Shown piece after piece: positions 1 to 64,000 of a stretch of 64,000 nucleotides of DNA (its first letter is position 1; each line of letters opens with the position of its first letter). The notes under the pieces were generated by a model that ran no database searches, was not told the DNA's origin, and worked only from the letters and a program-made list of their open reading frames with translations. The position numbers were made by a program, and so were the translations under genes. The stretch comes from Acrocarpospora macrocephala (GTDB taxonomy: Bacteria > Actinomycetota > Actinomycetes > Streptosporangiales > Streptosporangiaceae). The stretch is from NCBI RefSeq assembly GCF_009687865.1, contig NZ_BLAE01000004.1, positions 124,001-188,000 of the forward strand, in the 5' to 3' direction.

Positions 1-11
1 GGCGTTGACGC

Positions 12-1736
12 TCAGTCGGACCAGTCGATGGCGTGGGCGAGGCGAGGTAAGGGCTCGAACTCCTTGATGGCGTCGAGGGAGCGGCCCATGGCCGCGTTGG
101 CCTCACGTTCGACCATGACCTCGACGAGGACGGGAAGCTGCTCCCGGGCGGACTCGACGCTCGCCCAGGCCAGGGCGCCTTCGAGATCACCGGGGGACTC
201 GACGCGGCGAGCCGGGCAGCCGAACGCCTCCATGACCTTGACGTGATCGATTCCGCCCTCGCCATAGTGCAGGTCGACGGCGAAGTTCATGTCATACGGA
301 ATCTCCGCCTGCCTGATCAGCCCCAGATACTCGTTATTGATCATCACGATCACAAACGGGATCCGGTACTGCGCGGCCACCGCGATCTCCTCCATCAGGA
401 ACTGGAAGGAGTAGTCGCCCACAACCGCCACGACCTCACGATCGGGGAAGGCGCACTTGACGCCCATCGCGGCCGGGATCTCCCAGCCGAGCGGCCCGGC
501 CTGACCGCAGACGAGGTAACGGCGCGGCAGGTAGGTGCGCTGGAACTGCCCCGACCAGATCTGGTAGAGCCCGATCGCGGTCACGAACGTGGTGTCGGGT
601 CCGTAGAACTCGTTGATCTCCCGGAACACCCGGGGCGGCTTGATCGGGACGTCGTCGAAGTCGTCGCGCCGCGCCATCGTGTCGCGCAGTTCCCCGACCC
701 GGCGCGCCCACCGGCCGGCCCGCTGCGGCTTGGTCCGGTGCCGCGCCTCGGCGGCCATCGCGGCGAGCGTCGGCTGGGCATGCCCGACCACCCCCAGATC
801 GGGCTCGAAGACACGCCCGATCTGGGTCGGCTCGATGTCCACGTGAATGAACGAGCGGCCCTTCCGATACACATCGAGGTCGCCGGTGTGCCGATCCCCG
901 AACCGCGCCCCCACGGCGAGCACCAGATCGCTCTCCAGGAACGCCGCGTTGCCCCACCGCGTCTGCGTCTGGATTCCCGCCATCCCCGCGAACAACGGGT
1001 GATCCTCGGGAAAGGCGCCTTTGCCCATCAGCGTGACCTGGACCGGCACCTGAAGATGCTCGGCGAGGGCCCGCAACTCGGCCGTCGCGTCAGCGATGAT
1101 CACTCCGCCCCCGGCCAGGATCAGCGGCCGCTCGGCTCGGGCGAGCATGTCCACCGCCGCGCGCACGGCCGAAGGCGTCGGTTCCGGCACGTCCACCGGG
1201 AACGGCGCGTCCAGTTCGGGATCGTAGAGGCAGGTGCCCCGCTGGACGTCGACCGGCAGATCGATGAGCACCGGGCCCGGCCGTCCGGAGCGGGCGATCC
1301 GGAACGCCTCCCGGAACACCCACGGCGCCTGAGCGGGCTCCTTGAGCTGGACGGCCCACTTCGTCACGGGCCTGGCGATCTCCACGATGTCGACCGCCTG
1401 GAAGGACTCCTGATGGAGTTTGGCGCGCTCGGCCTGCCCGGTGACGCAGATCATCGGGATCGAGTCGGCGAGCGCCGTGTAGAGCCCGGTGATCATGTTG
1501 GTCCCGGCGGGCCCGGAGGTCCCGATACAGACCCCGACGTTTCCGGTCACCCGCGACCAGCCGTCGGCGGCGTGCGTCCCGCCCTCCTCGTGGCGCACCG
1601 TGATGTGCCGGATCGAGCTGTGCTGGAGGGCGGCGTAGAGCGGGAGTATCGCCGCGCCCGGGATGCCGAAGACGGTGTCGACGCCCTCGGACTCCAGGAC
1701 CGCGACCACGGCCTCCATGCATGGAATCCGCTTCAT
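12..1736 (-). CDS. gcl: Glyoxylate carboligase-like ThDP enzyme
   Basis: 574 aa, ThDP-dependent decarboxylase superfamily. The predicted reaction joins two glyoxylates into tartronate semialdehyde with loss of CO2. Resemblance to E. coli Gcl runs the full length: FGIPGAAI near residue 24, GTSGPAGTNMITGLY near 73, FQAVDI near 112, SGRPGPVLIDLPVDVQ near 149, DIEPTQIGRV near 298 and CGQAGPLGWEIPAAMG near 410. One key residue differs. After RH at 48-49 the protein has Glu50, where E. coli Gcl has the unusual Val51; other ThDP enzymes carry Glu there. It is the last gene of the sucCD-hyi-reductase operon, and its start overlaps the reductase stop as ATGA. An acetolactate synthase-type activity cannot be excluded, but the neighbours favour glyoxylate. 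Confidence 0.85.
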   Translation of the reverse strand: MKRIPCMEAVVAVLESEGVDTVFGIPGAAILPLYAALQHSSIRHITVRHEEGGTHAADGWSRVTGNVGVCIGTSGPAGTNMITGLYTALADSIPMICVTGQAERAKLHQESFQAVDIVEIARPVTKWAVQLKEPAQAPWVFREAFRIARSGRPGPVLIDLPVDVQRGTCLYDPELDAPFPVDVPEPTPSAVRAAVDMLARAERPLILAGGGVIIADATAELRALAEHLQVPVQVTLMGKGAFPEDHPLFAGMAGIQTQTRWGNAAFLESDLVLAVGARFGDRHTGDLDVYRKGRSFIHVDIEPTQIGRVFEPDLGVVGHAQPTLAAMAAEARHRTKPQRAGRWARRVGELRDTMARRDDFDDVPIKPPRVFREINEFYGPDTTFVTAIGLYQIWSGQFQRTYLPRRYLVCGQAGPLGWEIPAAMGVKCAFPDREVVAVVGDYSFQFLMEEIAVAAQYRIPFVIVMINNEYLGLIRQAEIPYDMNFAVDLHYGEGGIDHVKVMEAFGCPARRVESPGDLEGALAWASVESAREQLPVLVEVMVEREANAAMGRSLDAIKEFEPLPRLAHAIDWSD

Positions 1737-2602
1737 GCGTTGATCCTTTCGATGACCTTGAGCAGCGCCGAGTGGTCGAGCGAGCCGTGGCCCTGGGCGC
1801 GGGCGGCGGCGATGAGCTGGGCCACGACTCCGGTGAGCGGCAGCGCCACGCCGGCCTCCCGGGCGGCGGCGATGATGATGCCCATGTCCTTGTCGTGCAG
1901 GTCGATCCGGAAGCCGGGGGCGAACTCCCGTTTGATCATGGAGTGCCGCTTGAGTTCGAGGATGCGGGACCCGGCGAGCCCGCCCGCGAGCACGTCGAGG
2001 CCGGCCGCCGGGTCCACCCCCGACGCCTCAAGAAGCACGATCGCCTCGGCGACCAGCCCGTAGATCCCGCCGACGACGAGCTGGTTGGCGGCCTTCACGG
2101 TCTGGCCCGCCCCGGACGGGCCCACGTGCACGATCGTCGTGCCGAGCACCCCGAGCACCTCGCGGGCGGATTCGACGTCCTCGGCCCGCCCGCCGACCAT
2201 GATCGAGAGCGTGCCGTCGACGGCTCCGCGCTCGCCGCCGCTCACGGGGGCGTCGATCGCCCTGATGCCCTTGACCGTCGCGGCCTGGGCCACCCGCCGG
2301 GAGGTCTCCGGCCGGATCGTGCTCATGTCGATGTGCAGCAGCCCGGGCGCGCCGTACTCCAGCAGCCCGGCGCTGCCGAAGACGACCTCCTCGACCTGCG
2401 GCGAGTCGGGCAGCATGGTGATCACGATGTGCGCCTGCGCGACCGCCTCGGCCAGGCTGCCCGCCGCCTTCCCGCCGTGACTGACGAGCTCGTCGAGCCG
2501 CTGCTCGCTCACGTCGTAGCCGACGACGGTGTGACCCGCTCTGACCAGGTTCGCGGCCATGGGGGTCCCCATGATCCCGAGCCCGATGAATCCGATGTTC
2601 AT
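1733..2602 (-). CDS. glxR: 2-hydroxy-3-oxopropionate (tartronate semialdehyde) reductase
   Basis: 289 aa beta-hydroxyacid dehydrogenase. It should reduce tartronate semialdehyde to D-glycerate with NAD(P)H, the step after carboligase. An N-terminal Rossmann motif GFIGLGIMGTPMAANL (4-19), the family motif DAPVSGGERGA near 117 and the catalytic lysine in GAGQTVKAANQ near 165-175 are all visible. Length is normal for GarR/GlxR. It is translationally coupled on both sides: its ATG overlaps the hyi stop and its TGA overlaps the gcl start. A 3-hydroxyisobutyrate dehydrogenase role is possible by sequence alone but unlikely between hyi and gcl. Confidence 0.9.
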   Translation of the reverse strand: MNIGFIGLGIMGTPMAANLVRAGHTVVGYDVSEQRLDELVSHGGKAAGSLAEAVAQAHIVITMLPDSPQVEEVVFGSAGLLEYGAPGLLHIDMSTIRPETSRRVAQAATVKGIRAIDAPVSGGERGAVDGTLSIMVGGRAEDVESAREVLGVLGTTIVHVGPSGAGQTVKAANQLVVGGIYGLVAEAIVLLEASGVDPAAGLDVLAGGLAGSRILELKRHSMIKREFAPGFRIDLHDKDMGIIIAAAREAGVALPLTGVVAQLIAAARAQGHGSLDHSALLKVIERINA

Positions 2603-3435
2603 CCGTTCCTCCAGGCGAAACTGTCGGCACTCGGGCCGGTGGGCCGGTACTCAAGACCGACATGACCCCGGTAGCCCGCCGAGACCAGCCGCTCAAAAAT
2701 CTCCTGGTACGGCATGCCGCCCGACCCCGGCTGACCACGCCCCGGATCGTCGGCGACCTGCACGTGCCCGAAGCGCGAGACGCTCTCGTCGATCAACGCG
2801 AGCACGTCCTCCCCCATCCGGTGCAGGTGGTAGAGGTCGGCCAGGAACGCCACGTTGGGCACGCCGACCTCGTCGATCACCGCGAACGCCGCGGCCGAGG
2901 AGGTGATCGGATAGCGCGGGTTCTCATGCGAGTTGAGCGCCTCCACGACCACCACCGCGTCGATCCCGGCCGCGGCTTCGGCCGCGAGCAGCAGGTTGCC
3001 CAGCGCGACCTCCCGCTGCGCCTCTACCGGCACATCGGCGGCACGGTTGCCGTAGAGCGCGTTCAGCACCCGGCAGCCCAGCGACTCGGCCAGTCCCGCC
3101 GCCACCTCCACGTTGGCCCGGAACCGGTCCGTCGTGCGCGGGTCGGACAACAATCCGCGCTCGCCCGCGGCCATGTCGCCGGCGTCGAAGTTGAGCCCGA
3201 CCAGCCGCACTCCCGCGTCGCCGATCGCCCGCCGCAACCGGTCGAGCTCCAGATCCGCCGGCACCGGCCCGTCGAACGGCCACCACAACTCGATCGCGTC
3301 GAACCCCGCTTTCGCCGCCGCCTCCGGCCGCTCCAGCAAGGGCAACTCGGTGAACAGGATCGACAGATTGACATCGAACGCGAACCCTCCGTCTCCCCCG
3401 GCGAACGGCACCTTCCCCCTCCCACTGAGCGTCAC
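2599..3435 (-). CDS. hyi: Hydroxypyruvate isomerase
   Basis: 278 aa from a GTG start at 3435, preceded by a good GGAGGG Shine-Dalgarno in GTGGAGGGCTC. An in-frame start 20 codons upstream is less likely. It is a TIM-barrel sugar isomerase matching E. coli Hyi: N-terminal VNLSILFTELPLLERPEAA, AGDMAAGERGL, FLADLYHLHRMGED, GHVQVADDPGRGQPG and VGLEYRP. It interconverts hydroxypyruvate and tartronate semialdehyde, so it sits beside gcl and glxR in glyoxylate use. The start forms a GTGA overlap with the small repeat ORF upstream, and the stop forms an ATGA overlap with glxR. Confidence 0.9.
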   Translation of the reverse strand: MTLSGRGKVPFAGGDGGFAFDVNLSILFTELPLLERPEAAAKAGFDAIELWWPFDGPVPADLELDRLRRAIGDAGVRLVGLNFDAGDMAAGERGLLSDPRTTDRFRANVEVAAGLAESLGCRVLNALYGNRAADVPVEAQREVALGNLLLAAEAAAGIDAVVVVEALNSHENPRYPITSSAAAFAVIDEVGVPNVAFLADLYHLHRMGEDVLALIDESVSRFGHVQVADDPGRGQPGSGGMPYQEIFERLVSAGYRGHVGLEYRPTGPSADSFAWRNG

Positions 3436-3812
3436 GAGCCCTCCACCAGAGTCCGCACCATGCCGTCCACTCCAACACCGTCCGCCCCAACCCACGGGCC
3501 CTTCCCGCTTCGGCGCGAGGTGACAAGCGCTCCAACCGGGGCCGCGCCACTCCCGCCGCCCCGGCCAACAGCCCTCCGCCCGCTTCGGCGCAAGCCCGCT
3601 ACGGCTGAGATCGCGTCCACACCACCCACCCCCACGAACGAGTTCCTCCCGCTTCGGCCCGAGGTGACGAGCGCTCCAACCAGAGCCGCGTCACTACCGC
3701 CACCCCGGCCAACAGCCCTCCACCCGCTTCGGCGCAAGAGCGCCACGGCTGAGATCGCGTCCACACCGCCCACACCCACGAACGGGCTTCTCCTGATTCG
3801 GCGCGAAATCAT
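3432..3812 (-). CDS. Small internally duplicated ORF nested between sucD and hyi
   Basis: 126 aa, no recognised family. The protein is Gly/Ala/Arg/Val-rich and contains two near-identical 48-residue units built around [27 protein letters not shown] and VGALVTS. Two things favour real translation. Its ATG overlaps the sucD stop (ATGA) with GGAGAGCTC just upstream, and its TGA overlaps the GTG start of hyi. Every other junction in this operon except sucC-sucD (12 nt apart) is coupled in the same way. Against it, third-position GC looks lower than in the neighbours and the sequence may simply be a repeat that stayed open. Function is unknown. Confidence 0.45.
3505..3792. repeat. Two tandem copies of a 144-bp repeat
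   Basis: The first copy covers about 3505-3648 and the second about 3649-3792. Both carry CCGCTTCGGC, GCGCTCCAACC, CCCCGGCCAACAGCCCTCC, GGCTGAGATCGCGTCCACAC and CCCACGAACG in the same order, with scattered substitutions. Part of a third unit follows (TTCGGCGCGAA). The unit length is a multiple of three, so the minus-strand frame stays open through it. Confidence 0.85.
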
Positions 3813-4681
3813 GAGCTCTCCAGCAGGGATCGCATGAGGCGGGCGGTTTCGCTAGGGGTCTTGCCGACGCGGACGCCGACCTTCTCCAGGGCTTCCTTCT
3901 TGGCCTGGGCGGTTCCGGCCGAGCCGGAGACGATCGCGCCCGCGTGGCCCATAGTCTTGCCCTCCGGGGCGGTGAAGCCCGCCACGTAGGCCACGACCGG
4001 CTTGGAGACGTGCTGCTCGATGTAGGCGGCGGCGCGTTCCTCGGCGTCGCCCCCGATCTCGCCGATCATCACGATGGCGTCGGTGCCCGGGTCCTCCTGG
4101 AAGGCCTGGAGCGCGTCGATGTGGGTGGTCCCGATCACCGGGTCGCCCCCGATGCCCACGGCGGTGGAGAAGCCGAAGTCGCGCAGCTCGTACATGAGCT
4201 GGTAGGTCAGCGTGCCGGACTTGGAAACCAGGCCGATGCGACCGGGCGTGGTGATGTCGGCCGGGATGATCCCGGCGTTCGAGAAGCCCGGGGTGATGAG
4301 CCCGGGACAGTTCGGGCCGATGATCCTGGTCCGGCCGGAAGCGCGGGCCCGGGCGAGGAAGGTCAGCGTGTCATGCACGGGCACGCCCTCGGTGATGACC
4401 ACGCAGAGCCCGATGCCCGCGTCGACCGCCTCAAGCACCGCGCCCTTGGCGAACCTGGGCGGCACGAAGACCACCGAGACGTCCGCGCCCGTCGCCTCCA
4501 TCGCCTCGCCCACGCCGGAGAACACCGGGATGCCCTGATGGGTGGAGCCGCCCTTGCCCGGGGTGACCCCGGCCACCACGGTGGTCCCGGCGGCCACCAT
4601 GCGGGTCGTGTGCCGGGTTCCCTCGGCGCCGGTCATGCCCTGAACGAGCACTCTGCTGTCTTTGGTCAGGAAGATCGCCAT
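3809..4681 (-). CDS. sucD: Succinyl-CoA synthetase alpha-like acyl-CoA ligase subunit
   Basis: 290 aa, full length for SucD. CoA-binding Rossmann domain with [14 protein letters not shown] near 15-28, a ligase domain with GPNCPGLI near 124-131, and the phosphohistidine motif GKTMGHAGA near 243-251. With the beta subunit it would form an acyl-CoA from a carboxylic acid, CoA and NTP. Because it lies in a glyoxylate/oxalate operon under a shared operator, the substrate is probably not only succinate. Oxalate (giving oxalyl-CoA) or malate are candidates; this is inference. It starts 12 nt after the sucC stop. Confidence 0.85.
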
Positions 4682-4693
4682 CTTTACCGCTCC

Positions 4694-5845
4694 TCACGCA
4701 GCCGAACGGGTCAGCCGGGCCGCCTCTTCGGCGGCGCCGTCCATGGTCGGGACCTGCCGGACGGAGGGATGCGCGGCCCGGCTCAGAATCAGCCGGCCGG
4801 CCTCCGCGTTGTTGCCGTCCAGCCGGACGACGATCGGGTGCCCGTGGCCGCGTTCCCCCAGCGAGTCCAGCGCGGCGACGATCCCGTCCGCGACCGCGTC
4901 ACAGGCGGTGATCCCGCCGAACACGTTGACCAGGACCGACTTCACGTCCGGGTCGGACAGGATGATCCCCAGCCCATCGGCCATGATCTGGGCGGACGCC
5001 CCGCCGCCGATGTCCAGGAAGTTCGCGGGCCGGGCACCCGCCTGGGCGACGACGTCGAGCGTGCTCATGACCAGCCCGGCGCCGTTCCCGATCACTCCGA
5101 CCTCGCCGTCGAGCTTCACGTAGTTGAGCCCTTTGGCCTTGGCCCGGCTCTCGAGGTCGTCACCGTGGCCGGGATCGGCATCCCCGGCCGGATGGCGGAA
5201 GGAGGCGTTCTCGTCGAGGGTGACCTTGCCGTCAAGGGCGATCACGCGGCCGTCGGCCGTGCGGGCCAGGGGGTTGACCTCGACGAGAACCGCGTCCTCC
5301 TCGACCATGACCCGCCAGAGCCGGACCAGGACATCGGCGATTTCCGCGTGGATCTCCTCCGGTAGCTGGGCCCGCTCGGCGATCAGCCGCGCCGTCCGCT
5401 GATCGACTCCGGTCAGCGGGTCGATCGGCAGCCGCACCAAGGCTTCCGGGCTGGTGGCCGCGACCTCCTCGATGTCCATGCCGCCCTGGGCGGAGGCCAT
5501 CGCGAGGAACGCGCCGTTGGCACGGTCGACGAGGAACGCCGCGTAATACTCCTCCACGAGCACGGTGGCCGGTTCGACCAGCACGCTATGGGCGATATGC
5601 CCCTTAATGTCCATCCCGAGGATCGCGCGCGCCTCCTCTTCGGCCGTAGCCGGGCCCGGCGCGACCTTGATGCCGCCCGCCTTACCCCGCCCCCCGACCT
5701 TGACCTGCGCCTTCACGACCACCGGCATCGCCAGCTCGGTGGCGATGGCACCCGCCTCCGCCGGCGTGGTCGCCACCGCACCCCCGGGGATCGGGACTCC
5801 GTGCCGGGCGAACAGCTCCTTCGCCTGATGCTCGTACAGATCCAT
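4694..5845 (-). CDS. sucC: Succinyl-CoA synthetase beta-like acyl-CoA ligase subunit
   Basis: 383 aa from ATG at 5845 ([18 protein letters not shown]), preceded by GAGGAGGGCTCT. In-frame codons further upstream are not part of the protein. ATP-grasp domain with [15 protein letters not shown] near 44-58, metal/nucleotide segment VEVNPLA near 206 and C-terminal flavodoxin-like ligase domain with FLDIGGGAS and NVFGGIT. It is the first gene of the operon running down to gcl. The 18-bp palindrome at 5870-5887 lies 25 nt upstream of the start, so expression is probably controlled with oxalate use. Confidence 0.88.
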
Positions 5846-5869
5846 AGAGCCCTCCTCAACCGGTTCCTG

Positions 5870-5887
5870 TAGACGGTATACCGTATG
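5870..5887. promoter_or_regulatory. GntR-type operator copy 1 (sucC promoter)
   Basis: TAGACGGTATACCGTATG. It fits the palindromic consensus CATACNGTATRCNGTATG that recurs at six places in the locus. It lies just upstream of sucC in the sucC/MFS divergent region. Confidence 0.75.
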
Positions 5888-5936
5888 GCATGTGCCTCGT
5901 CCAGCCCTGGACAGGGAACTGGTACCTGGGATATGC

Positions 5937-5954
5937 CATACAGTATGCAGAATG
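5937..5954. promoter_or_regulatory. GntR-type operator copy 2 (MFS permease start)
   Basis: CATACAGTATGCAGAATG. It matches the locus consensus closely and overlaps the likely ATG of the permease at 5945. A possible promoter has TGGACA at 5908-5913 and TATGCC at 5932-5937, which would place transcription start at or next to that ATG. Confidence 0.75.
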
Positions 5955-7822
5955 CAATCGAGGTCCGCGACTGGCGGGGCAGGACCTACCTCGTCGGCCC
6001 CTCCGCCACCGAACTGCTCAGCCGTCCCCGCACGTGGATGTTGTGGTCGGCCTGCGCGGCCATGGCGGCCATCGCCCCCATGCAGTACGGCTACGCCGCC
6101 ATCTCCCCGCAACTCGCCACGGCCCAGGGGTTACCCCTGGCGAGCACGCTCATCCCGCTCGCCGTCTGGCTGGCCTGCCAGGCGATCACCGCCCTCGCCA
6201 CCGCGATCCTGCTCTCCCGCGGCCGGCTCCAAGCCCGCTCAGCGCTCCGCCTCGGCGCGCTCCTGTCCGGCGCGGCCCTGCTCACCGTCGCCGCCGTCGG
6301 CCACCCCCCGGCCCTCTCCGGCCTGCCCGTGCCCACCGCCCTCATCGTCGGATACGGCCTGCTCGGCGGCATCGGAGCGGGTTTGGTGTACGGCGCCTGC
6401 ACCCAGACGGTCGCCCGGTGGTACCCGGATCGCCCGGCCATCAGGGTCAGCGTCGTGACCGGCGCTTTCGCGTACGGGACGATTCCGCTGGCCGTGGCCG
6501 TCGGCCTCGACCATGACCTGCTCGGCCCGGCGTTCCTGGTGGCGTCGGGGGTGGCCGTGATCGTCGTCACGGCGGCGGCCTCGCTGCTGCGCACGCCGCC
6601 GTCATTGTGGTGGCCGCCGGAGGTCGATCCGCGCGCCTGGGCGCTGGACCGATCGGTCCTCCACCGGCAGCCCCGGGCGGCGCGGCAGTTCTCGCTCGGC
6701 GAAGCGGCCCGAACCCGGTGCCTGGCCGTGCTTGCGTTGATCCTGGTGGTCGCGGGGGCGATCGGGATCTTCAACGTGATCGCCATGGCGATCGCCCTGG
6801 ACGCCGTAGGCCCGATCATGGCCGCGTTCATCGCCCTGATGTTGCTGCTGAACGGTTCGGGACGGTCCGCCGCCGTCCTGCTCGCGGAAAGGTTCGGCCG
6901 ACCCCGGGTCCTGTCGCTGGTGCTCCTGTCACTGGGCGCGGGACAGGCACTGCTCGCCCTGGCTGGACTGGCCACGCGGACCGAAGCCCCACTCGGAGCC
7001 GAACTCGGGGCTCAGCTCGGAACTCAGGCCGGAGCCCAGATCGAAACCCAGGCCGGAGTCCAAGATGCGATCCAAACCGGAGTCGCGCATGCGGTCCAAG
7101 CTGGCGTCCCGCATGCGGTCCAAGCTGGAGTCGCGGATGCGATCCAAGCCGACGTCCCGCATGCGGTCCAAGCCGGAGTCGCGGATGCGATCCAAGCCGG
7201 AGTCCCGCATGCACTCCAAGCCGACGTCCCGCATGCGGTCCAAGCCGGAGTCGCGGATGCGATCCAAGCCGGAGTCCCGCATGCACTCCAAGCCGACGTC
7301 CCGCATGCGGTCCAAGCCGGAGTCGCGGATGCGATCCAAGCCGACGTCCCGCATGCACTCCAAGCCGGCGTCCCGCATGCGGTCCAAGCCGGAGTCGGGG
7401 ATGCGGTCCAAGCCGGAGTCCAGGCCGCGATCCAGATCGAGGGTGCCGGAGCCCATGCGGGGGTCCATGCCGCAGTCCAGGTTGGAGCTGAGATGGGAGC
7501 AGCGGGTGCCGGGCTCGGTGCGGGGCTGCTGGCCCTGGCGGGGGTGATCCTCGCCGGGATCGGAAGCGGGGCGTGTTATCCGCTGATCGCGTCATTGGTC
7601 CGGGAATATTTCGGCGATGAACGCATGTCGGGCATTCATGGTGTGGTCTACTCCGCCAAGGCCGTCGCGGGATCCGTTGGGGTGGGTCTCGCGATCTGGG
7701 GATCGATGGACATCGTGGCGGCGTTCCTCGCCGCGGCCGCTCTGTCGATCGTCGCAGTGGGGCTGTGCGGGCTGTTACGCAGGCCCGGATTGCCCGCGAC
7801 CCTCCCCATCAGAGTGCTGTGA
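5945..7822 (+). CDS. OxlT-like MFS permease with extracellular octapeptide-repeat insertion
   Basis: About 625 aa from ATG 5945; ATGs at 5885 and 5933 are alternatives. It is a 12-TM major facilitator of the oxalate:formate antiporter type, predicted to bring in oxalate. The TM8 segment has LLNGSGR and TM11 has [10 protein letters not shown]. The arginine and lysine there are where OxlT has its two oxalate-binding charges (family knowledge, my alignment). Between predicted TM9 ([15 protein letters not shown]) and TM10 ([17 protein letters not shown]) sits about 170 residues of low-complexity sequence, including about 16 octads such as VPHAVQAG and VADAIQAD. Without it the protein would be about 455 aa, a normal length. 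By MFS topology this loop faces outside. Confidence 0.82.
7058..7441 (+). repeat. 24-bp tandem repeat encoding about 16 octapeptides
   Basis: Sixteen in-frame 24-bp units with two main types encoding VPHA(V/L)QA(G/D) and VADAIQA(G/D). They are preceded by degenerate units rich in GAQ and TQAG. The array stays open in several frames on both strands, so it gives long spurious ORFs. Confidence 0.95.
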
Positions 7823-7860
7823 TCGATCTCACCTTGGGCCTCACCATAGGCCGTAGTAAC

Positions 7861-7878
7861 AAGAATGTATGCTGTAGG
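7861..7878. promoter_or_regulatory. GntR-type operator copy 3 (regulator promoter)
   Basis: AAGAATGTATGCTGTAGG. Positions 7-18 fit the consensus at 11 of 12 places; the left third is degenerate. It lies about 70 nt upstream of the GntR gene, consistent with autoregulation. Confidence 0.55.
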
Positions 7879-7947
7879 CAGTCGACGACAAACATTTAGA
7901 CGTCAGACTTTCGGCGAAAATGCCGTCCATTCTGGAGTTGAGAACGA

Positions 7948-8679
7948 ATGCTCGCGAACCAGGGAGCCACTGCGAAGATCGCCCGGCCCACGACGCTCAG
8001 GGAAAGTGTGTTCGAAGCGATTCTTGAGTTGATCATCGTCGGGAATCTGGAACCCGGCCAGCATCTGGTCGAGAACGAGCTGGCCGACATCCTCGGGGTC
8101 TCACGCCAGCCCGTGCGCGAGGCGCTCCAGCTGCTCAGCGGGGAAGGGTGGGTGGATCTGCGTCCCGGCCACGGCGCGTTCGTGCACGCGCCGACCGTCG
8201 CGGAGGCCGACCAACTGCTGGCGGTGCGCACCCTGCTGGAGACCGAGTCCGCCCGCCTGGCCGCGCGCAACTCGGACGAACCGGGAGTGGCACACCTGCG
8301 CATGTTGTGCGCCCGTGGCCTGGCCGCGTTCGAAGCCGACGATGTGGACGGCTCGGTGGCCGCCAACTCCGACCTGCACGCCGCGGTGACCTCACTGTCC
8401 GGCAACCAGGTCCTCGCCGAGCTGACCTCGCAGGTCGCCCGGCGGGTGCGGTGGTATCACACGCCGGTCGCCCGGCAGCGTGGACGGGCGTCCTGGGACG
8501 AGCACACCGCGCTGATCGACGCGATCGCGGACGGCGACGAGGACCAGGCCGCCGAGATCATGCGCCGGCACACCGAGCACACCCGGCATTCCTACCTGGA
8601 GCAGCGGGCCAGCCAGGGCGAGGAAAGCGTGTCCGCACCGGTCCGGCGTCGCCGGCCGCGTGCAGCCGCCACAAGTTGA
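7948..8679 (+). CDS. GntR family transcriptional regulator, FadR/FCD type
   Basis: 243 aa. N-terminal winged helix: LRESVFEAIL near 18, LEPGQHLVENELADILGVSR near 34-53 and QPVREALQLL near 54-63. An all-helical FCD ligand-binding domain follows, with candidate metal/ligand residues Asp and His in NSDLHAAVTS, DEHTALIDAI and MRRHTEHTRHSY. It sits between the permease and the decarboxylase operon and is the only regulator in the locus, so it is the best candidate to bind the six 18-bp palindromes. The ligand is unknown; oxalate, glyoxylate or an oxalyl-CoA-pathway intermediate would fit. Confidence 0.9.
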   Translation: MLANQGATAKIARPTTLRESVFEAILELIIVGNLEPGQHLVENELADILGVSRQPVREALQLLSGEGWVDLRPGHGAFVHAPTVAEADQLLAVRTLLETESARLAARNSDEPGVAHLRMLCARGLAAFEADDVDGSVAANSDLHAAVTSLSGNQVLAELTSQVARRVRWYHTPVARQRGRASWDEHTALIDAIADGDEDQAAEIMRRHTEHTRHSYLEQRASQGEESVSAPVRRRRPRAAATS

Positions 8680-8752
8680 CACGCCTTTCATCGGCCGCCC
8701 GTTTCCCTGAAACACGCCGGGTGGAGGATGGAACGGAAAGGAGGTGACCTCC

Positions 8753-8962
8753 ATGAAGGCGTTTCTGCACCGGCTCCGCAATCTCCGCGACAGACCCGAC
8801 AGCGGCACTGCCGACGGTGGCCCATTTGGCCTGGGCCTGGCGACCGCGATGCGTAACTACTACTCCGCCCACGACGCCGATCAGCATCTGCGCCGCTGGG
8901 CTACCGAACAACACCCCACCACCACTCCCGCCGATCGCTCCGGCGACCACCACCCACGCTAA
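8753..8962 (+). CDS. Small uncharacterised protein with a very strong ribosome binding site
   Basis: 69 aa from ATG 8753 (MKAFLHRLRNLRD). An AAAGGAGGTGA Shine-Dalgarno lies at 8738-8748, close to the ideal match to 16S rRNA, which decides this start over the ATG two codons upstream. No family recognised. The N-terminus is basic and possibly amphipathic, followed by AMRNYYSAHDADQHLRRWATEQ and a His/Pro-rich tail. It is 70 nt downstream of the GntR gene on the same strand. Confidence 0.55.
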   Translation: MKAFLHRLRNLRDRPDSGTADGGPFGLGLATAMRNYYSAHDADQHLRRWATEQHPTTTPADRSGDHHPR

Positions 8963-9930
8963 TCCGAGCACCATCAAGCGAGCACCATCGAGCGAACCCA
9001 TCAACCGACCATCTAGCACCAAACACCCACAACCGAGCACCAGAACCGAGCACGTAGAACCGAGCACCCAAATCCAGACACCAGATCTAAACACCCAGAT
9101 CTGACCACCAGGGGCAGAGCCGGACCAATGCCCGCCGCGGCCTCCGCGAGCGTCCCCCACCGGCTCCCCCAAGCGAATCCCTCCAGGCCCGGATCCGTCA
9201 GTAGCCCGGCACAGGGCACCCGGCCGCCAAGGGACTTCGACTCCAAGACCAGCCGGACCTCACCGTCAAATCGACGCCGAGGTCCAACAGAACGAGCAGT
9301 TCACCGACTTGCTCTCCGCTATCCGGCGCCGATCACGCCGGTGACGGTTCTCACCACACCAGCGCCAAGAGTGGCGACGGCATCTTGTTGGAATCCTTAG
9401 CACTCCTGGAAGTCCATCAGGCGCTGCTTGGAATTCCTGGCACCCCTGGAACTCCACCGAGGCACTGCTTGGAATTCTTGGCGCTCCTGAATCACCGCCG
9501 AGGCGCTGCTGTGGGCACTCTGATTCGCTGATGACCTCTTGGCGTTCCAGGAGATCTTGACGTAGTGACCCTTCGCGTTCCCGGAAGCGCCTTTGGGAAC
9601 GCGACTCGGTATCCGCGAAGCTATTGAAATGCGATCCTGGCGACCCCGCCAAGCCCTTTGGAAAGGCGAAATTGGCACCCCCGAAGCTTAGAAGGCGACC
9701 TTGGCCGTTGAAAAGGCGACCTTGGCACCCGTGAAGCTTAGAAAGGCGACCATGACGGCTCACCAAGCTTTGTTCGGACGGTGACCCCTTGGCTTGGAAG
9801 GCAACCACGACACCCCGGAGGGCGCTTTGGGAAAGGCTAGGCGATCCCAATTTGTGAGATGGGGGTCTTTTGCGTGGGCTTTGTTGAATGACTGGATTGT
9901 GAAGCGGAAAGGGTTGGCGGGCGGTCCGGG
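8963..9930. other. Gene-poor stretch of degenerate short repeats
   Basis: No gene can be supported. About 8963-9115 is built from variants of CCGAGCACCA and AACCGAGCAC. About 9385-9500 has imperfect units of roughly 46 bp with GCTTGGAATTCCTGG, CTGGAACTCCACCGAGG and close variants. About 9670-9760 repeats GAAGCTTAGAAAGGCGACC. These look like decayed minisatellites lying between convergent transcription units. Confidence 0.6.
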
Positions 9931-9950
9931 GAGGGCCGCCCGCCTGGGTG

Positions 9951-10094
9951 GGTGGATGCGGGTTCAGGAGAGTAGGTGGATGCGGGTTCAGGAGAGTAGG
10001 TGGATGCGGGTTCAGGAGAGTAGGTGGATGCGGGTTCAGGAGAGTAGGTGGATGCGGGTTCAGGAGAGTAGGTGGGTGGAGGGTTTCAGGAGAG
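9951..10094. repeat. 24-bp minisatellite, five exact copies plus one degenerate
   Basis: The unit GGTGGATGCGGGTTCAGGAG followed by AGTA is repeated exactly at 9951-10070, five times. A diverged sixth unit covers 10071-10094. There are no spacers, so it is not CRISPR. It ends 45 nt before the terC stop codon. Confidence 0.95.
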
Positions 10095-10138
10095 GTTGGC
10101 TGGGGTTACGGCGCCGGCCTGCTCTTGGCCCTGTGGGG

Positions 10139-11128
10139 TTAGTTGTCGACTTCCGCGGGTTCGCGTTGGATTTGGGCGGCCGCGCGGCGAGTGTCGGAGC
10201 GGGATTTGATGAGGCTGGCGATCGTGGTCAGGACCAGAGTGCCGATGATGACGCCCAGGGAGACCAGGATCGGGACTTCGGGCGCCCAGGAGACGCCGTC
10301 GTGGTGCAGGGCTTCCAGGATGAGCTTGACGCCGATGAAGGCGAGCACGATCGACAGGCCCTTGCTGAGGTAGATCAGGCGGTCCAGCAGGCCACCGATC
10401 AGGAAGAACAGCTGGCGCAGACCCATCAGCGCGAACACGTTGGCCGTGAACACCAGATACGGCTCCCGGGTCAATCCGAAGATCGCCGGAATCGAGTCCA
10501 GGGCGAACAGCAGGTCCGTCGTCCCGATGGCCACCATGACGATGAGCATCGGCGTGACCAGCCGGCGGCCGGCGACCTGAACGGTGAGTCGCGCCCCGTG
10601 GTAGACGTCGGTGGCGGGCAGCACCCGCCGTACCGCACGGATCGCGATGTTCTCCGAGAACTCGGCTTCCTCCTCCTCATGTCCGATGAGCTTCCACGCC
10701 GTATAGACCAGGAACGCGCCGAACACATAGAACAACCAGTCGAACCTGGCCACGGCCTCGGCTCCGGCCGCGATGAACAGACCGCGCATCAACAGCGCGA
10801 TCACGATGCCGACCAGCAGCACCTTCTGCCGGTACAGCCGGGGCACCGAGAACCGGCTCATGATCAGAAGGAAGACGAACAGGTTGTCCATGCTGAGCGA
10901 ATACTCGGTAATCCATCCGGCGAAGAACTCGCCGCCTCGGGCGGGCCCGGCCACGAGCAGCAACCCGCCGCCGAACGCCGCCGCGAGCGCCACGTAGAAG
11001 AGCACCCACCACGTGCATTCGCGGAAGGACGGCTCGCGCGGGTTGCGCGCGACCAGATAGAAGTCGAAGGCCAGTACCAGGGCGAAGACGCCGATCGTGG
11101 TGAGCCACACCCAGATGGGCAGGTTCAT
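10139..11128 (-). CDS. TerC family integral membrane protein
   Basis: 329 aa with eight or so predicted membrane segments. The two TerC signatures are present: EYSLSMDNLFVFLLI near 75-89 and DLLFALDSIPAIFGLT near 207-222. Family members act in metal (notably Mn) export or loading of exported metalloproteins, or are linked to tellurite resistance. It is the last gene of the decarboxylase/transferase operon; its ATG overlaps the stop of the 189-aa membrane protein. Its link to oxalate may be through metal-oxalate chemistry, which is inference. Confidence 0.88.
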   Translation of the reverse strand: MNLPIWVWLTTIGVFALVLAFDFYLVARNPREPSFRECTWWVLFYVALAAAFGGGLLLVAGPARGGEFFAGWITEYSLSMDNLFVFLLIMSRFSVPRLYRQKVLLVGIVIALLMRGLFIAAGAEAVARFDWLFYVFGAFLVYTAWKLIGHEEEEAEFSENIAIRAVRRVLPATDVYHGARLTVQVAGRRLVTPMLIVMVAIGTTDLLFALDSIPAIFGLTREPYLVFTANVFALMGLRQLFFLIGGLLDRLIYLSKGLSIVLAFIGVKLILEALHHDGVSWAPEVPILVSLGVIIGTLVLTTIASLIKSRSDTRRAAAQIQREPAEVDN

Positions 11129-11694
11129 CGAGCTCCTTTCTTCGTCTTGGCCCGCCGCCGGTCACGGGCGCGCGACAACGTTTCGGCGTGCTCGACATAC
11201 CGCCGCAGCAGCAGGGCCGCCTCGGGGTTGTGGTCGGTCAAGCGCATCAGCCACTGCGGCATGAAGCGCTCGTGCAGCCAGAGGAACCCGATGGCGAAGC
11301 CGAGACTGACCATGGCCTGGTAGGCGAGGAAGCCGCCCAGACCGCCGGACAGGAACACCTCCCCGTGCAGGACGAGACCCGCGGCCGTCTCCTGGAACAG
11401 CCGGGACAGCGGGAAGGCGATGAGCCAGAAGACCCCGGCCGGGGCGAAGACGCCGGGCCGGAACAGGCCGCTGACCCTGCCGCCGAGGAGGCGGGGGCCG
11501 AGCAGCGTGCCGTACGCCCCGCCGAACAGGCCGAGCGGCAGGGCCAGGGCGAGCGCCGAGACGGCGGCCCAGCCGGTGGACTGCCCCGCGAGGAGGGTCA
11601 GCCCACCGGCCATGGCGCCGGCGACGACTCCGATCGACAGCCCCGGGATCGCGAGCTCCGCGTAGTGTCGTCCGAATGATCGTCCAGGCGCCAT
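11125..11694 (-). CDS. Uncharacterised membrane protein
   Basis: 189 aa with about four hydrophobic segments (for example LSIGVVAGAMAGGLTLLAG and ALALALPLGLFGGAYG) and a strongly basic C-terminus ending RRRAKTKKGAR. No family recognised. It starts one base after the Nramp-like gene and overlaps terC by 4 nt, so the three are co-translated. A role in the same transport process as its neighbours is likely, but its nature is not visible. Confidence 0.75.
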   Translation of the reverse strand: MAPGRSFGRHYAELAIPGLSIGVVAGAMAGGLTLLAGQSTGWAAVSALALALPLGLFGGAYGTLLGPRLLGGRVSGLFRPGVFAPAGVFWLIAFPLSRLFQETAAGLVLHGEVFLSGGLGGFLAYQAMVSLGFAIGFLWLHERFMPQWLMRLTDHNPEAALLLRRYVEHAETLSRARDRRRAKTKKGAR

Positions 11695-11695
11695 G

Positions 11696-13192
11696 TCAGC
11701 CCACTACCACGCCGAACGCGAACAGGCTGTAGAGCAGCATGCCGAGATAGAACACCGCGCCGAAGCCGATGATCACGTTCGTCCAGATCTTGGGCCGGAT
11801 GGGTTTGGGCAGCATCCGGTTGTTCACCAGCAGAAGTGTGACGCAGTAGGCGCCCATCGCGAACGTTGACAGGAACGCCAGCGTGTCGAGGATGCCACTG
11901 GGCCCGTCCGCGGGACCGAACAGCAGGATGAGGATGCCGAAGGCGATGACGCCCCACAGGAACGCGGCGTAGAGGTGCGACATGCGCAGCCGCTTGGCGC
12001 CGCGGACGAAGTGGTAGGTCATGTCGGCCTGACCGCGCGAGAACGAGTCGAACAGGCCGAGGGTGGCGTTCAGCCCGATCAGCGCGATGAAGCCGAGGAA
12101 GACCCCGCCCAGGATGGAGCTGCCCGCCGAGGCGAAGGAGTCGGCCATCGCGGTGAGCGCGGCTCCCCGCTCACCGTTCTCGATCACGTCCTTGACCCCG
12201 GGGGTGTTCCTGGCCGCGGCCTGGGCGATCACGGTGAACGAGATCGTCACCAGCATCGTGATGCCCCAGAAGAGCAGCAGCGCGTCAAAGGTGACCCAGC
12301 GCCGCCAGCCCCTCCACTTGCGCATCTCCTCCGGGTTCTCGGTGTCGAACATGAAGCCGCGCGACGGCATGGCCTCTTCTTCGCCGGCGTGCCGGAGACC
12401 GCGGATCTGCGGGATGTGCGCGCCCATACCGGCGCCGGAGTCGCGCAGATGCAGCGTGTACCACATCTGCTGCATGCCCGAGGGACCGGCGAAGGCGATG
12501 GAGCCCACGATGACGGGGAACCAGGCCGCCGACATGGCTTCCGACGGCAGGTAGCCGAAGGAGAACATGCCGGTGATGGTGTTCACCACGTCACTCCAGG
12601 TGCCGACCATGGCCGCCACGACCGCGGTGCTCACCACGAGCGTGCCGATCAGGACCGACAGCACGCTCTCCAGGAAGCTGTAGATCACTTTGGCCAGGCT
12701 GAAAACAACCCCGACCAGGAGTAATCCGACCACGGCCGTGACCGTCCATGGAATTCCTGTTATCTCTTCGAACGCCGCCGCGCCCGCCGACAGGTGGCCT
12801 GGCCAGATGTAGACCAGGATGGCGGCGACGAAGAAGAACCACATCAGTGGCTTGAAGACCCGGGCGGCGCCGAAGAAGATGCTCTCTCCGGTGGCCATCG
12901 CATACCGCGCCATCTCCAGCATGACGACGGCCTGGAGGGTGACGCCGATCAGGAACAGCCATCTGATCTCCGGCCCGAAGAGCAGGACCAGCCGGGGCCA
13001 CATGTAGGACTCGCCCATGCCCACGCCGAGCGCGACGAGGAACACGGTGGGCCCGAGGATGTGCACCGACGGGGGCGCGTCGGGCAGCGTGCGGATGGGC
13101 ATCGGCTCCAGTTTGCCCGCCCGCCATACTCGTTCTTCTTGATCCGCTGGGGCAGCCGTGTGCTCGGTCGCCGGTGTTCTTGACGTGTCCAC
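11696..13192 (-). CDS. Nramp-related membrane transporter lacking the canonical metal-site motifs
   Basis: 498 aa, about 11 membrane segments, general Nramp (SLC11-like) layout. In true Nramps TM1 carries DPGN and TM6 carries MPH, which bind the metal. Here the TM1 region reads ALGVGMGESYMWPR (54-67) and the TM6 region reads SIAFAGPSGMQQMW, so both motifs are absent. A charged loop of about 50 residues follows (AEEEAM-like and DTENPEEMRKWRGWRRW). It lies in the oxalate operon, 82 nt after the ADP-forming synthetase. Mn/Fe import is doubtful; transport of another solute, or of a metal chelate, is possible. Confidence 0.7.
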   Translation of the reverse strand: MDTSRTPATEHTAAPADQEERVWRAGKLEPMPIRTLPDAPPSVHILGPTVFLVALGVGMGESYMWPRLVLLFGPEIRWLFLIGVTLQAVVMLEMARYAMATGESIFFGAARVFKPLMWFFFVAAILVYIWPGHLSAGAAAFEEITGIPWTVTAVVGLLLVGVVFSLAKVIYSFLESVLSVLIGTLVVSTAVVAAMVGTWSDVVNTITGMFSFGYLPSEAMSAAWFPVIVGSIAFAGPSGMQQMWYTLHLRDSGAGMGAHIPQIRGLRHAGEEEAMPSRGFMFDTENPEEMRKWRGWRRWVTFDALLLFWGITMLVTISFTVIAQAAARNTPGVKDVIENGERGAALTAMADSFASAGSSILGGVFLGFIALIGLNATLGLFDSFSRGQADMTYHFVRGAKRLRMSHLYAAFLWGVIAFGILILLFGPADGPSGILDTLAFLSTFAMGAYCVTLLLVNNRMLPKPIRPKIWTNVIIGFGAVFYLGMLLYSLFAFGVVVG

Positions 13193-13274
13193 GTATGGAC
13201 CTCCTCGGGAGTTTTGATTGGTCCCGCCTATCCCCGATTCGCCCCCTCGCTGTGGTGCGACCCCCCGCCCGCGC

Positions 13275-15410
13275 TCAGCCGCTCAGCAGGCCGGCCGCGC
13301 GGGCCCAGCGATACTTCGCGCCGAGCACCGCCACCGGTCGCTCCGTGGTGTACGGATAGGCGATGACGCCGTGGTCGAAGAGGTATTCGCACGCCTCCTC
13401 GACTTCGACGTCACCGGCCAGCGACGCCACCACCGGCTTGTCGTTGCCCTTGGCCCGTTCCTCGGCCACGACCTTGGAGACCAGCTCGGCGAAGACCATC
13501 GGCGGGGTGACGATGGTGTGCCAGTAGCCGAGCACCAGGGCGTGGATCCGGGGATCGGTCAAGCCGAGCCTGAGGGTGTTCTCGTATGTGCTGGGCGGCT
13601 CGCCGCCCGTGATGTCGATCGGGTTGCCCGCCGCTCCGAACGGCGGGATGTAGGCCCGGAACGCCTCGTCCAGGTCGGGCGGGATCTCCATCAAGGTGAG
13701 CCCGTTGTCCACGCACGCGTCGGAGAGCAGCACGCCGGACCCGCCGGCGCCGGTGATGATGACGACGTTCTCGCCCTTCGGCGTGGGCATGAGCGGCAGC
13801 GACCTGGCGTATTCCAGCATCTCGTTCAGCCCGGGGGCGCGGACCACGCCCGCCTGCCGCAGGATGTCGTCGTAGACCTTGTCGTCGCCGGCCAGCGCGC
13901 CGGTGTGGGATCCGGCGGCACGGGCGCCCATGGCGGTCCGCCCGGCCTTCAGCACGATCACCGGTTTGGTCTTCACCATCCGGCGCGCGGCCTCCACGAA
14001 GCCGCGCCCGTCCTTGAGATCCTCCAGGTGCATGGCCACGAGGCGGGTGTTGTCGTCCTGCTCGAAGAAGGTGAGCAGATCGTCCTCGTCCACGTCGGCC
14101 TTGTTGCCGACGCCGACGATCGCCGACACGCCCATCCGGGTGCTCCGGCTGAAGCCGAGGATGGCCATTCCGATGCCGCCGCTCTGCGACGTCAGCGCCA
14201 CGCTGCCGCGCACGTCATACGGCGTGCAGAAGGTCGCGCACAGGTTTTCCGGAGTGTAGTAGTACCCGTAGATGTTGGGGCCCAGCATGCGGACACCGTG
14301 CCGCCGGGCGATCTCCACGATCTCCTGCTGGCCTTCGACGTTGCCGGTCTCGGCGAACCCGGACGGGATCATGATGGCTCCGGCCACGCCCTTGACGCCC
14401 GCGTCCTCCAGCGCCCCGGCCACGAACTGGGCGGGGATGGCGAACACGGCCACGTCCACCTCGCCGGGCACGGCCGCCATGTTCGGATAGGCCGGTAACC
14501 CCAGGATCTCGGTGGCTTTCGGGTTGATCGGATAGATCCGGCCCTGGTAGCCGCCGTTGATGAGGTTCCGCATCACCGAGTTGCCGATCTTCCCGGTCTC
14601 CGCGGAGGCGCCGATGACGGCCACCGCGCGCGGTTTGAAGATGCGTTTCATCGAGGCGAGGATCTCCTCCCGCGACAGCCGGACCGGCTCTACGGCGGGT
14701 TCGGCGGCGAGCAGGATGCGCACGTCGGCGGCGACCGCGCCGTTCGCCGAGGCGAAGACGGGGTTGAGGTCGACTTCGGCGATCTCGGGGTGGTCGGCGA
14801 CGAGGGCGCCGACGCGCTCGATCATGCCCGCGAGCGCCTCGCGGTCGGCCGGCTCGGCCCCCCGCGCACCCCGCAGCACTTCCGCCGCTCTGATGTCATC
14901 GAGCATCCCGAGTGCATCATCGCCTGAAAGCGGGGCAAGCCGGAAGGTCACATCCTTCAGGACCTCGACCAGGACGCCGCCCAGGCCGAAAGCCACCACC
15001 TTGCCGAACGTCGGGTCGGTCACCGCGCCGATGATCACTTCGTAGCCGCCGCCGACCATCTGCTGGACCTGCACGCCGTCAATGGCGGCGTTCGGGTCGT
15101 ACGCGTGCGCGGCGGCCATGATCTGGTCGTAGCCGGATCGGACCGCGTCGGGGGTGGCCAGGCCAACGAGCACGCCGCCGGCCTCGGTCTTGTGCAGGAT
15201 GTCCGGGGAGACGATCTTCAACACGACCGGGAAGCCGATCTCGGCGGCCAGCGCGACGGCCTCGTCGGCCGAGGTGGCCAGTCCCTCGCCGGGGGTGGCG
15301 ATCCCGTACGCGTCGCAGATGCGTTTGCCCTCGGGAGCGGTCAACGCGAGCCGGCCCTCGGCCCTGGCCTTCTCCAGGATCTCTCCGACCTCATTCGACA
15401 TCTCAGACAA
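13275..15410 (-). CDS. ADP-forming acyl-CoA synthetase, permuted single chain
   Basis: 711 aa. The N-terminal third (about 10-235) is an ATP-grasp domain with [34 protein letters not shown]-like and EVDLNPVF motifs. CoA-binding ([14 protein letters not shown] near 264-277) and succinyl-CoA-ligase-like domains follow, with the phosphohistidine motif GSHTGALAG (His502). This is the beta-then-alpha order. The usual GPNCxG is GPNIYGYYY at 377-385, so the Cys next to the CoA site is missing. It overlaps frc by 8 nt. Possible roles are making oxalyl-CoA with ATP, or recovering ATP from formyl-CoA; neither is shown by sequence. Confidence 0.82.
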
Positions 15411-16629
15411 CTCCGTCTCTCTTCAGCTGGGCCAGCTCGTCGGCGGTGACGCCGAGCCCGGCGTAGATCTCCTGGTTGTGCTCGCCGAGCAGGGGCGGCG
15501 TGGTCACCTCGACCGGGGAGTCGGAGAGGTGGAGCGGGCTGCCGACGGTGACGAAGGAGCCGCGCTCGGGGTGATCGACGGTGATCACCGCGCCTTCTTC
15601 GCGCAGCGATTCGTCCTCGACCAGTTCGCGGGTCGACAGGATCGGGCCGCACGGGATGTTCTCCGCGTTCAGCCGGTCCAGCACCGCCCACTTGTCGTGC
15701 TGGATACTCCATTCCTCGATGAGCTGGAACATCTTGTCGAGCTTGGGCAGCCGGGCCTCCGGCGTGGCCCACTCGGGGTCCTCGGCCAGCTCGGGGCGGC
15801 CGATGATCGCCGACAGCGGGCGCCAGCCGACGGGTTGCACGATCACGTAGATGTAGTCGTTCGGCCCGCCGGGGGCGCAGCGCACCGCCCAGCCCGGCTG
15901 GCCGCCGCCGGAGGCGTTGCCCGACCGGGGGACCTCATTGCCGAACAGCTCGTTCGGATACTCCCGGAGCGGGCCGTGCGCCAGCCGCTGCTGGTCGCGC
16001 AGCTTGACCCGGCACAGGTTGAGCACGGCGTGCTGCATGGCGACCTGGACCCGCTGGCCCCGGCCGGTCTGGCCGCGCTGGTAGAGGGCGGCCAGGATGC
16101 CGGCCACGGCGTGCACGCCGGTGCCGGAGTCGCCGATCTGGGCGGCGGTGGCCAGCGGCGGGCCGTCTTCGAAGCCGGTGGTGGACATCGAGCCGCCCAT
16201 CGCCTGGGCGATCACCTCATATGCCTTGAAGTCGGCATACCGCCCCGGGCCGAAGCCCTTGATCGACGCGTACACCAGGCGGGGGTTGAGTTCCTGCAGC
16301 CGCTCCCAGGTGAAGCCCATCCGGTCGACGGCTCCGGGGCCGAAGTTCTCGACCAGGATGTCGGCCTCCTTGACCAGGCCGGTGAACAGCTCCTTGCCGC
16401 GCGCGCTCTTCATGTTGAGCGTGATGCTGCGCTTGTTGCAGTTGAGCATCGTGAAGTAGAGGCTGTCCACGCCGGGCAGGTCACGCAGCTGCTGCCGGGT
16501 GATGTCGCCGGTGGGCGCCTCCAGCTTGACGACGTCGGCGCCGAGCCAGCCGAGCAGCTGGGTGCAGGACGGGCCGGACTGCACGTGGGTCATGTCGAGG
16601 ACGCGGACGCCCTCCAGGGCCTTTCCCAT
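15403..16629 (-). CDS. frc: Formyl-CoA:oxalate CoA-transferase
   Basis: 408 aa class III CoA-transferase, close to Oxalobacter Frc and E. coli YfdW over the whole length. Visible landmarks are VQSGPSCTQ (16-24), [29 protein letters not shown], the catalytic Asp167 in [23 protein letters not shown] near 204-216 and the glycine loop [11 protein letters not shown]. It moves CoA from formyl-CoA to oxalate, making oxalyl-CoA for the decarboxylase encoded just upstream. It starts 12 nt after the oxc stop. Confidence 0.95.
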
Positions 16630-16641
16630 GCCGGTCCTCCC

Positions 16642-18342
16642 CTACTTGTACATCGTCTGGTTCATGGTTCCGGGGGCGTATACCTCCGGATCGACCCATA
16701 CGTTGATCAGCGCGGGCTTGCCGGACTCGCGGGCACGCTCCAGCGCGGGCCGGATGTCGGCCGGGTCCCTGACCTCCTCGCCGTAACCGCCCAGCATCCG
16801 GGCGAACTCGTCGTAGCGCACGTCGCCGAGGGTGTTGCCGACCCGGCCGCGGGCGTTGCCGTACTTGGCGGCCTGGCCGTAGCGGATCTGGTTCATGGAG
16901 GAGTTGTTGCCGATGACGCCGATGAACGGCAGGTCGAAGCGGACCATGGTCTCGAAGTCCCAGCCGGTGAGGCTGAACGCGCCGTCGCCGAACAGGCAGA
17001 GCACCTCCTTGTCGGGGCGCGCGTATTTGGCCGCCATGGCGAACGCGACGCCGACGCCGAGGGTGCCCAGCGGGCCCGGGTCCATCCAGTGGCCGGGCGA
17101 CTTGGGCTGCACGACCTGGCCGGAGAAGGTGACGATGTCGCCGCCGTCGCCGATGTAGATGGTGTCCTCGGTGAGGAACTCGTTGATCTCGTGGACCAGG
17201 CGGTAGGGGTCGATCGGCTGGGCGCCGGAGAGCTGGCGGGACAGGCGGTTCTCATACGCCTTGATCTCGACCGCGCGCAGCTCCTCCAGCCATTCCTTGC
17301 GCCGGGCCGCGCCGCTGTCCACCCGCCCGGAGGCGGCCTGCGCGGCGGCGGACAGGATGAGCCCCGCGTCGCCGACGATGCCCAGGTCGATGTCCCGGTT
17401 CTTGCCGACCGTGCGGTAGTCGAGGTCGATCTGGACCACCGAGGCGGACTTGGACAGGCGCTTGCCGTAGCCCATCCGGAAGTCGAACGGCGTGCCGACG
17501 ATGATGATCAGGTCGGCCTCGGTGAACGCGTAACGCCGCGACAGCTGGAAGTGGTGCGGGTCGCCCGGCGGCAGGGTGCCGCGGCCGGAGCCGTTCATGT
17601 ACGCCGGGACGTTGAGCGCCCGCACGAAGTCGATCGCGTCGTCGGTGGCCCGGCACGTCCACACCTGACTGCCGAGCAGCACGCACGGCTTCTCGGAGTG
17701 CACCAGCAGGTCGGCCAGGCGCTCGATGGCCTCCGGGTCGCCGGCCTGCCGGGTGGACGCGCGGTAGCGCCCGGCCTCCGGAATCCGGGCCTTGGCCAAG
17801 GGCACGCTCGCGTCCAGCACATCCCTCGGGATCTCCAGGAAGGACGGGCCCGGCGCGCCGTTGTAGCACTCGCGGAACGCCATCGACACGATGTCGGCCA
17901 CCCGTTCCGTGCCCGGGACCGTGGCCGCGAACTTGGTGATGGGGGTCATCATGTCCACGTGCGGCAGGTCCTGCAGCGAGCCCATCTTGTGCTGGCTGAG
18001 GGCGCCCTGACCACCGATGAGCAACATCGGGCTTTCCGCGCGAAAAGCGTTGGCCACACCGGTCACCGCGTCGGTCGTGCCGGGGCCGGCCGTGACCACC
18101 GCGCAGCCCGGCTTGCCGGTGATCCGCGCGTAGCCGTCAGCGGCATGCGCGGCCACCTGCTCGTGCCGGACGTCGATGACCTCGATGCCCTCGTCCACGC
18201 AGCCGTCGTAGATGTCGATGATGTGGCCGCCGCAGAGCGTGAAGATCACGTCGATCCCCTCCGCCTTTAGGGCCTTCGCCACCAGGTGGCCGCCGGAGAT
18301 CATTTCCGGCGCGTCCGCTGCCTGCGGCACTGGCTCCGTCAT
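16642..18342 (-). CDS. oxc: Oxalyl-CoA decarboxylase-type ThDP enzyme
   Basis: 566 aa ThDP enzyme of the oxalyl-CoA decarboxylase / 2-hydroxyacyl-CoA lyase branch. Catalytic Glu61 is in VRHEQVAAHAADGYAR, the C-terminal ThDP site in CLFGDGAFSLTGWDFETM and NNSSMNQ. Because it is in one operon with frc and near a formate dehydrogenase, decarboxylation of oxalyl-CoA to formyl-CoA is the likely job. It is, however, clearly diverged from Oxalobacter and E. coli Oxc (N-terminal FTLCGGHIIDIYDGC), so condensation of formyl-CoA with a carbonyl, as in 2-hydroxyacyl-CoA lyases, is an alternative. First gene of its operon; operator 43 nt upstream. Confidence 0.72.
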   Translation of the reverse strand: MTEPVPQAADAPEMISGGHLVAKALKAEGIDVIFTLCGGHIIDIYDGCVDEGIEVIDVRHEQVAAHAADGYARITGKPGCAVVTAGPGTTDAVTGVANAFRAESPMLLIGGQGALSQHKMGSLQDLPHVDMMTPITKFAATVPGTERVADIVSMAFRECYNGAPGPSFLEIPRDVLDASVPLAKARIPEAGRYRASTRQAGDPEAIERLADLLVHSEKPCVLLGSQVWTCRATDDAIDFVRALNVPAYMNGSGRGTLPPGDPHHFQLSRRYAFTEADLIIIVGTPFDFRMGYGKRLSKSASVVQIDLDYRTVGKNRDIDLGIVGDAGLILSAAAQAASGRVDSGAARRKEWLEELRAVEIKAYENRLSRQLSGAQPIDPYRLVHEINEFLTEDTIYIGDGGDIVTFSGQVVQPKSPGHWMDPGPLGTLGVGVAFAMAAKYARPDKEVLCLFGDGAFSLTGWDFETMVRFDLPFIGVIGNNSSMNQIRYGQAAKYGNARGRVGNTLGDVRYDEFARMLGGYGEEVRDPADIRPALERARESGKPALINVWVDPEVYAPGTMNQTMYK

Positions 18343-18384
18343 CTGTGTCGTCCTTCCGGGAGACGTTCTGCTTCATGTCTACGC

Positions 18385-18402
18385 CATACTGCATACCGTA
18401 TG
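18385..18402. promoter_or_regulatory. GntR-type operator copy 4 (oxc promoter)
   Basis: CATACTGCATACCGTATG. It matches the palindromic consensus at every fixed base except one and sits 43-60 nt upstream of the oxc start. Confidence 0.8.
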
Positions 18403-18449
18403 AGGAACATGGTTACCCTCCTGTCCCTGGGATGTCCAGAGGTTTCGGC

Positions 18450-19646
18450 CTACTGGCTCGGACCCGGCTCCACCGGCAGAGCCAGCAGCTCGACCGGGCC
18501 GCCGTCCCAGCCGGGCGGGAGCACGGCCAGCGCGTCGGCCAGCGCGGGCCCGCGCAGCGAACCCGGCCGGTCATGCCCGGTCGGCACGGCGCCACGCGCC
18601 GACCGCCGCACCGCCACCAGCCGGGTGTCGGCCGGATGAGACCTGATCGGCACGGCCAGCGCGGCGGACTCGCCCATCGCCTCCGGCCGCCCGGCCAGCG
18701 CGCGCAAGACCGGAGCCAGCAGCGTCAGGGCCGCCGCCAGCGCCGCGAACGGATTGCCCGGCAGCCCGATCAGCAGCCGCTCGTCGGGGAGCCGGGCCAG
18801 CAGCTGCGGATGCCCGGGACGAACCGCCACGCCGTCGATCAGAACCGTCGCCCCGAACGCCGCAAGCACGTCCCGCAGATGGTCGGCGGGCCCCCGGGAG
18901 GAGGCTCCGCACACGATGACCACATCGCCGGTCCCATCCGCGAGCGCCCTGGCCAGCACGGTTTCGCCGTCGGGCAGGTAGACGGGCGGTAAGTGCTCCC
19001 CGCCCGCCCAGGCGATCAGGCCCGGCAACATCGGGCCGACCGCGTCCCTGACCCGGCCGGGTCCGGGGACTCCCCTGGGCACCACCTCGTCCCCGGTGAC
19101 CAGGACCTCGGCGACCGGCCGCGGCCGCACGCCGAGGAGATCGTGACCGAGCGCGGCGGCCAGGCCGAGCACGACCGGCGTGACCAGGGTTCCGGCGGCC
19201 AGCACGGGCTCGCCCCTGGCGCAGTCCTCGCCGCGCCGCCGGATGTGCCGCCCCGGCTCGACCTCGCCGATGACCACGCCGTCGACGCCGGTGGCCGCCT
19301 CATACGGCAACACGGCCTCGGCGCCGATCGGGACCGGGGCGCCGGTGCCGATCTCGACGGCGGTGCCGGACCGCAGCGTCCCGCCGTGCGGCAGGCCGCC
19401 GGCCAGCACCTGCCCGACCACCCGCCAGGGCGGCCGACCGGCCACGGCGTAGCCGTCCATGGCGGCCACGTCATCCCTCGGCAACGGGATGAGCGCGTGC
19501 AACGGTTCGGCCAGGCGGCCACCGTACGCACCGGAAAAGGGCAGGTCGGCGATCGGGAGCGGAGCGGCGGCGCGGTAGGCGACGCGGCGCGCCTGATCCC
19601 AGGGCACATCCGTGCGGACGGGCCGGACGCCGGAAACGACAGTCAT
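18450..19646 (-). CDS. moeA: Molybdopterin molybdenumtransferase MoeA
   Basis: 398 aa from ATG 19646, preceded by AAGGAGTCGCCC. MoeA inserts molybdate into adenylylated molybdopterin. MDGYAV near 61, GTGAPVPIGAEAVL, RRRGEDCARGEPVL, VLVTGDEVVPRG and GLPGNPFAALAAAL follow in the normal order. The usual GGVSVG loop is altered to GASSRG. It is not beside other Mo-cofactor genes but beside a Mo-dependent formate dehydrogenase, and shares its operator, so it probably supplies that enzyme. Confidence 0.9.
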   Translation of the reverse strand: MTVVSGVRPVRTDVPWDQARRVAYRAAAPLPIADLPFSGAYGGRLAEPLHALIPLPRDDVAAMDGYAVAGRPPWRVVGQVLAGGLPHGGTLRSGTAVEIGTGAPVPIGAEAVLPYEAATGVDGVVIGEVEPGRHIRRRGEDCARGEPVLAAGTLVTPVVLGLAAALGHDLLGVRPRPVAEVLVTGDEVVPRGVPGPGRVRDAVGPMLPGLIAWAGGEHLPPVYLPDGETVLARALADGTGDVVIVCGASSRGPADHLRDVLAAFGATVLIDGVAVRPGHPQLLARLPDERLLIGLPGNPFAALAAALTLLAPVLRALAGRPEAMGESAALAVPIRSHPADTRLVAVRRSARGAVPTGHDRPGSLRGPALADALAVLPPGWDGGPVELLALPVEPGPSQ

Positions 19647-19673
19647 GGGCGACTCCTTGACCTTCAAACTTTC

Positions 19674-19691
19674 CATACTGTATACCGAATG
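19674..19691. promoter_or_regulatory. GntR-type operator copy 5 (moeA/panE divergent promoter)
   Basis: CATACTGTATACCGAATG, in the 74-nt region between the divergent moeA and panE-like starts. Strong match to the locus consensus, with one clear mismatch. Confidence 0.8.
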
Positions 19692-19720
19692 CACGGTCGA
19701 CGCGAGAACGGAGCTTGATT

Positions 19721-20704
19721 GTGAAGGTCGCTGTTCTTGGCGCCGGCGCCATCGGCGCGTATGTGGGGGCCGCCCTGCATCGCGCCGGCGTCGAGGTGCA
19801 TCTCATCGCCCGCGGGGAGCATCTCGCGGTCATGCGGAAGTCCGGCGTGCGGGTGCTCAGCCCGCGCGGGGACTTCACCGCCCATCCGAACACCACTGAC
19901 GATCCCCGCGAGATAGGGCCGGTTGACCATGTCTTCCTGGGCCTGAAGGCCAACTCCTACGCCGCGGCCGGAGAAATGATCAAACCGCTGCTGCACGAGA
20001 CGACATCGATCGTCGCCGCCCAGAACGGCATCCCGTGGTGGTATTTCCACCGGCTTCCGGGGCCGTACGAGGGTTATCGCATCGAGAGCGTGGATCCGGG
20101 CGGCGCGGTGACGGCCGCGCTGCCGCTGGACCGGGCGATCGGCTGCGTGGTCTACGCGGCGACCGAGATCGAGGAACCCGGCGTGATCCGCCACCTGGAG
20201 GGGACCCGGTTCTCGATCGGGGAACCCAGCGGCGAGTTGTCGCCGCGCTGTGTCGAGCTGAGCGAGGCCATGATCGCGGGCGATCTCAAATGCCCGGTCG
20301 AGGCTGATCTGCGGCACGACATCTGGGTGAAGCTGATGGGCAACGTCGCCTTCAACCCGATCAGCGCGCTGACCCGGGCCACCATGGCGGGCATCTGCCG
20401 GCATCGGAGCACGCGCGAGGTGGTCGTGACCATGATGCGCGAGACGGTCGACGTGGCCAGGCGGGTCGGCTGTGATCCCCGGATCTCCATCGAGCGCCGG
20501 CTGGCCGGAGCCGAGCGGGCCGGCGAGCACAAGACCTCCACGCTGCAGGACCTGGAAAAGGGCAAACCGCTCGAACTCGATGTGCTGCTGGCCGCCGTGG
20601 TGGAACTGGCCGACCTGACCGGCGCCTCGGTGCCCACGCTGCGCGCCGTGCACGCGGTCACCGACCTGCTGGATGAGCAGGTCAGGCTTGTGGCGTCGGC
20701 GTGA
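19721..20704 (+). CDS. PanE/ApbA family reductase, candidate oxalyl-CoA reductase
   Basis: 327 aa from GTG 19721 with GGAG 7 nt upstream. NADP Rossmann motif VAVLGAGAIGAYVGAALH, then HVFLGLKANSY, AAQNGIPWWYFH near 106-117 and the C-terminal helical domain with NVAFNPISALTRATM and LQDLEKGKPLELDVLLAAVV. The family is named for ketopantoate reductase. In Methylobacterium extorquens a PanE-like protein (PanE2) reduces oxalyl-CoA to glyoxylate, and here the gene lies between oxalyl-CoA and glyoxylate genes under the shared operator. Oxalyl-CoA reductase is therefore preferred over pantothenate synthesis, by context. Confidence 0.75.
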   Translation: MKVAVLGAGAIGAYVGAALHRAGVEVHLIARGEHLAVMRKSGVRVLSPRGDFTAHPNTTDDPREIGPVDHVFLGLKANSYAAAGEMIKPLLHETTSIVAAQNGIPWWYFHRLPGPYEGYRIESVDPGGAVTAALPLDRAIGCVVYAATEIEEPGVIRHLEGTRFSIGEPSGELSPRCVELSEAMIAGDLKCPVEADLRHDIWVKLMGNVAFNPISALTRATMAGICRHRSTREVVVTMMRETVDVARRVGCDPRISIERRLAGAERAGEHKTSTLQDLEKGKPLELDVLLAAVVELADLTGASVPTLRAVHAVTDLLDEQVRLVASA

Positions 20705-20709
20705 CTACG

Positions 20710-20727
20710 AATACCGTAGGCTGTATA
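20710..20727. promoter_or_regulatory. GntR-type operator copy 6 (formate dehydrogenase promoter)
   Basis: AATACCGTAGGCTGTATA, between the panE-like stop and the start of the formate dehydrogenase operon. It suggests that the operon has its own regulated promoter. Confidence 0.65.
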
Positions 20728-20750
20728 CAATTCTGGAAGGGATTGGGGCC

Positions 20751-22679
20751 ATGAAGAAGAGGAACCGTGCCGAGCACTACGATCGGCTGACCCATCCTCT
20801 GGTCAGGGAGAACGGCGAATTGCGCCGGGCGACCTGGGAGGAGGCGCTCGACCGGGCCGCCGCGGGCTTCCGGCGCAACGTGGCCGCGCACGGTCCCGAC
20901 ACGTTCGCCATGTTGTCGTGCGCGCGCTCCACCAACGAGATGAACTATGTGGGCCAGAAGTTCACCCGCGTGGTGATGGGCACCAACAACGTGGACTCGT
21001 GCAACCGCACCTGCCACGCGCCGAGCGTCGCCGGCCTCTCGGCCGCGTTCGGCAGCGGCGGCGGAACCTCCTCCTACCAGGAGGTGGAGGACGCCGACGT
21101 CATCATCATGTGGGGCTCGGCGGCGCGGAACGCGCATCCGATCTTCTTCCAGCACGTGTTGAAGGGCATCCGCAAGGGCGCCCGGATGTTCGCCGTGGAC
21201 CCGCGGCGCACCGGGACGGCCGAGTGGGCCGACCGGTGGCTGGGGCTGAACGTGGGCACCGACATCCCGCTGGCGCACGCGGTGGCCCGGGAGATCATCC
21301 ATGCCGGGCTGCACAACACGGTCTTCATCGAGCGGGCCACCGAGGGCTTCGCCGAGTTCGCGGCCTCGGTGGAACCGTGGACGCTGAGCGTGGCCGAGCA
21401 GGTCACCGGCGTCCCCGCCGCCGCGATCCGCGAGCTCGCGCACACCTACGCGCAGGCGGATCGGGCTCAGCTCTGCTGGACGCTGGGGATCACCGAGCAT
21501 CACAACGCGACCGACAACGTGCGGGCGCTCATCAACCTGGCGCTGCTCACCGGGCATGTCGGGCGTTATGGGTCCGGGCTCTCGCCGCTGCGCGGGCAGA
21601 ACAACGTGCAGGGCGGCGGCGACATGGGCGCCATCCCCAACCGGCTGCCCGGTTTCCAGGACATTCTGGACCCGGAGGTCAGGGCCCGGTTCGAGGCCGC
21701 CTGGCAGACGCCCATCCAGCCGCGATACGGGCGGAATCTGACCGAGATGCTGGAAGGCATGGCCGAAGGGGAGGTCACCACCTGCTATCTCATCGGTGAG
21801 AATCCCGTGCAGTCGGAGGCCGACTCGCTGAGCTGTATCAAGCGGCTGAGCATGCTCGACCACCTGGTCGTGCAGGACATCTTCCTCACCAAGACGGCGC
21901 AGATGGCCGACGTGGTGCTGCCGGCCGGGGCGGCCTGGTGCGAGAGCGACGGCACCTTCACCAACAGCGAGCGCCGGGTGCAGCGGGTGCGCAAGGCGCT
22001 GGTCCCCCCGGGCGAGGCCCGCGACGACATCTGGATCCTGTGCGAGCTGGCCCGCAGGCTCGGCCACGACTGGCAGTACGAGAGCGCCGAAGAGGTGTGG
22101 AACGAGGTCCGCGGCCTCTCCCCCGCCCATGCGGGCATGTCGTACCAGCGGCTGGCCGACCTGCAGGGCATCCAGTGGCCGTGCCCGTCGGAGGATTCGC
22201 TCGAACCGCCGTTCCTGCACGGCCGGCTCTGGGAGACCGACCCGGCCAAACGTGGGCGGCTCGCGCCGTTCGCCGTGCTGGAGCACTCTCCCCCGGTCGA
22301 CCTGCTCGACGAGGAATACCCGCTGCGGCTCACCACCGGCCGGCGGCTGGACTCCTACAACACCGGCGTGCAGTCCTCCGGGTTCGCCTCGCCGCTGCGC
22401 CGCGGGGAGAACATCGAGCTCTCTCCCGAGGACGCGGCCCGGCTGGGCGTGACCGCTGGAGAAGAGGTAAGAATCAGCTCGCGGCGCGGGACCGTGGTCG
22501 CGCCCGTCTACATCGACCCGGCGCTGCGGCCCGGCCTGGTCTTCATGACCATGCACTTCCCGGACGAGGTGGACACGAACGCGCTGACCATCGAGGCCAC
22601 CTGCCCGATCGCGGGCACGGCCGAGTTCAAGGCCGCCGCCGTCAGGATCGATCGCCTCGTCACCGCGAAGGCCGGGTGA
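20751..22679 (+). CDS. Formate dehydrogenase alpha subunit, molybdenum-binding half (split FdsA)
   Basis: 642 aa from ATG 20751. Molybdopterin oxidoreductase fold that begins directly at the segment DRLTHPLVRENGELRRATWE, so the N-terminal [4Fe-4S] domain normally fused here is absent. The Mo ligand is Cys88 followed by His89 in NRTCHAPSVAG, a cysteine rather than selenocysteine enzyme. Arg281 in LRGQNNVQGGGDMG matches the formate-site arginine of E. coli FdhH. The C-terminal MGD-binding domain has LTTGRRLDSYNTG. It oxidises formate to CO2, presumably passing electrons to the Fe-S protein encoded at 24648-25520. Confidence 0.88.
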   Translation: MKKRNRAEHYDRLTHPLVRENGELRRATWEEALDRAAAGFRRNVAAHGPDTFAMLSCARSTNEMNYVGQKFTRVVMGTNNVDSCNRTCHAPSVAGLSAAFGSGGGTSSYQEVEDADVIIMWGSAARNAHPIFFQHVLKGIRKGARMFAVDPRRTGTAEWADRWLGLNVGTDIPLAHAVAREIIHAGLHNTVFIERATEGFAEFAASVEPWTLSVAEQVTGVPAAAIRELAHTYAQADRAQLCWTLGITEHHNATDNVRALINLALLTGHVGRYGSGLSPLRGQNNVQGGGDMGAIPNRLPGFQDILDPEVRARFEAAWQTPIQPRYGRNLTEMLEGMAEGEVTTCYLIGENPVQSEADSLSCIKRLSMLDHLVVQDIFLTKTAQMADVVLPAGAAWCESDGTFTNSERRVQRVRKALVPPGEARDDIWILCELARRLGHDWQYESAEEVWNEVRGLSPAHAGMSYQRLADLQGIQWPCPSEDSLEPPFLHGRLWETDPAKRGRLAPFAVLEHSPPVDLLDEEYPLRLTTGRRLDSYNTGVQSSGFASPLRRGENIELSPEDAARLGVTAGEEVRISSRRGTVVAPVYIDPALRPGLVFMTMHFPDEVDTNALTIEATCPIAGTAEFKAAAVRIDRLVTAKAG

Positions 22680-22686
22680 CGGGCGC

Positions 22687-24651
22687 ATGGACCTGCGTTT
22701 CCGTGACGCAGAACCGACCGCCGAGGAGCGCGCCGCGATCGACGCGCTGCTCGGCGGGCCGGAGTCGGCCTGGGAGGGCGGGGCCCGGACCGAGGACGAT
22801 CTCCGGTTCGCGGCGCACCCCGCCGAAGACCGCCGCGACCAGCTGTTGCCGGCTCTGCACGCGGTCAACGACCGGGTCGGCTGGATCAGCGAGGGCGCGC
22901 TCGACTACATCTGCCGCCGGCTGACCGTCCCGCCCGCCGAGGCGTATTCGGTGGCCACCTTCTACTCGCTGTTGTCGGTGGAGCCCCGGCCGCCGAGGGT
23001 TCTGCATGTCTGCACCGACCTGGCCTGCCAGGCCCGCGGCGCGGACGCGGTCCGCCGGGACGTGGAATCCCACCTCGGTCCGGCGGGAACCTCCTGGCAG
23101 CCGAGCCCATGCCTGGGCCTGTGCGAGCGCGCCCCCGCCGCACTCGCCCTGCAGGCGGGCGAAAACCCCACCGCCACGGTGTACGGCCCTGCCGACTTTT
23201 CCGACATTTCCTCTTTTGACCGGCTCTCTCCCTCAGCGGGCCAGGAGGAGGCAGGGGTCCGCCCGGCGAGCATCGAGGTCTCCCCTGAAGGCACCACGGC
23301 ACGATCGGCAGTTGCCGAGGTCCGGCAGGAGGTTGCCGGGGTTCACCTGGCGGCTCCGGTCCCGCCGGAGGTGGGCGGGGTGTTCGGGGAGGTTCCGGTT
23401 CGGGCGGCGGTGCCGCAGGCGGGGGAGCCGGGGCTGGTGCTGTTGCGGCGGGTCGGCGTGGTCGATCCGGCGAGCCTGGACGAATACCGTGCCGCCGGAG
23501 GTTACGCGGCGCTGCGGCGGGCGTTCGAGCTGGGACCGGGCGGGGTCATCCGCGAGGTCCTGGAGGCCGGGCTGGTCGGGCGGGGTGGGGCCGCGTTTCC
23601 GACCGGGCGGAAGTGGGAGGCGACCGCGCGCCAGTTCGACCGCCCGCACTATCTGGTCTGCAACGCCGACGAGAGCGAACCCGGGACGTTCAAGGATCGG
23701 GTGCTCATGGAAGGCGATCCCTACGCCCTCGTCGAGGCCATGACGGTCGCCGGATACGCGACCGGGTGCGCTCGTGGATACCTCTACATCCGGGGGGAGT
23801 ATCCGCGGGCGATACGACGGCTGGAGCACGCGATCGCCACCGCGCGGGCGCGCGGGCTGCTCGGGGAGGACATCCTCGGGCAAGGGTTCGCCTTCGACAT
23901 CGAGATCCGGCGGGGGGCGGGGGCGTACATCTGCGGCGAGGAGACCGCGATCTTCAATTCGATCGAAGGGTATCGAGGTGAGCCGCGGAGCAAACCGCCC
24001 TTCCCAGTGGAGAAGGGGCTGTTCGGCAAGCCGACGGTCGTCAACAACGTCGAGACTCTGGTCAACGTGCTGCCGATCCTGGAAGGCGGGGCCGCCGCGT
24101 ACGCGGCGGTGGGCACGGGCGGGTCGACCGGAACGAAACTGTTCTGCGTGTCAGGGACGGTGCGCCGCCCCGGCATCTACGAGCTGCCGTTCGGGGCCAC
24201 GCTCGGGGATCTGCTCACCCTCGCCGGCGGGGCGACGGGCACGCTCCGCGCGGTGCTGCTCGGCGGCGCGGCCGGGGCCTTCGTCCGGGCCGACGAGCTG
24301 GACATTCCGCTCACTTTCGAGGGCACGCGCGCGGCCGGGGCCACGCTCGGCTCGGGCGTCATCCTGGTCCTGGACGACACGGTGGAGCTGCCGCCGTTCC
24401 TGCTGCGGATCGCCGAGTTCTTCCGCGACGAGTCGTGCGGGCAGTGCGTGCCGTGCCGGGTCGGGACCGTGCGGCAGGAGGAAGCGCTGCACCGCCTCTC
24501 CCGGCGCAGGTCGGCCGGGGATCTCGTGGTGTTGCGCGAGGTCGGGCAGGCCATGCGGGACGCGTCGATCTGCGGGCTCGGCCAGACCGCGTGGAACGCC
24601 GTCGAATCGGCCATCGACCGGCTGGGCGTCTTCGCCGAGGAGGCATCATGA
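22687..24651 (+). CDS. Fused NuoE/NuoF-type formate dehydrogenase subunit (FdsG-FdsB)
   Basis: 654 aa. Residues 1-170 are NuoE-like, with the [2Fe-2S] cysteines 109, 114, 142 and 146 (VCTDLACQ and PCLGLCERAP). A Val/Ala/Glu-rich linker spans about 175-245. Residues 245-654 are NuoF-like: FMN loop GRGGAAFPTGRKW, NAD loop GEETAIFNSIEGYRGEPRSK and [4Fe-4S] motif ESCGQCVPCRVGT with a later CGLG. It passes electrons from the formate dehydrogenase to NAD. FdsG and FdsB are usually separate proteins in FdsABG enzymes; here they are one. 7-nt gap from the upstream gene, ATGA overlap with the next. Confidence 0.9.
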   Translation: MDLRFRDAEPTAEERAAIDALLGGPESAWEGGARTEDDLRFAAHPAEDRRDQLLPALHAVNDRVGWISEGALDYICRRLTVPPAEAYSVATFYSLLSVEPRPPRVLHVCTDLACQARGADAVRRDVESHLGPAGTSWQPSPCLGLCERAPAALALQAGENPTATVYGPADFSDISSFDRLSPSAGQEEAGVRPASIEVSPEGTTARSAVAEVRQEVAGVHLAAPVPPEVGGVFGEVPVRAAVPQAGEPGLVLLRRVGVVDPASLDEYRAAGGYAALRRAFELGPGGVIREVLEAGLVGRGGAAFPTGRKWEATARQFDRPHYLVCNADESEPGTFKDRVLMEGDPYALVEAMTVAGYATGCARGYLYIRGEYPRAIRRLEHAIATARARGLLGEDILGQGFAFDIEIRRGAGAYICGEETAIFNSIEGYRGEPRSKPPFPVEKGLFGKPTVVNNVETLVNVLPILEGGAAAYAAVGTGGSTGTKLFCVSGTVRRPGIYELPFGATLGDLLTLAGGATGTLRAVLLGGAAGAFVRADELDIPLTFEGTRAAGATLGSGVILVLDDTVELPPFLLRIAEFFRDESCGQCVPCRVGTVRQEEALHRLSRRRSAGDLVVLREVGQAMRDASICGLGQTAWNAVESAIDRLGVFAEEAS

Positions 24652-25520
24652 CCGTTCCGCTCCGCCCGCCGCGGCGGCTCATCGAGATCACCGTCGACGG
24701 CGAAGCCGTGCGCGTCCCGGAGGGCGACACGATCCTGGACGCGTGCGCCGCGGCCGGGAAGGACATTCCGACCCTCTGCTATGGCGACACGCTGACGCCC
24801 AAGAACGCGTGCCGGGTCTGCGTGGTCGAGGTGGAGGGCGCCCGCACGCTCGCGCCCGCCTGTTCCCGCAAGGCCGAGGCCGGCATGGTGGTGGGCACCG
24901 CGACCGAGCGGGCCAAGCACAGCAGGAAGGTCGTCCTCGAACTGCTGGCCTCGTCGGTCGACCTGTCCACCACACCGCGCGCGGCCGAGTGGATCGACGA
25001 GTACGGCGCCGATCCGGCGCGGTTCGGTCCCGACGCGGCGACCGTCGCGCAGCCGGCCAAGGTGGACAACGAGCTGTATGTCCGTGATTACGCGAAATGC
25101 ATTCTCTGCTACAAGTGTGTGGACGCCTGCGGCGATCAGTGGCAGAACTCCTTCGCCATCGCCGTCTCCGGGCGGGGATTCGACGCGACGATCTCCACCG
25201 AGTTCGACGCGCCGCTCACCGACTCGGCCTGCGTGTACTGCGGGAACTGCGTGGAGGTGTGCCCGACCGGGGCGTTGTCGTTCAAGACCGAGTTCGACAT
25301 GCGTGAGGCCGGCACCTGGAACGAGGACGAGCAGACGCAGACCACCACGATCTGCAGCTACTGCGGTGTGGGCTGCAACCTGACCCTGCACGTCCAGGAG
25401 AACCAGATCGTCAAGGTGACCTCACCGCACGACAATCCGGTCACCCACGGGAATCTCTGCATCAAGGGACGCTTCGGGTTCCAGCACGTGCAGAACGTGG
25501 GGGCGTCCACCGATGGGTAG
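24648..25520 (+). CDS. Formate dehydrogenase alpha subunit, iron-sulfur half (split FdsA)
   Basis: 290 aa from ATG 24648. From the N-terminus there is a [2Fe-2S] ferredoxin domain (PTLCYGDTLTPKNACRVCVV, then ACSRK), two [4Fe-4S] sites (KCILCYKCVDACGDQWQ and ACVYCGNCVEVCPTGAL), and the molybdopterin-oxidoreductase [4Fe-4S] domain (ICSYCGVGCNLTL, then NLCIKGRFGF). It ends about 13 residues after GRFGFQHV, exactly where single-chain FdsA proteins run on into the molybdenum domain. That missing part is encoded at 20751-22679. Together they reconstruct one FdsA. Confidence 0.88.
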   Translation: MTVPLRPPRRLIEITVDGEAVRVPEGDTILDACAAAGKDIPTLCYGDTLTPKNACRVCVVEVEGARTLAPACSRKAEAGMVVGTATERAKHSRKVVLELLASSVDLSTTPRAAEWIDEYGADPARFGPDAATVAQPAKVDNELYVRDYAKCILCYKCVDACGDQWQNSFAIAVSGRGFDATISTEFDAPLTDSACVYCGNCVEVCPTGALSFKTEFDMREAGTWNEDEQTQTTTICSYCGVGCNLTLHVQENQIVKVTSPHDNPVTHGNLCIKGRFGFQHVQNVGASTDG

Positions 25521-26340
25521 GGTGACCGTTCAGCGCCGCATCCTCCGCCTCCGGGAGACGGGCGACAGTCGCCGGATGGACGTGCTGGCGGCCGAGGAGC
25601 CCCTGGAGATCAGGCTCAACGGCGCCCCGCTGACCGTCACGATGCGCACGCCCGGCGACGACTTCGACCTGGCGGCCGGGTTCCTGGTCAGCGAGGGAGC
25701 CGTGGGTGCGGCGGGGGACATCGAATCCATTCGGTACTGCGCGGGTGCGACCGAGGATGGGCGCAATACGTACAACGTCTTGGATGTGCGGCTTTCGCCG
25801 TGGGTGACGCCGATTGCCACGTCGCTGGAGCGCAACTTCTACACGACCTCGTCGTGTGGGGTCTGCGGGAAGGCGTCGCTTGACGCGGTGCGTACGGTCG
25901 CGCGCTGGGAGGTGGCCAGCGATCCGGTCAAGATGGACCCTTCGGTGATCTCCGAGTTGCCGGATCGGTTGCGGGCCGCGCAGCGGGTGTTCGATCGGAC
26001 CGGTGGTCTGCACGCGGCCGGGCTGTTCACACCCGGGGGCAATCCGCTCTGCGTCCGTGAGGACGTCGGGCGGCACAACGCGGTCGACAAGCTCGTCGGC
26101 TGGGCGCTCCGCGAGGGCATGCTGCCATTGAGCTCGATGGCGCTGATGGTCTCCGGGCGCGCCTCCTTCGAGCTGGTCCAGAAGGCGGTGATGGCGGGCA
26201 TTCCGGTGCTCGCCGCCGTCTCCGCCCCCTCCTCGCTCGCGGTGGAGCTCGCGGCCGAATCCGGGCTGACCCTGCTCGGTTTCGTCCGGGGGAACTCCAT
26301 GAACGTGTACACGGGAGAGGCGAGGCTGGGAGGCCGATGA
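25513..26340 (+). CDS. fdhD: Formate dehydrogenase accessory sulfurtransferase FdhD
   Basis: 275 aa. FdhD passes sulfur from a cysteine desulfurase to the Mo cofactor of formate dehydrogenase. Visible are EEPLEIRLNG, TPGDDFDLAAGFLVSEG, the CxxC loop SSCGVCGK (Cys115 and Cys118), REDVGRHNAVDKLVGWAL and SGRASFELVQKA. The start overlaps the end of the Fe-S subunit by 8 nt, so it is part of the formate dehydrogenase operon. A GTG three codons in is an alternative start. Confidence 0.95.
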   Translation: MGRVTVQRRILRLRETGDSRRMDVLAAEEPLEIRLNGAPLTVTMRTPGDDFDLAAGFLVSEGAVGAAGDIESIRYCAGATEDGRNTYNVLDVRLSPWVTPIATSLERNFYTTSSCGVCGKASLDAVRTVARWEVASDPVKMDPSVISELPDRLRAAQRVFDRTGGLHAAGLFTPGGNPLCVREDVGRHNAVDKLVGWALREGMLPLSSMALMVSGRASFELVQKAVMAGIPVLAAVSAPSSLAVELAAESGLTLLGFVRGNSMNVYTGEARLGGR

Positions 26341-26663
26341 ACGTCATTCCGGTGTGGCCACGACCATCCTTCGACCAGGGGCATAGGTCGGCGGACGCCG
26401 TACCGGAGTGACAAGGGATGCTGCCCGGCGATCCTTCGCCCCCTTCGCCGGCCAGCATCCCCGACTCAAACGCATGCGCAACCCGTGGGGCTCGCGGGAA
26501 AAGCAAGCCGTATCGGGCAGTGCCTCAACGCCCTCGGTCCACGCCTCCTGGAGGATGCGCGCCACAAGGCTTCTTGAGGCTCCCGATCCAGATGATCGGG
26601 CACGCCCAGTCGCGTCACGGCATACAGACAGTGGAAGACGGCCCCGCCCTCCCACCAGAATGA
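26341..26663. other. Intergenic stretch with no supportable gene
   Basis: 323 nt between convergent fdhD and the methyltransferase. A minus-strand frame near 26550-26660 reads GAVFHCLYAVTRLGVPDHL and then breaks, so a gene remnant is possible, but I cannot assign it. No clear terminator hairpin was found. Confidence 0.3.
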
Positions 26664-27455
26664 TCAGGCGATGCACACGATCTCGCCGTGCAGGACGGAG
26701 AGCCAGCCGTCGGGGGATTCGGCCCAGGTGCGCCACCCCCGGGCGATTCGCGACAGGTCGGATTCCGTGGCGGCGCCGGACGTGACGGCTTGGCGGGCGA
26801 TGGCCGACGTGGTGACCCGATCGGCCCACATGCCGCCCCACCAGGCGCGGTCTTCCGGGTTGGCGAAGCACCAGGTCGAGGACGTCGCGGTGACCTGCTC
26901 GAACCCGGCTTCGCGCGCCCAGGACAGCAGGAATCGGCCCGCGTTGGGCTCGCCACCGTTCGCCCTCGCGAGCTTCTGATAGAGAGCGAGCCATTCGTCC
27001 AGTTCAGGGACGGCGGGGAACCAGGTGAAGCCGTCGTAGTCGCCGTCTCGGGCGGTGACGACACCGCCGGGCCTGCAGACTCTGCGCATTTCACGCAACG
27101 CCCGCACGGGGTCGGCGACGTGCTGCAGGACTTGATGGGCGTGCACGACATCGAATGTCGCGTCGGGAAAGTCCAGCGCGTGCACGTCGGCCACGACGAA
27201 GTCGATGTTGTGCTGCCCCCGGGCCTCCGCCTCAGCGCGGGCGAGGCCGAGTTCCCGCTCGCCCACCTCGGTGGCCGTGACCCGGCCGACCCGCGTGGCC
27301 AGGTCGACCGTGATCGTCCCGGGGCCGCAACCCACATCCAGGAGCGACAGCCCCGGCCGCAGGTACGGCAACAGCTGCGCGGCCGAGTTCTCCGCCGTAC
27401 GCCAGCGATGGGACCGCAACACCGACTCGTGATGGCCATGGGTGTAGACATTCAT
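26664..27455 (-). CDS. Class I SAM-dependent methyltransferase
   Basis: 263 aa. Rossmann-type methyltransferase with motif I LLDVGCGPGTITVDLA near 38-53, acidic loop TEVGERELG, motif FVVADVHALDFPDATFDVVHA near 85-105 and post-motif RRVCRPGGVV. The N-terminus TENSAAQLLPYL is shared with ubiquinone/menaquinone-type and small-molecule methyltransferases. The substrate is unknown. A TATAAT hexamer at 27486-27481, 26-31 nt upstream, looks like its -10 element. Confidence 0.85.
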   Translation of the reverse strand: MNVYTHGHHESVLRSHRWRTAENSAAQLLPYLRPGLSLLDVGCGPGTITVDLATRVGRVTATEVGERELGLARAEAEARGQHNIDFVVADVHALDFPDATFDVVHAHQVLQHVADPVRALREMRRVCRPGGVVTARDGDYDGFTWFPAVPELDEWLALYQKLARANGGEPNAGRFLLSWAREAGFEQVTATSSTWCFANPEDRAWWGGMWADRVTTSAIARQAVTSGAATESDLSRIARGWRTWAESPDGWLSVLHGEIVCIA

Positions 27456-27480
27456 GACCGGAGATTATCAGGCGTCTTAC

Positions 27481-27486
27481 ATTATA
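27481..27486 (-). promoter_or_regulatory. Likely -10 element of the methyltransferase gene
   Basis: Read on the minus strand this is a perfect TATAAT, rare in such GC-rich DNA, about 26 nt before the ATG at 27455. No good -35 hexamer is visible at 17 nt. Confidence 0.4.
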
Positions 27487-27516
27487 AGAGAGAATGTCCC
27501 ATATATCGAGACGCGC

Positions 27517-27723
27517 TCAGTAGTGGTAGTGCCTCCGGCGGCTCTTGCCCACGGTCTTGCTCAGGTGGAAGCCGCCGGGCAGTCGCACGGTCACGTGCCG
27601 CCGCCCGTCCGGCGTGGTCGTGACGTGCAGTCGGCGATTGCCGAAACTGTGTCCGACCCCATGCCGGGAAAGGTTGAGCCGGAACGGTCCTATCTTGATC
27701 GACTTCTGGTAGTGCCAGCCCAT
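27517..27723 (-). CDS. DUF4236-type small protein
   Basis: 68 aa from ATG 27723 with a GGAGGGGGA Shine-Dalgarno. The pattern MGWHYQKSIKIGPFRLNLSR, GVGHSFGNRR and HVTVRLPGGFHLSK is typical of DUF4236, a short beta-rich domain of unknown function. In-frame sequence upstream to 27966 is unlikely to be coding. It ends 61 nt before the methyltransferase on the same strand. Confidence 0.75.
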   Translation of the reverse strand: MGWHYQKSIKIGPFRLNLSRHGVGHSFGNRRLHVTTTPDGRRHVTVRLPGGFHLSKTVGKSRRRHYHY

Positions 27724-27809
27724 CGCACGTCCCCCTCCGAGGTCTTCTTGCTGGGAAAACGTCCCCACCCTCAGGGGAAGTTCCCGAAAATCCGTTGCGG
27801 AAGCGCAGG

Positions 27810-27846
27810 GGCGTACCGGATGATCTGTCGCATGTTCCGGTACGCC
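27810..27846. repeat. 11-bp perfect inverted repeat upstream of the EF-Tu paralogue
   Basis: GGCGTACCGGA at 27810-27820 and TCCGGTACGCC at 27836-27846, with a 15-nt loop. It lies about 160 nt before the EF-Tu gene and 87 nt before the divergent DUF4236 gene. It could be an operator or a leader hairpin; there is no U-tract. Confidence 0.7.
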
Positions 27847-28004
27847 GCCGTTGTGACGCCCGCTCGTGCGGGCGCGCCGGCGCGTGCCTCGATGCGATTC
27901 GACGGCGCCGAGCGCTGACCCTTTCCCGTGCGTCCTGGTGACCCGGCGGGGAGGGGTCGAAGCCACGCGCGGGTCACACGGAATCGGGCATCGAAGGAAA
28001 CAAC

Positions 28005-29177
28005 ATGGCCAAGCAGGCCTTCGTGCGGTCCAAGCCGCACCTCAACATCGGCACGATGGGACACGTCGATCACGGCAAGACGACGCTGACCGCCGCCATC
28101 ACCAAGGTGCTCAGCGAGCGCGGCGGCGCCGAGTTCGTCCCGTTCCACCGGATCGACCGCACCCCGGAGGAGACCCTTCGCGGGATCACGATCAACATCG
28201 CCCACGTCGAGTACGAGACGGCGACCCGGCACTACGCGCACGTGGACATGCCCGGGCACGCCGACTACGTGAAGAACATGATCACGGGAGCGGCGCAGCT
28301 CGACGGGGCGATCCTGGTCGTCTCCGCGGTCGACGGGATCATGCCGCAGACCCGGGAGCACGTGCTGCTCGCGCGCCGGGTCGGGGTCGCCCACGTGGTC
28401 ATCGCGCTGAACAAGGCCGACGGCGCGGACCCGGAGCTGGCCGATCTGGTCGAACTGGAGCTGCAGGACCTGCTCGCCGAGCACGGGTACCAGAACGTGC
28501 CCGTCGTGCGGGTGTCGGGCCTGCGCGCGCTGGCGGGCGACCCGGAGTGGACGGCCTCCATCGAGGCGCTGCTCCAGGCCGTGGACGAGCACGTGCCGGT
28601 GCCGGTTCGCTACCTGGACGTCCCGTTCCTGATGCCGATCGAGAACGTGCTCACCGTCACCGGGCGCGGCACGGTCCTCACCGGCGCCATCGAGCGAGGC
28701 ACGGTACGGCTCGGCGACACGGTCGAGGCGATCGGCCTCCGCGACGGCGTCACCGCCGTGGTCACCGGAATCGAGACGTTCGGCAAGACCATGGACCGGG
28801 GCGAGGCGGGCGACAACGCCGCGGTCCTGCTCCGGGGCGTGCGTCGCGATCAGGTACGGCGTGGCCAGGTGCTGGCCGCTCCGGGCAGCCAGCGTGGGCA
28901 CCGGCGCTTCACCGCCCGCGTCTACCTGCTGACCACGGCCGAAGGCGGCCGCCGCACGGCGATCGCCAACGGCTACCGCCCGCAGTTCTACGTCCGGACC
29001 GCGGACGTGCCCGGCGAGGTCACCCTGACCGGCACCGAACTCGCCCTTCCCGGCGAGACGATCGAGGTGACCGTCGACCTCGGCAAGCCGATCGCCCTCG
29101 AGCCGGGCCTGGGCTTCGCCATCCGCGAGGGCGGCCACACGGTGGGCGCGGGCACCGTTCTCACCACATTCACCTGA
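28005..29177 (+). CDS. tuf: Divergent EF-Tu paralogue (Tuf3-like)
   Basis: 390 aa, full-length elongation factor Tu: GHVDHGKTT near 19-27, [38 protein letters not shown] near 80-105, NKADGADPE and C-terminal [13 protein letters not shown] and [13 protein letters not shown]. It differs from housekeeping EF-Tu: DMPGH replaces [14 protein letters not shown] replaces APEEKQRGI, and NKAD replaces NKCD. It stands alone, not in an rpsL-rpsG-fusA-tuf operon. Actinomycetes often keep such a second EF-Tu, sometimes tied to elfamycin resistance or stress. A strong terminator follows. Confidence 0.9.
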
Positions 29178-29187
29178 GGACGCCCCA

Positions 29188-29220
29188 GGTCGGGCGGGAT
29201 CCACCGGATCCCGCCCGACC
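29188..29220. terminator. Bidirectional terminator hairpin
   Basis: Perfect 15-bp stem GGTCGGGCGGGATCC / GGATCCCGCCCGACC with a 3-nt loop, between the convergent EF-Tu and PgeF-type stop codons. Confidence 0.9.
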
Positions 29221-29224
29221 ACAA

Positions 29225-29944
29225 TCAGCCACCGTCAAGCCAGATGAAGCCGCCGAAGCGGCCGGTGCGGGAGTCGCGGCGGTAGGAGAACAGATCTGGC
29301 GTTTCAATCGTGCAGCGGGCGTCGTGCCGGATGTCGGTGATGTTGGCCTTGTGGAGTTGCGCCTCGATCGCGGCGCGAATGTCCACGGCCGGCGTGCCCT
29401 GCCGCGTGGTCGCCCACGCTTCCGGCACCACGCGGGCGACGTCCTCCCGCATCTCGGCCGGAACTTCGTAACAGAGGCCGCACGCGGCAGGGCCGATGAG
29501 AGCCACCATCTGGTACGGCTCCGCCCCCCGCGTCGCCATCGCCTCGACGAGCGCGGGAACCACACCCAGCTGCGTACCCGGCCGGCCGGAATGAGCCGCG
29601 CCGACGACCCGGGCCACCGGATCGGCCAGCAGGACCGGCGCGCAATCAGCTACCAGGACGTTCAGCGCCAGACCCGGCTCAGTGGTGTAAATCGCATCCA
29701 GTGGTGGCGGGTCATCGCCGAAGGGCTCGGTGACAAAGCGCACGTCACGCCCGTGCACCTGGCGCATCATCACCACGCGGGCGGGATCGACCCCCAGCTC
29801 GACGGCCGTGTCATGACGGTTCCGCAGCACCGCGTCGAAATCATCCCCGACCGCCCCGCCAAGGTTCCGCGACGTGTACGGCTCGGCGCTGATCCCGCCG
29901 TGCCGATCAGTGATCACCGCATGGATTCCGTCAGCCAAGAGCAC
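29225..29944 (-). CDS. PgeF/YfiH family (DUF152, laccase-domain) protein
   Basis: 239 aa. Family members act as purine nucleoside phosphorylase/adenosine deaminase enzymes or correct peptidoglycan precursors. Core motifs: DRHGGISAEPYTSRNLGG near 13-30, MMRQVHGRDV near 59-68, VADCAPVLLAD with the metal Cys near 99-109, AAHSGRPGTQLG where most homologues have AHAGWRG, and IGPAACGLCYEV. The W-R change in AHSGRPG is a mild oddity. It stands alone here, not beside ftsZ as in many actinobacteria. Confidence 0.85.
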   Translation of the reverse strand: MLLADGIHAVITDRHGGISAEPYTSRNLGGAVGDDFDAVLRNRHDTAVELGVDPARVVMMRQVHGRDVRFVTEPFGDDPPPLDAIYTTEPGLALNVLVADCAPVLLADPVARVVGAAHSGRPGTQLGVVPALVEAMATRGAEPYQMVALIGPAACGLCYEVPAEMREDVARVVPEAWATTRQGTPAVDIRAAIEAQLHKANITDIRHDARCTIETPDLFSYRRDSRTGRFGGFIWLDGG

Positions 29945-29987
29945 CGGACGAGCTTACCAACCTGCCCCTGACAGCCCTCGGGATTGA

Positions 29988-30110
29988 CTAGCCGACCAGT
30001 GACAGCACCTCGGTCGCGACCTCGCGAATGATCTCGCCGATCTCGGTGGCCACGGCGGTCTTGCCGCTTCCCAGGCCACCGGTGAGCAGCAGCGCTTTGA
30101 TCTGGCTCAT
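29988..30110 (-). pseudogene. P-loop kinase/ATPase remnant with internal deletion
   Basis: Only 40 aa. It starts like a small AAA/kinase-type protein, MSQIKALLLTGGLGSGKTAV with Walker A GGLGSGKT, and after ATEIGEI passes straight to IREVATEVLSLVG. That resembles the C-terminal end of full-length homologues of about 170-180 aa. The start keeps an ATGA overlap with the ACC deaminase-like gene. I read this as an in-frame loss of the middle of the gene. A functional micro-protein is unlikely but possible. Confidence 0.55.
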
Positions 30111-30961
30111 GTTTCGCCGCCGGTGATGACCGCGACCACGGTTGTCCCCGCGGGGATGCTCCCGGAGGCGATCAGGTCGAGGATTCCGTACATCATCTTG
30201 GCTACGTAGACGCGGTCGAGGCGGATGTCGTGACGATTGTCGAAGTCTTCGATGAACGTGGACAGTTCTGGGGTTGTGCGGGCGTAGCCGCCGAAATGGT
30301 AGGCGGTTTCTAGGTGCCAGTTGGTTGTCGCGTGGCCGAGGGTTTCGTGTTGGAGGCGGGTGATCTCGTCGGTGAGGAAGGCGCCGCCGCGTAACGCGGA
30401 GAAGCCGATGGCTCGCTGGCCGGGGGACAGTCCGGCGGCGATTCCGGCGAGGGTGCCGCCGGTGCCGACCGGGCAACAGATCACATCAAAAGGGGTATCG
30501 GACGAAATTTCGCCTGGTAGTTCCATGCATCCGCGGACGGCCGCCGGGTTGGAACCGCCTTCGGGGAGGATCCGGTAACCCGGATACTCGCCGCGCAACC
30601 AATCAAGAACCTCAGGAGTGCGCTTAAGCCGATATGTCGAACGATCCAGGTACCTGAGCCGCATCCCGCGCCCCGCCGCGTACGCGAGCACCGGATTCAA
30701 CGGCAACCGCTCCTCCCCCCGGATCACCCCAACGGTCGCGAACCCATACCTCTCCCCTGCGGCCGCCACTGCCCGAATGTGGTTCGAGTACGCCCCGCCA
30801 AACGTCAGCACCGGCTCCAACGCCCCCACGTTGTACTTCAACTTCCTCCACTTATTTCCCGAAATTTCGCCCCATATCAAGTCATCGCGCTTGAGCAGCA
30901 CCCGTACTCCATGCACCCGATCGTCCTCCAGTGGAACGACCGGCGACACCACCTCACCCAC
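30107..30961 (-). CDS. ACC deaminase / D-cysteine desulfhydrase-like PLP enzyme
   Basis: 284 aa fold-type II PLP enzyme. LLKRDDLIWGEISGNKWRKL near 22-41 contains the Schiff-base Lys, followed by TFGGAYSNHIRAVAAAG, LPEGGSNPAAVRGCMEL and the phosphate-binding CPVGTGGTLAGIAAGL. These match 1-aminocyclopropane-1-carboxylate deaminase and D-cysteine desulfhydrase; the two cannot be told apart here. It is slightly shorter than typical (about 300-340 aa). The kinase remnant follows with a 4-nt overlap. Confidence 0.82.
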   Translation of the reverse strand: MGEVVSPVVPLEDDRVHGVRVLLKRDDLIWGEISGNKWRKLKYNVGALEPVLTFGGAYSNHIRAVAAAGERYGFATVGVIRGEERLPLNPVLAYAAGRGMRLRYLDRSTYRLKRTPEVLDWLRGEYPGYRILPEGGSNPAAVRGCMELPGEISSDTPFDVICCPVGTGGTLAGIAAGLSPGQRAIGFSALRGGAFLTDEITRLQHETLGHATTNWHLETAYHFGGYARTTPELSTFIEDFDNRHDIRLDRVYVAKMMYGILDLIASGSIPAGTTVVAVITGGET

Positions 30962-31031
30962 CCCCCAAGGCTGGCATATCCCCCAAGACTCGCTACCCTA
31001 CGGAGAGCCCGTTGTTGAGGAGTGTTCGCTT

Positions 31032-32147
31032 ATGCGCGTTCTTGATGCTTTTTCGGAAGCGTACGACAAGTCCCCAGAAGGCATCTGGTACGCCCCAGGC
31101 CGGGTCAACCTGATCGGCGAACACACCGACTACAACGACGGCCTCGTCCTCCCCTTCGCCGTCCCCTGGGGCGTCACCCTCGCCGCCAGCCCCCGCCAGG
31201 ACGACACGATCCGCCTGATCTCCCTGCAAGCAGGCACCCAGACCATCGACTCCCTCGAAGACGCCCACGGCTGGGCCCGCTACCCCACCGGCGTCTTCTG
31301 GGCCCTCCGCCGCGAGGGCCTGCCGGTCCGCGGCGCCGACATCGCCATCGACGGCGACATCCCCGAAGGCGCCGGCCTCTCCTCCAGCGCCGCCCTCGAA
31401 GTCGCCACCGCCTTCGCCCTCAACGACCTTTACGCCCTGGCCCAATCCCCCCTCGCGCTCGCCAGGATCAGCCAGCTCGCCGAGAACGACTTCGCCGGCA
31501 TGCCCTGCGGCATCATGGACCAGGCCACCTCTGCCCTGGCCAAGGAGGGCCACGCCCTCCTCCTCGACTGCCGCTCCCTGGCTAGCCGCCACATCCCCTT
31601 CGACCTCCCCGCACACGGCCTGCGCCTGCTGATCATCAACACCAACGTCAGACACGCCCTCGCCGACGGCCAGTACGCCCGCCGCCGCCAGGAATGCGAA
31701 AACGCCGCGAAACACCTTGGCGTACCCGCCCTCCGCGACGTCACCGACCTGGCAGGCGCCCTCGCCCTTCTCAAGGGCGACGAACGCAAACGCACCCAGC
31801 ACGTGGTCACCGAAAACCACCGGGTAGAAGCCCTAATCGGCCTGCTCAGAGCCAACGCGGTCACCGAGATCGGCGCCCTCCTGAACGCCTCCCACCTATC
31901 ACTCCGCGACCAATTCGAGGTCTCCTGCCCCGAACTCGACGTCGCCGTCGAATCCGCCCTCCGCGGCGGCGCCCGTGGCGCCCGCATGACCGGCGGCGGC
32001 TTCGGCGGCTCCGCCATCGCCCTAGTCCCCGCCGACCGCACCGAATCCGTCGAAACCACCGTCAAAGCCGCATACGCCGACCGCGGCTGGCACCCCCCAA
32101 CCATCCTCACCGCAACCCCAGCCGCAGGCGCCCACCGCCTCAGCTAG
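31032..32147 (+). CDS. galK: Galactokinase
   Basis: 371 aa from ATG 31032, with GAGGAG 11 nt upstream. GHMP kinase: signature GRVNLIGEHTDYNDGLVLP near 24-42, ATP loop GDIPEGAGLSSSAALEVA near 113-130, CGIMDQATS near 162 and GGARGARMTGGGFGGSAIAL near 316-335. It phosphorylates galactose to galactose 1-phosphate. No galT or galE lies beside it in the window. It is divergent from the ACC deaminase-like gene. Confidence 0.95.
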   Translation: MRVLDAFSEAYDKSPEGIWYAPGRVNLIGEHTDYNDGLVLPFAVPWGVTLAASPRQDDTIRLISLQAGTQTIDSLEDAHGWARYPTGVFWALRREGLPVRGADIAIDGDIPEGAGLSSSAALEVATAFALNDLYALAQSPLALARISQLAENDFAGMPCGIMDQATSALAKEGHALLLDCRSLASRHIPFDLPAHGLRLLIINTNVRHALADGQYARRRQECENAAKHLGVPALRDVTDLAGALALLKGDERKRTQHVVTENHRVEALIGLLRANAVTEIGALLNASHLSLRDQFEVSCPELDVAVESALRGGARGARMTGGGFGGSAIALVPADRTESVETTVKAAYADRGWHPPTILTATPAAGAHRLS

Positions 32148-32388
32148 AGGACCGACGCGAAGCGGGTCAGTTTGCGGGTGGGCGGGCGGAGACGCAGACC
32201 GATTGGTTGCGGTGGAACTCCCACCCACCCACCCTTTCCTTCTTACCGGGGCTGCCGCCCCGCCCCCACGGTCGCCGTGGCCGATGCCGCCCACCCTTGC
32301 TTCCCACCGGGCTGCCGCCCCGCGGTCGCCGTGGCCACCTACCGGCTACGAAACTCAGCCCTCACGTCCCGACCTGAACCCGCACTGA

Positions 32389-33174
32389 TCACGGTGCAGT
32401 GAGCGGGGGGAACTCCGGTGGGCGGCGTTCCAGGAAGCTGGCGACGCCCTCGGTGAAGTCGGGGCGGCTGAACGATTCGAGCATCAGGCGTTCGGCGGCG
32501 TCGCGGGAGTCCTCCAGGCCCTTGTCCCAGTCGCCCCACACCTGGCGCTTGATCACCGCCATCGACGCGGGCGAACAGTTCGTGGCCAGGTCCCGCGCGT
32601 AGGCGAGGGTCTCGGCCAGCAACTGCTCGCCCGGTATGGCACGCAGCGCGAGCCCCAGGTGCGCCGCCTCGACGCCGGTGAACGTCCGGCCCGACATCAG
32701 TACGTCCAGGGCCCGGGCCTGCCCGATGAGCTTGGGCAGCACCCACGCCATGCCGTACTCCGCGATGAGGCCGCGGCGGGCGAACGCGGTGGTCCACTTG
32801 GCGTCGGCCGCCGTGAAGACGAGGTCGCAGACGAGCGCGTGCACCATGCCGAGCCCCGCGCAGGCGCCGTTGACGGCCGCGATGATCGGCTTGTTGATCG
32901 ACACCGGATGGGTGTTCGGGCGTTTGTCGGGTTCTCCGGCGTACTCGCCGGTCTGGATGGCGGTGAGCGTCTGGAAGTCCATACCCGCGCAGAAGCCCTT
33001 GCCCGCGCCGGTGACCACGATGACCCGGACGTCGGGGTCCTGCTCAGCTTTCTCCAGCAGGTCGAAGTAGCGGCGTCCCATCTCGTCGGTCCACGCGTTC
33101 AGCCGTTCCGGCCGGTTGAACGTGAGCACGAGCACGCCGTCGGCCAGGTCGGTCAGCACCAGTTCCTCGGTCAT
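32389..33174 (-). CDS. Enoyl-CoA hydratase/isomerase family protein
   Basis: 261 aa from ATG 33174 with GAGAGGGG upstream. Crotonase fold: LTFNRPERLNAWTDEM near 17-32, oxyanion-hole segments GAGKGFCAGMDF near 55-66 and AAVNGACAGLGMVHALVCD near 97-115, then FARRGLIAEYGMAWVLPKLI. It hydrates or isomerises an unsaturated acyl-CoA; the substrate is unknown. It starts 22 nt after the nitric oxide synthase stop on the same strand, so the two may share a transcript. Confidence 0.88.
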   Translation of the reverse strand: MTEELVLTDLADGVLVLTFNRPERLNAWTDEMGRRYFDLLEKAEQDPDVRVIVVTGAGKGFCAGMDFQTLTAIQTGEYAGEPDKRPNTHPVSINKPIIAAVNGACAGLGMVHALVCDLVFTAADAKWTTAFARRGLIAEYGMAWVLPKLIGQARALDVLMSGRTFTGVEAAHLGLALRAIPGEQLLAETLAYARDLATNCSPASMAVIKRQVWGDWDKGLEDSRDAAERLMLESFSRPDFTEGVASFLERRPPEFPPLTAP

Positions 33175-33196
33175 GGGATCCCCTCTCAGGACCGAA

Positions 33197-34456
33197 TTAT
33201 GTTCTATCTGTTGTCGGAGCGGCAACAGCGGGGTGGTGGGCGAAGGCGGGCGTCAGCCGTACATCGTCGTAGTAGCGATGGAAGACCGGGGTGAGCGCGC
33301 CCGAGAGCGGCGGCACGATCCAGGACCAGTCGGCTGGGCAGACCCGGCCGGAGCGTTCCTCTTTCTCCAGGTGGGTCATGAAACGTCGCGCTTCGGTGTG
33401 ATGGTCGGTCATGGTAACCCCCGCTTCGGCGAAGGAGTGCAGCACGGCGACGTTGAGTTCGACCAGGGCGTGGTCACGCCAGAGCGTGCGCTCGTTGCTG
33501 GTGTCCATGCCCAGATGGCGGGCGATCAGCGGTAACTGGTCGTATCGGTCGGTGTCGGCGAGGTTACGCGCGCCGATCTCGGTGCCCATGTACCACCCGT
33601 TGAAGGGCGCCGCAGGATAGCAGAGCCCCCCAATCTCCAGGCACATGTTGGAGATCGCGGGCACAGCATGCCAGCGCAGGCCGAGCTGCCCGAACCACGG
33701 ATAATGCGGATGCGTGATCGGCACCTCCATGATCACCTCAGCGGGCAGGGTACGGAGCTCGGTAACCCCTTTGACGTCGATCAGCAGCGGAAGCACGTCG
33801 AACCGCCCACCGGGAGGCTCCCAGCCGAGCGCCCGCGCCTGATCAGTGAACTCGGCGTAGAGCGGATCCCCCACGATCGAGCCGTCCGGCTGGCGATGAC
33901 CCGCATACCTGATGAGCTGTTCGTTCCTGATCCTGGCCGCCCGACGCCCCGGACGGTCAGGGGCGAACACGGTGATCGTCGGACGAATCCTCCCCTTGTT
34001 CCCCGCGACGCGCAGATGCTCCACGCACTCATCGGTGATCCCGTCGGCGGTGTCCACATGCCGCCGATCCCTGATCCGCAGCGACTTCCAGTACAGCCGC
34101 CCGATGCACCGGCTGCTGTTCCGCCACGCCACCCGCGCCCCGAACGCCAGCTCGCCCGGCGTATGCGTGTAACTCCCGGTCCGATCGATCTCGGCGAGAA
34201 CATCCCGCAGCCTGGGCCGTACCGACCCCGCAGACGGATTCTCCGCATGATAAAGCCGGATGAACTCCTCCGCCGCTGCCTTATCCACCCCCTCATCCTC
34301 GTTCTGTACGGCTTTCGCGACCCTCTTCCACCACGTGCCCACGTTGAAAAACCGCCACATTCCACTCGCGGGCCCCCACGCCGATTCCGGGCGGCGCTGT
34401 GACCCTCTAGCGGTGGCCCTCCCCCACCACTGCGCATGTCGATCCGCGGCAGCCAC
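33197..34456 (-). CDS. nos: Bacterial nitric oxide synthase, oxygenase domain
   Basis: Up to 419 aa; the start is uncertain. The GTG at 34456 has a poorly spaced GGAGG, and ATG 34360 would give 387 aa, closer to other bacterial NOS. The haem-thiolate motif VAWRNSSRCIGRLYW (Cys117 in the long numbering), EVPITHPHYPWFGQLGLRWHAVP, NGWYMGTEIGARNLAD and DWSWIVPPLSGALTPVFH are all present. It makes NO from arginine and has no reductase domain, so electrons come from other flavoproteins. It sits with an enoyl-CoA hydratase, which does not explain its role. Confidence 0.93.
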   Translation of the reverse strand: MAAADRHAQWWGRATARGSQRRPESAWGPASGMWRFFNVGTWWKRVAKAVQNEDEGVDKAAAEEFIRLYHAENPSAGSVRPRLRDVLAEIDRTGSYTHTPGELAFGARVAWRNSSRCIGRLYWKSLRIRDRRHVDTADGITDECVEHLRVAGNKGRIRPTITVFAPDRPGRRAARIRNEQLIRYAGHRQPDGSIVGDPLYAEFTDQARALGWEPPGGRFDVLPLLIDVKGVTELRTLPAEVIMEVPITHPHYPWFGQLGLRWHAVPAISNMCLEIGGLCYPAAPFNGWYMGTEIGARNLADTDRYDQLPLIARHLGMDTSNERTLWRDHALVELNVAVLHSFAEAGVTMTDHHTEARRFMTHLEKEERSGRVCPADWSWIVPPLSGALTPVFHRYYDDVRLTPAFAHHPAVAAPTTDRT

Positions 34457-34606
34457 GCCTCCAGGCGCGGCAGATCACATTTTCTGCCACTGTCCGACGA
34501 TTTGTCATCCAAATCTGTGCACGAATGACAACGGAACGTTGCGAGCCTTTCCATCCCGCTACTGCGAGAATCCCGGCAGACACACTAAGTAGCCACAGGA
34601 GGCCCG

Positions 34607-35089
34607 ATGAACCCCATGATCGCCATCCTCGGGCCTGCCCTGGTCCTCACCGCCAGCTGCGAAACGATCTCAATCGAGCGCCTGGCCCCGACCAGCCTCC
34701 ACCTCGCCACCGTCCAGCACCACCTAACCCAGCAGTGGGGACACCAGTTCGACGAAGGCCACAGCCCCCACCAAACCACCCGTCACGGCAGCGTCAACCA
34801 ACCCTCGGGCGGCCGCCTATCCGCCATCCTCGCCGGCCGCATCCCCGGCCAAGTCCGAACAATCTCCTGCCAGGCCTACGGCAGCCCCCCAGCAACAGCC
34901 ACCGACTTCCTCCGCGCCTGCGCCAGCCTCCCCTTCCCCAACCAACCCGCAACCGTCCTCCCCACCCCCAACTGGCCCCGCTACCACCGCACCACCATCA
35001 ACGGCATCCACTACCGCCTAACCGCACTCCCCGAAAAATCCCTCTGGGTCCTCCGCCTAGCAATGCCCGACAGTTCCCCTTTGCCCTAG
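34607..35089 (+). CDS. Hypothetical protein
   Basis: 160 aa from ATG 34607, preceded by an ACAGGAGGCCC Shine-Dalgarno, which is the best support for the gene. The N-terminus MNPMIAILGPALVLTASC is hydrophobic and could be a weak lipoprotein signal, but it lacks basic residues. The rest (ETISIERLAPTSLHLATVQH, LSAILAGRIPGQVRTISCQ, YRLTALPEKSLWVLRLAMP) fits no family I know. It faces away from the nos gene. Confidence 0.6.
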   Translation: MNPMIAILGPALVLTASCETISIERLAPTSLHLATVQHHLTQQWGHQFDEGHSPHQTTRHGSVNQPSGGRLSAILAGRIPGQVRTISCQAYGSPPATATDFLRACASLPFPNQPATVLPTPNWPRYHRTTINGIHYRLTALPEKSLWVLRLAMPDSSPLP

Positions 35090-35126
35090 ACAGGGTTTCA
35101 AACGAAAAACCTCACAACCAGGACGA

Positions 35127-35636
35127 CCAGCGAGAACCAACGAAACCAGCGACCATTTACCCAAAAAGGACAACGCGCTAGCAACCACTGCCGACGGCGC
35201 TGCAAAACTCCCCCGGGGGCACCTGGGTTCAAGTGCTCGTCGCAACGCACCTGATCACGGAGCAGGGAACGTCTGGTTCGGCGCGGAGGATCCGCGCTGG
35301 GAGCCGGTCCGGACGCCGACGGCCGACGGCATCGCGGTTGCGTTCGACGATGTCGATCCATTTCGCCAGTGCTTCGGGATGCCGGCGCGTGACCGACGGG
35401 CGTGTTGATAGCGAGACGAGGACCCAAGCGCAGGCTGGATGCGGAACTGGCGGCCGGTGCTGTCAGGAGTGTGAACGGTCGAGCGTAACGGGCTGCGCCT
35501 CACATCGAGGGCTCGGAGGGCACCCCCGTGTAACAACAAGAGGATCCCCATGCGAGCGAACTTCGCTAGAAGCCCAGCCAGCGAGATCCAACGAAACCAG
35601 CAGCGGCTCACTCAATAACGGCAACGCGCTAGCAAC
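35127..35636. repeat. Pair of 60-bp imperfect direct repeats, 451 bp apart
   Basis: Copies at 35127-35186 and 35578-35637. The left 24 nt (CCAGCGAGA(A/T)CCAACGAAAC then CAGC) and the right 16 nt (CAACGCGCTAGCAACC) are almost identical, and the 20 nt between them differ. No gene can be supported across 35090-35757. A minus-strand frame near 35290-35400 reads ALAKWIDIVERN and RRRPDRLPARIL and could be a fragment of a lost gene. Confidence 0.65.
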
Positions 35637-35648
35637 CTCAGGGGGCGT

Positions 35649-35697
35649 GGGGGGCTGTGCCCCCCACACGGGGGGCTCGGGGGGTCGCCCCCCGTGT
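35649..35697 (-). terminator. Double GC hairpin downstream of tRNA-Asn
   Basis: Two adjacent stems: GGGGGGC TGT GCCCCCC at 35649-35665 and the 11-bp ACACGGGGGGC / GCCCCCCGTGT at 35666-35676 and 35687-35697. They lie 61 nt beyond the tRNA 3' end in its transcription direction and probably end that transcript. Confidence 0.5.
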
Positions 35698-35757
35698 AAA
35701 CGCGAGAAGGCCTGCGGGAGCAAGCTCCGCTTGCGACCACAGACCTTCGACTTCGAG

Positions 35758-35830
35758 CTCCCGCGATAGGACTCGAACCTATAACCTGCCGGTTAACAGC
35801 CGGCTGCTCTGCCGATTGAGCTACACGGGA
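35758..35830 (-). tRNA. tRNA-Asn (GTT)
   Basis: 73 nt cloverleaf on the minus strand starting TCCCGTGTAGCTCAATCGG. The acceptor stem TCCCGTG pairs with CGCGGGA, the D arm contains AGCTCAATCGGCAGAGC, the anticodon loop CTGTTAA puts GTT at 35797-35795, and the T arm reads GGTTCGAGTCC. No CCA is encoded. It stands alone. Confidence 0.95.
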
Positions 35831-35996
35831 TTGCCGCCGCCTTGCGATCCGGCCTTTCGGCCTTCCTTGCGGCGCGGAACTAGATTAGCGCACTCGGGGG
35901 GTGGTCTGTCACATCCATTTGGGGACATCGGCTGAGGTTGGATAGATGCTGTTCCTGGGGGTAGGGACCGGTTAGACATGAGCCGGGAGGTGGAAG

Positions 35997-36302
35997 ATGC
36001 GGAACAAGCTGATGTTCGCCGCTGGGCTGGGTGTGGGTTATGTCCTTGGCACCCGGGCGGGTCGCGAGCGCTACGAGCAGATCAAGGGTGCGGCGCAGCG
36101 GGTGGCCGACAATCCGCGCGTTCAGGAGGCGGCGGGGTTGCTGGGGGCTCGGGTGTCCAGGGCCGCGAACGCCGCGAAGGACATGGCCGACGACAAGTTC
36201 GGCGGTCACGTTCCCTTCCGCGGCAAGTCCGAGCGCCACGAACGGGAGAAGGTGACCAGCCCAACCGGCTGGCCCGAATCCGACACGCCCCGCGTTACCT
36301 GA
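35997..36302 (+). CDS. YtxH-like small membrane-anchored protein
   Basis: 101 aa with a GGGAGGTGG ribosome binding site. The N-terminus MRNKLMFAAGLGVGYVLGTR is a single membrane segment ending in the glycine-rich GYVLGTRAGRERYEQI pattern of YtxH-type proteins. A helical tail follows (AAQRVADNPRVQEAAGLLG, KDMADDKFG). Homologues are general stress-type proteins of unknown function. Confidence 0.75.
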   Translation: MRNKLMFAAGLGVGYVLGTRAGRERYEQIKGAAQRVADNPRVQEAAGLLGARVSRAANAAKDMADDKFGGHVPFRGKSERHEREKVTSPTGWPESDTPRVT

Positions 36303-36329
36303 CCCCGATATTTCCCGACTTGCCCGCTG

Positions 36330-36915
36330 GCCAGGATGGCGAGCCCTCGCACTCCCGACCATCTCCAGCTCCGGGCAGGATGGCACGCCTTCGCACCTCC
36401 CGACCATCTTTCCGCCCGCCGAGCGGCGAGCCGTCAACACCTCACGACCAACTTTCCGCCCGCGGAGTGGCGAGCCGTCAACACCTCACGAGCATGTTTC
36501 CGCCCGCCGAGTGGCAAGCCGTCAGCGCCTCGCGGCCATGATTCCGCCCGCAGGATGGCGAGCGCCTCCCGACCAACTTTTCCGCCCGCGGAGTGGCGAG
36601 CCGTCAACACCTCACGAGCATGTTTCCGCCCGCGGAGTGGCGTGCCGTGAACACCTCGCGAGCATGTTTCCGCCCGCCGAGTGGCAAGCCGTCAGCGCCT
36701 CGCGACCATGATTCCGCCCGCAGGATGGCGAGCGCCTCCCGACCAACTTTTTCGCCCGCGGAGTGGCGAGCCGTGAACACCTCGCGAGCATGTTTCTGCT
36801 CGCCGAGTGGCAAGCCGTCAGCGTCTCGCGGCCATCTTTCCGCCCGCAGGATGGCGAGTCGTCAGCGCCTCGCAGCCGTCTTTCGACCGCAAAGGCAAGC
36901 TGTCAGCGTCCATCT
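36330..36915. repeat. 44-bp minisatellite with a 170-bp higher-order unit
   Basis: About 13 units with core TTTCCGCCCGCSGAGTGGCR followed by AGCCGTCARCRCCTCRCGASCAWG. Most are 44 bp; some are 38-bp forms beginning ATTCCGCCCGCAGGATGGCG. A block of one 38-bp and three 44-bp units is itself repeated with a period of 170 bp (36541 and 36711). The units are adjacent, without spacers. The array lies between the YtxH-like gene and the convergent 156-aa gene. Confidence 0.92.
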
Positions 36916-36931
36916 CCGCCGGTAGCGTCCG

Positions 36932-37402
36932 TCAGACGCCCAGGGCGCGTCTGACCTCTTCCAGTGCCTGCTCTACGGCCGCGCGGACGCCCGGGTCGGT
37001 GGGGTCGAGCTCAGGGTCGTACACGAACTCCCACTCGACCGTGTCCCGGCCCGCGATGCGTCGTGCCACCAACCGCACGCCGCCGCGCTCGCTGAGCCGC
37101 ACATACCTGCTCGCCAGAATCGAGTTGGTGACCCGCTCTCTGATCGTCTCCGGCAGCAGCCCGGGCTCCGGGAGGTCCACCCGATGCTGGCCGCCCCCGG
37201 TCATGACGACCGTCACCCCCTCCTGATCCCACACGGCCCGGTCCACCTCATACCAGGGCACTCGAAGCCCACCAGGCAGGTGCAACGCCTCCAGAGTCGC
37301 GACCGCGTAGCCACCCCCAGCCGTCAGCGCATGGCTGAGCGGCCGCTCCCCATGCAAAGCGGTACGAACATCAGCGGGAAGCCGAGACCCAAAAAGACGC
37401 AT
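36932..37402 (-). CDS. Conserved hypothetical protein
   Basis: 156 aa, no named family recognised. The beta-rich N-terminal half (SHALTAGGGYAVATLEALHL, VPWYEVDRAVWDQEGVTVVM, HRVDLPEPGLL) looks PH-like, followed by RERVTNSILASRYVRLS and a helical end VRAAVEQALEEVRRALGV. The pattern is typical of a cytoplasmic actinobacterial protein downstream of the primary sigma factor. The sigma factor terminator separates the two genes, so it probably has its own promoter. Confidence 0.7.
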   Translation of the reverse strand: MRLFGSRLPADVRTALHGERPLSHALTAGGGYAVATLEALHLPGGLRVPWYEVDRAVWDQEGVTVVMTGGGQHRVDLPEPGLLPETIRERVTNSILASRYVRLSERGGVRLVARRIAGRDTVEWEFVYDPELDPTDPGVRAAVEQALEEVRRALGV

Positions 37403-37437
37403 AAGAAGAAACTACTGGACCGGGCATCACGAGAAGC

Positions 37438-37467
37438 GAACGGCCGCGCCCGGAGGCGCGGCCGTTC
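37438..37467 (-). terminator. Terminator of the sigma factor gene
   Basis: Perfect 13-bp stem GAACGGCCGCGCC / GGCGCGGCCGTTC with loop CGGA (plus strand), starting 11 nt after the stop codon in the minus direction. Confidence 0.9.
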
Positions 37468-37477
37468 AGAAAACGCC

Positions 37478-38686
37478 TCAATCCAGGTAGTCCCGCAACA
37501 TCTGAGCACGCGTCGGGTGGCGGAGTTTGGCCAGGGTCTTCGATTCGATTTGACGGATTCGTTCCCGGGTTACGCCGAACTCGCGACCCACCTCTTCCAG
37601 CGTCCGCGGATGCCCGTCGGCGAGCCCGAACCGCAGCTGGATGATGCGCTGCTCCCGCTCGGACAACGTCGCCAGGATGTCGTCCAGCTGGTCCTGCAGC
37701 ATGATGAAGGCAGCCGCCTCGATCGGCACCACGGCGTCCGCGTCCTCGATGAAGTCACCGAGGTCGGAGTCCTCCTCGCCGATGGGAGACTGCAGCGAGA
37801 CCGGCTCCTGCGCGATGCGCTGAATCTCGATCACCCGATCGATGGGCAGGTCCATTTCCGCGGCGATCTCCTCCGGCGCGGGTTCGCGGCCGAGATCCTG
37901 GTGCAGCTGGCGCTGCACGCGGACCAATTTGTTGATCGTCTCCACCATGTGCACGGGAATTCGAATAGTTCGCGCCTGATCCGCGATCGCGCGTGTGATC
38001 GCCTGGCGAATCCACCAGGTCGCGTACGTGGAAAACTTATATCCCTTGGTGTAGTCGAATTTCTCGACCGCACGGATGAGACCGAGATTGCCTTCCTGGA
38101 TCAGGTCCAGGAACAACATTCCGCGGCCGACATAGCGTTTCGCGATGGAGACGACGAGGCGGAGGTTGGCCTCGATCAGGCGTTGTTTGGCGCGGACGCC
38201 CTCCCAGACGAGGTCCTCGAACTCGGGACGGGCGACCCGGATGGACGGTGTCTCGCAGAGCTTGTCCTCGGCGAAGAGGCCGGCCTCGATGGCCTTGGCG
38301 AGTTCCACCTCCTCCTCGGCCGTGAGCAGCGGCACCCGGCCGATCTCCCGCAGGTAGATGCGGACCAGGTCGCTGGTCGGGGCTCGCTTGCCGACGTCCT
38401 CCTCGTCGGGCTTGGCGGTCTCCTCGTCGCCTTGCGGCTCAAGGACCTCGACCCCGTTCTCGGCGAGCATGCGCACGACGCGCTCCAGCGCGTCCGCAGG
38501 CAGCTCGGATCGGTCGAGCGCGGCGGCCACGTCGTCAACCGTGACGCTTCCGCGCTCCCTTCCCTTCACGACGAGCTCCGCCACCTGGTCTACCGATGGC
38601 GGCCCGCTTGGTAGCACCGATGCACCCACGGAACACAGTCTGCGGTATAGGCACAACAAAACGGCAGGCCTATTTTTGTCACCCAA
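37478..38686 (-). CDS. Primary-type RNA polymerase sigma factor (RpoD/HrdB family)
   Basis: About 402 aa. Region 1.1 ([15 protein letters not shown]), 1.2 ([20 protein letters not shown]), 2.1-2.4 ([60 protein letters not shown]), 3 ([16 protein letters not shown]) and 4 ([35 protein letters not shown]). Complete regions and the exact RpoD-type sequence mark it as a group 1 or 2 sigma factor. The start is uncertain: 38686 is a TTG without a clear ribosome binding site, and GTG 38629 is an alternative. It lies 75 nt after dnaG. Confidence 0.92.
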
Positions 38687-38761
38687 GGTAAGACCTACGT
38701 CATTACCGAATCGATATCAAACCAATGTTTCGGCGCTGTGAGATCAGGAAAGTATTGTTAT

Positions 38762-40612
38762 TCACGCCCCGGCGGCGCGTTCTCTCAACACGCGTCGCTG
38801 CTGCTCCAGCGCCACCAGTTCGGCGAACATCCGGTTGTACTCCTGCTGTTCGTCGATCGGGTTGAGGCGTTGCATTCGCGATTTCAATCGGTCCAACGCG
38901 CGGCCTACGGTGATCTCCTGGAGTTTGGTGAGAACGCCCGCGCCGTATCGTTCTTCGGTGTTCACCTCGGCGCGAACGGGTTCCACGGCGAATCGGGTGA
39001 CGAGCGGGCGCAGGTCGTCGCCGGCGCCGTTGAGCAGCCGTTCGACCCACTCCCGGCCGCCGGAGCCGCCGGCCGCGGTGCCGCCGGTCTCCTGGATGAG
39101 CTGGTAGAGGGCGCTGTGCTCGGGCTGGGTGAAGGCGTCGGCGCCGAGGGCGTCGAACTCGGGGCCGAGCAGGGCGGGCCGCTGGACGGCCAGCTTGAGC
39201 GCCTCAGCCTCCAGCCGGGCCATCGGATCCATCGGCTCCTTGCGGCCGCTGACACGGGCGGGCCGGGCCGCGGAGCGCGTTTCCGCGGGACGCGCGGCGA
39301 TCTCGCGAACACGCGCGAGCACGAACGCTTCGTTCAGAATGCCGAGCCATCGGTCAAGATCCTTCGCGTACATGTCGCGTAGCGCGTGATCCTTGATCGA
39401 TGCGACAACGGGTGCGGCGGCGTCAAGCGCGGCGAGCTTGCCCTCGTTGGTATTGGTGTCAAATCGGGCAATCGAACTCCGGATGGCGAACGAGAACAAG
39501 GGTTCCCGGCTGGCGATCAGGTCCCGGACGGCCGCGTCGCCCTGTTTGACCCGCAGGTCGCACGGGTCGAGGCCGTCGGGCTGGACCGCGACATAGGTCT
39601 GGGTGACGAACTTCTGCTCGTCCTGGAAGGCGCGCAGGGCGGCCTTCTGCCCGGCCGAGTCGCCGTCGAAGGTGAAGATCACCTCGCCCTGGCCCTGGTC
39701 GAACAGGATGCGCCTGAGCACCTTGATGTGGTCTTCGCCGAAGGCGGTGCCGCAGGTGGCCACGGCGGTCGGCACCCCGGCCAGGTGCAGGGCCATGACG
39801 TCGGTGTAGCCCTCGACGATGACGGCCTGGGAGCGCTTGGAGATCTCCCGTTTGGCCAGGTCGATCCCGTACAGCACAGAGCTCTTGTGGTAGATCGGGC
39901 TTTCCGGGGTGTTGAGGTATTTGGGGCCGTCGTCGGCGTCCAGCAGCTTGCGGGCGCCGAAGCCGATGACGTCGCCGGTGATCTCGCGGATCGGCCAGAT
40001 CAGGCGGCCGCGGAAGCGGTCGCGGGGACCGCGGCGGCCTTCGGCGGCCAGGCCGCCGCGGAGCAGTTCCTGGCTGGTGAAGCCGCGGGCCAGCAGGTGG
40101 CGGGTGAGGGCTTCCCACTCGTTGGGGGCGTAGCCGATGCCGAAGTGCTCGGCGTCGACGCGTTCGAAGCCGCGCTCGGACAGGAACCGGCGGCCGGCGG
40201 CGGCCTCGGGGGTGGACAGCTGGGAGACGTAGTATTCGGCGGCGGCGCGGTGCGCCTCGATCAGCCGGGAGCGTTCGCCCTGCTGCCGCCCGGGGACGTA
40301 GCCGCCCTGCTCGTAGCGGAGCTGGAGGCCGACCCGCTGGGCCAGCCGCTCGACCGCCTCGGCGAAGGTCAGCGCGTCGATCTTCTGGATGAAGGTGATG
40401 ACGTCGCCGCCCTCGGAGCAGCCGAAGCAGAAGTACATGCCCCGCGCGGGGGTGACGTTGAACGAGGGCGACTTCTCATCGTGGAAGGGGCAGAGCCCTT
40501 TCAGGTTGCCGCCGCCCGCGTTGCGCAGTTGCACATAGTCGCCCACGACATCGGCGATCTGCGCGCGTTCGCGCACGAGCGCGATGTCCTCATCACTGAT
40601 CCGGCCTGCCAC
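38762..40612 (-). CDS. dnaG: DNA primase
   Basis: 616 aa. N-terminal zinc-binding domain (CPFHDEKSPSFNVTPARGMYFCFGC near 41-65), primase core with FGARKL, VEGYTDVMALHLAG and FTFDGDSAGQKAALRAF near 315-331, and a C-terminal DnaB-interacting helical domain. It makes RNA primers for replication. It follows the M23-like lipoprotein gene by 9 nt and precedes the sigma factor, a trace of the macromolecular synthesis operon order. Confidence 0.97.
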   Translation of the reverse strand: MAGRISDEDIALVRERAQIADVVGDYVQLRNAGGGNLKGLCPFHDEKSPSFNVTPARGMYFCFGCSEGGDVITFIQKIDALTFAEAVERLAQRVGLQLRYEQGGYVPGRQQGERSRLIEAHRAAAEYYVSQLSTPEAAAGRRFLSERGFERVDAEHFGIGYAPNEWEALTRHLLARGFTSQELLRGGLAAEGRRGPRDRFRGRLIWPIREITGDVIGFGARKLLDADDGPKYLNTPESPIYHKSSVLYGIDLAKREISKRSQAVIVEGYTDVMALHLAGVPTAVATCGTAFGEDHIKVLRRILFDQGQGEVIFTFDGDSAGQKAALRAFQDEQKFVTQTYVAVQPDGLDPCDLRVKQGDAAVRDLIASREPLFSFAIRSSIARFDTNTNEGKLAALDAAAPVVASIKDHALRDMYAKDLDRWLGILNEAFVLARVREIAARPAETRSAARPARVSGRKEPMDPMARLEAEALKLAVQRPALLGPEFDALGADAFTQPEHSALYQLIQETGGTAAGGSGGREWVERLLNGAGDDLRPLVTRFAVEPVRAEVNTEERYGAGVLTKLQEITVGRALDRLKSRMQRLNPIDEQQEYNRMFAELVALEQQRRVLRERAAGA

Positions 40613-40621
40613 GTCGCGAGT

Positions 40622-41482
40622 CTATTGGCCGGAACGGGCGGGCTCGACGTTCAATGGGACGATCACCTTGGGCTCCTCCTCCTCGGGCTTCTGGGTGGGT
40701 TTGGGTTTCGGCTCCTGCGGCTTGCCCGCGCACAGCACCGAGCACGCCGGGAGCGTGCCAACCCGTTCGCGCACCGCCAGCATGGCCGCCCGGGGGGAGA
40801 ACGTGCGGTTGCCGTCCCACCAGGCGTCCAGGAACGTCCAGGGGTCGACCATGCCGCGCCGGATCCACCAGTACTGCGGCGGCGCCGGCCAGCTGACCGC
40901 GAAATACAGATTACTCGCCATGTTCCGGGCGTTGCCCGTGTTACCCACCCGGCCGAGCAGCCGCCCCGCCTTGACCTTCACTCCTGGCCGGATGCCGGGC
41001 GCGACCGTGTCGAGGTGCCCGCCGAGGTAGAGCACGCCGTCCTCGCCGAGCACGGTGACATACCGGCCCTCCCGGTGGGCGCCCTGGTCGGTGGAGGGTT
41101 TCCACTTGTTCTGCACGTTGACCTCGCGCACCACGCCGTCCACGGGGGCCACGAAGGCGCAGCCGCGCCCGGCCCAGATGGTGGTCTTGGGCAGCACCAG
41201 CCGCTTACGCTCGTAGGTGGTCTTGCAGCCCTTGACCGGGTAGACGTAGCGGAACCGGGAGACCTTGGGCGGGGGCAGCCGGACGGGCTCGTCGCCGGGC
41301 GGGGGCACGACGGCCGCGGCGAACGTCGGGCCCGGCGTGGCGGTGCCCTCCACGGTCGGGTCGGCGGCCGACAGCGCGCGCGGCGAGGGGGGATTGGTGC
41401 TCACGCCCGCCACTCCGGCCGGTGCGCTGCACGCGGCCGTGAGCAGAACGAGCGCCAGTGTCCCCGATCGCATGATCTCCAC
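40622..41482 (-). CDS. Lipoprotein with degenerate M23 (LytM) domain
   Basis: 286 aa. A signal peptide with lipobox LLTAACSA (Cys near 18) predicts a lipid-anchored exported protein. A Pro/Thr-rich linker and a LytM-like domain follow (about 85-215: GVVREVNVQ, GRYVTVLGEDGVLYLGGHLD, VKAGRLLGRVGNTGNARNM). The zinc ligands of active M23 peptidases are mostly lost: the HxxxD motif is replaced by AGRGCAFVAP and HxH by NLYFAV; only His in GGHLD remains. It is probably not a peptidase but may regulate cell-wall hydrolases, as inactive LytM proteins do. The acidic-basic tail is low complexity. Confidence 0.75.
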   Translation of the reverse strand: MEIMRSGTLALVLLTAACSAPAGVAGVSTNPPSPRALSAADPTVEGTATPGPTFAAAVVPPPGDEPVRLPPPKVSRFRYVYPVKGCKTTYERKRLVLPKTTIWAGRGCAFVAPVDGVVREVNVQNKWKPSTDQGAHREGRYVTVLGEDGVLYLGGHLDTVAPGIRPGVKVKAGRLLGRVGNTGNARNMASNLYFAVSWPAPPQYWWIRRGMVDPWTFLDAWWDGNRTFSPRAAMLAVRERVGTLPACSVLCAGKPQEPKPKPTQKPEEEEPKVIVPLNVEPARSGQ

Positions 41483-41542
41483 CTGCGTGACGGTATCGAA
41501 ACTCTTCCTCTCTTTTGTAACCGACCAGCATGACGATTCGGA

Positions 41543-42751
41543 CTAGAACGGGGTTTCCGGGTCGGCCAGCTCGGCCGGGTCCACCTGGCGGCCGGAGCGG
41601 ATCAGCGCCTGGATGTCGTCGACGACGTCCCAGACGTTGACGTTCATGCCGGCGATCACCCGGCCCTGCCGCAGCCAGAACGCGATGAACTCCAGGTCCG
41701 CGCCCCGGATGACGACCTGGTCGTGGCCCTCGATGTCGCCGGAGAACTCCATGCCCAGCTCGAACTGGTCGGTGTAGAAGTAGGGCAGCAGGTCGTAGCT
41801 GACCGGGAGGCCCATCATGGCGCGGGCGGCGGCCGGGCCCTGGTTGAGGGCGTTGGCCCAGTGTTCGATCCGGATCCGGCGGCCGAGCAGCGGGTGGGCG
41901 GCCTCGGCGACGTCCCCGGCGGCGAAGATGGCGGGGTCGCTGGTGCGCAGGGACGCGTCCACCAGGATGCCGGCGCCGACGTCGAGCCCGGCGCCGGCGG
42001 CCAGCTCGATGTTGGGGGCGGCGCCGATGCCGACCACCACGTCGTCGGCCGGGAGCGACTCGCCGCCGGAGATCTCCACGGCGCGCACGTGCCCGCCCTC
42101 GCCGCGCAGCCGGGTCACGGACGCGCCGAGGCGGAACTCGACGCCGTTGCGCCGGTGCAGGTCGGCGAAGACCTCGCCGATCCTGCTGCCGAGGGTGCGG
42201 TTCAGCGGGGTCGGCTCGGGTTCGACGACGACCACGCGGCACCCGGCCTTGCGGGCGGCGGCGGCCGTCTCCAGGCCGATCCAGCCCGCCCCGATGATCA
42301 CCACGTCGCCCCCGTGGCCGAAGGCGGCCCGCAGCGCCTGGCTGTCGGCCAGGGTGCGCAGGTAGTGCACGCCGTCCAGGTCCGCGCCGTCCACCGGCAG
42401 CGGGCGCGGCGTGGACCCGGTCGCGATCAGCAGCCGCAGGTACGGCAGCCGCTCCCCCGTCCCCAGCTCGACCACCTGCTCCCCGGGCACCACCCGGGTG
42501 GCCGGTACGCCGAGGCGCAGGTCCACGTCGTGCGCGCGGTACCAGCCGTCCTCGTGCACGTAGACCTCGGGCAGCTCGGCCGAGCCCTGCAGGTAGCCCT
42601 TGGAGAGCGGCGGCCGCTCGTACGGGCGTTCCTGCTCGGCCGCGATGATCGTCACCGGCCCGTCGAACCCCTCCGCCCGGAGGGTCTCGGCGGCCTTGGC
42701 ACCGGCGAGACCGCCGCCGATGATGACGAATCGCGAATCGTGGTTGGACAT
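41543..42751 (-). CDS. NAD(P)/FAD-dependent ferredoxin-type reductase
   Basis: 402 aa from ATG 42751 with AAAAGGAGCACCCTGAC upstream. FAD motif FVIIGGGLAGAKAAETLR near 8-25, RPYERPPLSKGYLQG, ATGSTPRPLP, NAD motif VVIIGAGWIGLETAAAARKAG near 150-170, and FAAGDVAEA. The C-terminus resembles the reductase domain of rubredoxin/ferredoxin reductases acting with oxygenases or P450s. No ferredoxin gene is adjacent, so the partner is unknown. Confidence 0.88.
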   Translation of the reverse strand: MSNHDSRFVIIGGGLAGAKAAETLRAEGFDGPVTIIAAEQERPYERPPLSKGYLQGSAELPEVYVHEDGWYRAHDVDLRLGVPATRVVPGEQVVELGTGERLPYLRLLIATGSTPRPLPVDGADLDGVHYLRTLADSQALRAAFGHGGDVVIIGAGWIGLETAAAARKAGCRVVVVEPEPTPLNRTLGSRIGEVFADLHRRNGVEFRLGASVTRLRGEGGHVRAVEISGGESLPADDVVVGIGAAPNIELAAGAGLDVGAGILVDASLRTSDPAIFAAGDVAEAAHPLLGRRIRIEHWANALNQGPAAARAMMGLPVSYDLLPYFYTDQFELGMEFSGDIEGHDQVVIRGADLEFIAFWLRQGRVIAGMNVNVWDVVDDIQALIRSGRQVDPAELADPETPF

Positions 42752-42837
42752 GTCAGGGTGCTCCTTTTCACGCGGACACTCGCGTCGCGTGCCGGAGTAT
42801 CCGCCTGGTTGCCGGGTTCGTCGACCGAAACCGGGGA

Positions 42838-44064
42838 TTACCTGGCCGTCAGGCGCCCGTGCAGGGCGATGGCGGAGGCGTCGGTGAGGGAGGCGATCTG
42901 GTCGACCACGGCGCGCAGCCGCCCCGCGTCGCCCGCCGCGAGCTCGAAGGCGGGGCGGAGCGCGGGCTCCAGGGTGGCGGGCGCGCCGAGCATGATCAGC
43001 GAGGCGAGTTCGGCGATGAGCTCGCGCTGCCGTTCCTGGGTGGCGTGGTGGTCGTCGCGGGTCATCACGTAGTGCGCGGTGATGCCTTTGAGCAGGGCGC
43101 ACTCCAGCCGGGTGAGGCGCGGCACGATCAGGTCGGCGTCGTGGCGGCCGGCCGACTCGGCCGGGTAGGCGGCCCTGGTGGCCTCCTGGGCGGAGCGGCA
43201 GAACCGGCCGATGGTGGTGCTGGTGAGGCGTTTGAGCGCGGCCAGGTCGGCCAGGCCGCCGTCGAAGTGGGCGGGCCAGACCGGTTCGGCGACCAGGCGG
43301 GCGAAGATGTCCTCCAGCTCGCCCAGGTCGGTGTCGGGCGCGTACCAGGCGCGGGTGGTACGGCAGACCTCGCGGCGCTCCTCGGGGTCGCGGAGCGCCT
43401 TGGGGGTGACGTGGCCGGAGTGCAGCGCGTCCTCCAGGTCATGCACGGAGTAGGCGACGTCGTCGGCCCAGTCCATGATCTGCGCCTCGAAGCTGACCCG
43501 GCCGGGTGGGGCGCCTTGCCGTACCCAGTCGAAGACCGGCCGGTCGTCCGGGTAGACGCAGTATTTGGGGCCGGATTCGCGGGTCCACGGGTATTTGATG
43601 GCGGCGTCCAGGGCGGCGCGGGTGAGGTTGAGCCCGGCGCTGCGGTCGTCCTCGGTGAGGACCTTGGCCTCCAGCCGGGTGAGCAGCCGCAGGCTCTGCG
43701 CGTTGCCCTCGAAGCCGCCGCAGCGGGCGGCCACCGCGTTCAGGGCGGTCTCGCCGTTGTGGCCGAAGGGCGGGTGGCCGAGGTCGTGGGCCAGGCAGGC
43801 GGTCTCCACCAGGTCGGGGTCGCGGCCCAGGACCCCGGCCATCTCGCGGCCGATCTGGGCGCATTCCAGGGAGTGGGTGAGCCGGGTGCGCGGGCTGTGC
43901 ATGCCGCGCTCGCCGGGGGTGACGACCTGCGTCTTGGCCGCCAGGCGGCGCAGCGCGTCACTGTGCAGGACGCGCGCCCGGTCCCGCTCGAACGGCCCGC
44001 GCCCGGTGTGGCTCGGCGGTTCGGGAACCCATCGTGCCTGGTCGTGTTCGGTGTACGGCGTCAC
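42838..44064 (-). CDS. dgt: Deoxyguanosinetriphosphate triphosphohydrolase-like protein
   Basis: 408 aa from GTG 44064 with AAGGGGGACTC upstream, chosen over an in-frame start 14 codons earlier. HD-domain dNTPase: RDRARVLHSDALRRLAAKTQ, RTRLTHSLECAQIGREMAG, the HD motif CLAHDLGHPPFGHNGETALN near 106-125, and MDWADDVAYSVHDLEDA. It hydrolyses dNTPs to nucleosides and triphosphate. It commonly lies just upstream of dnaG in actinobacteria, as here. Confidence 0.93.
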   Translation of the reverse strand: MTPYTEHDQARWVPEPPSHTGRGPFERDRARVLHSDALRRLAAKTQVVTPGERGMHSPRTRLTHSLECAQIGREMAGVLGRDPDLVETACLAHDLGHPPFGHNGETALNAVAARCGGFEGNAQSLRLLTRLEAKVLTEDDRSAGLNLTRAALDAAIKYPWTRESGPKYCVYPDDRPVFDWVRQGAPPGRVSFEAQIMDWADDVAYSVHDLEDALHSGHVTPKALRDPEERREVCRTTRAWYAPDTDLGELEDIFARLVAEPVWPAHFDGGLADLAALKRLTSTTIGRFCRSAQEATRAAYPAESAGRHDADLIVPRLTRLECALLKGITAHYVMTRDDHHATQERQRELIAELASLIMLGAPATLEPALRPAFELAAGDAGRLRAVVDQIASLTDASAIALHGRLTAR

Positions 44065-44153
44065 GAGTCCCCCTTTCTCTGCAAGGGAGTGAGACAGTAC
44101 CCGCAAACACCGCTCTCAACGACAAACGCGATGGAAACAGTGGCCCCTGGTCC

Positions 44154-44187
44154 GTTGGCGACCGGGCGCGAACGCCCGGTCGCCAAC
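44154..44187 (-). terminator. Terminator of ppdK
   Basis: Perfect 15-bp stem GTTGGCGACCGGGCG / CGCCCGGTCGCCAAC with loop CGAA, directly after the ppdK stop in the minus direction. Confidence 0.9.
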
Positions 44188-44191
44188 GTGG

Positions 44192-46810
<2,619 letters not shown>

Positions 46811-46984
46811 GATGAGCTCCTTCAGCAAACGCAGACCGACCCCGCCTTTCAGGACTCTACCGATAAAGAACACCACGAATCGTCACGACTGTCACATGTA
46901 ACCGTTTCCGCAGGCAGAGGCCCACAAGGCGGTCTAATCCAATTCAGCGAAGCGTAAAAAACGACCATTCTTCTCACTCCACGA

Positions 46985-47000
46985 AGTGGTATAAACCAGT
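46985..47000. promoter_or_regulatory. DasR-like (dre) palindrome, copy 1
   Basis: AGTGGTATAAACCAGT. The arms AGTGGT and ACCAGT fit the DasR-responsive element form A(C/G)TGGTCTAGACCA(C/G)T closely. It lies about 90 nt upstream of the secreted hydrolase and 175 nt upstream of divergent ppdK. Confidence 0.5.
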
Positions 47001-47034
47001 TCTCTAAGAGGTGCGAAATGTTGCCTGCACGTTA

Positions 47035-47050
47035 ATTGGTGTAGACCATT
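47035..47050. promoter_or_regulatory. DasR-like (dre) palindrome, copy 2
   Basis: ATTGGTGTAGACCATT, with 11 of 12 core bases of TGGTCTAGACCA. Its centre is 50 bp from copy 1, about five helical turns, and it ends 38 nt before the hydrolase start. Confidence 0.55.
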
Positions 47051-47088
47051 TGCCGGGAAGAAGCCTCACAGACTATCGAGGGGTATTG

Positions 47089-48519
47089 ATGAGGCGACTG
47101 GCGGCCGTTGCCGCGCTGCTGGCTCTGTGCGCGTGCGGCACGACCGCGCCCGCCCCGGAGACCACGGCGAAACCCGCGGAGATCAACTGGGGCGCGTGCG
47201 AGAAGATCGCGCCGTCAGCGGGCTTCCAGTGCGCGACCATGGAGGTCCCGCTGGACTACACCAAGCCGGGGGGCAAGACGATCGGCATCGCGCTGATCCG
47301 GCTGCGGGCCACCGGGCCCGGCGCCAAGCTCGGCTCGCTGGTCCTCAACTTCGGCGGGCCCGGCGGTTCCGGCGTGAGCACCCTGACGGACGCGGCGGCG
47401 GCGTTCCGCAGCCTGGGCGGGCGCTACGACCTGGTCAGCTTCGACCCGCGCGGGGTGGAGCGCAGCGAGGGCGTGCGCTGCATGGACCCCAAGCCCTTCG
47501 AGGCGTTCCTGCGGGCCGAACCCAGCCTGGACGTAGCCATCCAGACCCGGCTGCTGACCGAGTTCGCGCAAGCGTGCCAGAAACACTCGGGGGAGATCCT
47601 GCCGTACGTGGGGACGCTGAACGCGGTCAGGGACATGGAGATGCTGCGGGTCCGGCTCGGCGATCCGAAGCTGAACTTCCTCGGCTTCTCCTACGGCACC
47701 CACCTGGGCGCGCTCTACGCGACGCAGTTCCCGAAGGTGACCGGGCGGATGGTGCTGGACGCGGCGGTGGATCCGGCGCTGGGACTGCTGGAGCAGTCCA
47801 AGACGCAGGTGAAGGGGTTCCAGCGGGCGTACGAGAACTACCTGGCCGACTGCGCCAGGCAGGACTGCCCCTTCAACGGCAACACGGCCGTGCTCGGCCT
47901 GATCTCCTCGCTGCGGCGCAACCCGCTCAACGTGCAGGGACGGCTGGTCACCGACGACGTGGCCAGGGTCGCCATCGCCGAGGCGCTGTACAGCGAGCTG
48001 ACCTGGCCGCTGCTCACCCAGGCCATCGCGGACGCGATCGCGGGCAACGGCGCGGGGCTGCTCAACCTGTCCGACTCCTACGCCGGGCGCCAGCCGGACG
48101 GCAGCTACAACACCCTGCAGTCGTCGCTGATCGCGATCCTCTGCGCGGACACCACCGACCGGCCCAGCGTCCAGGAGTCGGTCAGCCTGGCCAAGGAGAT
48201 GAGCAAGAAGTCGCCGATCTTCGGGCCCGACGTGGCCAGCGCGGGCGGCTGCAGCGTCTGGCCCACGCGCGGGGAGGACAGCAACAAGCACATCGACGCC
48301 CGCGGCTCGGGGCCGATCGTGGTGATCGGCACGACCAACGACCCGGCCACGCCGTACGAGTGGGCGCCCAAGCTGACCGAGCAACTGGGCACCGGCGTGC
48401 TGCTGACGCTGAAGGGCGAAGGCCACGGCGCGTACGGCCAGAACACCTGCATCGACACACTCGTCGACGCCTACTTCCTGAACGGCAAGGTCCCCGACAA
48501 CGGCACCGTCTGCCCTTAA
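47089..48519 (+). CDS. Secreted alpha/beta-hydrolase, tripeptidyl aminopeptidase-like (S33)
   Basis: 476 aa from ATG 47089 with GAGGGG upstream. Lipoprotein signal MRRLAAVAALLALCACGT (lipobox LCAC). Alpha/beta-hydrolase fold: VPLDYTKPGGKTIGIALIRL, oxyanion region NFGGPGGSGVSTL near 105-117, YDLVSFDPRGVERSEGV, the nucleophile motif GFSYGTHLGALYA, and a C-terminal VIGTTNDPATPYEWA with Asp and GHGAYGQNTC with His. This matches the mycelium-associated tripeptidyl aminopeptidases (SlpD/SlpE, Tap) of actinomycetes, which release tripeptides outside the cell. Two dre-like boxes precede it. Confidence 0.9.
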   Translation: MRRLAAVAALLALCACGTTAPAPETTAKPAEINWGACEKIAPSAGFQCATMEVPLDYTKPGGKTIGIALIRLRATGPGAKLGSLVLNFGGPGGSGVSTLTDAAAAFRSLGGRYDLVSFDPRGVERSEGVRCMDPKPFEAFLRAEPSLDVAIQTRLLTEFAQACQKHSGEILPYVGTLNAVRDMEMLRVRLGDPKLNFLGFSYGTHLGALYATQFPKVTGRMVLDAAVDPALGLLEQSKTQVKGFQRAYENYLADCARQDCPFNGNTAVLGLISSLRRNPLNVQGRLVTDDVARVAIAEALYSELTWPLLTQAIADAIAGNGAGLLNLSDSYAGRQPDGSYNTLQSSLIAILCADTTDRPSVQESVSLAKEMSKKSPIFGPDVASAGGCSVWPTRGEDSNKHIDARGSGPIVVIGTTNDPATPYEWAPKLTEQLGTGVLLTLKGEGHGAYGQNTCIDTLVDAYFLNGKVPDNGTVCP

Positions 48520-49721
48520 GCCATCGGATTGCCCTCGGGAGCCTCGCCGGGACTCGGCCCGGGCAGCCAGAGCACGAACGTGCTGCCCGTGCCCAGCTCG
48601 GAGAAGACCCGGACCAGGCCGCCGTGCGATTCGACGATCTGGCGGACGATCGCCAGGCCGAGCCCGGTGTGCCGGTCCCTGCGGCTGCTAACCCCGCCCC
48701 CGGCGTGCCCGCGCCAGAACCGGTCGAACACCCGATCCCGCTCATCCTCGGCGATGCCGGGCCCGGCGTCCTGGACGGCCGCCCACACCCAGCCCCCGTG
48801 CTCCCCCGCCGCCACGATCACCTCGCTGCCGGAAGGGGCCAGCCGGACCGCGTTGGAGATCAGGTTCCCGATCGCGCGGCGCAGCGCGTCGTGGTCGCCG
48901 ACGGTGGACAGGCCGGGGCGCAGCAGCCGCCGCAGCGTCAGGTTCCTGGCCAGGGCGAGGGCGGCGAACTCCTCACAGGCCTCGTTGGCGATGGCGGCCA
49001 GGTCCACGTCGGCGTCCACGAAGGCGGGGGCCTGGCGGCGGGCCGAGGCGAGCAGGTCCTCGACCAGGCGGGTCATCCGGGTGGTGGCCCGGTCCACGAT
49101 GGCGACCGCGCGCAGCCGCTCCTCGTCGGTGGCCTCCGGCGCGGTCAGCACCGCGTCCAGGTTGGCCCGGATGATCGCCAGCGGGCTGCGCAGCTCGTGC
49201 GAGGCGTCGTCGATGAGCTGGCGCTGGGCCCGGAAGGCGTCCTCAAGACGGCCGAGCATGGTGTCCACGGTCTCGGCCAGGTCGCGCAGCTCGTCCCTGG
49301 GCCCGGCCAGGTTGATCCGCCGGGCCAGGTCGGTGGCCTGGATCTCGGCGGCGGTCCTGGTGATCGACCGGATCGGCCGCAGCGCCCGCCCGGCCAGCAC
49401 CCAGCCGATCACCAGCGCGGCCAGGAAGAGCCCGGCCAGCGTGCCGAAGGAGTAGTTCCGCAGGGTCTCCATGGTGCGCACGTTGACCGCGTTCTCCACC
49501 TCCTCGACCTGCACCACGGGGATCTTCCCCAGATACTCCCCGGACCGGGTCTGGGCCTTGGCGTACTCCACCGTGTACGGCCGCTGCTCGGTGGTCTTGG
49601 ACACCGCGAAGTAGATCGCCCCCAGCACCAGCGCGGCCGAGGCGATCAGCAGCCCGGAGTAGAGCACGGTCAACCGGAACCTGATCGTCTGCACGAAGAG
49701 CCTCATGTCGGTGAGCCTCAC
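48516..49721 (-). CDS. Sensor histidine kinase with HAMP domain
   Basis: 401 aa. TM1 near 12-33 and TM2 near 88-108 flank a short extracytoplasmic loop of about 55 residues. A HAMP linker follows, then the phospho-acceptor LIDDASHELRSPLAIIRANL near 188-207 and a HATPase domain with ALRRAIGNLISNAVRLAP, AVQDAGPGIAEDERDRVFDR and HTGLGLAIVRQIVESHGG. It overlaps the response regulator by 4 nt and is the last gene of the MoxR/protease operon. Confidence 0.93.
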   Translation of the reverse strand: MRLTDMRLFVQTIRFRLTVLYSGLLIASAALVLGAIYFAVSKTTEQRPYTVEYAKAQTRSGEYLGKIPVVQVEEVENAVNVRTMETLRNYSFGTLAGLFLAALVIGWVLAGRALRPIRSITRTAAEIQATDLARRINLAGPRDELRDLAETVDTMLGRLEDAFRAQRQLIDDASHELRSPLAIIRANLDAVLTAPEATDEERLRAVAIVDRATTRMTRLVEDLLASARRQAPAFVDADVDLAAIANEACEEFAALALARNLTLRRLLRPGLSTVGDHDALRRAIGNLISNAVRLAPSGSEVIVAAGEHGGWVWAAVQDAGPGIAEDERDRVFDRFWRGHAGGGVSSRRDRHTGLGLAIVRQIVESHGGLVRVFSELGTGSTFVLWLPGPSPGEAPEGNPMA

Positions 49722-50395
49722 GTGGCCCCCCGCAGCCGGTAGCCCCGGCTGATCACGGTCTCGATCAGCGGGTCGCCCTCCCCGGCCAGCTTGCGCCGGA
49801 GCGTGCCCACGGTCACCCGGACCGTGTTGGTGAACGGGTCGGTGTGCTCGTCCCAGACGTGTTCGAGCAGCTCCTCGGTGGAGACGACGTGGCCTGGCCG
49901 GGTCATCAGGTAGTGCAGCACCCCGAACTCCTTGGGGGTCAGGCTGAGCGGGCGCCCGCCCCGGTAGGCCTCCACCCGCGCGGTGTCCAGGCGCAGGTCG
50001 CCGACCTCCAGCACGGCGGTCCCCCCGGCGGTGTCACGGCGCAGCAGCGCCCGCACCCGGGCCAGCAACTCCGGGAACGCGAACGGTTTCACCAGGTAGT
50101 CGTCGGCGCCCTCGTCCAGGCCCTTGACCCGGTCGTCCAGCCGGTCCCTGGCGGTCACCATCAGGATGCGGACCTGGCCGCCGCCCTCGCCGCGCCGGAC
50201 CGCCCGGCACAGCTCGAACCCGTCCCCGCCCGGCAGGTTCAGATCAAGCAGCACCAGATCGTAGGCGTTGACCTTCAGTTTCTCGTCGGCGGTGGGCGCG
50301 TCGTAGGCGACGTCCACCGCGTAACCGGCCCGGACCAGGCCGACTCTGAGCGCATCGACGAGGTCTTCCTCGTCCTCGACCACGAGCAGCCTCAT
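49718..50395 (-). CDS. OmpR-family response regulator
   Basis: 225 aa. Receiver domain with the acidic pair EDEED near 7-11, phospho-acceptor Asp near 51 in DLVLLDLNLPGGDG, and TARDRL and KPFAFPELLARV. The C-terminal winged helix has LSLTPKEFGVLHYLMTRPGH and TVRVTVGTLRRKL. It pairs with the overlapping histidine kinase. The operon context suggests control of, or by, the periplasmic serine protease. Confidence 0.95.
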   Translation of the reverse strand: MRLLVVEDEEDLVDALRVGLVRAGYAVDVAYDAPTADEKLKVNAYDLVLLDLNLPGGDGFELCRAVRRGEGGGQVRILMVTARDRLDDRVKGLDEGADDYLVKPFAFPELLARVRALLRRDTAGGTAVLEVGDLRLDTARVEAYRGGRPLSLTPKEFGVLHYLMTRPGHVVSTEELLEHVWDEHTDPFTNTVRVTVGTLRRKLAGEGDPLIETVISRGYRLRGAT

Positions 50396-50404
50396 CTATC
50401 GAAC

Positions 50405-51253
50405 CTAGTCCCGGATGATGCGTTCCGCGACCGAGGCCGCCCGGTCCACCGGAATCGCGAACCCGATGCCGATGTTGCCGCCGCGCCGCGACAGGGTCGC
50501 GATGACCGTGTTCACGCCCACCACCTCGCCGCGCACGTTCACCAGCGGCCCGCCGGAGTTGCCCGGATTGATGGAGGCGTCGGTCTGCAGCGCGGTCTGC
50601 CTGCCGCCGTTGCCGAGCTGGACCTCCCGGTCCAGGGCGCTGACGATCCCCGAGGTGACCGTCCCGGCCAGGCCGAGCGGCGACCCGATCGCCAGCACCT
50701 GGTCGCCCACCCGGACGTCGGCCGAGCGGGCCAGCATGGCCGGGACCAGCCCGGACCCCGCCTCCACCTGCAGCACCGCCAGGTCGTAGGCCTCGTCGCT
50801 GCCGATCACCCGCGCCGACAGCCGCCGCCCGTCGTGCAGGATCACGGTCACCGAATCCGCGTCATCCACCACATGAGCATTTGTCAGCACATGGCCGATC
50901 TGGTCGATGGCGAAGCCCGACCCGGAGCCGCTCCCGGCCTCCACCGAGACCACGCTCGGCAGCACCGTCGACGCCGTGCCGCTCAGGCTGCCCGCCGACG
51001 GCAGCGGCCCAGCCGCGGACCGGGGCAACGCCACCGCCCGCTGCTCCTCCCCGGGCCGCCCCGCCAGCCATCCGGCCGCGCCGCCGGCGGCGCCGCCGAC
51101 CAGCAGCGCCACCAGCGTCGCCGACGCCAGCGCCCCGCGCCGCCGCCGCTCCTCCGGCCGCTCAGGTACGGCCCGCGCCACCGGCCGCCACTCGATCGGC
51201 ACCTGCTGGAATCCCGGCCCGCTTGGCGTCCCGAGTCCGATGGGATCTGTCAC
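50405..51253 (-). CDS. Membrane-anchored trypsin-like serine protease (HtrA/DegP type, no PDZ)
   Basis: 282 aa from GTG 51253 with GAGAGG upstream. A cytoplasmic N-terminus is followed by a TM segment (ALASATLVALLVGGAAGGAAGW) and an exported S1C protease domain with the triad His in LTNAHVVDDAD, Asp in EAYDLAVLQV and Ser in INPGNSGGPLVNVRG. No PDZ domain follows, unlike classical HtrA. It lies between the VWA gene and the two-component genes with 9-10 nt gaps, so it is expressed with both. Confidence 0.9.
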   Translation of the reverse strand: MTDPIGLGTPSGPGFQQVPIEWRPVARAVPERPEERRRRGALASATLVALLVGGAAGGAAGWLAGRPGEEQRAVALPRSAAGPLPSAGSLSGTASTVLPSVVSVEAGSGSGSGFAIDQIGHVLTNAHVVDDADSVTVILHDGRRLSARVIGSDEAYDLAVLQVEAGSGLVPAMLARSADVRVGDQVLAIGSPLGLAGTVTSGIVSALDREVQLGNGGRQTALQTDASINPGNSGGPLVNVRGEVVGVNTVIATLSRRGGNIGIGFAIPVDRAASVAERIIRD

Positions 51254-51263
51254 GCGCGCCTCT

Positions 51264-52211
51264 CTAGGGGATGCGGGAGAACCAGAACAAGGATGTTCCG
51301 GCCGCGACCACCGCGCCGAGCAGGCCGAGGCCGACGAACCACGGCCACACCTCCTGCCGCTCGACCCGGAACCCGACCGAGCTGCCGATGTCGTCGTAGA
51401 CGGCCCGCAGCTCGTCGCCGGAGGCGGCCTCATAGAAGCGGCCCCCGGTGGAGTCGGCCAGGTCCTTCAGGGCGGGGCCGTCCACCGGGACCTGGATGGT
51501 GCGGCCGTCCATCTGGATCATGCCGCGCGGCGTGCCGTACGCGATGGTGGAGACCGGCACCCGCCGGGTGGTGGCCTCGCCGACGGCCTCGGCGATGGAG
51601 CGCCCGGTGGTGATCGAGCCGTCCGAGAGCAGCACCACGTGGGCGGGCGGGGGGTCCGCGCCCGCCTGCGCGTCGATCGTGCTGATCGCGTCGAGGGAGG
51701 CGAACACGGCCTCCCCGATGGCGGTGCCCGCGGAGGTGGACAGCCGGTCCACCGCGTCCAGGACGGCCTGCCGGTCGGTGGTGGCCGGGACGGCTATGGA
51801 CGCGTATTGCGAGAACGCCACCAGACCGAGGTTGAAACGAGGGGGCAGCCCCTCGGCGAACCGGCGCGCGGCCTGCTGGGCGGCCGCGAACCTGGTCGGT
51901 TCGACGTCCTCGGCCAGCATGGACGCGGAGACGTCAAAGGCGACGATGACGGTGGCCCGCTCCCGGGGCACCTGGACCTCCGCGGTCGGGCGGGCGAACC
52001 CGATGACCAGCAGGACGAGCATGACCGAGAAGGCGGCGGCCGGAACGTGGCGGCGAAATCCCGGCCCTCTGGGGGCGACGCTGGTGAGCAGGTCCAGGTT
52101 GGTGAAGCGGACCGCGTACTTGCTGCGGCGCAGCTGCATGACCAGGTAGGCCACGACGATCGCGGCCACCGGAATGAGCAGCAGCAGCCACTGCGGCGCG
52201 AGGAAGTTCAT
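51264..52211 (-). CDS. VWA domain membrane protein (BatA-like)
   Basis: 315 aa from ATG 52211. N-terminal TM segments (APQWLLLLIPVAAIVVAYLV and PAAAFSVMLVLLVIGFA), an extracytoplasmic von Willebrand A domain with the MIDAS motif IVAFDVSASMLAED near 88-101, SAGTAIGEAVFASLDAI and VVLLSDGSITTG, and a C-terminal TM (WFVGLGLLGAVVAAGTSLFW). It is the third part of a MoxR-DUF58-VWA system, with an ATGA overlap with the DUF58 gene. Confidence 0.9.
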   Translation of the reverse strand: MNFLAPQWLLLLIPVAAIVVAYLVMQLRRSKYAVRFTNLDLLTSVAPRGPGFRRHVPAAAFSVMLVLLVIGFARPTAEVQVPRERATVIVAFDVSASMLAEDVEPTRFAAAQQAARRFAEGLPPRFNLGLVAFSQYASIAVPATTDRQAVLDAVDRLSTSAGTAIGEAVFASLDAISTIDAQAGADPPPAHVVLLSDGSITTGRSIAEAVGEATTRRVPVSTIAYGTPRGMIQMDGRTIQVPVDGPALKDLADSTGGRFYEAASGDELRAVYDDIGSSVGFRVERQEVWPWFVGLGLLGAVVAAGTSLFWFSRIP

Positions 52212-53107
52212 CCGGCCCCTCCCGCCAGCCGGGCCAGGCGGCGTTGCAGCAGGATGTGCTGGATCAGGTCGCGCAGCCAGTCCCGGTCGGTGCGCAGGGC
52301 CAGATGGGCGGCCCCGGCCCGGCGGATGACGGCGCGGATGCCGCCGCGCTGGGCTTCGGCGGCGGCGGCGTATCGTGCCCGCAGCCGGGCGCTGCCGCTG
52401 GCGATCTCCTGCCGGCGCCCGGTCTCCGGGTCCACCAGGGTGATCACGCCGACGTCGGGCAGGGTCAGCTCGCGGGGGTCGGCGACCTCCACGGCCAGCA
52501 CCTGGTGGCGCACGCCGAGGTGACGCAGCGGGGTCTCCCAGGTCTCGGGAGGGTCCAGGAAGTCGGAGACGACCACGACCAGACCCCGCCGCAGCACGGT
52601 CCGGCGCAGCTGGTCCATGGCGAAGCCGATCCTGGGCACGCCCACGCCGTCGCGGGGCAGCGTCATGATCGTGCGCATTAGCGCCATCAGGTGCGGCCGG
52701 CCGGTCCTGGCGGGCAGCCGCCGGATCGCGCCGGACTGGAGCACGTGCGCGCCGATCCGGTTGCCGGTGCGCTGCGTGAGGAAGCCCACCGAGGCGACGG
52801 CCGCCAGCGCGAGCGCGCGTTTCTCCATCAGGCCGGTGCCGAAGTCCATGCTGGCGGTCGCGTCCAGCAGCACCCACACCTCCAGCTCCCGGTCCGCGAC
52901 CACGTCCCGGACATGCGGCAGCGCGGTACGTGCGGTGACGTTCCAGTCCATCCGCCGCACGTCGTCCCCCGGCTGGTACGGCCTGGCCTCCGCCGGTTCC
53001 GTCCCCGGCCCCGGCAGCAGGCCGAGATGGTCGCCCTGGAGAAGCCCGTCCAGCTTGCGGGTGACGGTGAGTTCGAGCCGCCGCAGCACCTCCTCGGGCG
53101 GTCTCAC
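52208..53107 (-). CDS. DUF58 domain protein
   Basis: 299 aa from GTG 53107, GTGA overlap with the MoxR stop and GGAGGACGCGGC upstream. DUF58 signature: ARPYQPGDDVRRMDWNVTAR near 39-58, then ELEVWVLLDATASMDFGT near 71-88, a VWA-like MIDAS DATASM, and LVVVVSDFLDPPETW. These proteins work with MoxR ATPases and VWA proteins, probably in assembly or metal loading of exported complexes; the client is unknown. Confidence 0.9.
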   Translation of the reverse strand: MRPPEEVLRRLELTVTRKLDGLLQGDHLGLLPGPGTEPAEARPYQPGDDVRRMDWNVTARTALPHVRDVVADRELEVWVLLDATASMDFGTGLMEKRALALAAVASVGFLTQRTGNRIGAHVLQSGAIRRLPARTGRPHLMALMRTIMTLPRDGVGVPRIGFAMDQLRRTVLRRGLVVVVSDFLDPPETWETPLRHLGVRHQVLAVEVADPRELTLPDVGVITLVDPETGRRQEIASGSARLRARYAAAAEAQRGGIRAVIRRAGAAHLALRTDRDWLRDLIQHILLQRRLARLAGGAG

Positions 53108-54087
53108 GCCGCGTCCTCCTGCTGGGTGGGCGCGATCTTGGGCTGCGGGATGGTTCTGAGCAGCTGTTCCACCAGATGGCGGGCGGACATGCCCTCGGCC
53201 AGCGCGTCGAAGGAGAGCACCAGGCGGTGCGCGATCACGTCCACGGCCAGGTCGGCGACGTCGCCGGGGAGCACGTAGTCGCGGCCGCGCATCAGGGCCA
53301 GCGCGCGGGCGGCTGCGACCAGGCCGAGGGTGGCCCGGGGGCTGGCGCCGAAGGCGAGCAGGCGGGTGAGCTCGGGCAGGCCGTACCGGTCTGGGGTTCT
53401 GGTGGCGTAGACGAGGCGGACGGTGTATTCGGCGACGGCGTGGTGGACGAAGACGGTCTCGGCGGTGCGCTGCAGGGCGAGCAACTCGTCCGGGCCGAGG
53501 ACCTGGGCGGCCCGCGGGGGGTCCACGCTCATCCGGTAGAGGATGGCGAGCTCCTCGGACTCGGTCGGGTAGCCGACGTCGATCTTCATCAGGAAGCGGT
53601 CCCGCTGGGCCTCCGGCAGCTGGTAGACGCCTTCGGACTCGATCGGGTTCTGGGTGGCGAGCACCAGGAACGGGGTCGGCACCGGGTGGGTGGTGCCGCC
53701 GATGCTGACGTGCCGCTCGGCCATCACTTCCAGCAGGGCGGACTGCACCTTCGCCGGGGCCCGGTTGATCTCGTCGGCGAGCACGAAGTTGGCCATCACC
53801 GGACCGAGTTCGGTGTCGAAGCTCTCGGTCGAGGGGCGGTAGACGCGGGTGCCGACGATGTCGGAGGGCACCAGGTCGGGTGTGAACTGGATCCGGGCGA
53901 ACGAGCCCCCCGCCACCGCGGCCAGGGTCTCGGCGGCCAGCGTCTTGGCGATGCCGGGCACCCCTTCGAGCAGGCAGTGGCCGCGGGCCAGGATGGCCAC
54001 GAGCATGCGCTCGACCATCTTGTCCTGGCCGACGATCACTCTCTTGACCTCGAACAGCGCGCGTTCGAGCCGCTGGGGCTCGCTCAC
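53104..54087 (-). CDS. MoxR-family AAA+ ATPase
   Basis: 327 aa. Walker A variant LLEGVPGIAKTLAAETLAAV near 35-54, Walker B FVLADEINRAPAKVQSALLEV near 101-121, sensor LVLATQNPIESEGVYQLPEAQ and the C-terminal lid with FGASPRATLGLVAAARALAL. It provides the ATPase of the MoxR/DUF58/VWA module. The start overlaps the stop of the small secreted peptide gene by 4 nt. Confidence 0.93.
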   Translation of the reverse strand: MSEPQRLERALFEVKRVIVGQDKMVERMLVAILARGHCLLEGVPGIAKTLAAETLAAVAGGSFARIQFTPDLVPSDIVGTRVYRPSTESFDTELGPVMANFVLADEINRAPAKVQSALLEVMAERHVSIGGTTHPVPTPFLVLATQNPIESEGVYQLPEAQRDRFLMKIDVGYPTESEELAILYRMSVDPPRAAQVLGPDELLALQRTAETVFVHHAVAEYTVRLVYATRTPDRYGLPELTRLLAFGASPRATLGLVAAARALALMRGRDYVLPGDVADLAVDVIAHRLVLSFDALAEGMSARHLVEQLLRTIPQPKIAPTQQEDAA

Positions 54088-54242
54088 AGTTCGAGGAACG
54101 GGCAGTCATCCACCACGAGCAGCAGCTCGGCCTCCGGCCGCGGCGCGGGTTCCGGCCGCGGCGCGGGTTCCGCGTTCGCGGGCCCCGCGGCCACCAGCAC
54201 GAGCCCCGAGGCGAACGCCGCCGCCATCCAACGAGTAGACAT
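54084..54242 (-). CDS. Small exported peptide heading the MoxR operon
   Basis: 52 aa from ATG 54242 with GGGAAGGGGACCC upstream. A signal peptide (MSTRWMAAAFASGLVLVAAG PANA) would be cut after ANA, leaving about 28 residues: a proline-rich part with EPAPRP twice and an acidic end VVDDCPFLEL. No family recognised. It is translationally coupled (ATGA) to moxR, so it is probably a real gene and a possible client or partner of the module. Confidence 0.6.
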   Translation of the reverse strand: MSTRWMAAAFASGLVLVAAGPANAEPAPRPEPAPRPEAELLLVVDDCPFLEL

Positions 54243-54426
54243 GGGTCCCCTTCCCAAAGCAGCAATCACCCCATGTCAGCAAACCGCCCCGAAAACCCCC
54301 ATAAATCAGCGTTTTACTTTGTCTTTCGGAATCGATCGGTAACTTTCGGTAGATGACGCCGTTCCAGCGCTACCTCGCCGAAGTAGCCGAGCGTCATCCA
54401 TTACCCACCCGGTTCGCCCCGCCCGC

Positions 54427-54876
54427 TCACTCGCCACCGTCGATGCGTTGACCGCCGGTGCCGTCGAACGGGTTGAGAAGTTCGCGGGCGACCTCAGGGT
54501 TGCTCCAGGCCAGTGCGGTGGAGGTCCAGGACCGACGGGCTCGTGCGTAGGGCATCAGTTCGCCGGTGTCGGCCCCAGCCAGGAGATGAGCGAGCAACTC
54601 GCGGACGCACTGCGGGCGCTCGTTCTCCGGCAGCCAGGTCAGCCAGGGCAGATCTTCGGCCAGTGCTTCCTCGGCGAGTGCCTGGTTGGCGCGGGCCACG
54701 ATCGTCATGGACCTGGCCAGAGTGAGCAGCGCGCTGCGCGCGGCTTGATAGCGCTCGTCGCGGACCAGCCAGACGTTCTCGGCGTCCCGGCGTTCAAGCA
54801 GGACGTCGGCGGCGTCCAGTTCGGGAAAGACTTCGTTGCGCTCGCGGGCCAACGCACTGAACGGGAAGGACTTCAT
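54427..54876 (-). CDS. Phd/YefM-like antitoxin-type protein without adjacent toxin
   Basis: 149 aa. The N-terminal third (FSALARERNEVFPELDAADV, LLERRDAENVWLVRDERYQA) follows the Phd/YefM pattern of SELxxN...V..L...DV.L.RRD....L. A helical region of about 90 residues with no recognised domain follows (LLTLARSMTIVARANQALAE, ECVRELLAHLL-like). No toxin ORF lies next to it on either side. A palindrome 22 nt upstream of its start may be its own operator. Confidence 0.6.
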   Translation of the reverse strand: MKSFPFSALARERNEVFPELDAADVLLERRDAENVWLVRDERYQAARSALLTLARSMTIVARANQALAEEALAEDLPWLTWLPENERPQCVRELLAHLLAGADTGELMPYARARRSWTSTALAWSNPEVARELLNPFDGTGGQRIDGGE

Positions 54877-54897
54877 GCTTCCACGATAAGCCAGATG

Positions 54898-54912
54898 TGC
54901 ACCACTAGTGCA
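54898..54912. promoter_or_regulatory. Palindromic operator candidate of the antitoxin-like gene
   Basis: TGCAC CACTA GTGCA, a perfect 5-bp inverted repeat with a 5-nt spacer, about 22 nt upstream of the start at 54876. Confidence 0.4.
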
Positions 54913-54942
54913 ACACTATTCGCGCACTCTTGCCATGAAGAC

Positions 54943-54986
54943 ACGGGTCCGTCCAGGTGGTCTTCAACCCTCCTGGACGGGCCCGT
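54943..54986 (-). terminator. Terminator of glyS
   Basis: 15-bp stem ACGGGTCCGTCCAGG (54943-54957) with CCTGGACGGGCCCGT (54972-54986), one wobble pair, 14-nt loop, starting 9 nt after the glyS stop codon in the minus direction. Confidence 0.85.
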
Positions 54987-54994
54987 GGGGCGGG

Positions 54995-56431
<1,437 letters not shown>

Positions 56432-56458
56432 GCTTAGGGGAATCCCGCAGTCACCCGC

Positions 56459-56752
56459 TCAGCCCTTTCCGTACACCTGCTCGTAGCCGCTGGGCTCGTT
56501 GATCATGAGGGTCATCAGCGGATACATCGCCATCCTGGCCGCGGACAGGGCACGGCGGTAAAAACCCGCGCCGTCCCACTCGCTGACCAGGGCCCACAGG
56601 TTGGGCTCGTCCACCGAGCGGCTCACCTGGCCGCGGACGAATCCGTCCTGGGCGGCGAGCAGATCGAGGATTTCCGCGGCCTGACCGGTGAACTGGTCGG
56701 TCTGCGCCTCGGGCACCGAATAGCGGATCACGGCGAGCATGCGCCCCAGCAT
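56459..56752 (-). CDS. Antibiotic biosynthesis monooxygenase (ABM)-like small protein
   Basis: 97 aa from ATG 56752 with AGGGGGAT upstream; M5 is an alternative start. It has a dimeric ferredoxin-like ABM fold pattern: MLAVIRYSVPEAQTDQFTG, LLAAQDGFVRGQVSRSVDEP and LWALVSEWDGAGFYRRAL. Such proteins act on small aromatic or haem-like substrates or have no known role. It lies upstream of glyS on the same strand. Confidence 0.75.
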   Translation of the reverse strand: MLGRMLAVIRYSVPEAQTDQFTGQAAEILDLLAAQDGFVRGQVSRSVDEPNLWALVSEWDGAGFYRRALSAARMAMYPLMTLMINEPSGYEQVYGKG

Positions 56753-56792
56753 GCCATCCCCCTGGTGGAGTCGCGGCGTTAGGCTCGTGACC

Positions 56793-57197
56793 GTGGCCGA
56801 TACCTCTAAACCCCGCAAATCACCGCACCCGCTGGCCAAGCCCCGGCCGCCGGCCCGCAAGCCCGCGGCCAAGCGTCCGCTGCCGGCGGGGGAACAGTTC
56901 TTCACGCCCGGCTCGACCGGGTTCCGCCGGGCGGTCGAGCAGCGCAGCGCGACCGTGCTGGTGTTTCTTCACCAGCTGCCGCGCTGGGTGGTGCCGGTCC
57001 TGCTGGTCGTGCTGTTGCTGGTCGGATTCGCGGTGGCGGACTGGCGTGGCGGGCTGGCGGTGCTGCCGGTGTTCGGGTTCGTGGCGTGGCTGGCGTACAT
57101 GTCCTGGCCGTCCTTGCGGCCGGGCGGGCGGTTGCTTCGGGTGGCACTGGGCACATTTCTCCTGCTAGTGGCACTCACCCGGTTCGGGGTCATCTGA
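56793..57197 (+). CDS. Small two-TM membrane protein (DUF6703-like)
   Basis: 134 aa from GTG 56793. A basic, proline-rich cytoplasmic head (PRPPARKPAAKRPLPAG) is followed by SATVLVFLHQLPRWVVPVLL, a second segment GLAVLPVFGFVAWLAYMSWP, and RLLRVALGTFLLLVALTRFG. The order LHRLPxWV...WLAYLSWP is shared by a conserved actinobacterial family, probably DUF6703. Function unknown. It is divergent from the ABM-like gene. Confidence 0.65.
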   Translation: MADTSKPRKSPHPLAKPRPPARKPAAKRPLPAGEQFFTPGSTGFRRAVEQRSATVLVFLHQLPRWVVPVLLVVLLLVGFAVADWRGGLAVLPVFGFVAWLAYMSWPSLRPGGRLLRVALGTFLLLVALTRFGVI

Positions 57198-57220
57198 CAC
57201 GGCGGATAAACCGGACAGTT

Positions 57221-57250
57221 TTGACAACCGTTTTCATTTTCCTTCATACT
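57221..57250 (+). promoter_or_regulatory. znuA promoter with Zur box
   Basis: The Zur-type 7-1-7 palindrome TGACAACCGTTTTCA lies at 57222-57236. It overlaps a -35 hexamer TTGACA (57221-57226) and is followed at 17-18 nt by CATACT (57245-57250). Transcription would begin at or next to the GTG/ATG start at 57258-57261, so the mRNA is probably leaderless. Zur with zinc would block it. Confidence 0.75.
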
Positions 57251-57257
57251 CGTAAGC

Positions 57258-58208
57258 GTGATGTCCGGAAATTTGCGCTTGCGTAGTCTCATAGCCGTCG
57301 CGGGGACGGCTCTGCTCACCGTGCCCGCCTGCGGGTCCACCGTCGATCGATCTCCTCAATCGGCCCCGGCCGGGGGCAAGCTCCACGTCGCCGCCGCCTT
57401 CTATCCACTCCAGTGGCTGTCCCAGCAGGTCGGCGGCACCGACGTGACCGTGGAGGGGCTCACCAAGCCCGGTGTCGAGCCACACGACCTGGAGCTGTCG
57501 CCCCGGCAGGTCGCCGACATCCAGAGTTCCGGGCTGATCGTCTACATCAAGGGCGTGCAGCCGGCCGTGGACGAGGCCGTCCAGCAGCACGCCGCCGGCG
57601 AGGGCTTCGACGCCGCGACGGTCGTCCCCACCCTCGCGACCGTGGCGCACGAGGAAGAGCACGGGGAAGGAGACGGGCACGCGCACGAGGACATCGGCTA
57701 CGACCCGCACATCTGGCTTGATCCCCACCGTTTCGCCACCATCGCCACCAAGCTCGGCGAACGGCTCGCCACCGCCGACCCGGCGCACGCGTCCGGCTAC
57801 CGGGAACGCGCCGCCGCCACCGCCGCGGACCTCACCACGCTGGACAAGGAGTTCCAGCAGGGGCTGACCACCTGCGCCAACCGCGCCATCGTCACCAGCC
57901 ACACGGCTTTCGGCTATCTGGCCAACCGCTACATGCTCGAACAGATCGGCATCAGCGGCATCGATCCGGACGCCGAGCCCTCGCCGGCCCGCCTGGCCGA
58001 GGTGGCCGGGATCGCCAAGCAGAAGAAGGTGACTACCATTTTCACCGAGGAGCTCGTCAGCCCGAAGGTCGCCGAGGTCCTCGCCCAAGAGGTCGGCGCG
58101 AAGACGGCGGTGCTCAATCCGCTGGAGAGCCAGCCCGCCAGCGGCGACTACCTGACCGCGATGCGGGGCGACCTCGCCACCCTCCGCACCGCGCTTGGCT
58201 GCACATGA
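57258..58208 (+). CDS. znuA: Zinc ABC transporter substrate-binding lipoprotein
   Basis: 316 aa; start GTG 57258 or ATG 57261. Lipoprotein signal ending LLTVPACGST. Cluster A-I binding protein: AAFYPLQWLSQQVGG, GVEPHDLELSPRQ with the first His, a His/Glu/Asp-rich metal loop near 133-152 (HEEEHGEGDGHAHED), DPHIWLDPHRF, TSHTAFGYLANRYML and FTEELVSPKVAE. The His-rich loop indicates zinc. It overlaps znuC by 4 nt. Confidence 0.93.
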   Translation: MMSGNLRLRSLIAVAGTALLTVPACGSTVDRSPQSAPAGGKLHVAAAFYPLQWLSQQVGGTDVTVEGLTKPGVEPHDLELSPRQVADIQSSGLIVYIKGVQPAVDEAVQQHAAGEGFDAATVVPTLATVAHEEEHGEGDGHAHEDIGYDPHIWLDPHRFATIATKLGERLATADPAHASGYRERAAATAADLTTLDKEFQQGLTTCANRAIVTSHTAFGYLANRYMLEQIGISGIDPDAEPSPARLAEVAGIAKQKKVTTIFTEELVSPKVAEVLAQEVGAKTAVLNPLESQPASGDYLTAMRGDLATLRTALGCT

Positions 58209-59056
58209 CCGCACCTGTCGCGCACGACCTGGGAAAGGCGGTGACCGTGCCCGCCACGACGGCCTTCCGGATGACCGCCGGGCGGATCAGCCTGGACGGC
58301 CGGGAGATCCTCCGCGGCGTCGACCTCGCCATCGAGGAGGGCGAGGTGGTCGCCGTCCTCGGGGCCAACGGCTCCGGCAAGTCCACCCTGATCCGCGCCC
58401 TGCTCGGCCTGATCCCGCTGTCCGGCGGCGCCACCGAGCTGTACGGCGCCGCCCCCGCCCGGTTCCGCCAGTGGTGGCGGATCGGCTACGTGCCGCAGCG
58501 CCTCTCGGTCGGCGGCGGCGTGCCCGCGACCGTACGCGAGATCGTGTCCTCCGGCCGGATCTCCCGCCAGAGCCGCTTTCGCCTCACCAGCGCGGCGGAC
58601 AAGGCGGCGGTCACCCGCGCCCTGCACGAGGTCGGCCTGAGCGACCGGGCCGGGGACCCCGTCCAGGCCCTGTCCGGCGGCCAGCAGCAGCGGGTCCTGA
58701 TCGCCCGCGCGCTGGCCGGGGAACCGGACGTGTTCGTGCTGGACGAGCCCACGGCCGGGGTGGACGCGGCCAGCCAGCGGCACCTGGCCGACACCCTGGC
58801 CGGGCTGATCCAGGGGGGCAGGACCGTGCTGCTGGTGGCGCACGAGCTGGGCCCGCTGGAACCGCTGATCACCCGCGCGGTCGTGCTCAAGGAGGGCTGC
58901 GTGGTGCACGACGGCCCGCCCCCGCAGGCCGTCGGCGCGCACGCGCTGCCCGGGCACGACCACGTGCACCCGCACGCCCCCCACCCCGGCGCGGGCGCGC
59001 TCTCCGGCTGGTCGGACGCCGCGATCGGCTCGCGCGCCGAGAATCTGGATCTGTGA
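58205..59056 (+). CDS. znuC: Zinc ABC transporter ATP-binding protein
   Basis: 283 aa. Walker A LGANGSGKSTLIRALLG near 53-69, Q-loop GYVPQRLSVGG, signature LSGGQQQRVLIARAL near 157-171, Walker B VFVLDEPTAGVD and switch His in LLVAHELGP. The C-terminus carries a His-rich tail (PGHDHVHPHAPHPG) that may bind zinc. It overlaps znuA and is 1 nt from znuB. Confidence 0.95.
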   Translation: MTAPVAHDLGKAVTVPATTAFRMTAGRISLDGREILRGVDLAIEEGEVVAVLGANGSGKSTLIRALLGLIPLSGGATELYGAAPARFRQWWRIGYVPQRLSVGGGVPATVREIVSSGRISRQSRFRLTSAADKAAVTRALHEVGLSDRAGDPVQALSGGQQQRVLIARALAGEPDVFVLDEPTAGVDAASQRHLADTLAGLIQGGRTVLLVAHELGPLEPLITRAVVLKEGCVVHDGPPPQAVGAHALPGHDHVHPHAPHPGAGALSGWSDAAIGSRAENLDL

Positions 59057-59057
59057 C

Positions 59058-59891
59058 GTGATAGAGCTGCTGTCCCTGGATTTCATGCGGTACGCGCTGG
59101 CCGCCGCCGTACTGGTCGGCCTGACCGCGCCCGCCGTCGGCACCTTCATCGTGCAGCGCCGCCTGGCCCTGCTCGGCGACGGCATCGGCCATGTCGCGCT
59201 GACCGGCGTCGCGCTGGGCTTCCTGACCGGGACCGCGCCGGTGCTGACCGCCGTCGTGGTGGCCGCGCTCGGCGCGGTCGCCATCGAGCTGGTCCGGGCC
59301 AGGGGCAGGACCAGCGGGGACGTGGCGCTGGCGCTGCTGTTCTACGGCGGCCTGGCCGGCGGCGTGATGTTGATCTACCTGACCCCCGGCGGCAGCACGG
59401 CCTCGCTCAACTCCTACCTGTTCGGCGCGATCACCAGCGTGAACGGGCAGGACGTGTGGGTCATCGCCGTGCTGGCCGTGCTGGTGCTGGCCGTGCTGGC
59501 GGTCTTCGGCCGCGAGCTGTTCGTGCTCTGCCAGGACGAGGAGGTGGCCCGCTCGGCCGGCCTGCCCACCCGCTTCCTCGGCCTGCTCATCGCCGTGGTG
59601 GCGGCCGTCACGGTGGTGGTCGCCATGCGGGTGGTGGGCCTGCTGCTGGTCAGCGCGCTCATGGTGGTCCCGGTGGCCACCAGCCAGCAGCTGACCCGCA
59701 GTTTCCGGGCCACCATGGCCCTGGCCATGCTGTTCGGCGTGCTCGCCACGGTGGGCGGGCTGACGTCCTCCTTCTACCTGGACGTGCCGTCCGGCGCGGC
59801 GATCGTTTTGCTCGCCCTCGCCGGGTTCGCCGTGGCCCTGGCGGTGGGTAGATTCGTACGGCGAAGCCGTACCCGGGAGTCCATATCATGA
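59058..59891 (+). CDS. znuB: Zinc ABC transporter permease
   Basis: 277 aa from GTG 59058. ABC-3 family membrane protein with about eight TM segments; ALLGDGIGHVALTGVALGF near 35-53, SYLFGAITSVNGQDV and MRVVGLLLVSALMVVPVAT. It forms the channel through which zinc delivered by ZnuA enters. Its end overlaps zur by 4 nt. Confidence 0.95.
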   Translation: MIELLSLDFMRYALAAAVLVGLTAPAVGTFIVQRRLALLGDGIGHVALTGVALGFLTGTAPVLTAVVVAALGAVAIELVRARGRTSGDVALALLFYGGLAGGVMLIYLTPGGSTASLNSYLFGAITSVNGQDVWVIAVLAVLVLAVLAVFGRELFVLCQDEEVARSAGLPTRFLGLLIAVVAAVTVVVAMRVVGLLLVSALMVVPVATSQQLTRSFRATMALAMLFGVLATVGGLTSSFYLDVPSGAAIVLLALAGFAVALAVGRFVRRSRTRESIS

Positions 59892-60268
59892 GCAGAAGCC
59901 GCGACGCGGTGCACGAGATTCTCCGCAGGAGCGAGAGCTTCCGCAGCGCGCAGGACATCTTCACCGAGATGCGGTCGGTCGGCGCGAAGATCGGACTGAC
60001 CACGGTCTACCGGGCGCTGCAGGCGCTCAACGACGACGGCCGGGTGGACGTGCTGCGCACCGACGACGGCGAGGCCGTCTACCGGGCCTGCGCCAGTGGC
60101 GTGCACCACCACCATCTGGTCTGCCGCGCGTGCGGCCGGACCGTGGAGGTGGCCGGGCCTGACGTGGAGCGCTGGGCGGAGGCGATCGGGGCCGAGCACG
60201 GATTCGTGGAGATCACGCACACGGTGGAGGTCTTCGGCACCTGCGCCGACTGCTCCGGTCCACGCTGA
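59888..60268 (+). CDS. zur: Zinc uptake regulator, Fur family
   Basis: 126 aa. Winged helix with FRSAQDIFTEMRSVGAKIGL and TTVYRALQALNDDGRVDVLR, then the metal-binding half HHHHLVCRACGRTVEV and the CxxC end VFGTCADCSGP. It senses zinc and represses the operon it belongs to, through the box at 57222-57236. Classed as Zur by context. Confidence 0.93.
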   Translation: MSRSRDAVHEILRRSESFRSAQDIFTEMRSVGAKIGLTTVYRALQALNDDGRVDVLRTDDGEAVYRACASGVHHHHLVCRACGRTVEVAGPDVERWAEAIGAEHGFVEITHTVEVFGTCADCSGPR

Positions 60269-60320
60269 CGGAAGCAGTTCAGGCAAATGCGAGCGAGCGT
60301 AGGCGAACGCATGTTTTGAT

Positions 60321-60495
60321 GAGACCAACGTCGCCCAGAGTTGCGGGGAGACGCAAAACGCCCGTGGAGCCGGTGTAAGACCTACGAATGGGTAGGCGGT
60401 CGGCGCTGAAGCGGGAACCCCAGAAACGGGGAACGCCGGGGTCGCAAGGCTACGGCTGCCTGATCTGTGCTCGCATTTGGTCACATTTCAGGTAA
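60321..60495 (+). pseudogene. C-terminal remnant of an IS200/IS605-type TnpB, frameshifted
   Basis: One frame (60321-60395) reads CGETQNARGAGVRPTNG and stops. A +1 frame (60394-60495) continues with RRSALKREPQKRGTPGSQGY. Together they resemble the extreme C-terminus of actinobacterial TnpB proteins (ET-NARG-GVRP then A-KREP). The DNA here is also where the guide-RNA scaffold of such elements lies (GAAGCGGGAACCCC followed by GGGGAA). The rest of tnpB is missing and zur ends 52 nt earlier. Identification is from memory of the family. Confidence 0.45.
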
Positions 60496-60544
60496 CGGAT
60501 ACGCTTCCTGGACAAGGGAAAACGGGGGGTTGACGGGAGTCGGC

Positions 60545-61069
60545 ATGCCATTCAGTCATGACATGGTGTACTCGCTCGCCACGGCGGTCGATCTGGTCAA
60601 CACCCCGCCCGCGGACATGGAGGAGCTCGCCGCCTTCGTGCTCCGCCGGAAGGTCAGCGGGGTGGAGTTCCTGAACCCCGGCGATCTGGCCGAGGTGCGT
60701 GCGCTGGCGAGCGCTTTCCATGATGTGTTCACCGCCCCGGACGATCCGGTCGCGATCGACCGGCTGAACATGCTGCTCGGGCGGACCCGGATCACGCCCA
60801 GGCTGACCCAGCACGACGGGTTCCCGCTGCACGTGCACTACTTCGCGCCCGGGGCCTCGCTGGCCGAGCATCTGGCGGCCGACTGCGGGGTGGCGCTGGC
60901 GCACGTGCTGGTCGAAGGTGAGCGGGATCGGCTGCGGACCTGCTCGGCCCCCGACTGCTCGCACGTGTTCGTGGACGAGTCGCGCAACCGGTCCCGCGTC
61001 TACTGCGACAGCCGTACCTGCGGGAACCGGATGCACGTGGCCGCGTATCGGGCGCGGCGCAGAGCTTAG
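60545..61069 (+). CDS. CGNR zinc-finger (ABATE-type) protein
   Basis: 174 aa from ATG 60545 with ACGGGAG upstream. An N-terminal helical stress-response domain ([35 protein letters not shown]) precedes a C-terminal zinc finger [14 protein letters not shown] then [20 protein letters not shown] with the CGNR signature. These are putative DNA-binding regulators. Its stop overlaps the uppS stop (TTAG) on the opposite strand. Confidence 0.88.
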
Positions 61070-61836
61070 ACGGCGTTGGGGATGGCGCCGCCGTAGCGGC
61101 GGTCGCGCTGGGCGTAGATCTCGCACGCCTGCCAGAGGTCGCGGCGGTCGAAGTCGGGCCAGAGGCGGTTGAGGAAGACCATCTCGGCGTACGCGGTCTG
61201 CCAGAGCAGGAAGTTGGAGATGCGCTGCTCCCCGGAGGAGCGGACGAACAGATCGACGTCCGGGATCTCCGGCTCGTCCAGGTAGCGGGAGAACAGCCGC
61301 TCGTTCACCCGGCCCGCCTTGACCCGCCCGGCGGCGATGTCACCCGCGAGCCGGACGGCGGCGTCGAGGATCTCGGCCCGGCCGCCGTAGTTGACGCAGA
61401 ACTGCAGGGTCAGGGTGGTGTTGCGGGTGGTCATGGCCTCGGCGGTCTGCAGCTCGGAGATGACGCTCTTCCACAGCCGCCCGGGCCGGCCGGCCCAGCG
61501 CACCCGCACGCCCATCGCGTTCAGCTCGTCGCGCCGCCGCCGGATCACGTCCCGGTTGAAGCCCATCAGGAAGCGCACCTCGTCGGGCGAACGTTTCCAG
61601 TTCTCGGTCGAGAACGCGTACGCCGACAGGTACGGAATGCCGAGCTCGATCGCCCCCTCGATGACGTCGAACAGCGAAGCCTCGCCCGCCTCGTGCCCTT
61701 TCGTACGGGGCAGGCCACGGGCCTTGGCCCAGCGGCCGTTGCCGTCCATGATGATCGCGACGTGCCGGGGCACGGACTCGCGCGGGATTGCGGGCGCGGT
61801 GGCCCCTGACGGATGCGGGGTAGGCGGTCGAACCAT
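61066..61836 (-). CDS. uppS: Isoprenyl (undecaprenyl) diphosphate synthase
   Basis: 256 aa from ATG 61836. cis-Prenyltransferase: [20 protein letters not shown] near 23-42 with the catalytic Asp, [32 protein letters not shown], and [19 protein letters not shown] near 195-213. It makes the polyprenyl carrier for cell-wall synthesis. It starts 13 nt after recO, the usual actinobacterial order. Confidence 0.95.
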
Positions 61837-61849
61837 GCCCACGAGGGTA

Positions 61850-62617
61850 TTAGCTCCGTGTGGGGTGAATGTGCGCCGCTGGTGCAGACTCGGTGCGTTC
61901 GACATGACGAAGCGAGCGGATGCCGTGTTCCAGATGCCACTGGAGGTAGGCGGCCACCAGGCCGCTGCACTCGACCCGGTTGCGGGCGTGCGAGGCGTCG
62001 GCGGCCGGCCAGTCCCCGCGCAGTAAAGCGATCATGAGCGCGATCGTCTCCGCCGCCGGCACGGCCGCGCCCGCCGGGCGGCACGCGCCGCAGACCACGC
62101 CGCCCGCGACGATCGCGAACGCCCGGACCGCCTCCGCCCCGCAGCGGGCGCACTCGGCCAGCGCCGGGGCGTAACCGGCCACCGCGAGGGAGCGCAGGAA
62201 GAACGCGTCCAGCACCAGGCGGGGTTCGTGCGAGCCGTCCACCAGCGTGCGCAGCCCGCCGACCAGCAGCAGGAACTGGCGGAGCGCGGGCTCCTTCTCG
62301 CTGGGGGTGAGCCGGTCGGCGGTCTCCAGCATGGCGGTGCCCGCCGTGTAGCGGGGGTAGTCGGCGCCCAGCGCCTCGCCGTACGGCCGGAGGGTCTCGA
62401 CCTGGGTGACCATGTCCAGCGAGCGGCCGGTGTGCAGCTGCACGTCCACGTGGGTGAAGGGTTCCAGCCGGGCGCCGAACCGGGATTTGGTCTTGCGCAC
62501 GCCCTTGGCGACGGCTCTGACCTTGCCGGTGCGCTTGGTGAGGATCGTGATGATTCGGTCGGCTTCCCCCAGCTTGTGGGTGCGCAGCACGACGCCCTCG
62601 TCACGGTAAAGACTCAC
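61850..62617 (-). CDS. recO: DNA repair protein RecO
   Basis: 255 aa. N-terminal OB fold with [20 protein letters not shown] and [20 protein letters not shown], helical middle, and zinc site CARCGAE ... CGACRP. It loads RecA in recombinational repair. It heads the recO-uppS pair. Confidence 0.95.
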
Positions 62618-62857
62618 CCGCTCATGCTACTCCGGGTCACAAATAGGGAAATTTCGGTAAGAATTGGGGCGCTGCCTGGGGCGGAAAAGTCGTCCCTAGC
62701 TTGGACATCGGGTTGACGTGGGGTAAACCTGGGGTGCTACGGCTTAACCGAAAGGTCACTAAGCTTTGGCGCGCTGGCGGGCTTTCCGTATCAGATGGTT
62801 GACCGGCCACCTGGTATCCGCCGCCCTGACTGACTGACCCCCGCCTGAAAGGGTGCC

Positions 62858-64000
62858 ATGACCCGCGTGGTCCTGCTGGGCTCCTCGCCCGGCCCGATCG
62901 GTTCCGAGGCCGGCGCGCCGCCCGTCCCCCCCACGGACCTGCCGCTGCCGTCGCTGCCCGGCGCCCCCACCGTGTACGGCAGGCTGCTCCAGCAGCTCGC
63001 CTCCCTCGACCCCGAGCCCGTCACGATCGCCAGGCCCGCCGACGCGGCGGCGTTCCGCGTCCAGCCGGCGCGGGTGGCCGAGAGCGCCGACGTGGCCGGT
63101 GACCTGCGCGCCCTGGCCGACGCGGTGGAGGGATCCACCGACAACGTGCTGATCCTGCCCGCCAACGCGCTGCTGCACGACGAGCTGATCTACCAGCTGA
63201 CCAAGGCCAAGCGCGGCGCGATCGCGCTGATCCTGCGCGAGGAGCGGGACGAGAACGCGCCAGAGCCGCCCCCGATCGAGGAGGCCGAGCCCGAGATCGG
63301 CACGGCCGTGCTGGAAGGGCTGCCGCAGCGCACCCGGGCCGGGCGCGGCCGGGTGATCTCGGTGGGCACCGCCCACCACGCGGTCACCCGCCCGAACGCG
63401 GCCCTGCTCGGGCCCATCCACGTGCAGCAGAAGCACGTGGCGACGCTGGCCGAGGTGGCCCGCGAGCTCGCCGACCTGGTCCACCTGGTGGGCCCGGAGG
63501 ACGTTAAGGATAAGGACGACGTCACCGAGCTGCTCGTGTTCGGCCTGGTCCGGCGCGGCGTCTCGGTCGGCGTGCGGGGCCGCCGCGACCTGTTCTACCG
63601 CCGCCTGCACGATCCCGCCGAGGCGGTGGCCGCGCTCGCCGAGATGGCCACATTCAACGAGGACCGGGCCCGGCTGGACAACGCGGTCAAGGGCGCCGAC
63701 GGCTTCTTCACCACGTTCTTCGTCAGCACCTACTCGCGCTTCCTGGCCCGCTGGGCGGCCCGCCGGGGTCTGACCCCCAACCAGGTCACGCTGATCTCGA
63801 TCTTCACGGGCCTGCTGGCCGCGGGCGCGTTCGCGACCGGCACCCGGCCCGGCTACGTGGCCGGCGGCGTGCTCATCTACTTCGCGTTCGTCTTCGACTG
63901 CGTGGACGGCCAGGTCGCCCGCTACGCCCGCCAGTTCGGCGTGCTCGGCGCCTGGCTGGACGCGACCTTCGACCGGTTCAAGGAGTATGCCTGCTTCGTC
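62858..64000 (+). CDS. CDP-alcohol phosphatidyltransferase family protein, truncated by the window edge
   Basis: At least 381 codons from ATG 62858 (GAAAGGG upstream), continuing past the right edge. Residues about 1-260 form a diverged nucleotidyltransferase-like region (VLLGSSPGPIGSE, YGRLLQQLASLDPEPVTIA, NVLILPANALLHDELI). A membrane CDP-alcohol phosphatidyltransferase domain follows, with the signature DGQVARYARQFGVLGAWLDA then TFD, the DGxxAR(x8)GxxxDxxxD motif. Similar two-part proteins make inositol- or other polyol-phosphate lipids or solutes; the product here cannot be stated. Confidence 0.8.
   Translation, partial: MTRVVLLGSSPGPIGSEAGAPPVPPTDLPLPSLPGAPTVYGRLLQQLASLDPEPVTIARPADAAAFRVQPARVAESADVAGDLRALADAVEGSTDNVLILPANALLHDELIYQLTKAKRGAIALILREERDENAPEPPPIEEAEPEIGTAVLEGLPQRTRAGRGRVISVGTAHHAVTRPNAALLGPIHVQQKHVATLAEVARELADLVHLVGPEDVKDKDDVTELLVFGLVRRGVSVGVRGRRDLFYRRLHDPAEAVAALAEMATFNEDRARLDNAVKGADGFFTTFFVSTYSRFLARWAARRGLTPNQVTLISIFTGLLAAGAFATGTRPGYVAGGVLIYFAFVFDCVDGQVARYARQFGVLGAWLDATFDRFKEYACFV

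Follow-up and report, generated by a model that had tools for sequence, protein, structure and literature searches.

The permease gene and its neighbours

The window, that is, the whole stretch of 64,000 nucleotides of Acrocarpospora macrocephala DNA that was analysed, carries a gene for an OxlT-like permease of the major facilitator superfamily (MFS), in a loop of which a tandem array of octapeptides is encoded. The permease and the neighbouring genes considered here are the following:

12-1736, minus strand: glyoxylate carboligase
1733-2602, minus strand: 2-hydroxy-3-oxopropionate reductase
2599-3435, minus strand: hydroxypyruvate isomerase-like (287.7 bits, below the cut-off of 353.45)
3809-4681, minus strand: succinate-CoA ligase alpha-type subunit
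4694-5845, minus strand: succinate-CoA ligase beta-type subunit
5945-7822, plus strand: OxlT-like MFS permease, about 625 amino acids from ATG 5945
7948-8679, plus strand: GntR/FCD regulator, with a relative near the permease in 61/80 loci
10139-11128, minus strand: TerC/Alx family metal homeostasis protein
11696-13192, minus strand: Nramp family divalent metal transporter (NCBIfam match; no Pfam match at E 0.001)
15403-16629, minus strand: formyl-CoA transferase (TIGR03253, 659.7 bits, cut-off 504.2)
16642-18342, minus strand: TPP enzyme (oxalyl-CoA decarboxylase model TIGR03254, 241.6 bits, below the cut-off of 739.4)

The permease frame is stop-free from ATG 5885 to 7822, ATG 5885 and ATG 5933 being alternative in-frame starts upstream, and residues are numbered here from ATG 5945. 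The AlphaFold2 model of the permease (65 aligned sequences, mean pLDDT 83.5, pTM 0.77) reads as 12 transmembrane (TM) helices, as counted from its helix list, with the array between TM9 and TM10, where an earlier note on this DNA had placed it. OxlT (PDB 8HPK, 8HPJ) is the best fold match of this model (E 5.8e-10, TM-score 0.77 by target length) and the only match of the permease among solved sequences at E 0.01 or better (E 0.0028), although the identity amounts to 15-16% and the scores lie below the cut-offs of the oxalate/formate antiporter (OFA) family models TIGR00890 (72.4, cut-off 374.85) and TIGR04259 (52.6, cut-off 335). The NCBIfam lactate-type model also stays below its cut-off (96.4 bits, cut-off 320), and Pfam MFS_1 exceeds its own (39 vs 33.4). 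Residues R307 and K572 align with R272 and K355 of OxlT and are invariant in all 65 rows of the alignment; the two OxlT residues are described as essential and conserved in the family in the accessible part of PMC10070484. The permease therefore has, in common with the OFA family, two conserved basic binding-site residues and a 12-TM MFS fold closest to OxlT. Besides, purifying selection acts on its flanks (dN/dS of 0.11-0.29 over four pairs, independently of the misplaced loop gap mentioned below), which indicates that the permease gene is in use. Both halves flanking the repeat are intact, as had been claimed, and conserved in relatives, the N-terminal half being 96% identical in A. pleiomorpha.

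As regards the substrate, neighbours were counted near the permease in the best 80 of 124 loci, many of which end at contig ends or at the 6-kb flank, and relatives were found for GntR in 61, sucC in 57, sucD in 51, Nramp in 43, TerC in 39, and frc in 17. Since the gene neighbourhood is kept in many relatives, oxalate or glyoxylate use is a fair guess from the sequence, and the naming of an oxalate-type permease agrees with both the best fold match and the oxalate-type neighbourhood. Most likely, the permease still works as an OxlT-like carboxylate carrier, whose substrates are predicted from the neighbours to be oxalate, formate or glyoxylate-related. The acyl-CoA ligase-like protein encoded to the right of the permease falls below its model cut-offs. 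The TPP enzyme scores better as acetolactate synthase-like or 2-hydroxyacyl-CoA lyase-like, also below cut-off, and relatives of it, 78-87% identical, lie near the permease homologues of e.g. Kribbella, Umezawaea and Saccharothrix. The TerC-type and Nramp-type genes (10139-13192) sit inside the glyoxylate/oxalate cluster.

The octad array and its units

Within the permease gene, all on the plus strand, the array and its surroundings can be divided as follows:

5945-6979: TM1-TM9 half, including R307 (codon 6863-6865), the counterpart of OxlT R272
6980-7057: degenerate A/Q/G-rich stretch from TM9 to the array, found in A. pleiomorpha as well
7058-7081: degenerate first unit, VQDAIQTG, identical in 22/24 bases to the single close unit of A. 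pleiomorpha
7082-7417: fourteen octads, 24-bp units with a 72-bp higher-order repeat (TRF, in-frame reading)
7418-7489: degenerate A/Q/G-rich loop tail after the array, present in A. pleiomorpha too
7490-7819: TM10-TM12, including K572 (codon 7658-7660), the counterpart of OxlT K355

Tandem Repeats Finder (TRF) reports an array at 7048-7421 with a period of 24 (15.6 copies) and a second period of 72 (5.2 copies, 91% matches, score 566), the best score being 77 in 200 codon shuffles of the gene and 69 in 200 shuffles of the loop codons alone. Read in the permease frame, 7082-7417 gives 14 octads of the form V-[PAG]-[HD]-A-[VIL]-Q-A-[GD], in which V1, A4, Q6, and A7 are unchanged in 14/14 octads and position 3 is His or Asp in every unit. 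The longest exact direct repeat within the array measures 129 bp (7143-7271, shift 72), and the 72-bp triplets 7154-7225 and 7226-7297 are identical. The 24-bp units and the kept reading frame of the earlier note are thus recovered, and so is the repeat itself, but its count of about 16 octads has to be lowered to 14 clean units and one degenerate unit, since the A/Q/G-rich stretches at about 6986-7057 and 7418-7489 are degenerate. The other frames of both strands are also stop-free across the array, as expected of a 24-bp unit without stops, and the relatives were searched with the permease frame only.

The codons of the array bear on the way it arose. All 14 array glutamines are encoded by CAA, compared to 7/134 in 12 neighbouring genes and the permease ends, and all nine array histidines by CAT, compared to 19/103 in the same set; that such rare codons are common to the copies indicates that the units were copied as DNA. 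In addition, differences among the units are replacing as often as silent per site (pN 0.139, pS 0.153), which gives no sign of residue constraint in the array. Taken together with the identical 72-bp triplets, these data suggest that the array was made recently by DNA copying. Evenly spaced over 7082-7417 in one gene, the 14 CAA codons may act as a drag on translation. When considered as folded DNA, the 72-base triplet has z values of -2.56 and -1.80 on its two strands, with 4 and 9 of 200 shuffles equally good, an advantage over shuffles too weak for hairpin-driven slippage to be claimed.

The copy number could be thought to result from an assembly error, the true array being shorter or longer: the assembly is a draft of 166 contigs, the array contains the 129-bp exact repeat, and short-read assemblies can misjudge tandem copy number, as stated in the accessible part of PMC6868369. 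Such an error is nevertheless considered unlikely, the array being located inside a 298,862-bp contig, with its frame kept and its units differing by distinct substitutions, and the existence of several distinct unit types means that assembly alone does not make the array. Assembly or frameshift as the source of the array itself was discarded, the frame being open across the loop in the best 30 family loci and in 79 of the 80 loci described below.

The unit was also sought elsewhere. With at most two mismatches, its 20-base core occurs at 10 places of its own genome, nine in the array and one elsewhere (reversed control, three), and at one place in A. pleiomorpha, on a contig other than that of the permease (reversed control, two), while at the same threshold it was found at no permease locus of the four other Acrocarpospora genomes. 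A mobile or dispersed repeat was rejected. At the peptide level, and within the best 15 candidates per genome, octad matches at E 1e-4 or better are found in 21/297 family genomes including its own, none of them at a listed permease place beyond the window array; the best match elsewhere (E 2.4e-17, family genome G135) lies in three overlapping frames. A further match, at C45, falls in a different gene and looks like chance.

The TM9-TM10 loop in relatives

Four out of five Acrocarpospora genomes hold the permease gene, the fifth being without a match at E 1e-30. The N-terminus of OxlT is cytoplasmic, and given the same orientation a loop following an odd-numbered helix would face outside, so that the TM9-10 loop of the modelled permease is probably external. 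A low-complexity extension of this loop is found in all four Acrocarpospora permease genes, and the stretch between the TM8 end and TM10 counts 229 residues for the window permease, 113 for A. pleiomorpha, 72 for A. corrugata, and 137 for A. phusangensis. Measured from mid-helix to mid-helix, 10 of the 11 spans of the four genes agree within 2 residues, the TM9-10 spans being 212, 96, 55, and 120.

In A. pleiomorpha, there is one close 24-bp unit where the window has 14-15. It differs in 2/24 bases from the VADAIQAG units of the window as well as from the window's first unit, likewise has CAA, and is followed by a degenerate second unit identical in 20/24 bases to the window unit at 7418. This result comes from a unit-by-unit comparison of the loop DNA, a global alignment having misplaced the upstream part. 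In the dN/dS calculation, the aligner misplaced the gap between the window and A. pleiomorpha, so that the loop values of 0.50-0.65 over the four pairs are rough and probably inflated. The loops of A. corrugata and A. phusangensis are unrelated to the array, which is absent from the other three Acrocarpospora permease genes and belongs to the window species alone among the four. The array thereby has the properties by which a coding minisatellite is recognised, namely head-to-tail units of 10-200 bp in at least four copies (here 24 bp and 15.6 copies), an intact frame with a unit length that is a multiple of three, and a copy number that differs between close relatives, the comparison with A. 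pleiomorpha (14-15 vs 1) being one between species. Conversely, the array could be old and A. pleiomorpha could have lost most units, since tandem arrays contract as easily as they expand. Growth of the array in the window, as opposed to loss of units in A. pleiomorpha, is read from the absence of the unit in two other species, A. corrugata and A. phusangensis, and the near-identity of the copies suggests a recent spread; an old array is considered quite improbable.

The same comparison bears on the proposal that the repeat is a ligand-binding domain, whose regularly spaced His and Asp residues would serve, close to the mouth of the transporter, as ligands for divalent metal or calcium oxalate. 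A precedent exists in the prion protein, which has copper-binding octarepeats with one His per repeat, and the His or Asp at position 3 of each octad, the recurrence of TerC-type and Nramp-type genes in 39 and 43 of 80 loci and the frc gene in the window all fit such a role. While the ligand residues of a metal-binding octarepeat would be conserved in relatives, the insert contains 11 histidines in the window, two in A. pleiomorpha, none in A. corrugata, and two in A. phusangensis, and this lack of conservation in sister species weakens the metal-binding idea. The metal genes are also found beside insert-free permeases, e.g. in Herbidospora and Planotetraspora, and the full-length model has no confident fold in the repeat, with pLDDT <50 at residues 414-481. 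The claim of metal or calcium-oxalate binding is thus not supported, the His/Asp pattern being restricted to the window and the array being explained by the copying of one 24-bp unit; a binding domain is considered very improbable.

Beyond Acrocarpospora, the loop was surveyed in the best 80 of the 124 loci found; one of them, L106, was left out after a frame change, and the remaining 79 comprise 3 Acrocarpospora, 16 Nonomuraea (including [Actinomadura] parvosata), and 60 loci of other genera. Between the TM8 end and TM10 there are 45-50 residues in the 60 other-genera loci and 48-79 in the 16 Nonomuraea, the corresponding TM9-10 mid-helix spans being 28-33 and 31-62 (80 rows with Acrocarpospora). 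In the 60 other-genera loci, few spans are as constant as TM9-10, while some variation is seen in TM5-6 and TM7-8, and one TM2-3 inner span reaches 48 (L083); a further case is Streptosporangium subroseum (L042), with a TM7-8 span, outside by helix count, of 79 vs a median of 34 in the 60 loci. These variable spans imply that TM9-10 is not the sole tolerant place. Frames are intact in 79/80 of these loci and in the three other Acrocarpospora genes. A family match at E 1e-40 was obtained in 101/297 genomes, and neither the best 30 of these 101, in which the loop was read, nor the best 80 of 124 loci showed a frameshift at the loop, the finding that the earlier note had named as its own refutation. 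The L106 locus of Pseudonocardia sp. CNS-139 (735-2041) has its frame change near query residue 235, between TM6 and TM7 and hence before the loop, and this may be a sequencing error or a broken gene. In a quick tree, with SH-aLRT support only and six long end branches flagged, Acrocarpospora joins Herbidospora, which has a short loop, apart from Nonomuraea, and five changes between long (52 or more) and short loops are counted.

The TM9-10 loop of Nonomuraea contains its own short tandem units, as seen in N. antri and N. thailandensis, and the TM3-4 span of this genus ranges from 28 to 58. Short tandem peptide repeats also occur in TM3-4 of Nonomuraea sp. SYSU D8015 (L080) and N. solani (L105). 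The TM3-4 and TM9-10 loops are related by MFS pseudo-symmetry, and their lengths in Nonomuraea are uncorrelated (Spearman 0.13, p 0.63, 16 rows). A speculative and unlikely proposal is that TM9-10 and the symmetric TM3-4 form an evolvable length dial in the oxalate-type carrier of Acrocarpospora and Nonomuraea, in which in-frame slippage would tune gating, wall passage or surface exposure, as a counterpart of the variable surface repeats of adhesins.

The loop could instead be a structural element selected for its length, such as a wall spacer, a helical hairpin or a docking arm, the sequence of which would be immaterial. The four Acrocarpospora regions, at 72 to 229 residues, do exceed the 45-50 of the other genera and the 48-79 of Nonomuraea, and the helical hairpin of the QacA transporter, as described in the accessible part of PMC10425836, is a precedent for a loop that matters. 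However, within a single genus the span ranges from 55 to 212 residues, which argues against a tight length requirement, and little sequence is shared beyond the pair formed by the window and A. pleiomorpha. Structure predictions point both ways: TM9 runs on as a helix to residue 385 in the permease model and the isolated repeat is predicted as one continuous helix (pLDDT 84), but with a pTM of 0.34 and a mean pLDDT that varies from 53.9 to 83.9 over five models. Because the octads repeatedly contain Pro or Gly and the five models are at odds, this long helix is not trusted and a defined repeat fold was not retained, although the pLDDT of 84 may mean that the repeat is not mere disorder. Coiled coils have 3.5 to 3.67 residues per turn, to which a period of eight residues is unfit. 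A length-dependent role of the loop is possible, but the element as a whole is held to be rather unlikely.

Origin and meaning of the array

Our preferred reading, to which a probability of roughly 80% is given, is that the array is a recent, lineage-specific coding minisatellite in a permissive outer loop and not a conserved functional domain. In this scenario, one 24-bp unit of the low-complexity TM9-10 extension would have been multiplied to 14-15 copies in the lineage of the window, by slippage or unequal recombination, first in 24-bp steps with few substitutions and then by copying of 72-bp triplets; the end state is what is seen, and the order of steps is the one it suggests. The survival of the array would be explained by a unit length divisible by three, by the lack of an in-frame stop and by the small, uncharged to mildly acidic residues that it adds to an outer loop away from the transport path, the position of the loop being taken from the model and its tolerance from the variation in length. 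Most likely, the repeat has no dedicated job beyond that of a flexible loop. The constancy of V1, A4, Q6, and A7 counts against this reading, yet recent copying alone gives it; the finding of a long loop in each of the four Acrocarpospora genes also speaks against neutrality and could mean that its length is of use. A match of Cornifin (SPRR, PF02389) to residues 368-480 (24.3 bits, E 3.9e-5) stays below the Pfam cut-off of 34.8 and was interpreted as reflecting a composition similar to that of another repeat protein.

The statement that no MFS protein has such a loop was too strong in view of the inserts of SV2 and QacA, and holds insofar as neither is an octad array. SV2 carries its repeat domain in the TM7-8 loop. 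This synaptic vesicle protein resembles the window permease in being a putative transporter with 12 TM helices and a domain that is built of repeats and faces the vesicle lumen (PMC8145042, accessible part), but it is eukaryotic and the domain is a pentapeptide beta-helix, the two being set apart here by description rather than by sequence or fold. The EL7 helical hairpin of QacA is likewise an inserted external element of a bacterial MFS protein, conserved in a subset of DHA2 transporters; it differs in being short (residues 443-465 in the deletion), in lying between TM13 and TM14, and in being needed for efflux, according to the accessible part of PMC10425836. Unlike the window permease, OxlT has no long TM9-10 insert, as its solved chains comprise about 390 residues. 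Among the papers listed by literature searches, none deals with an octad array in an MFS or OxlT-like loop, which is no proof of absence. Prokaryotic coding satellites and external inserts in 12- or 14-TM transporters are thus known, and it is the octad minisatellite in an OxlT-like loop that was not met.

The four Acrocarpospora species offer a natural experiment, in which the same permease keeps 10 of 11 spans within two residues and lets one vary from 55 to 212, this span having been lengthened in one of the four by an octad array derived from a unit that remains single-copy in a sister species. TM9-10, together with TM3-4 in Nonomuraea, is thereby marked as an insertion-tolerant place of MFS proteins, useful for tagging. 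A caution also follows for low-complexity inserts of other membrane proteins, which are readable without assuming a function.

Prokaryotic coding satellites and minisatellites are a described class of in-frame tandem units of 10-200 bp encoding amino-acid repeats, reported in Actinobacteria among others, with e.g. 38 satellites in Streptomyces coelicolor; the array has the same kind of in-frame unit, and an MFS external loop is unmentioned as a site in the accessible part of that report (PMC6749651). In a scan of stop-free frames rather than annotated genes, minisatellites prove common in the own genome, where 34 arrays score at least 150 over 800 kb taken from outside the window, and the period is a multiple of three in 18 of the 25 arrays listed. 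Per 100 kb and at the same score, this gives 4.25 for the own genome and 7.81 for the window, with 0.50 and 3.00 for the control family genomes G102 and G142 (200 kb each), and 2.14 for A. corrugata (140 kb), 0 for A. phusangensis (39 kb), and 8.52 for A. pleiomorpha (35 kb), samples so small and uneven that no exceptional status is claimed for this genome. Near the permease, further arrays lie outside called genes at 3503-3806 (144 bp), 9388-9510 (41 bp), and 9951-10094 (24 bp), and the arrays near the A. pleiomorpha permease differ from those of the window in unit length or copy number. Finally, the array at 36394-36891, across which no single frame is open, consists of about 11 copies of a 44-bp unit and shows additional periods of 126 and 170 bp.
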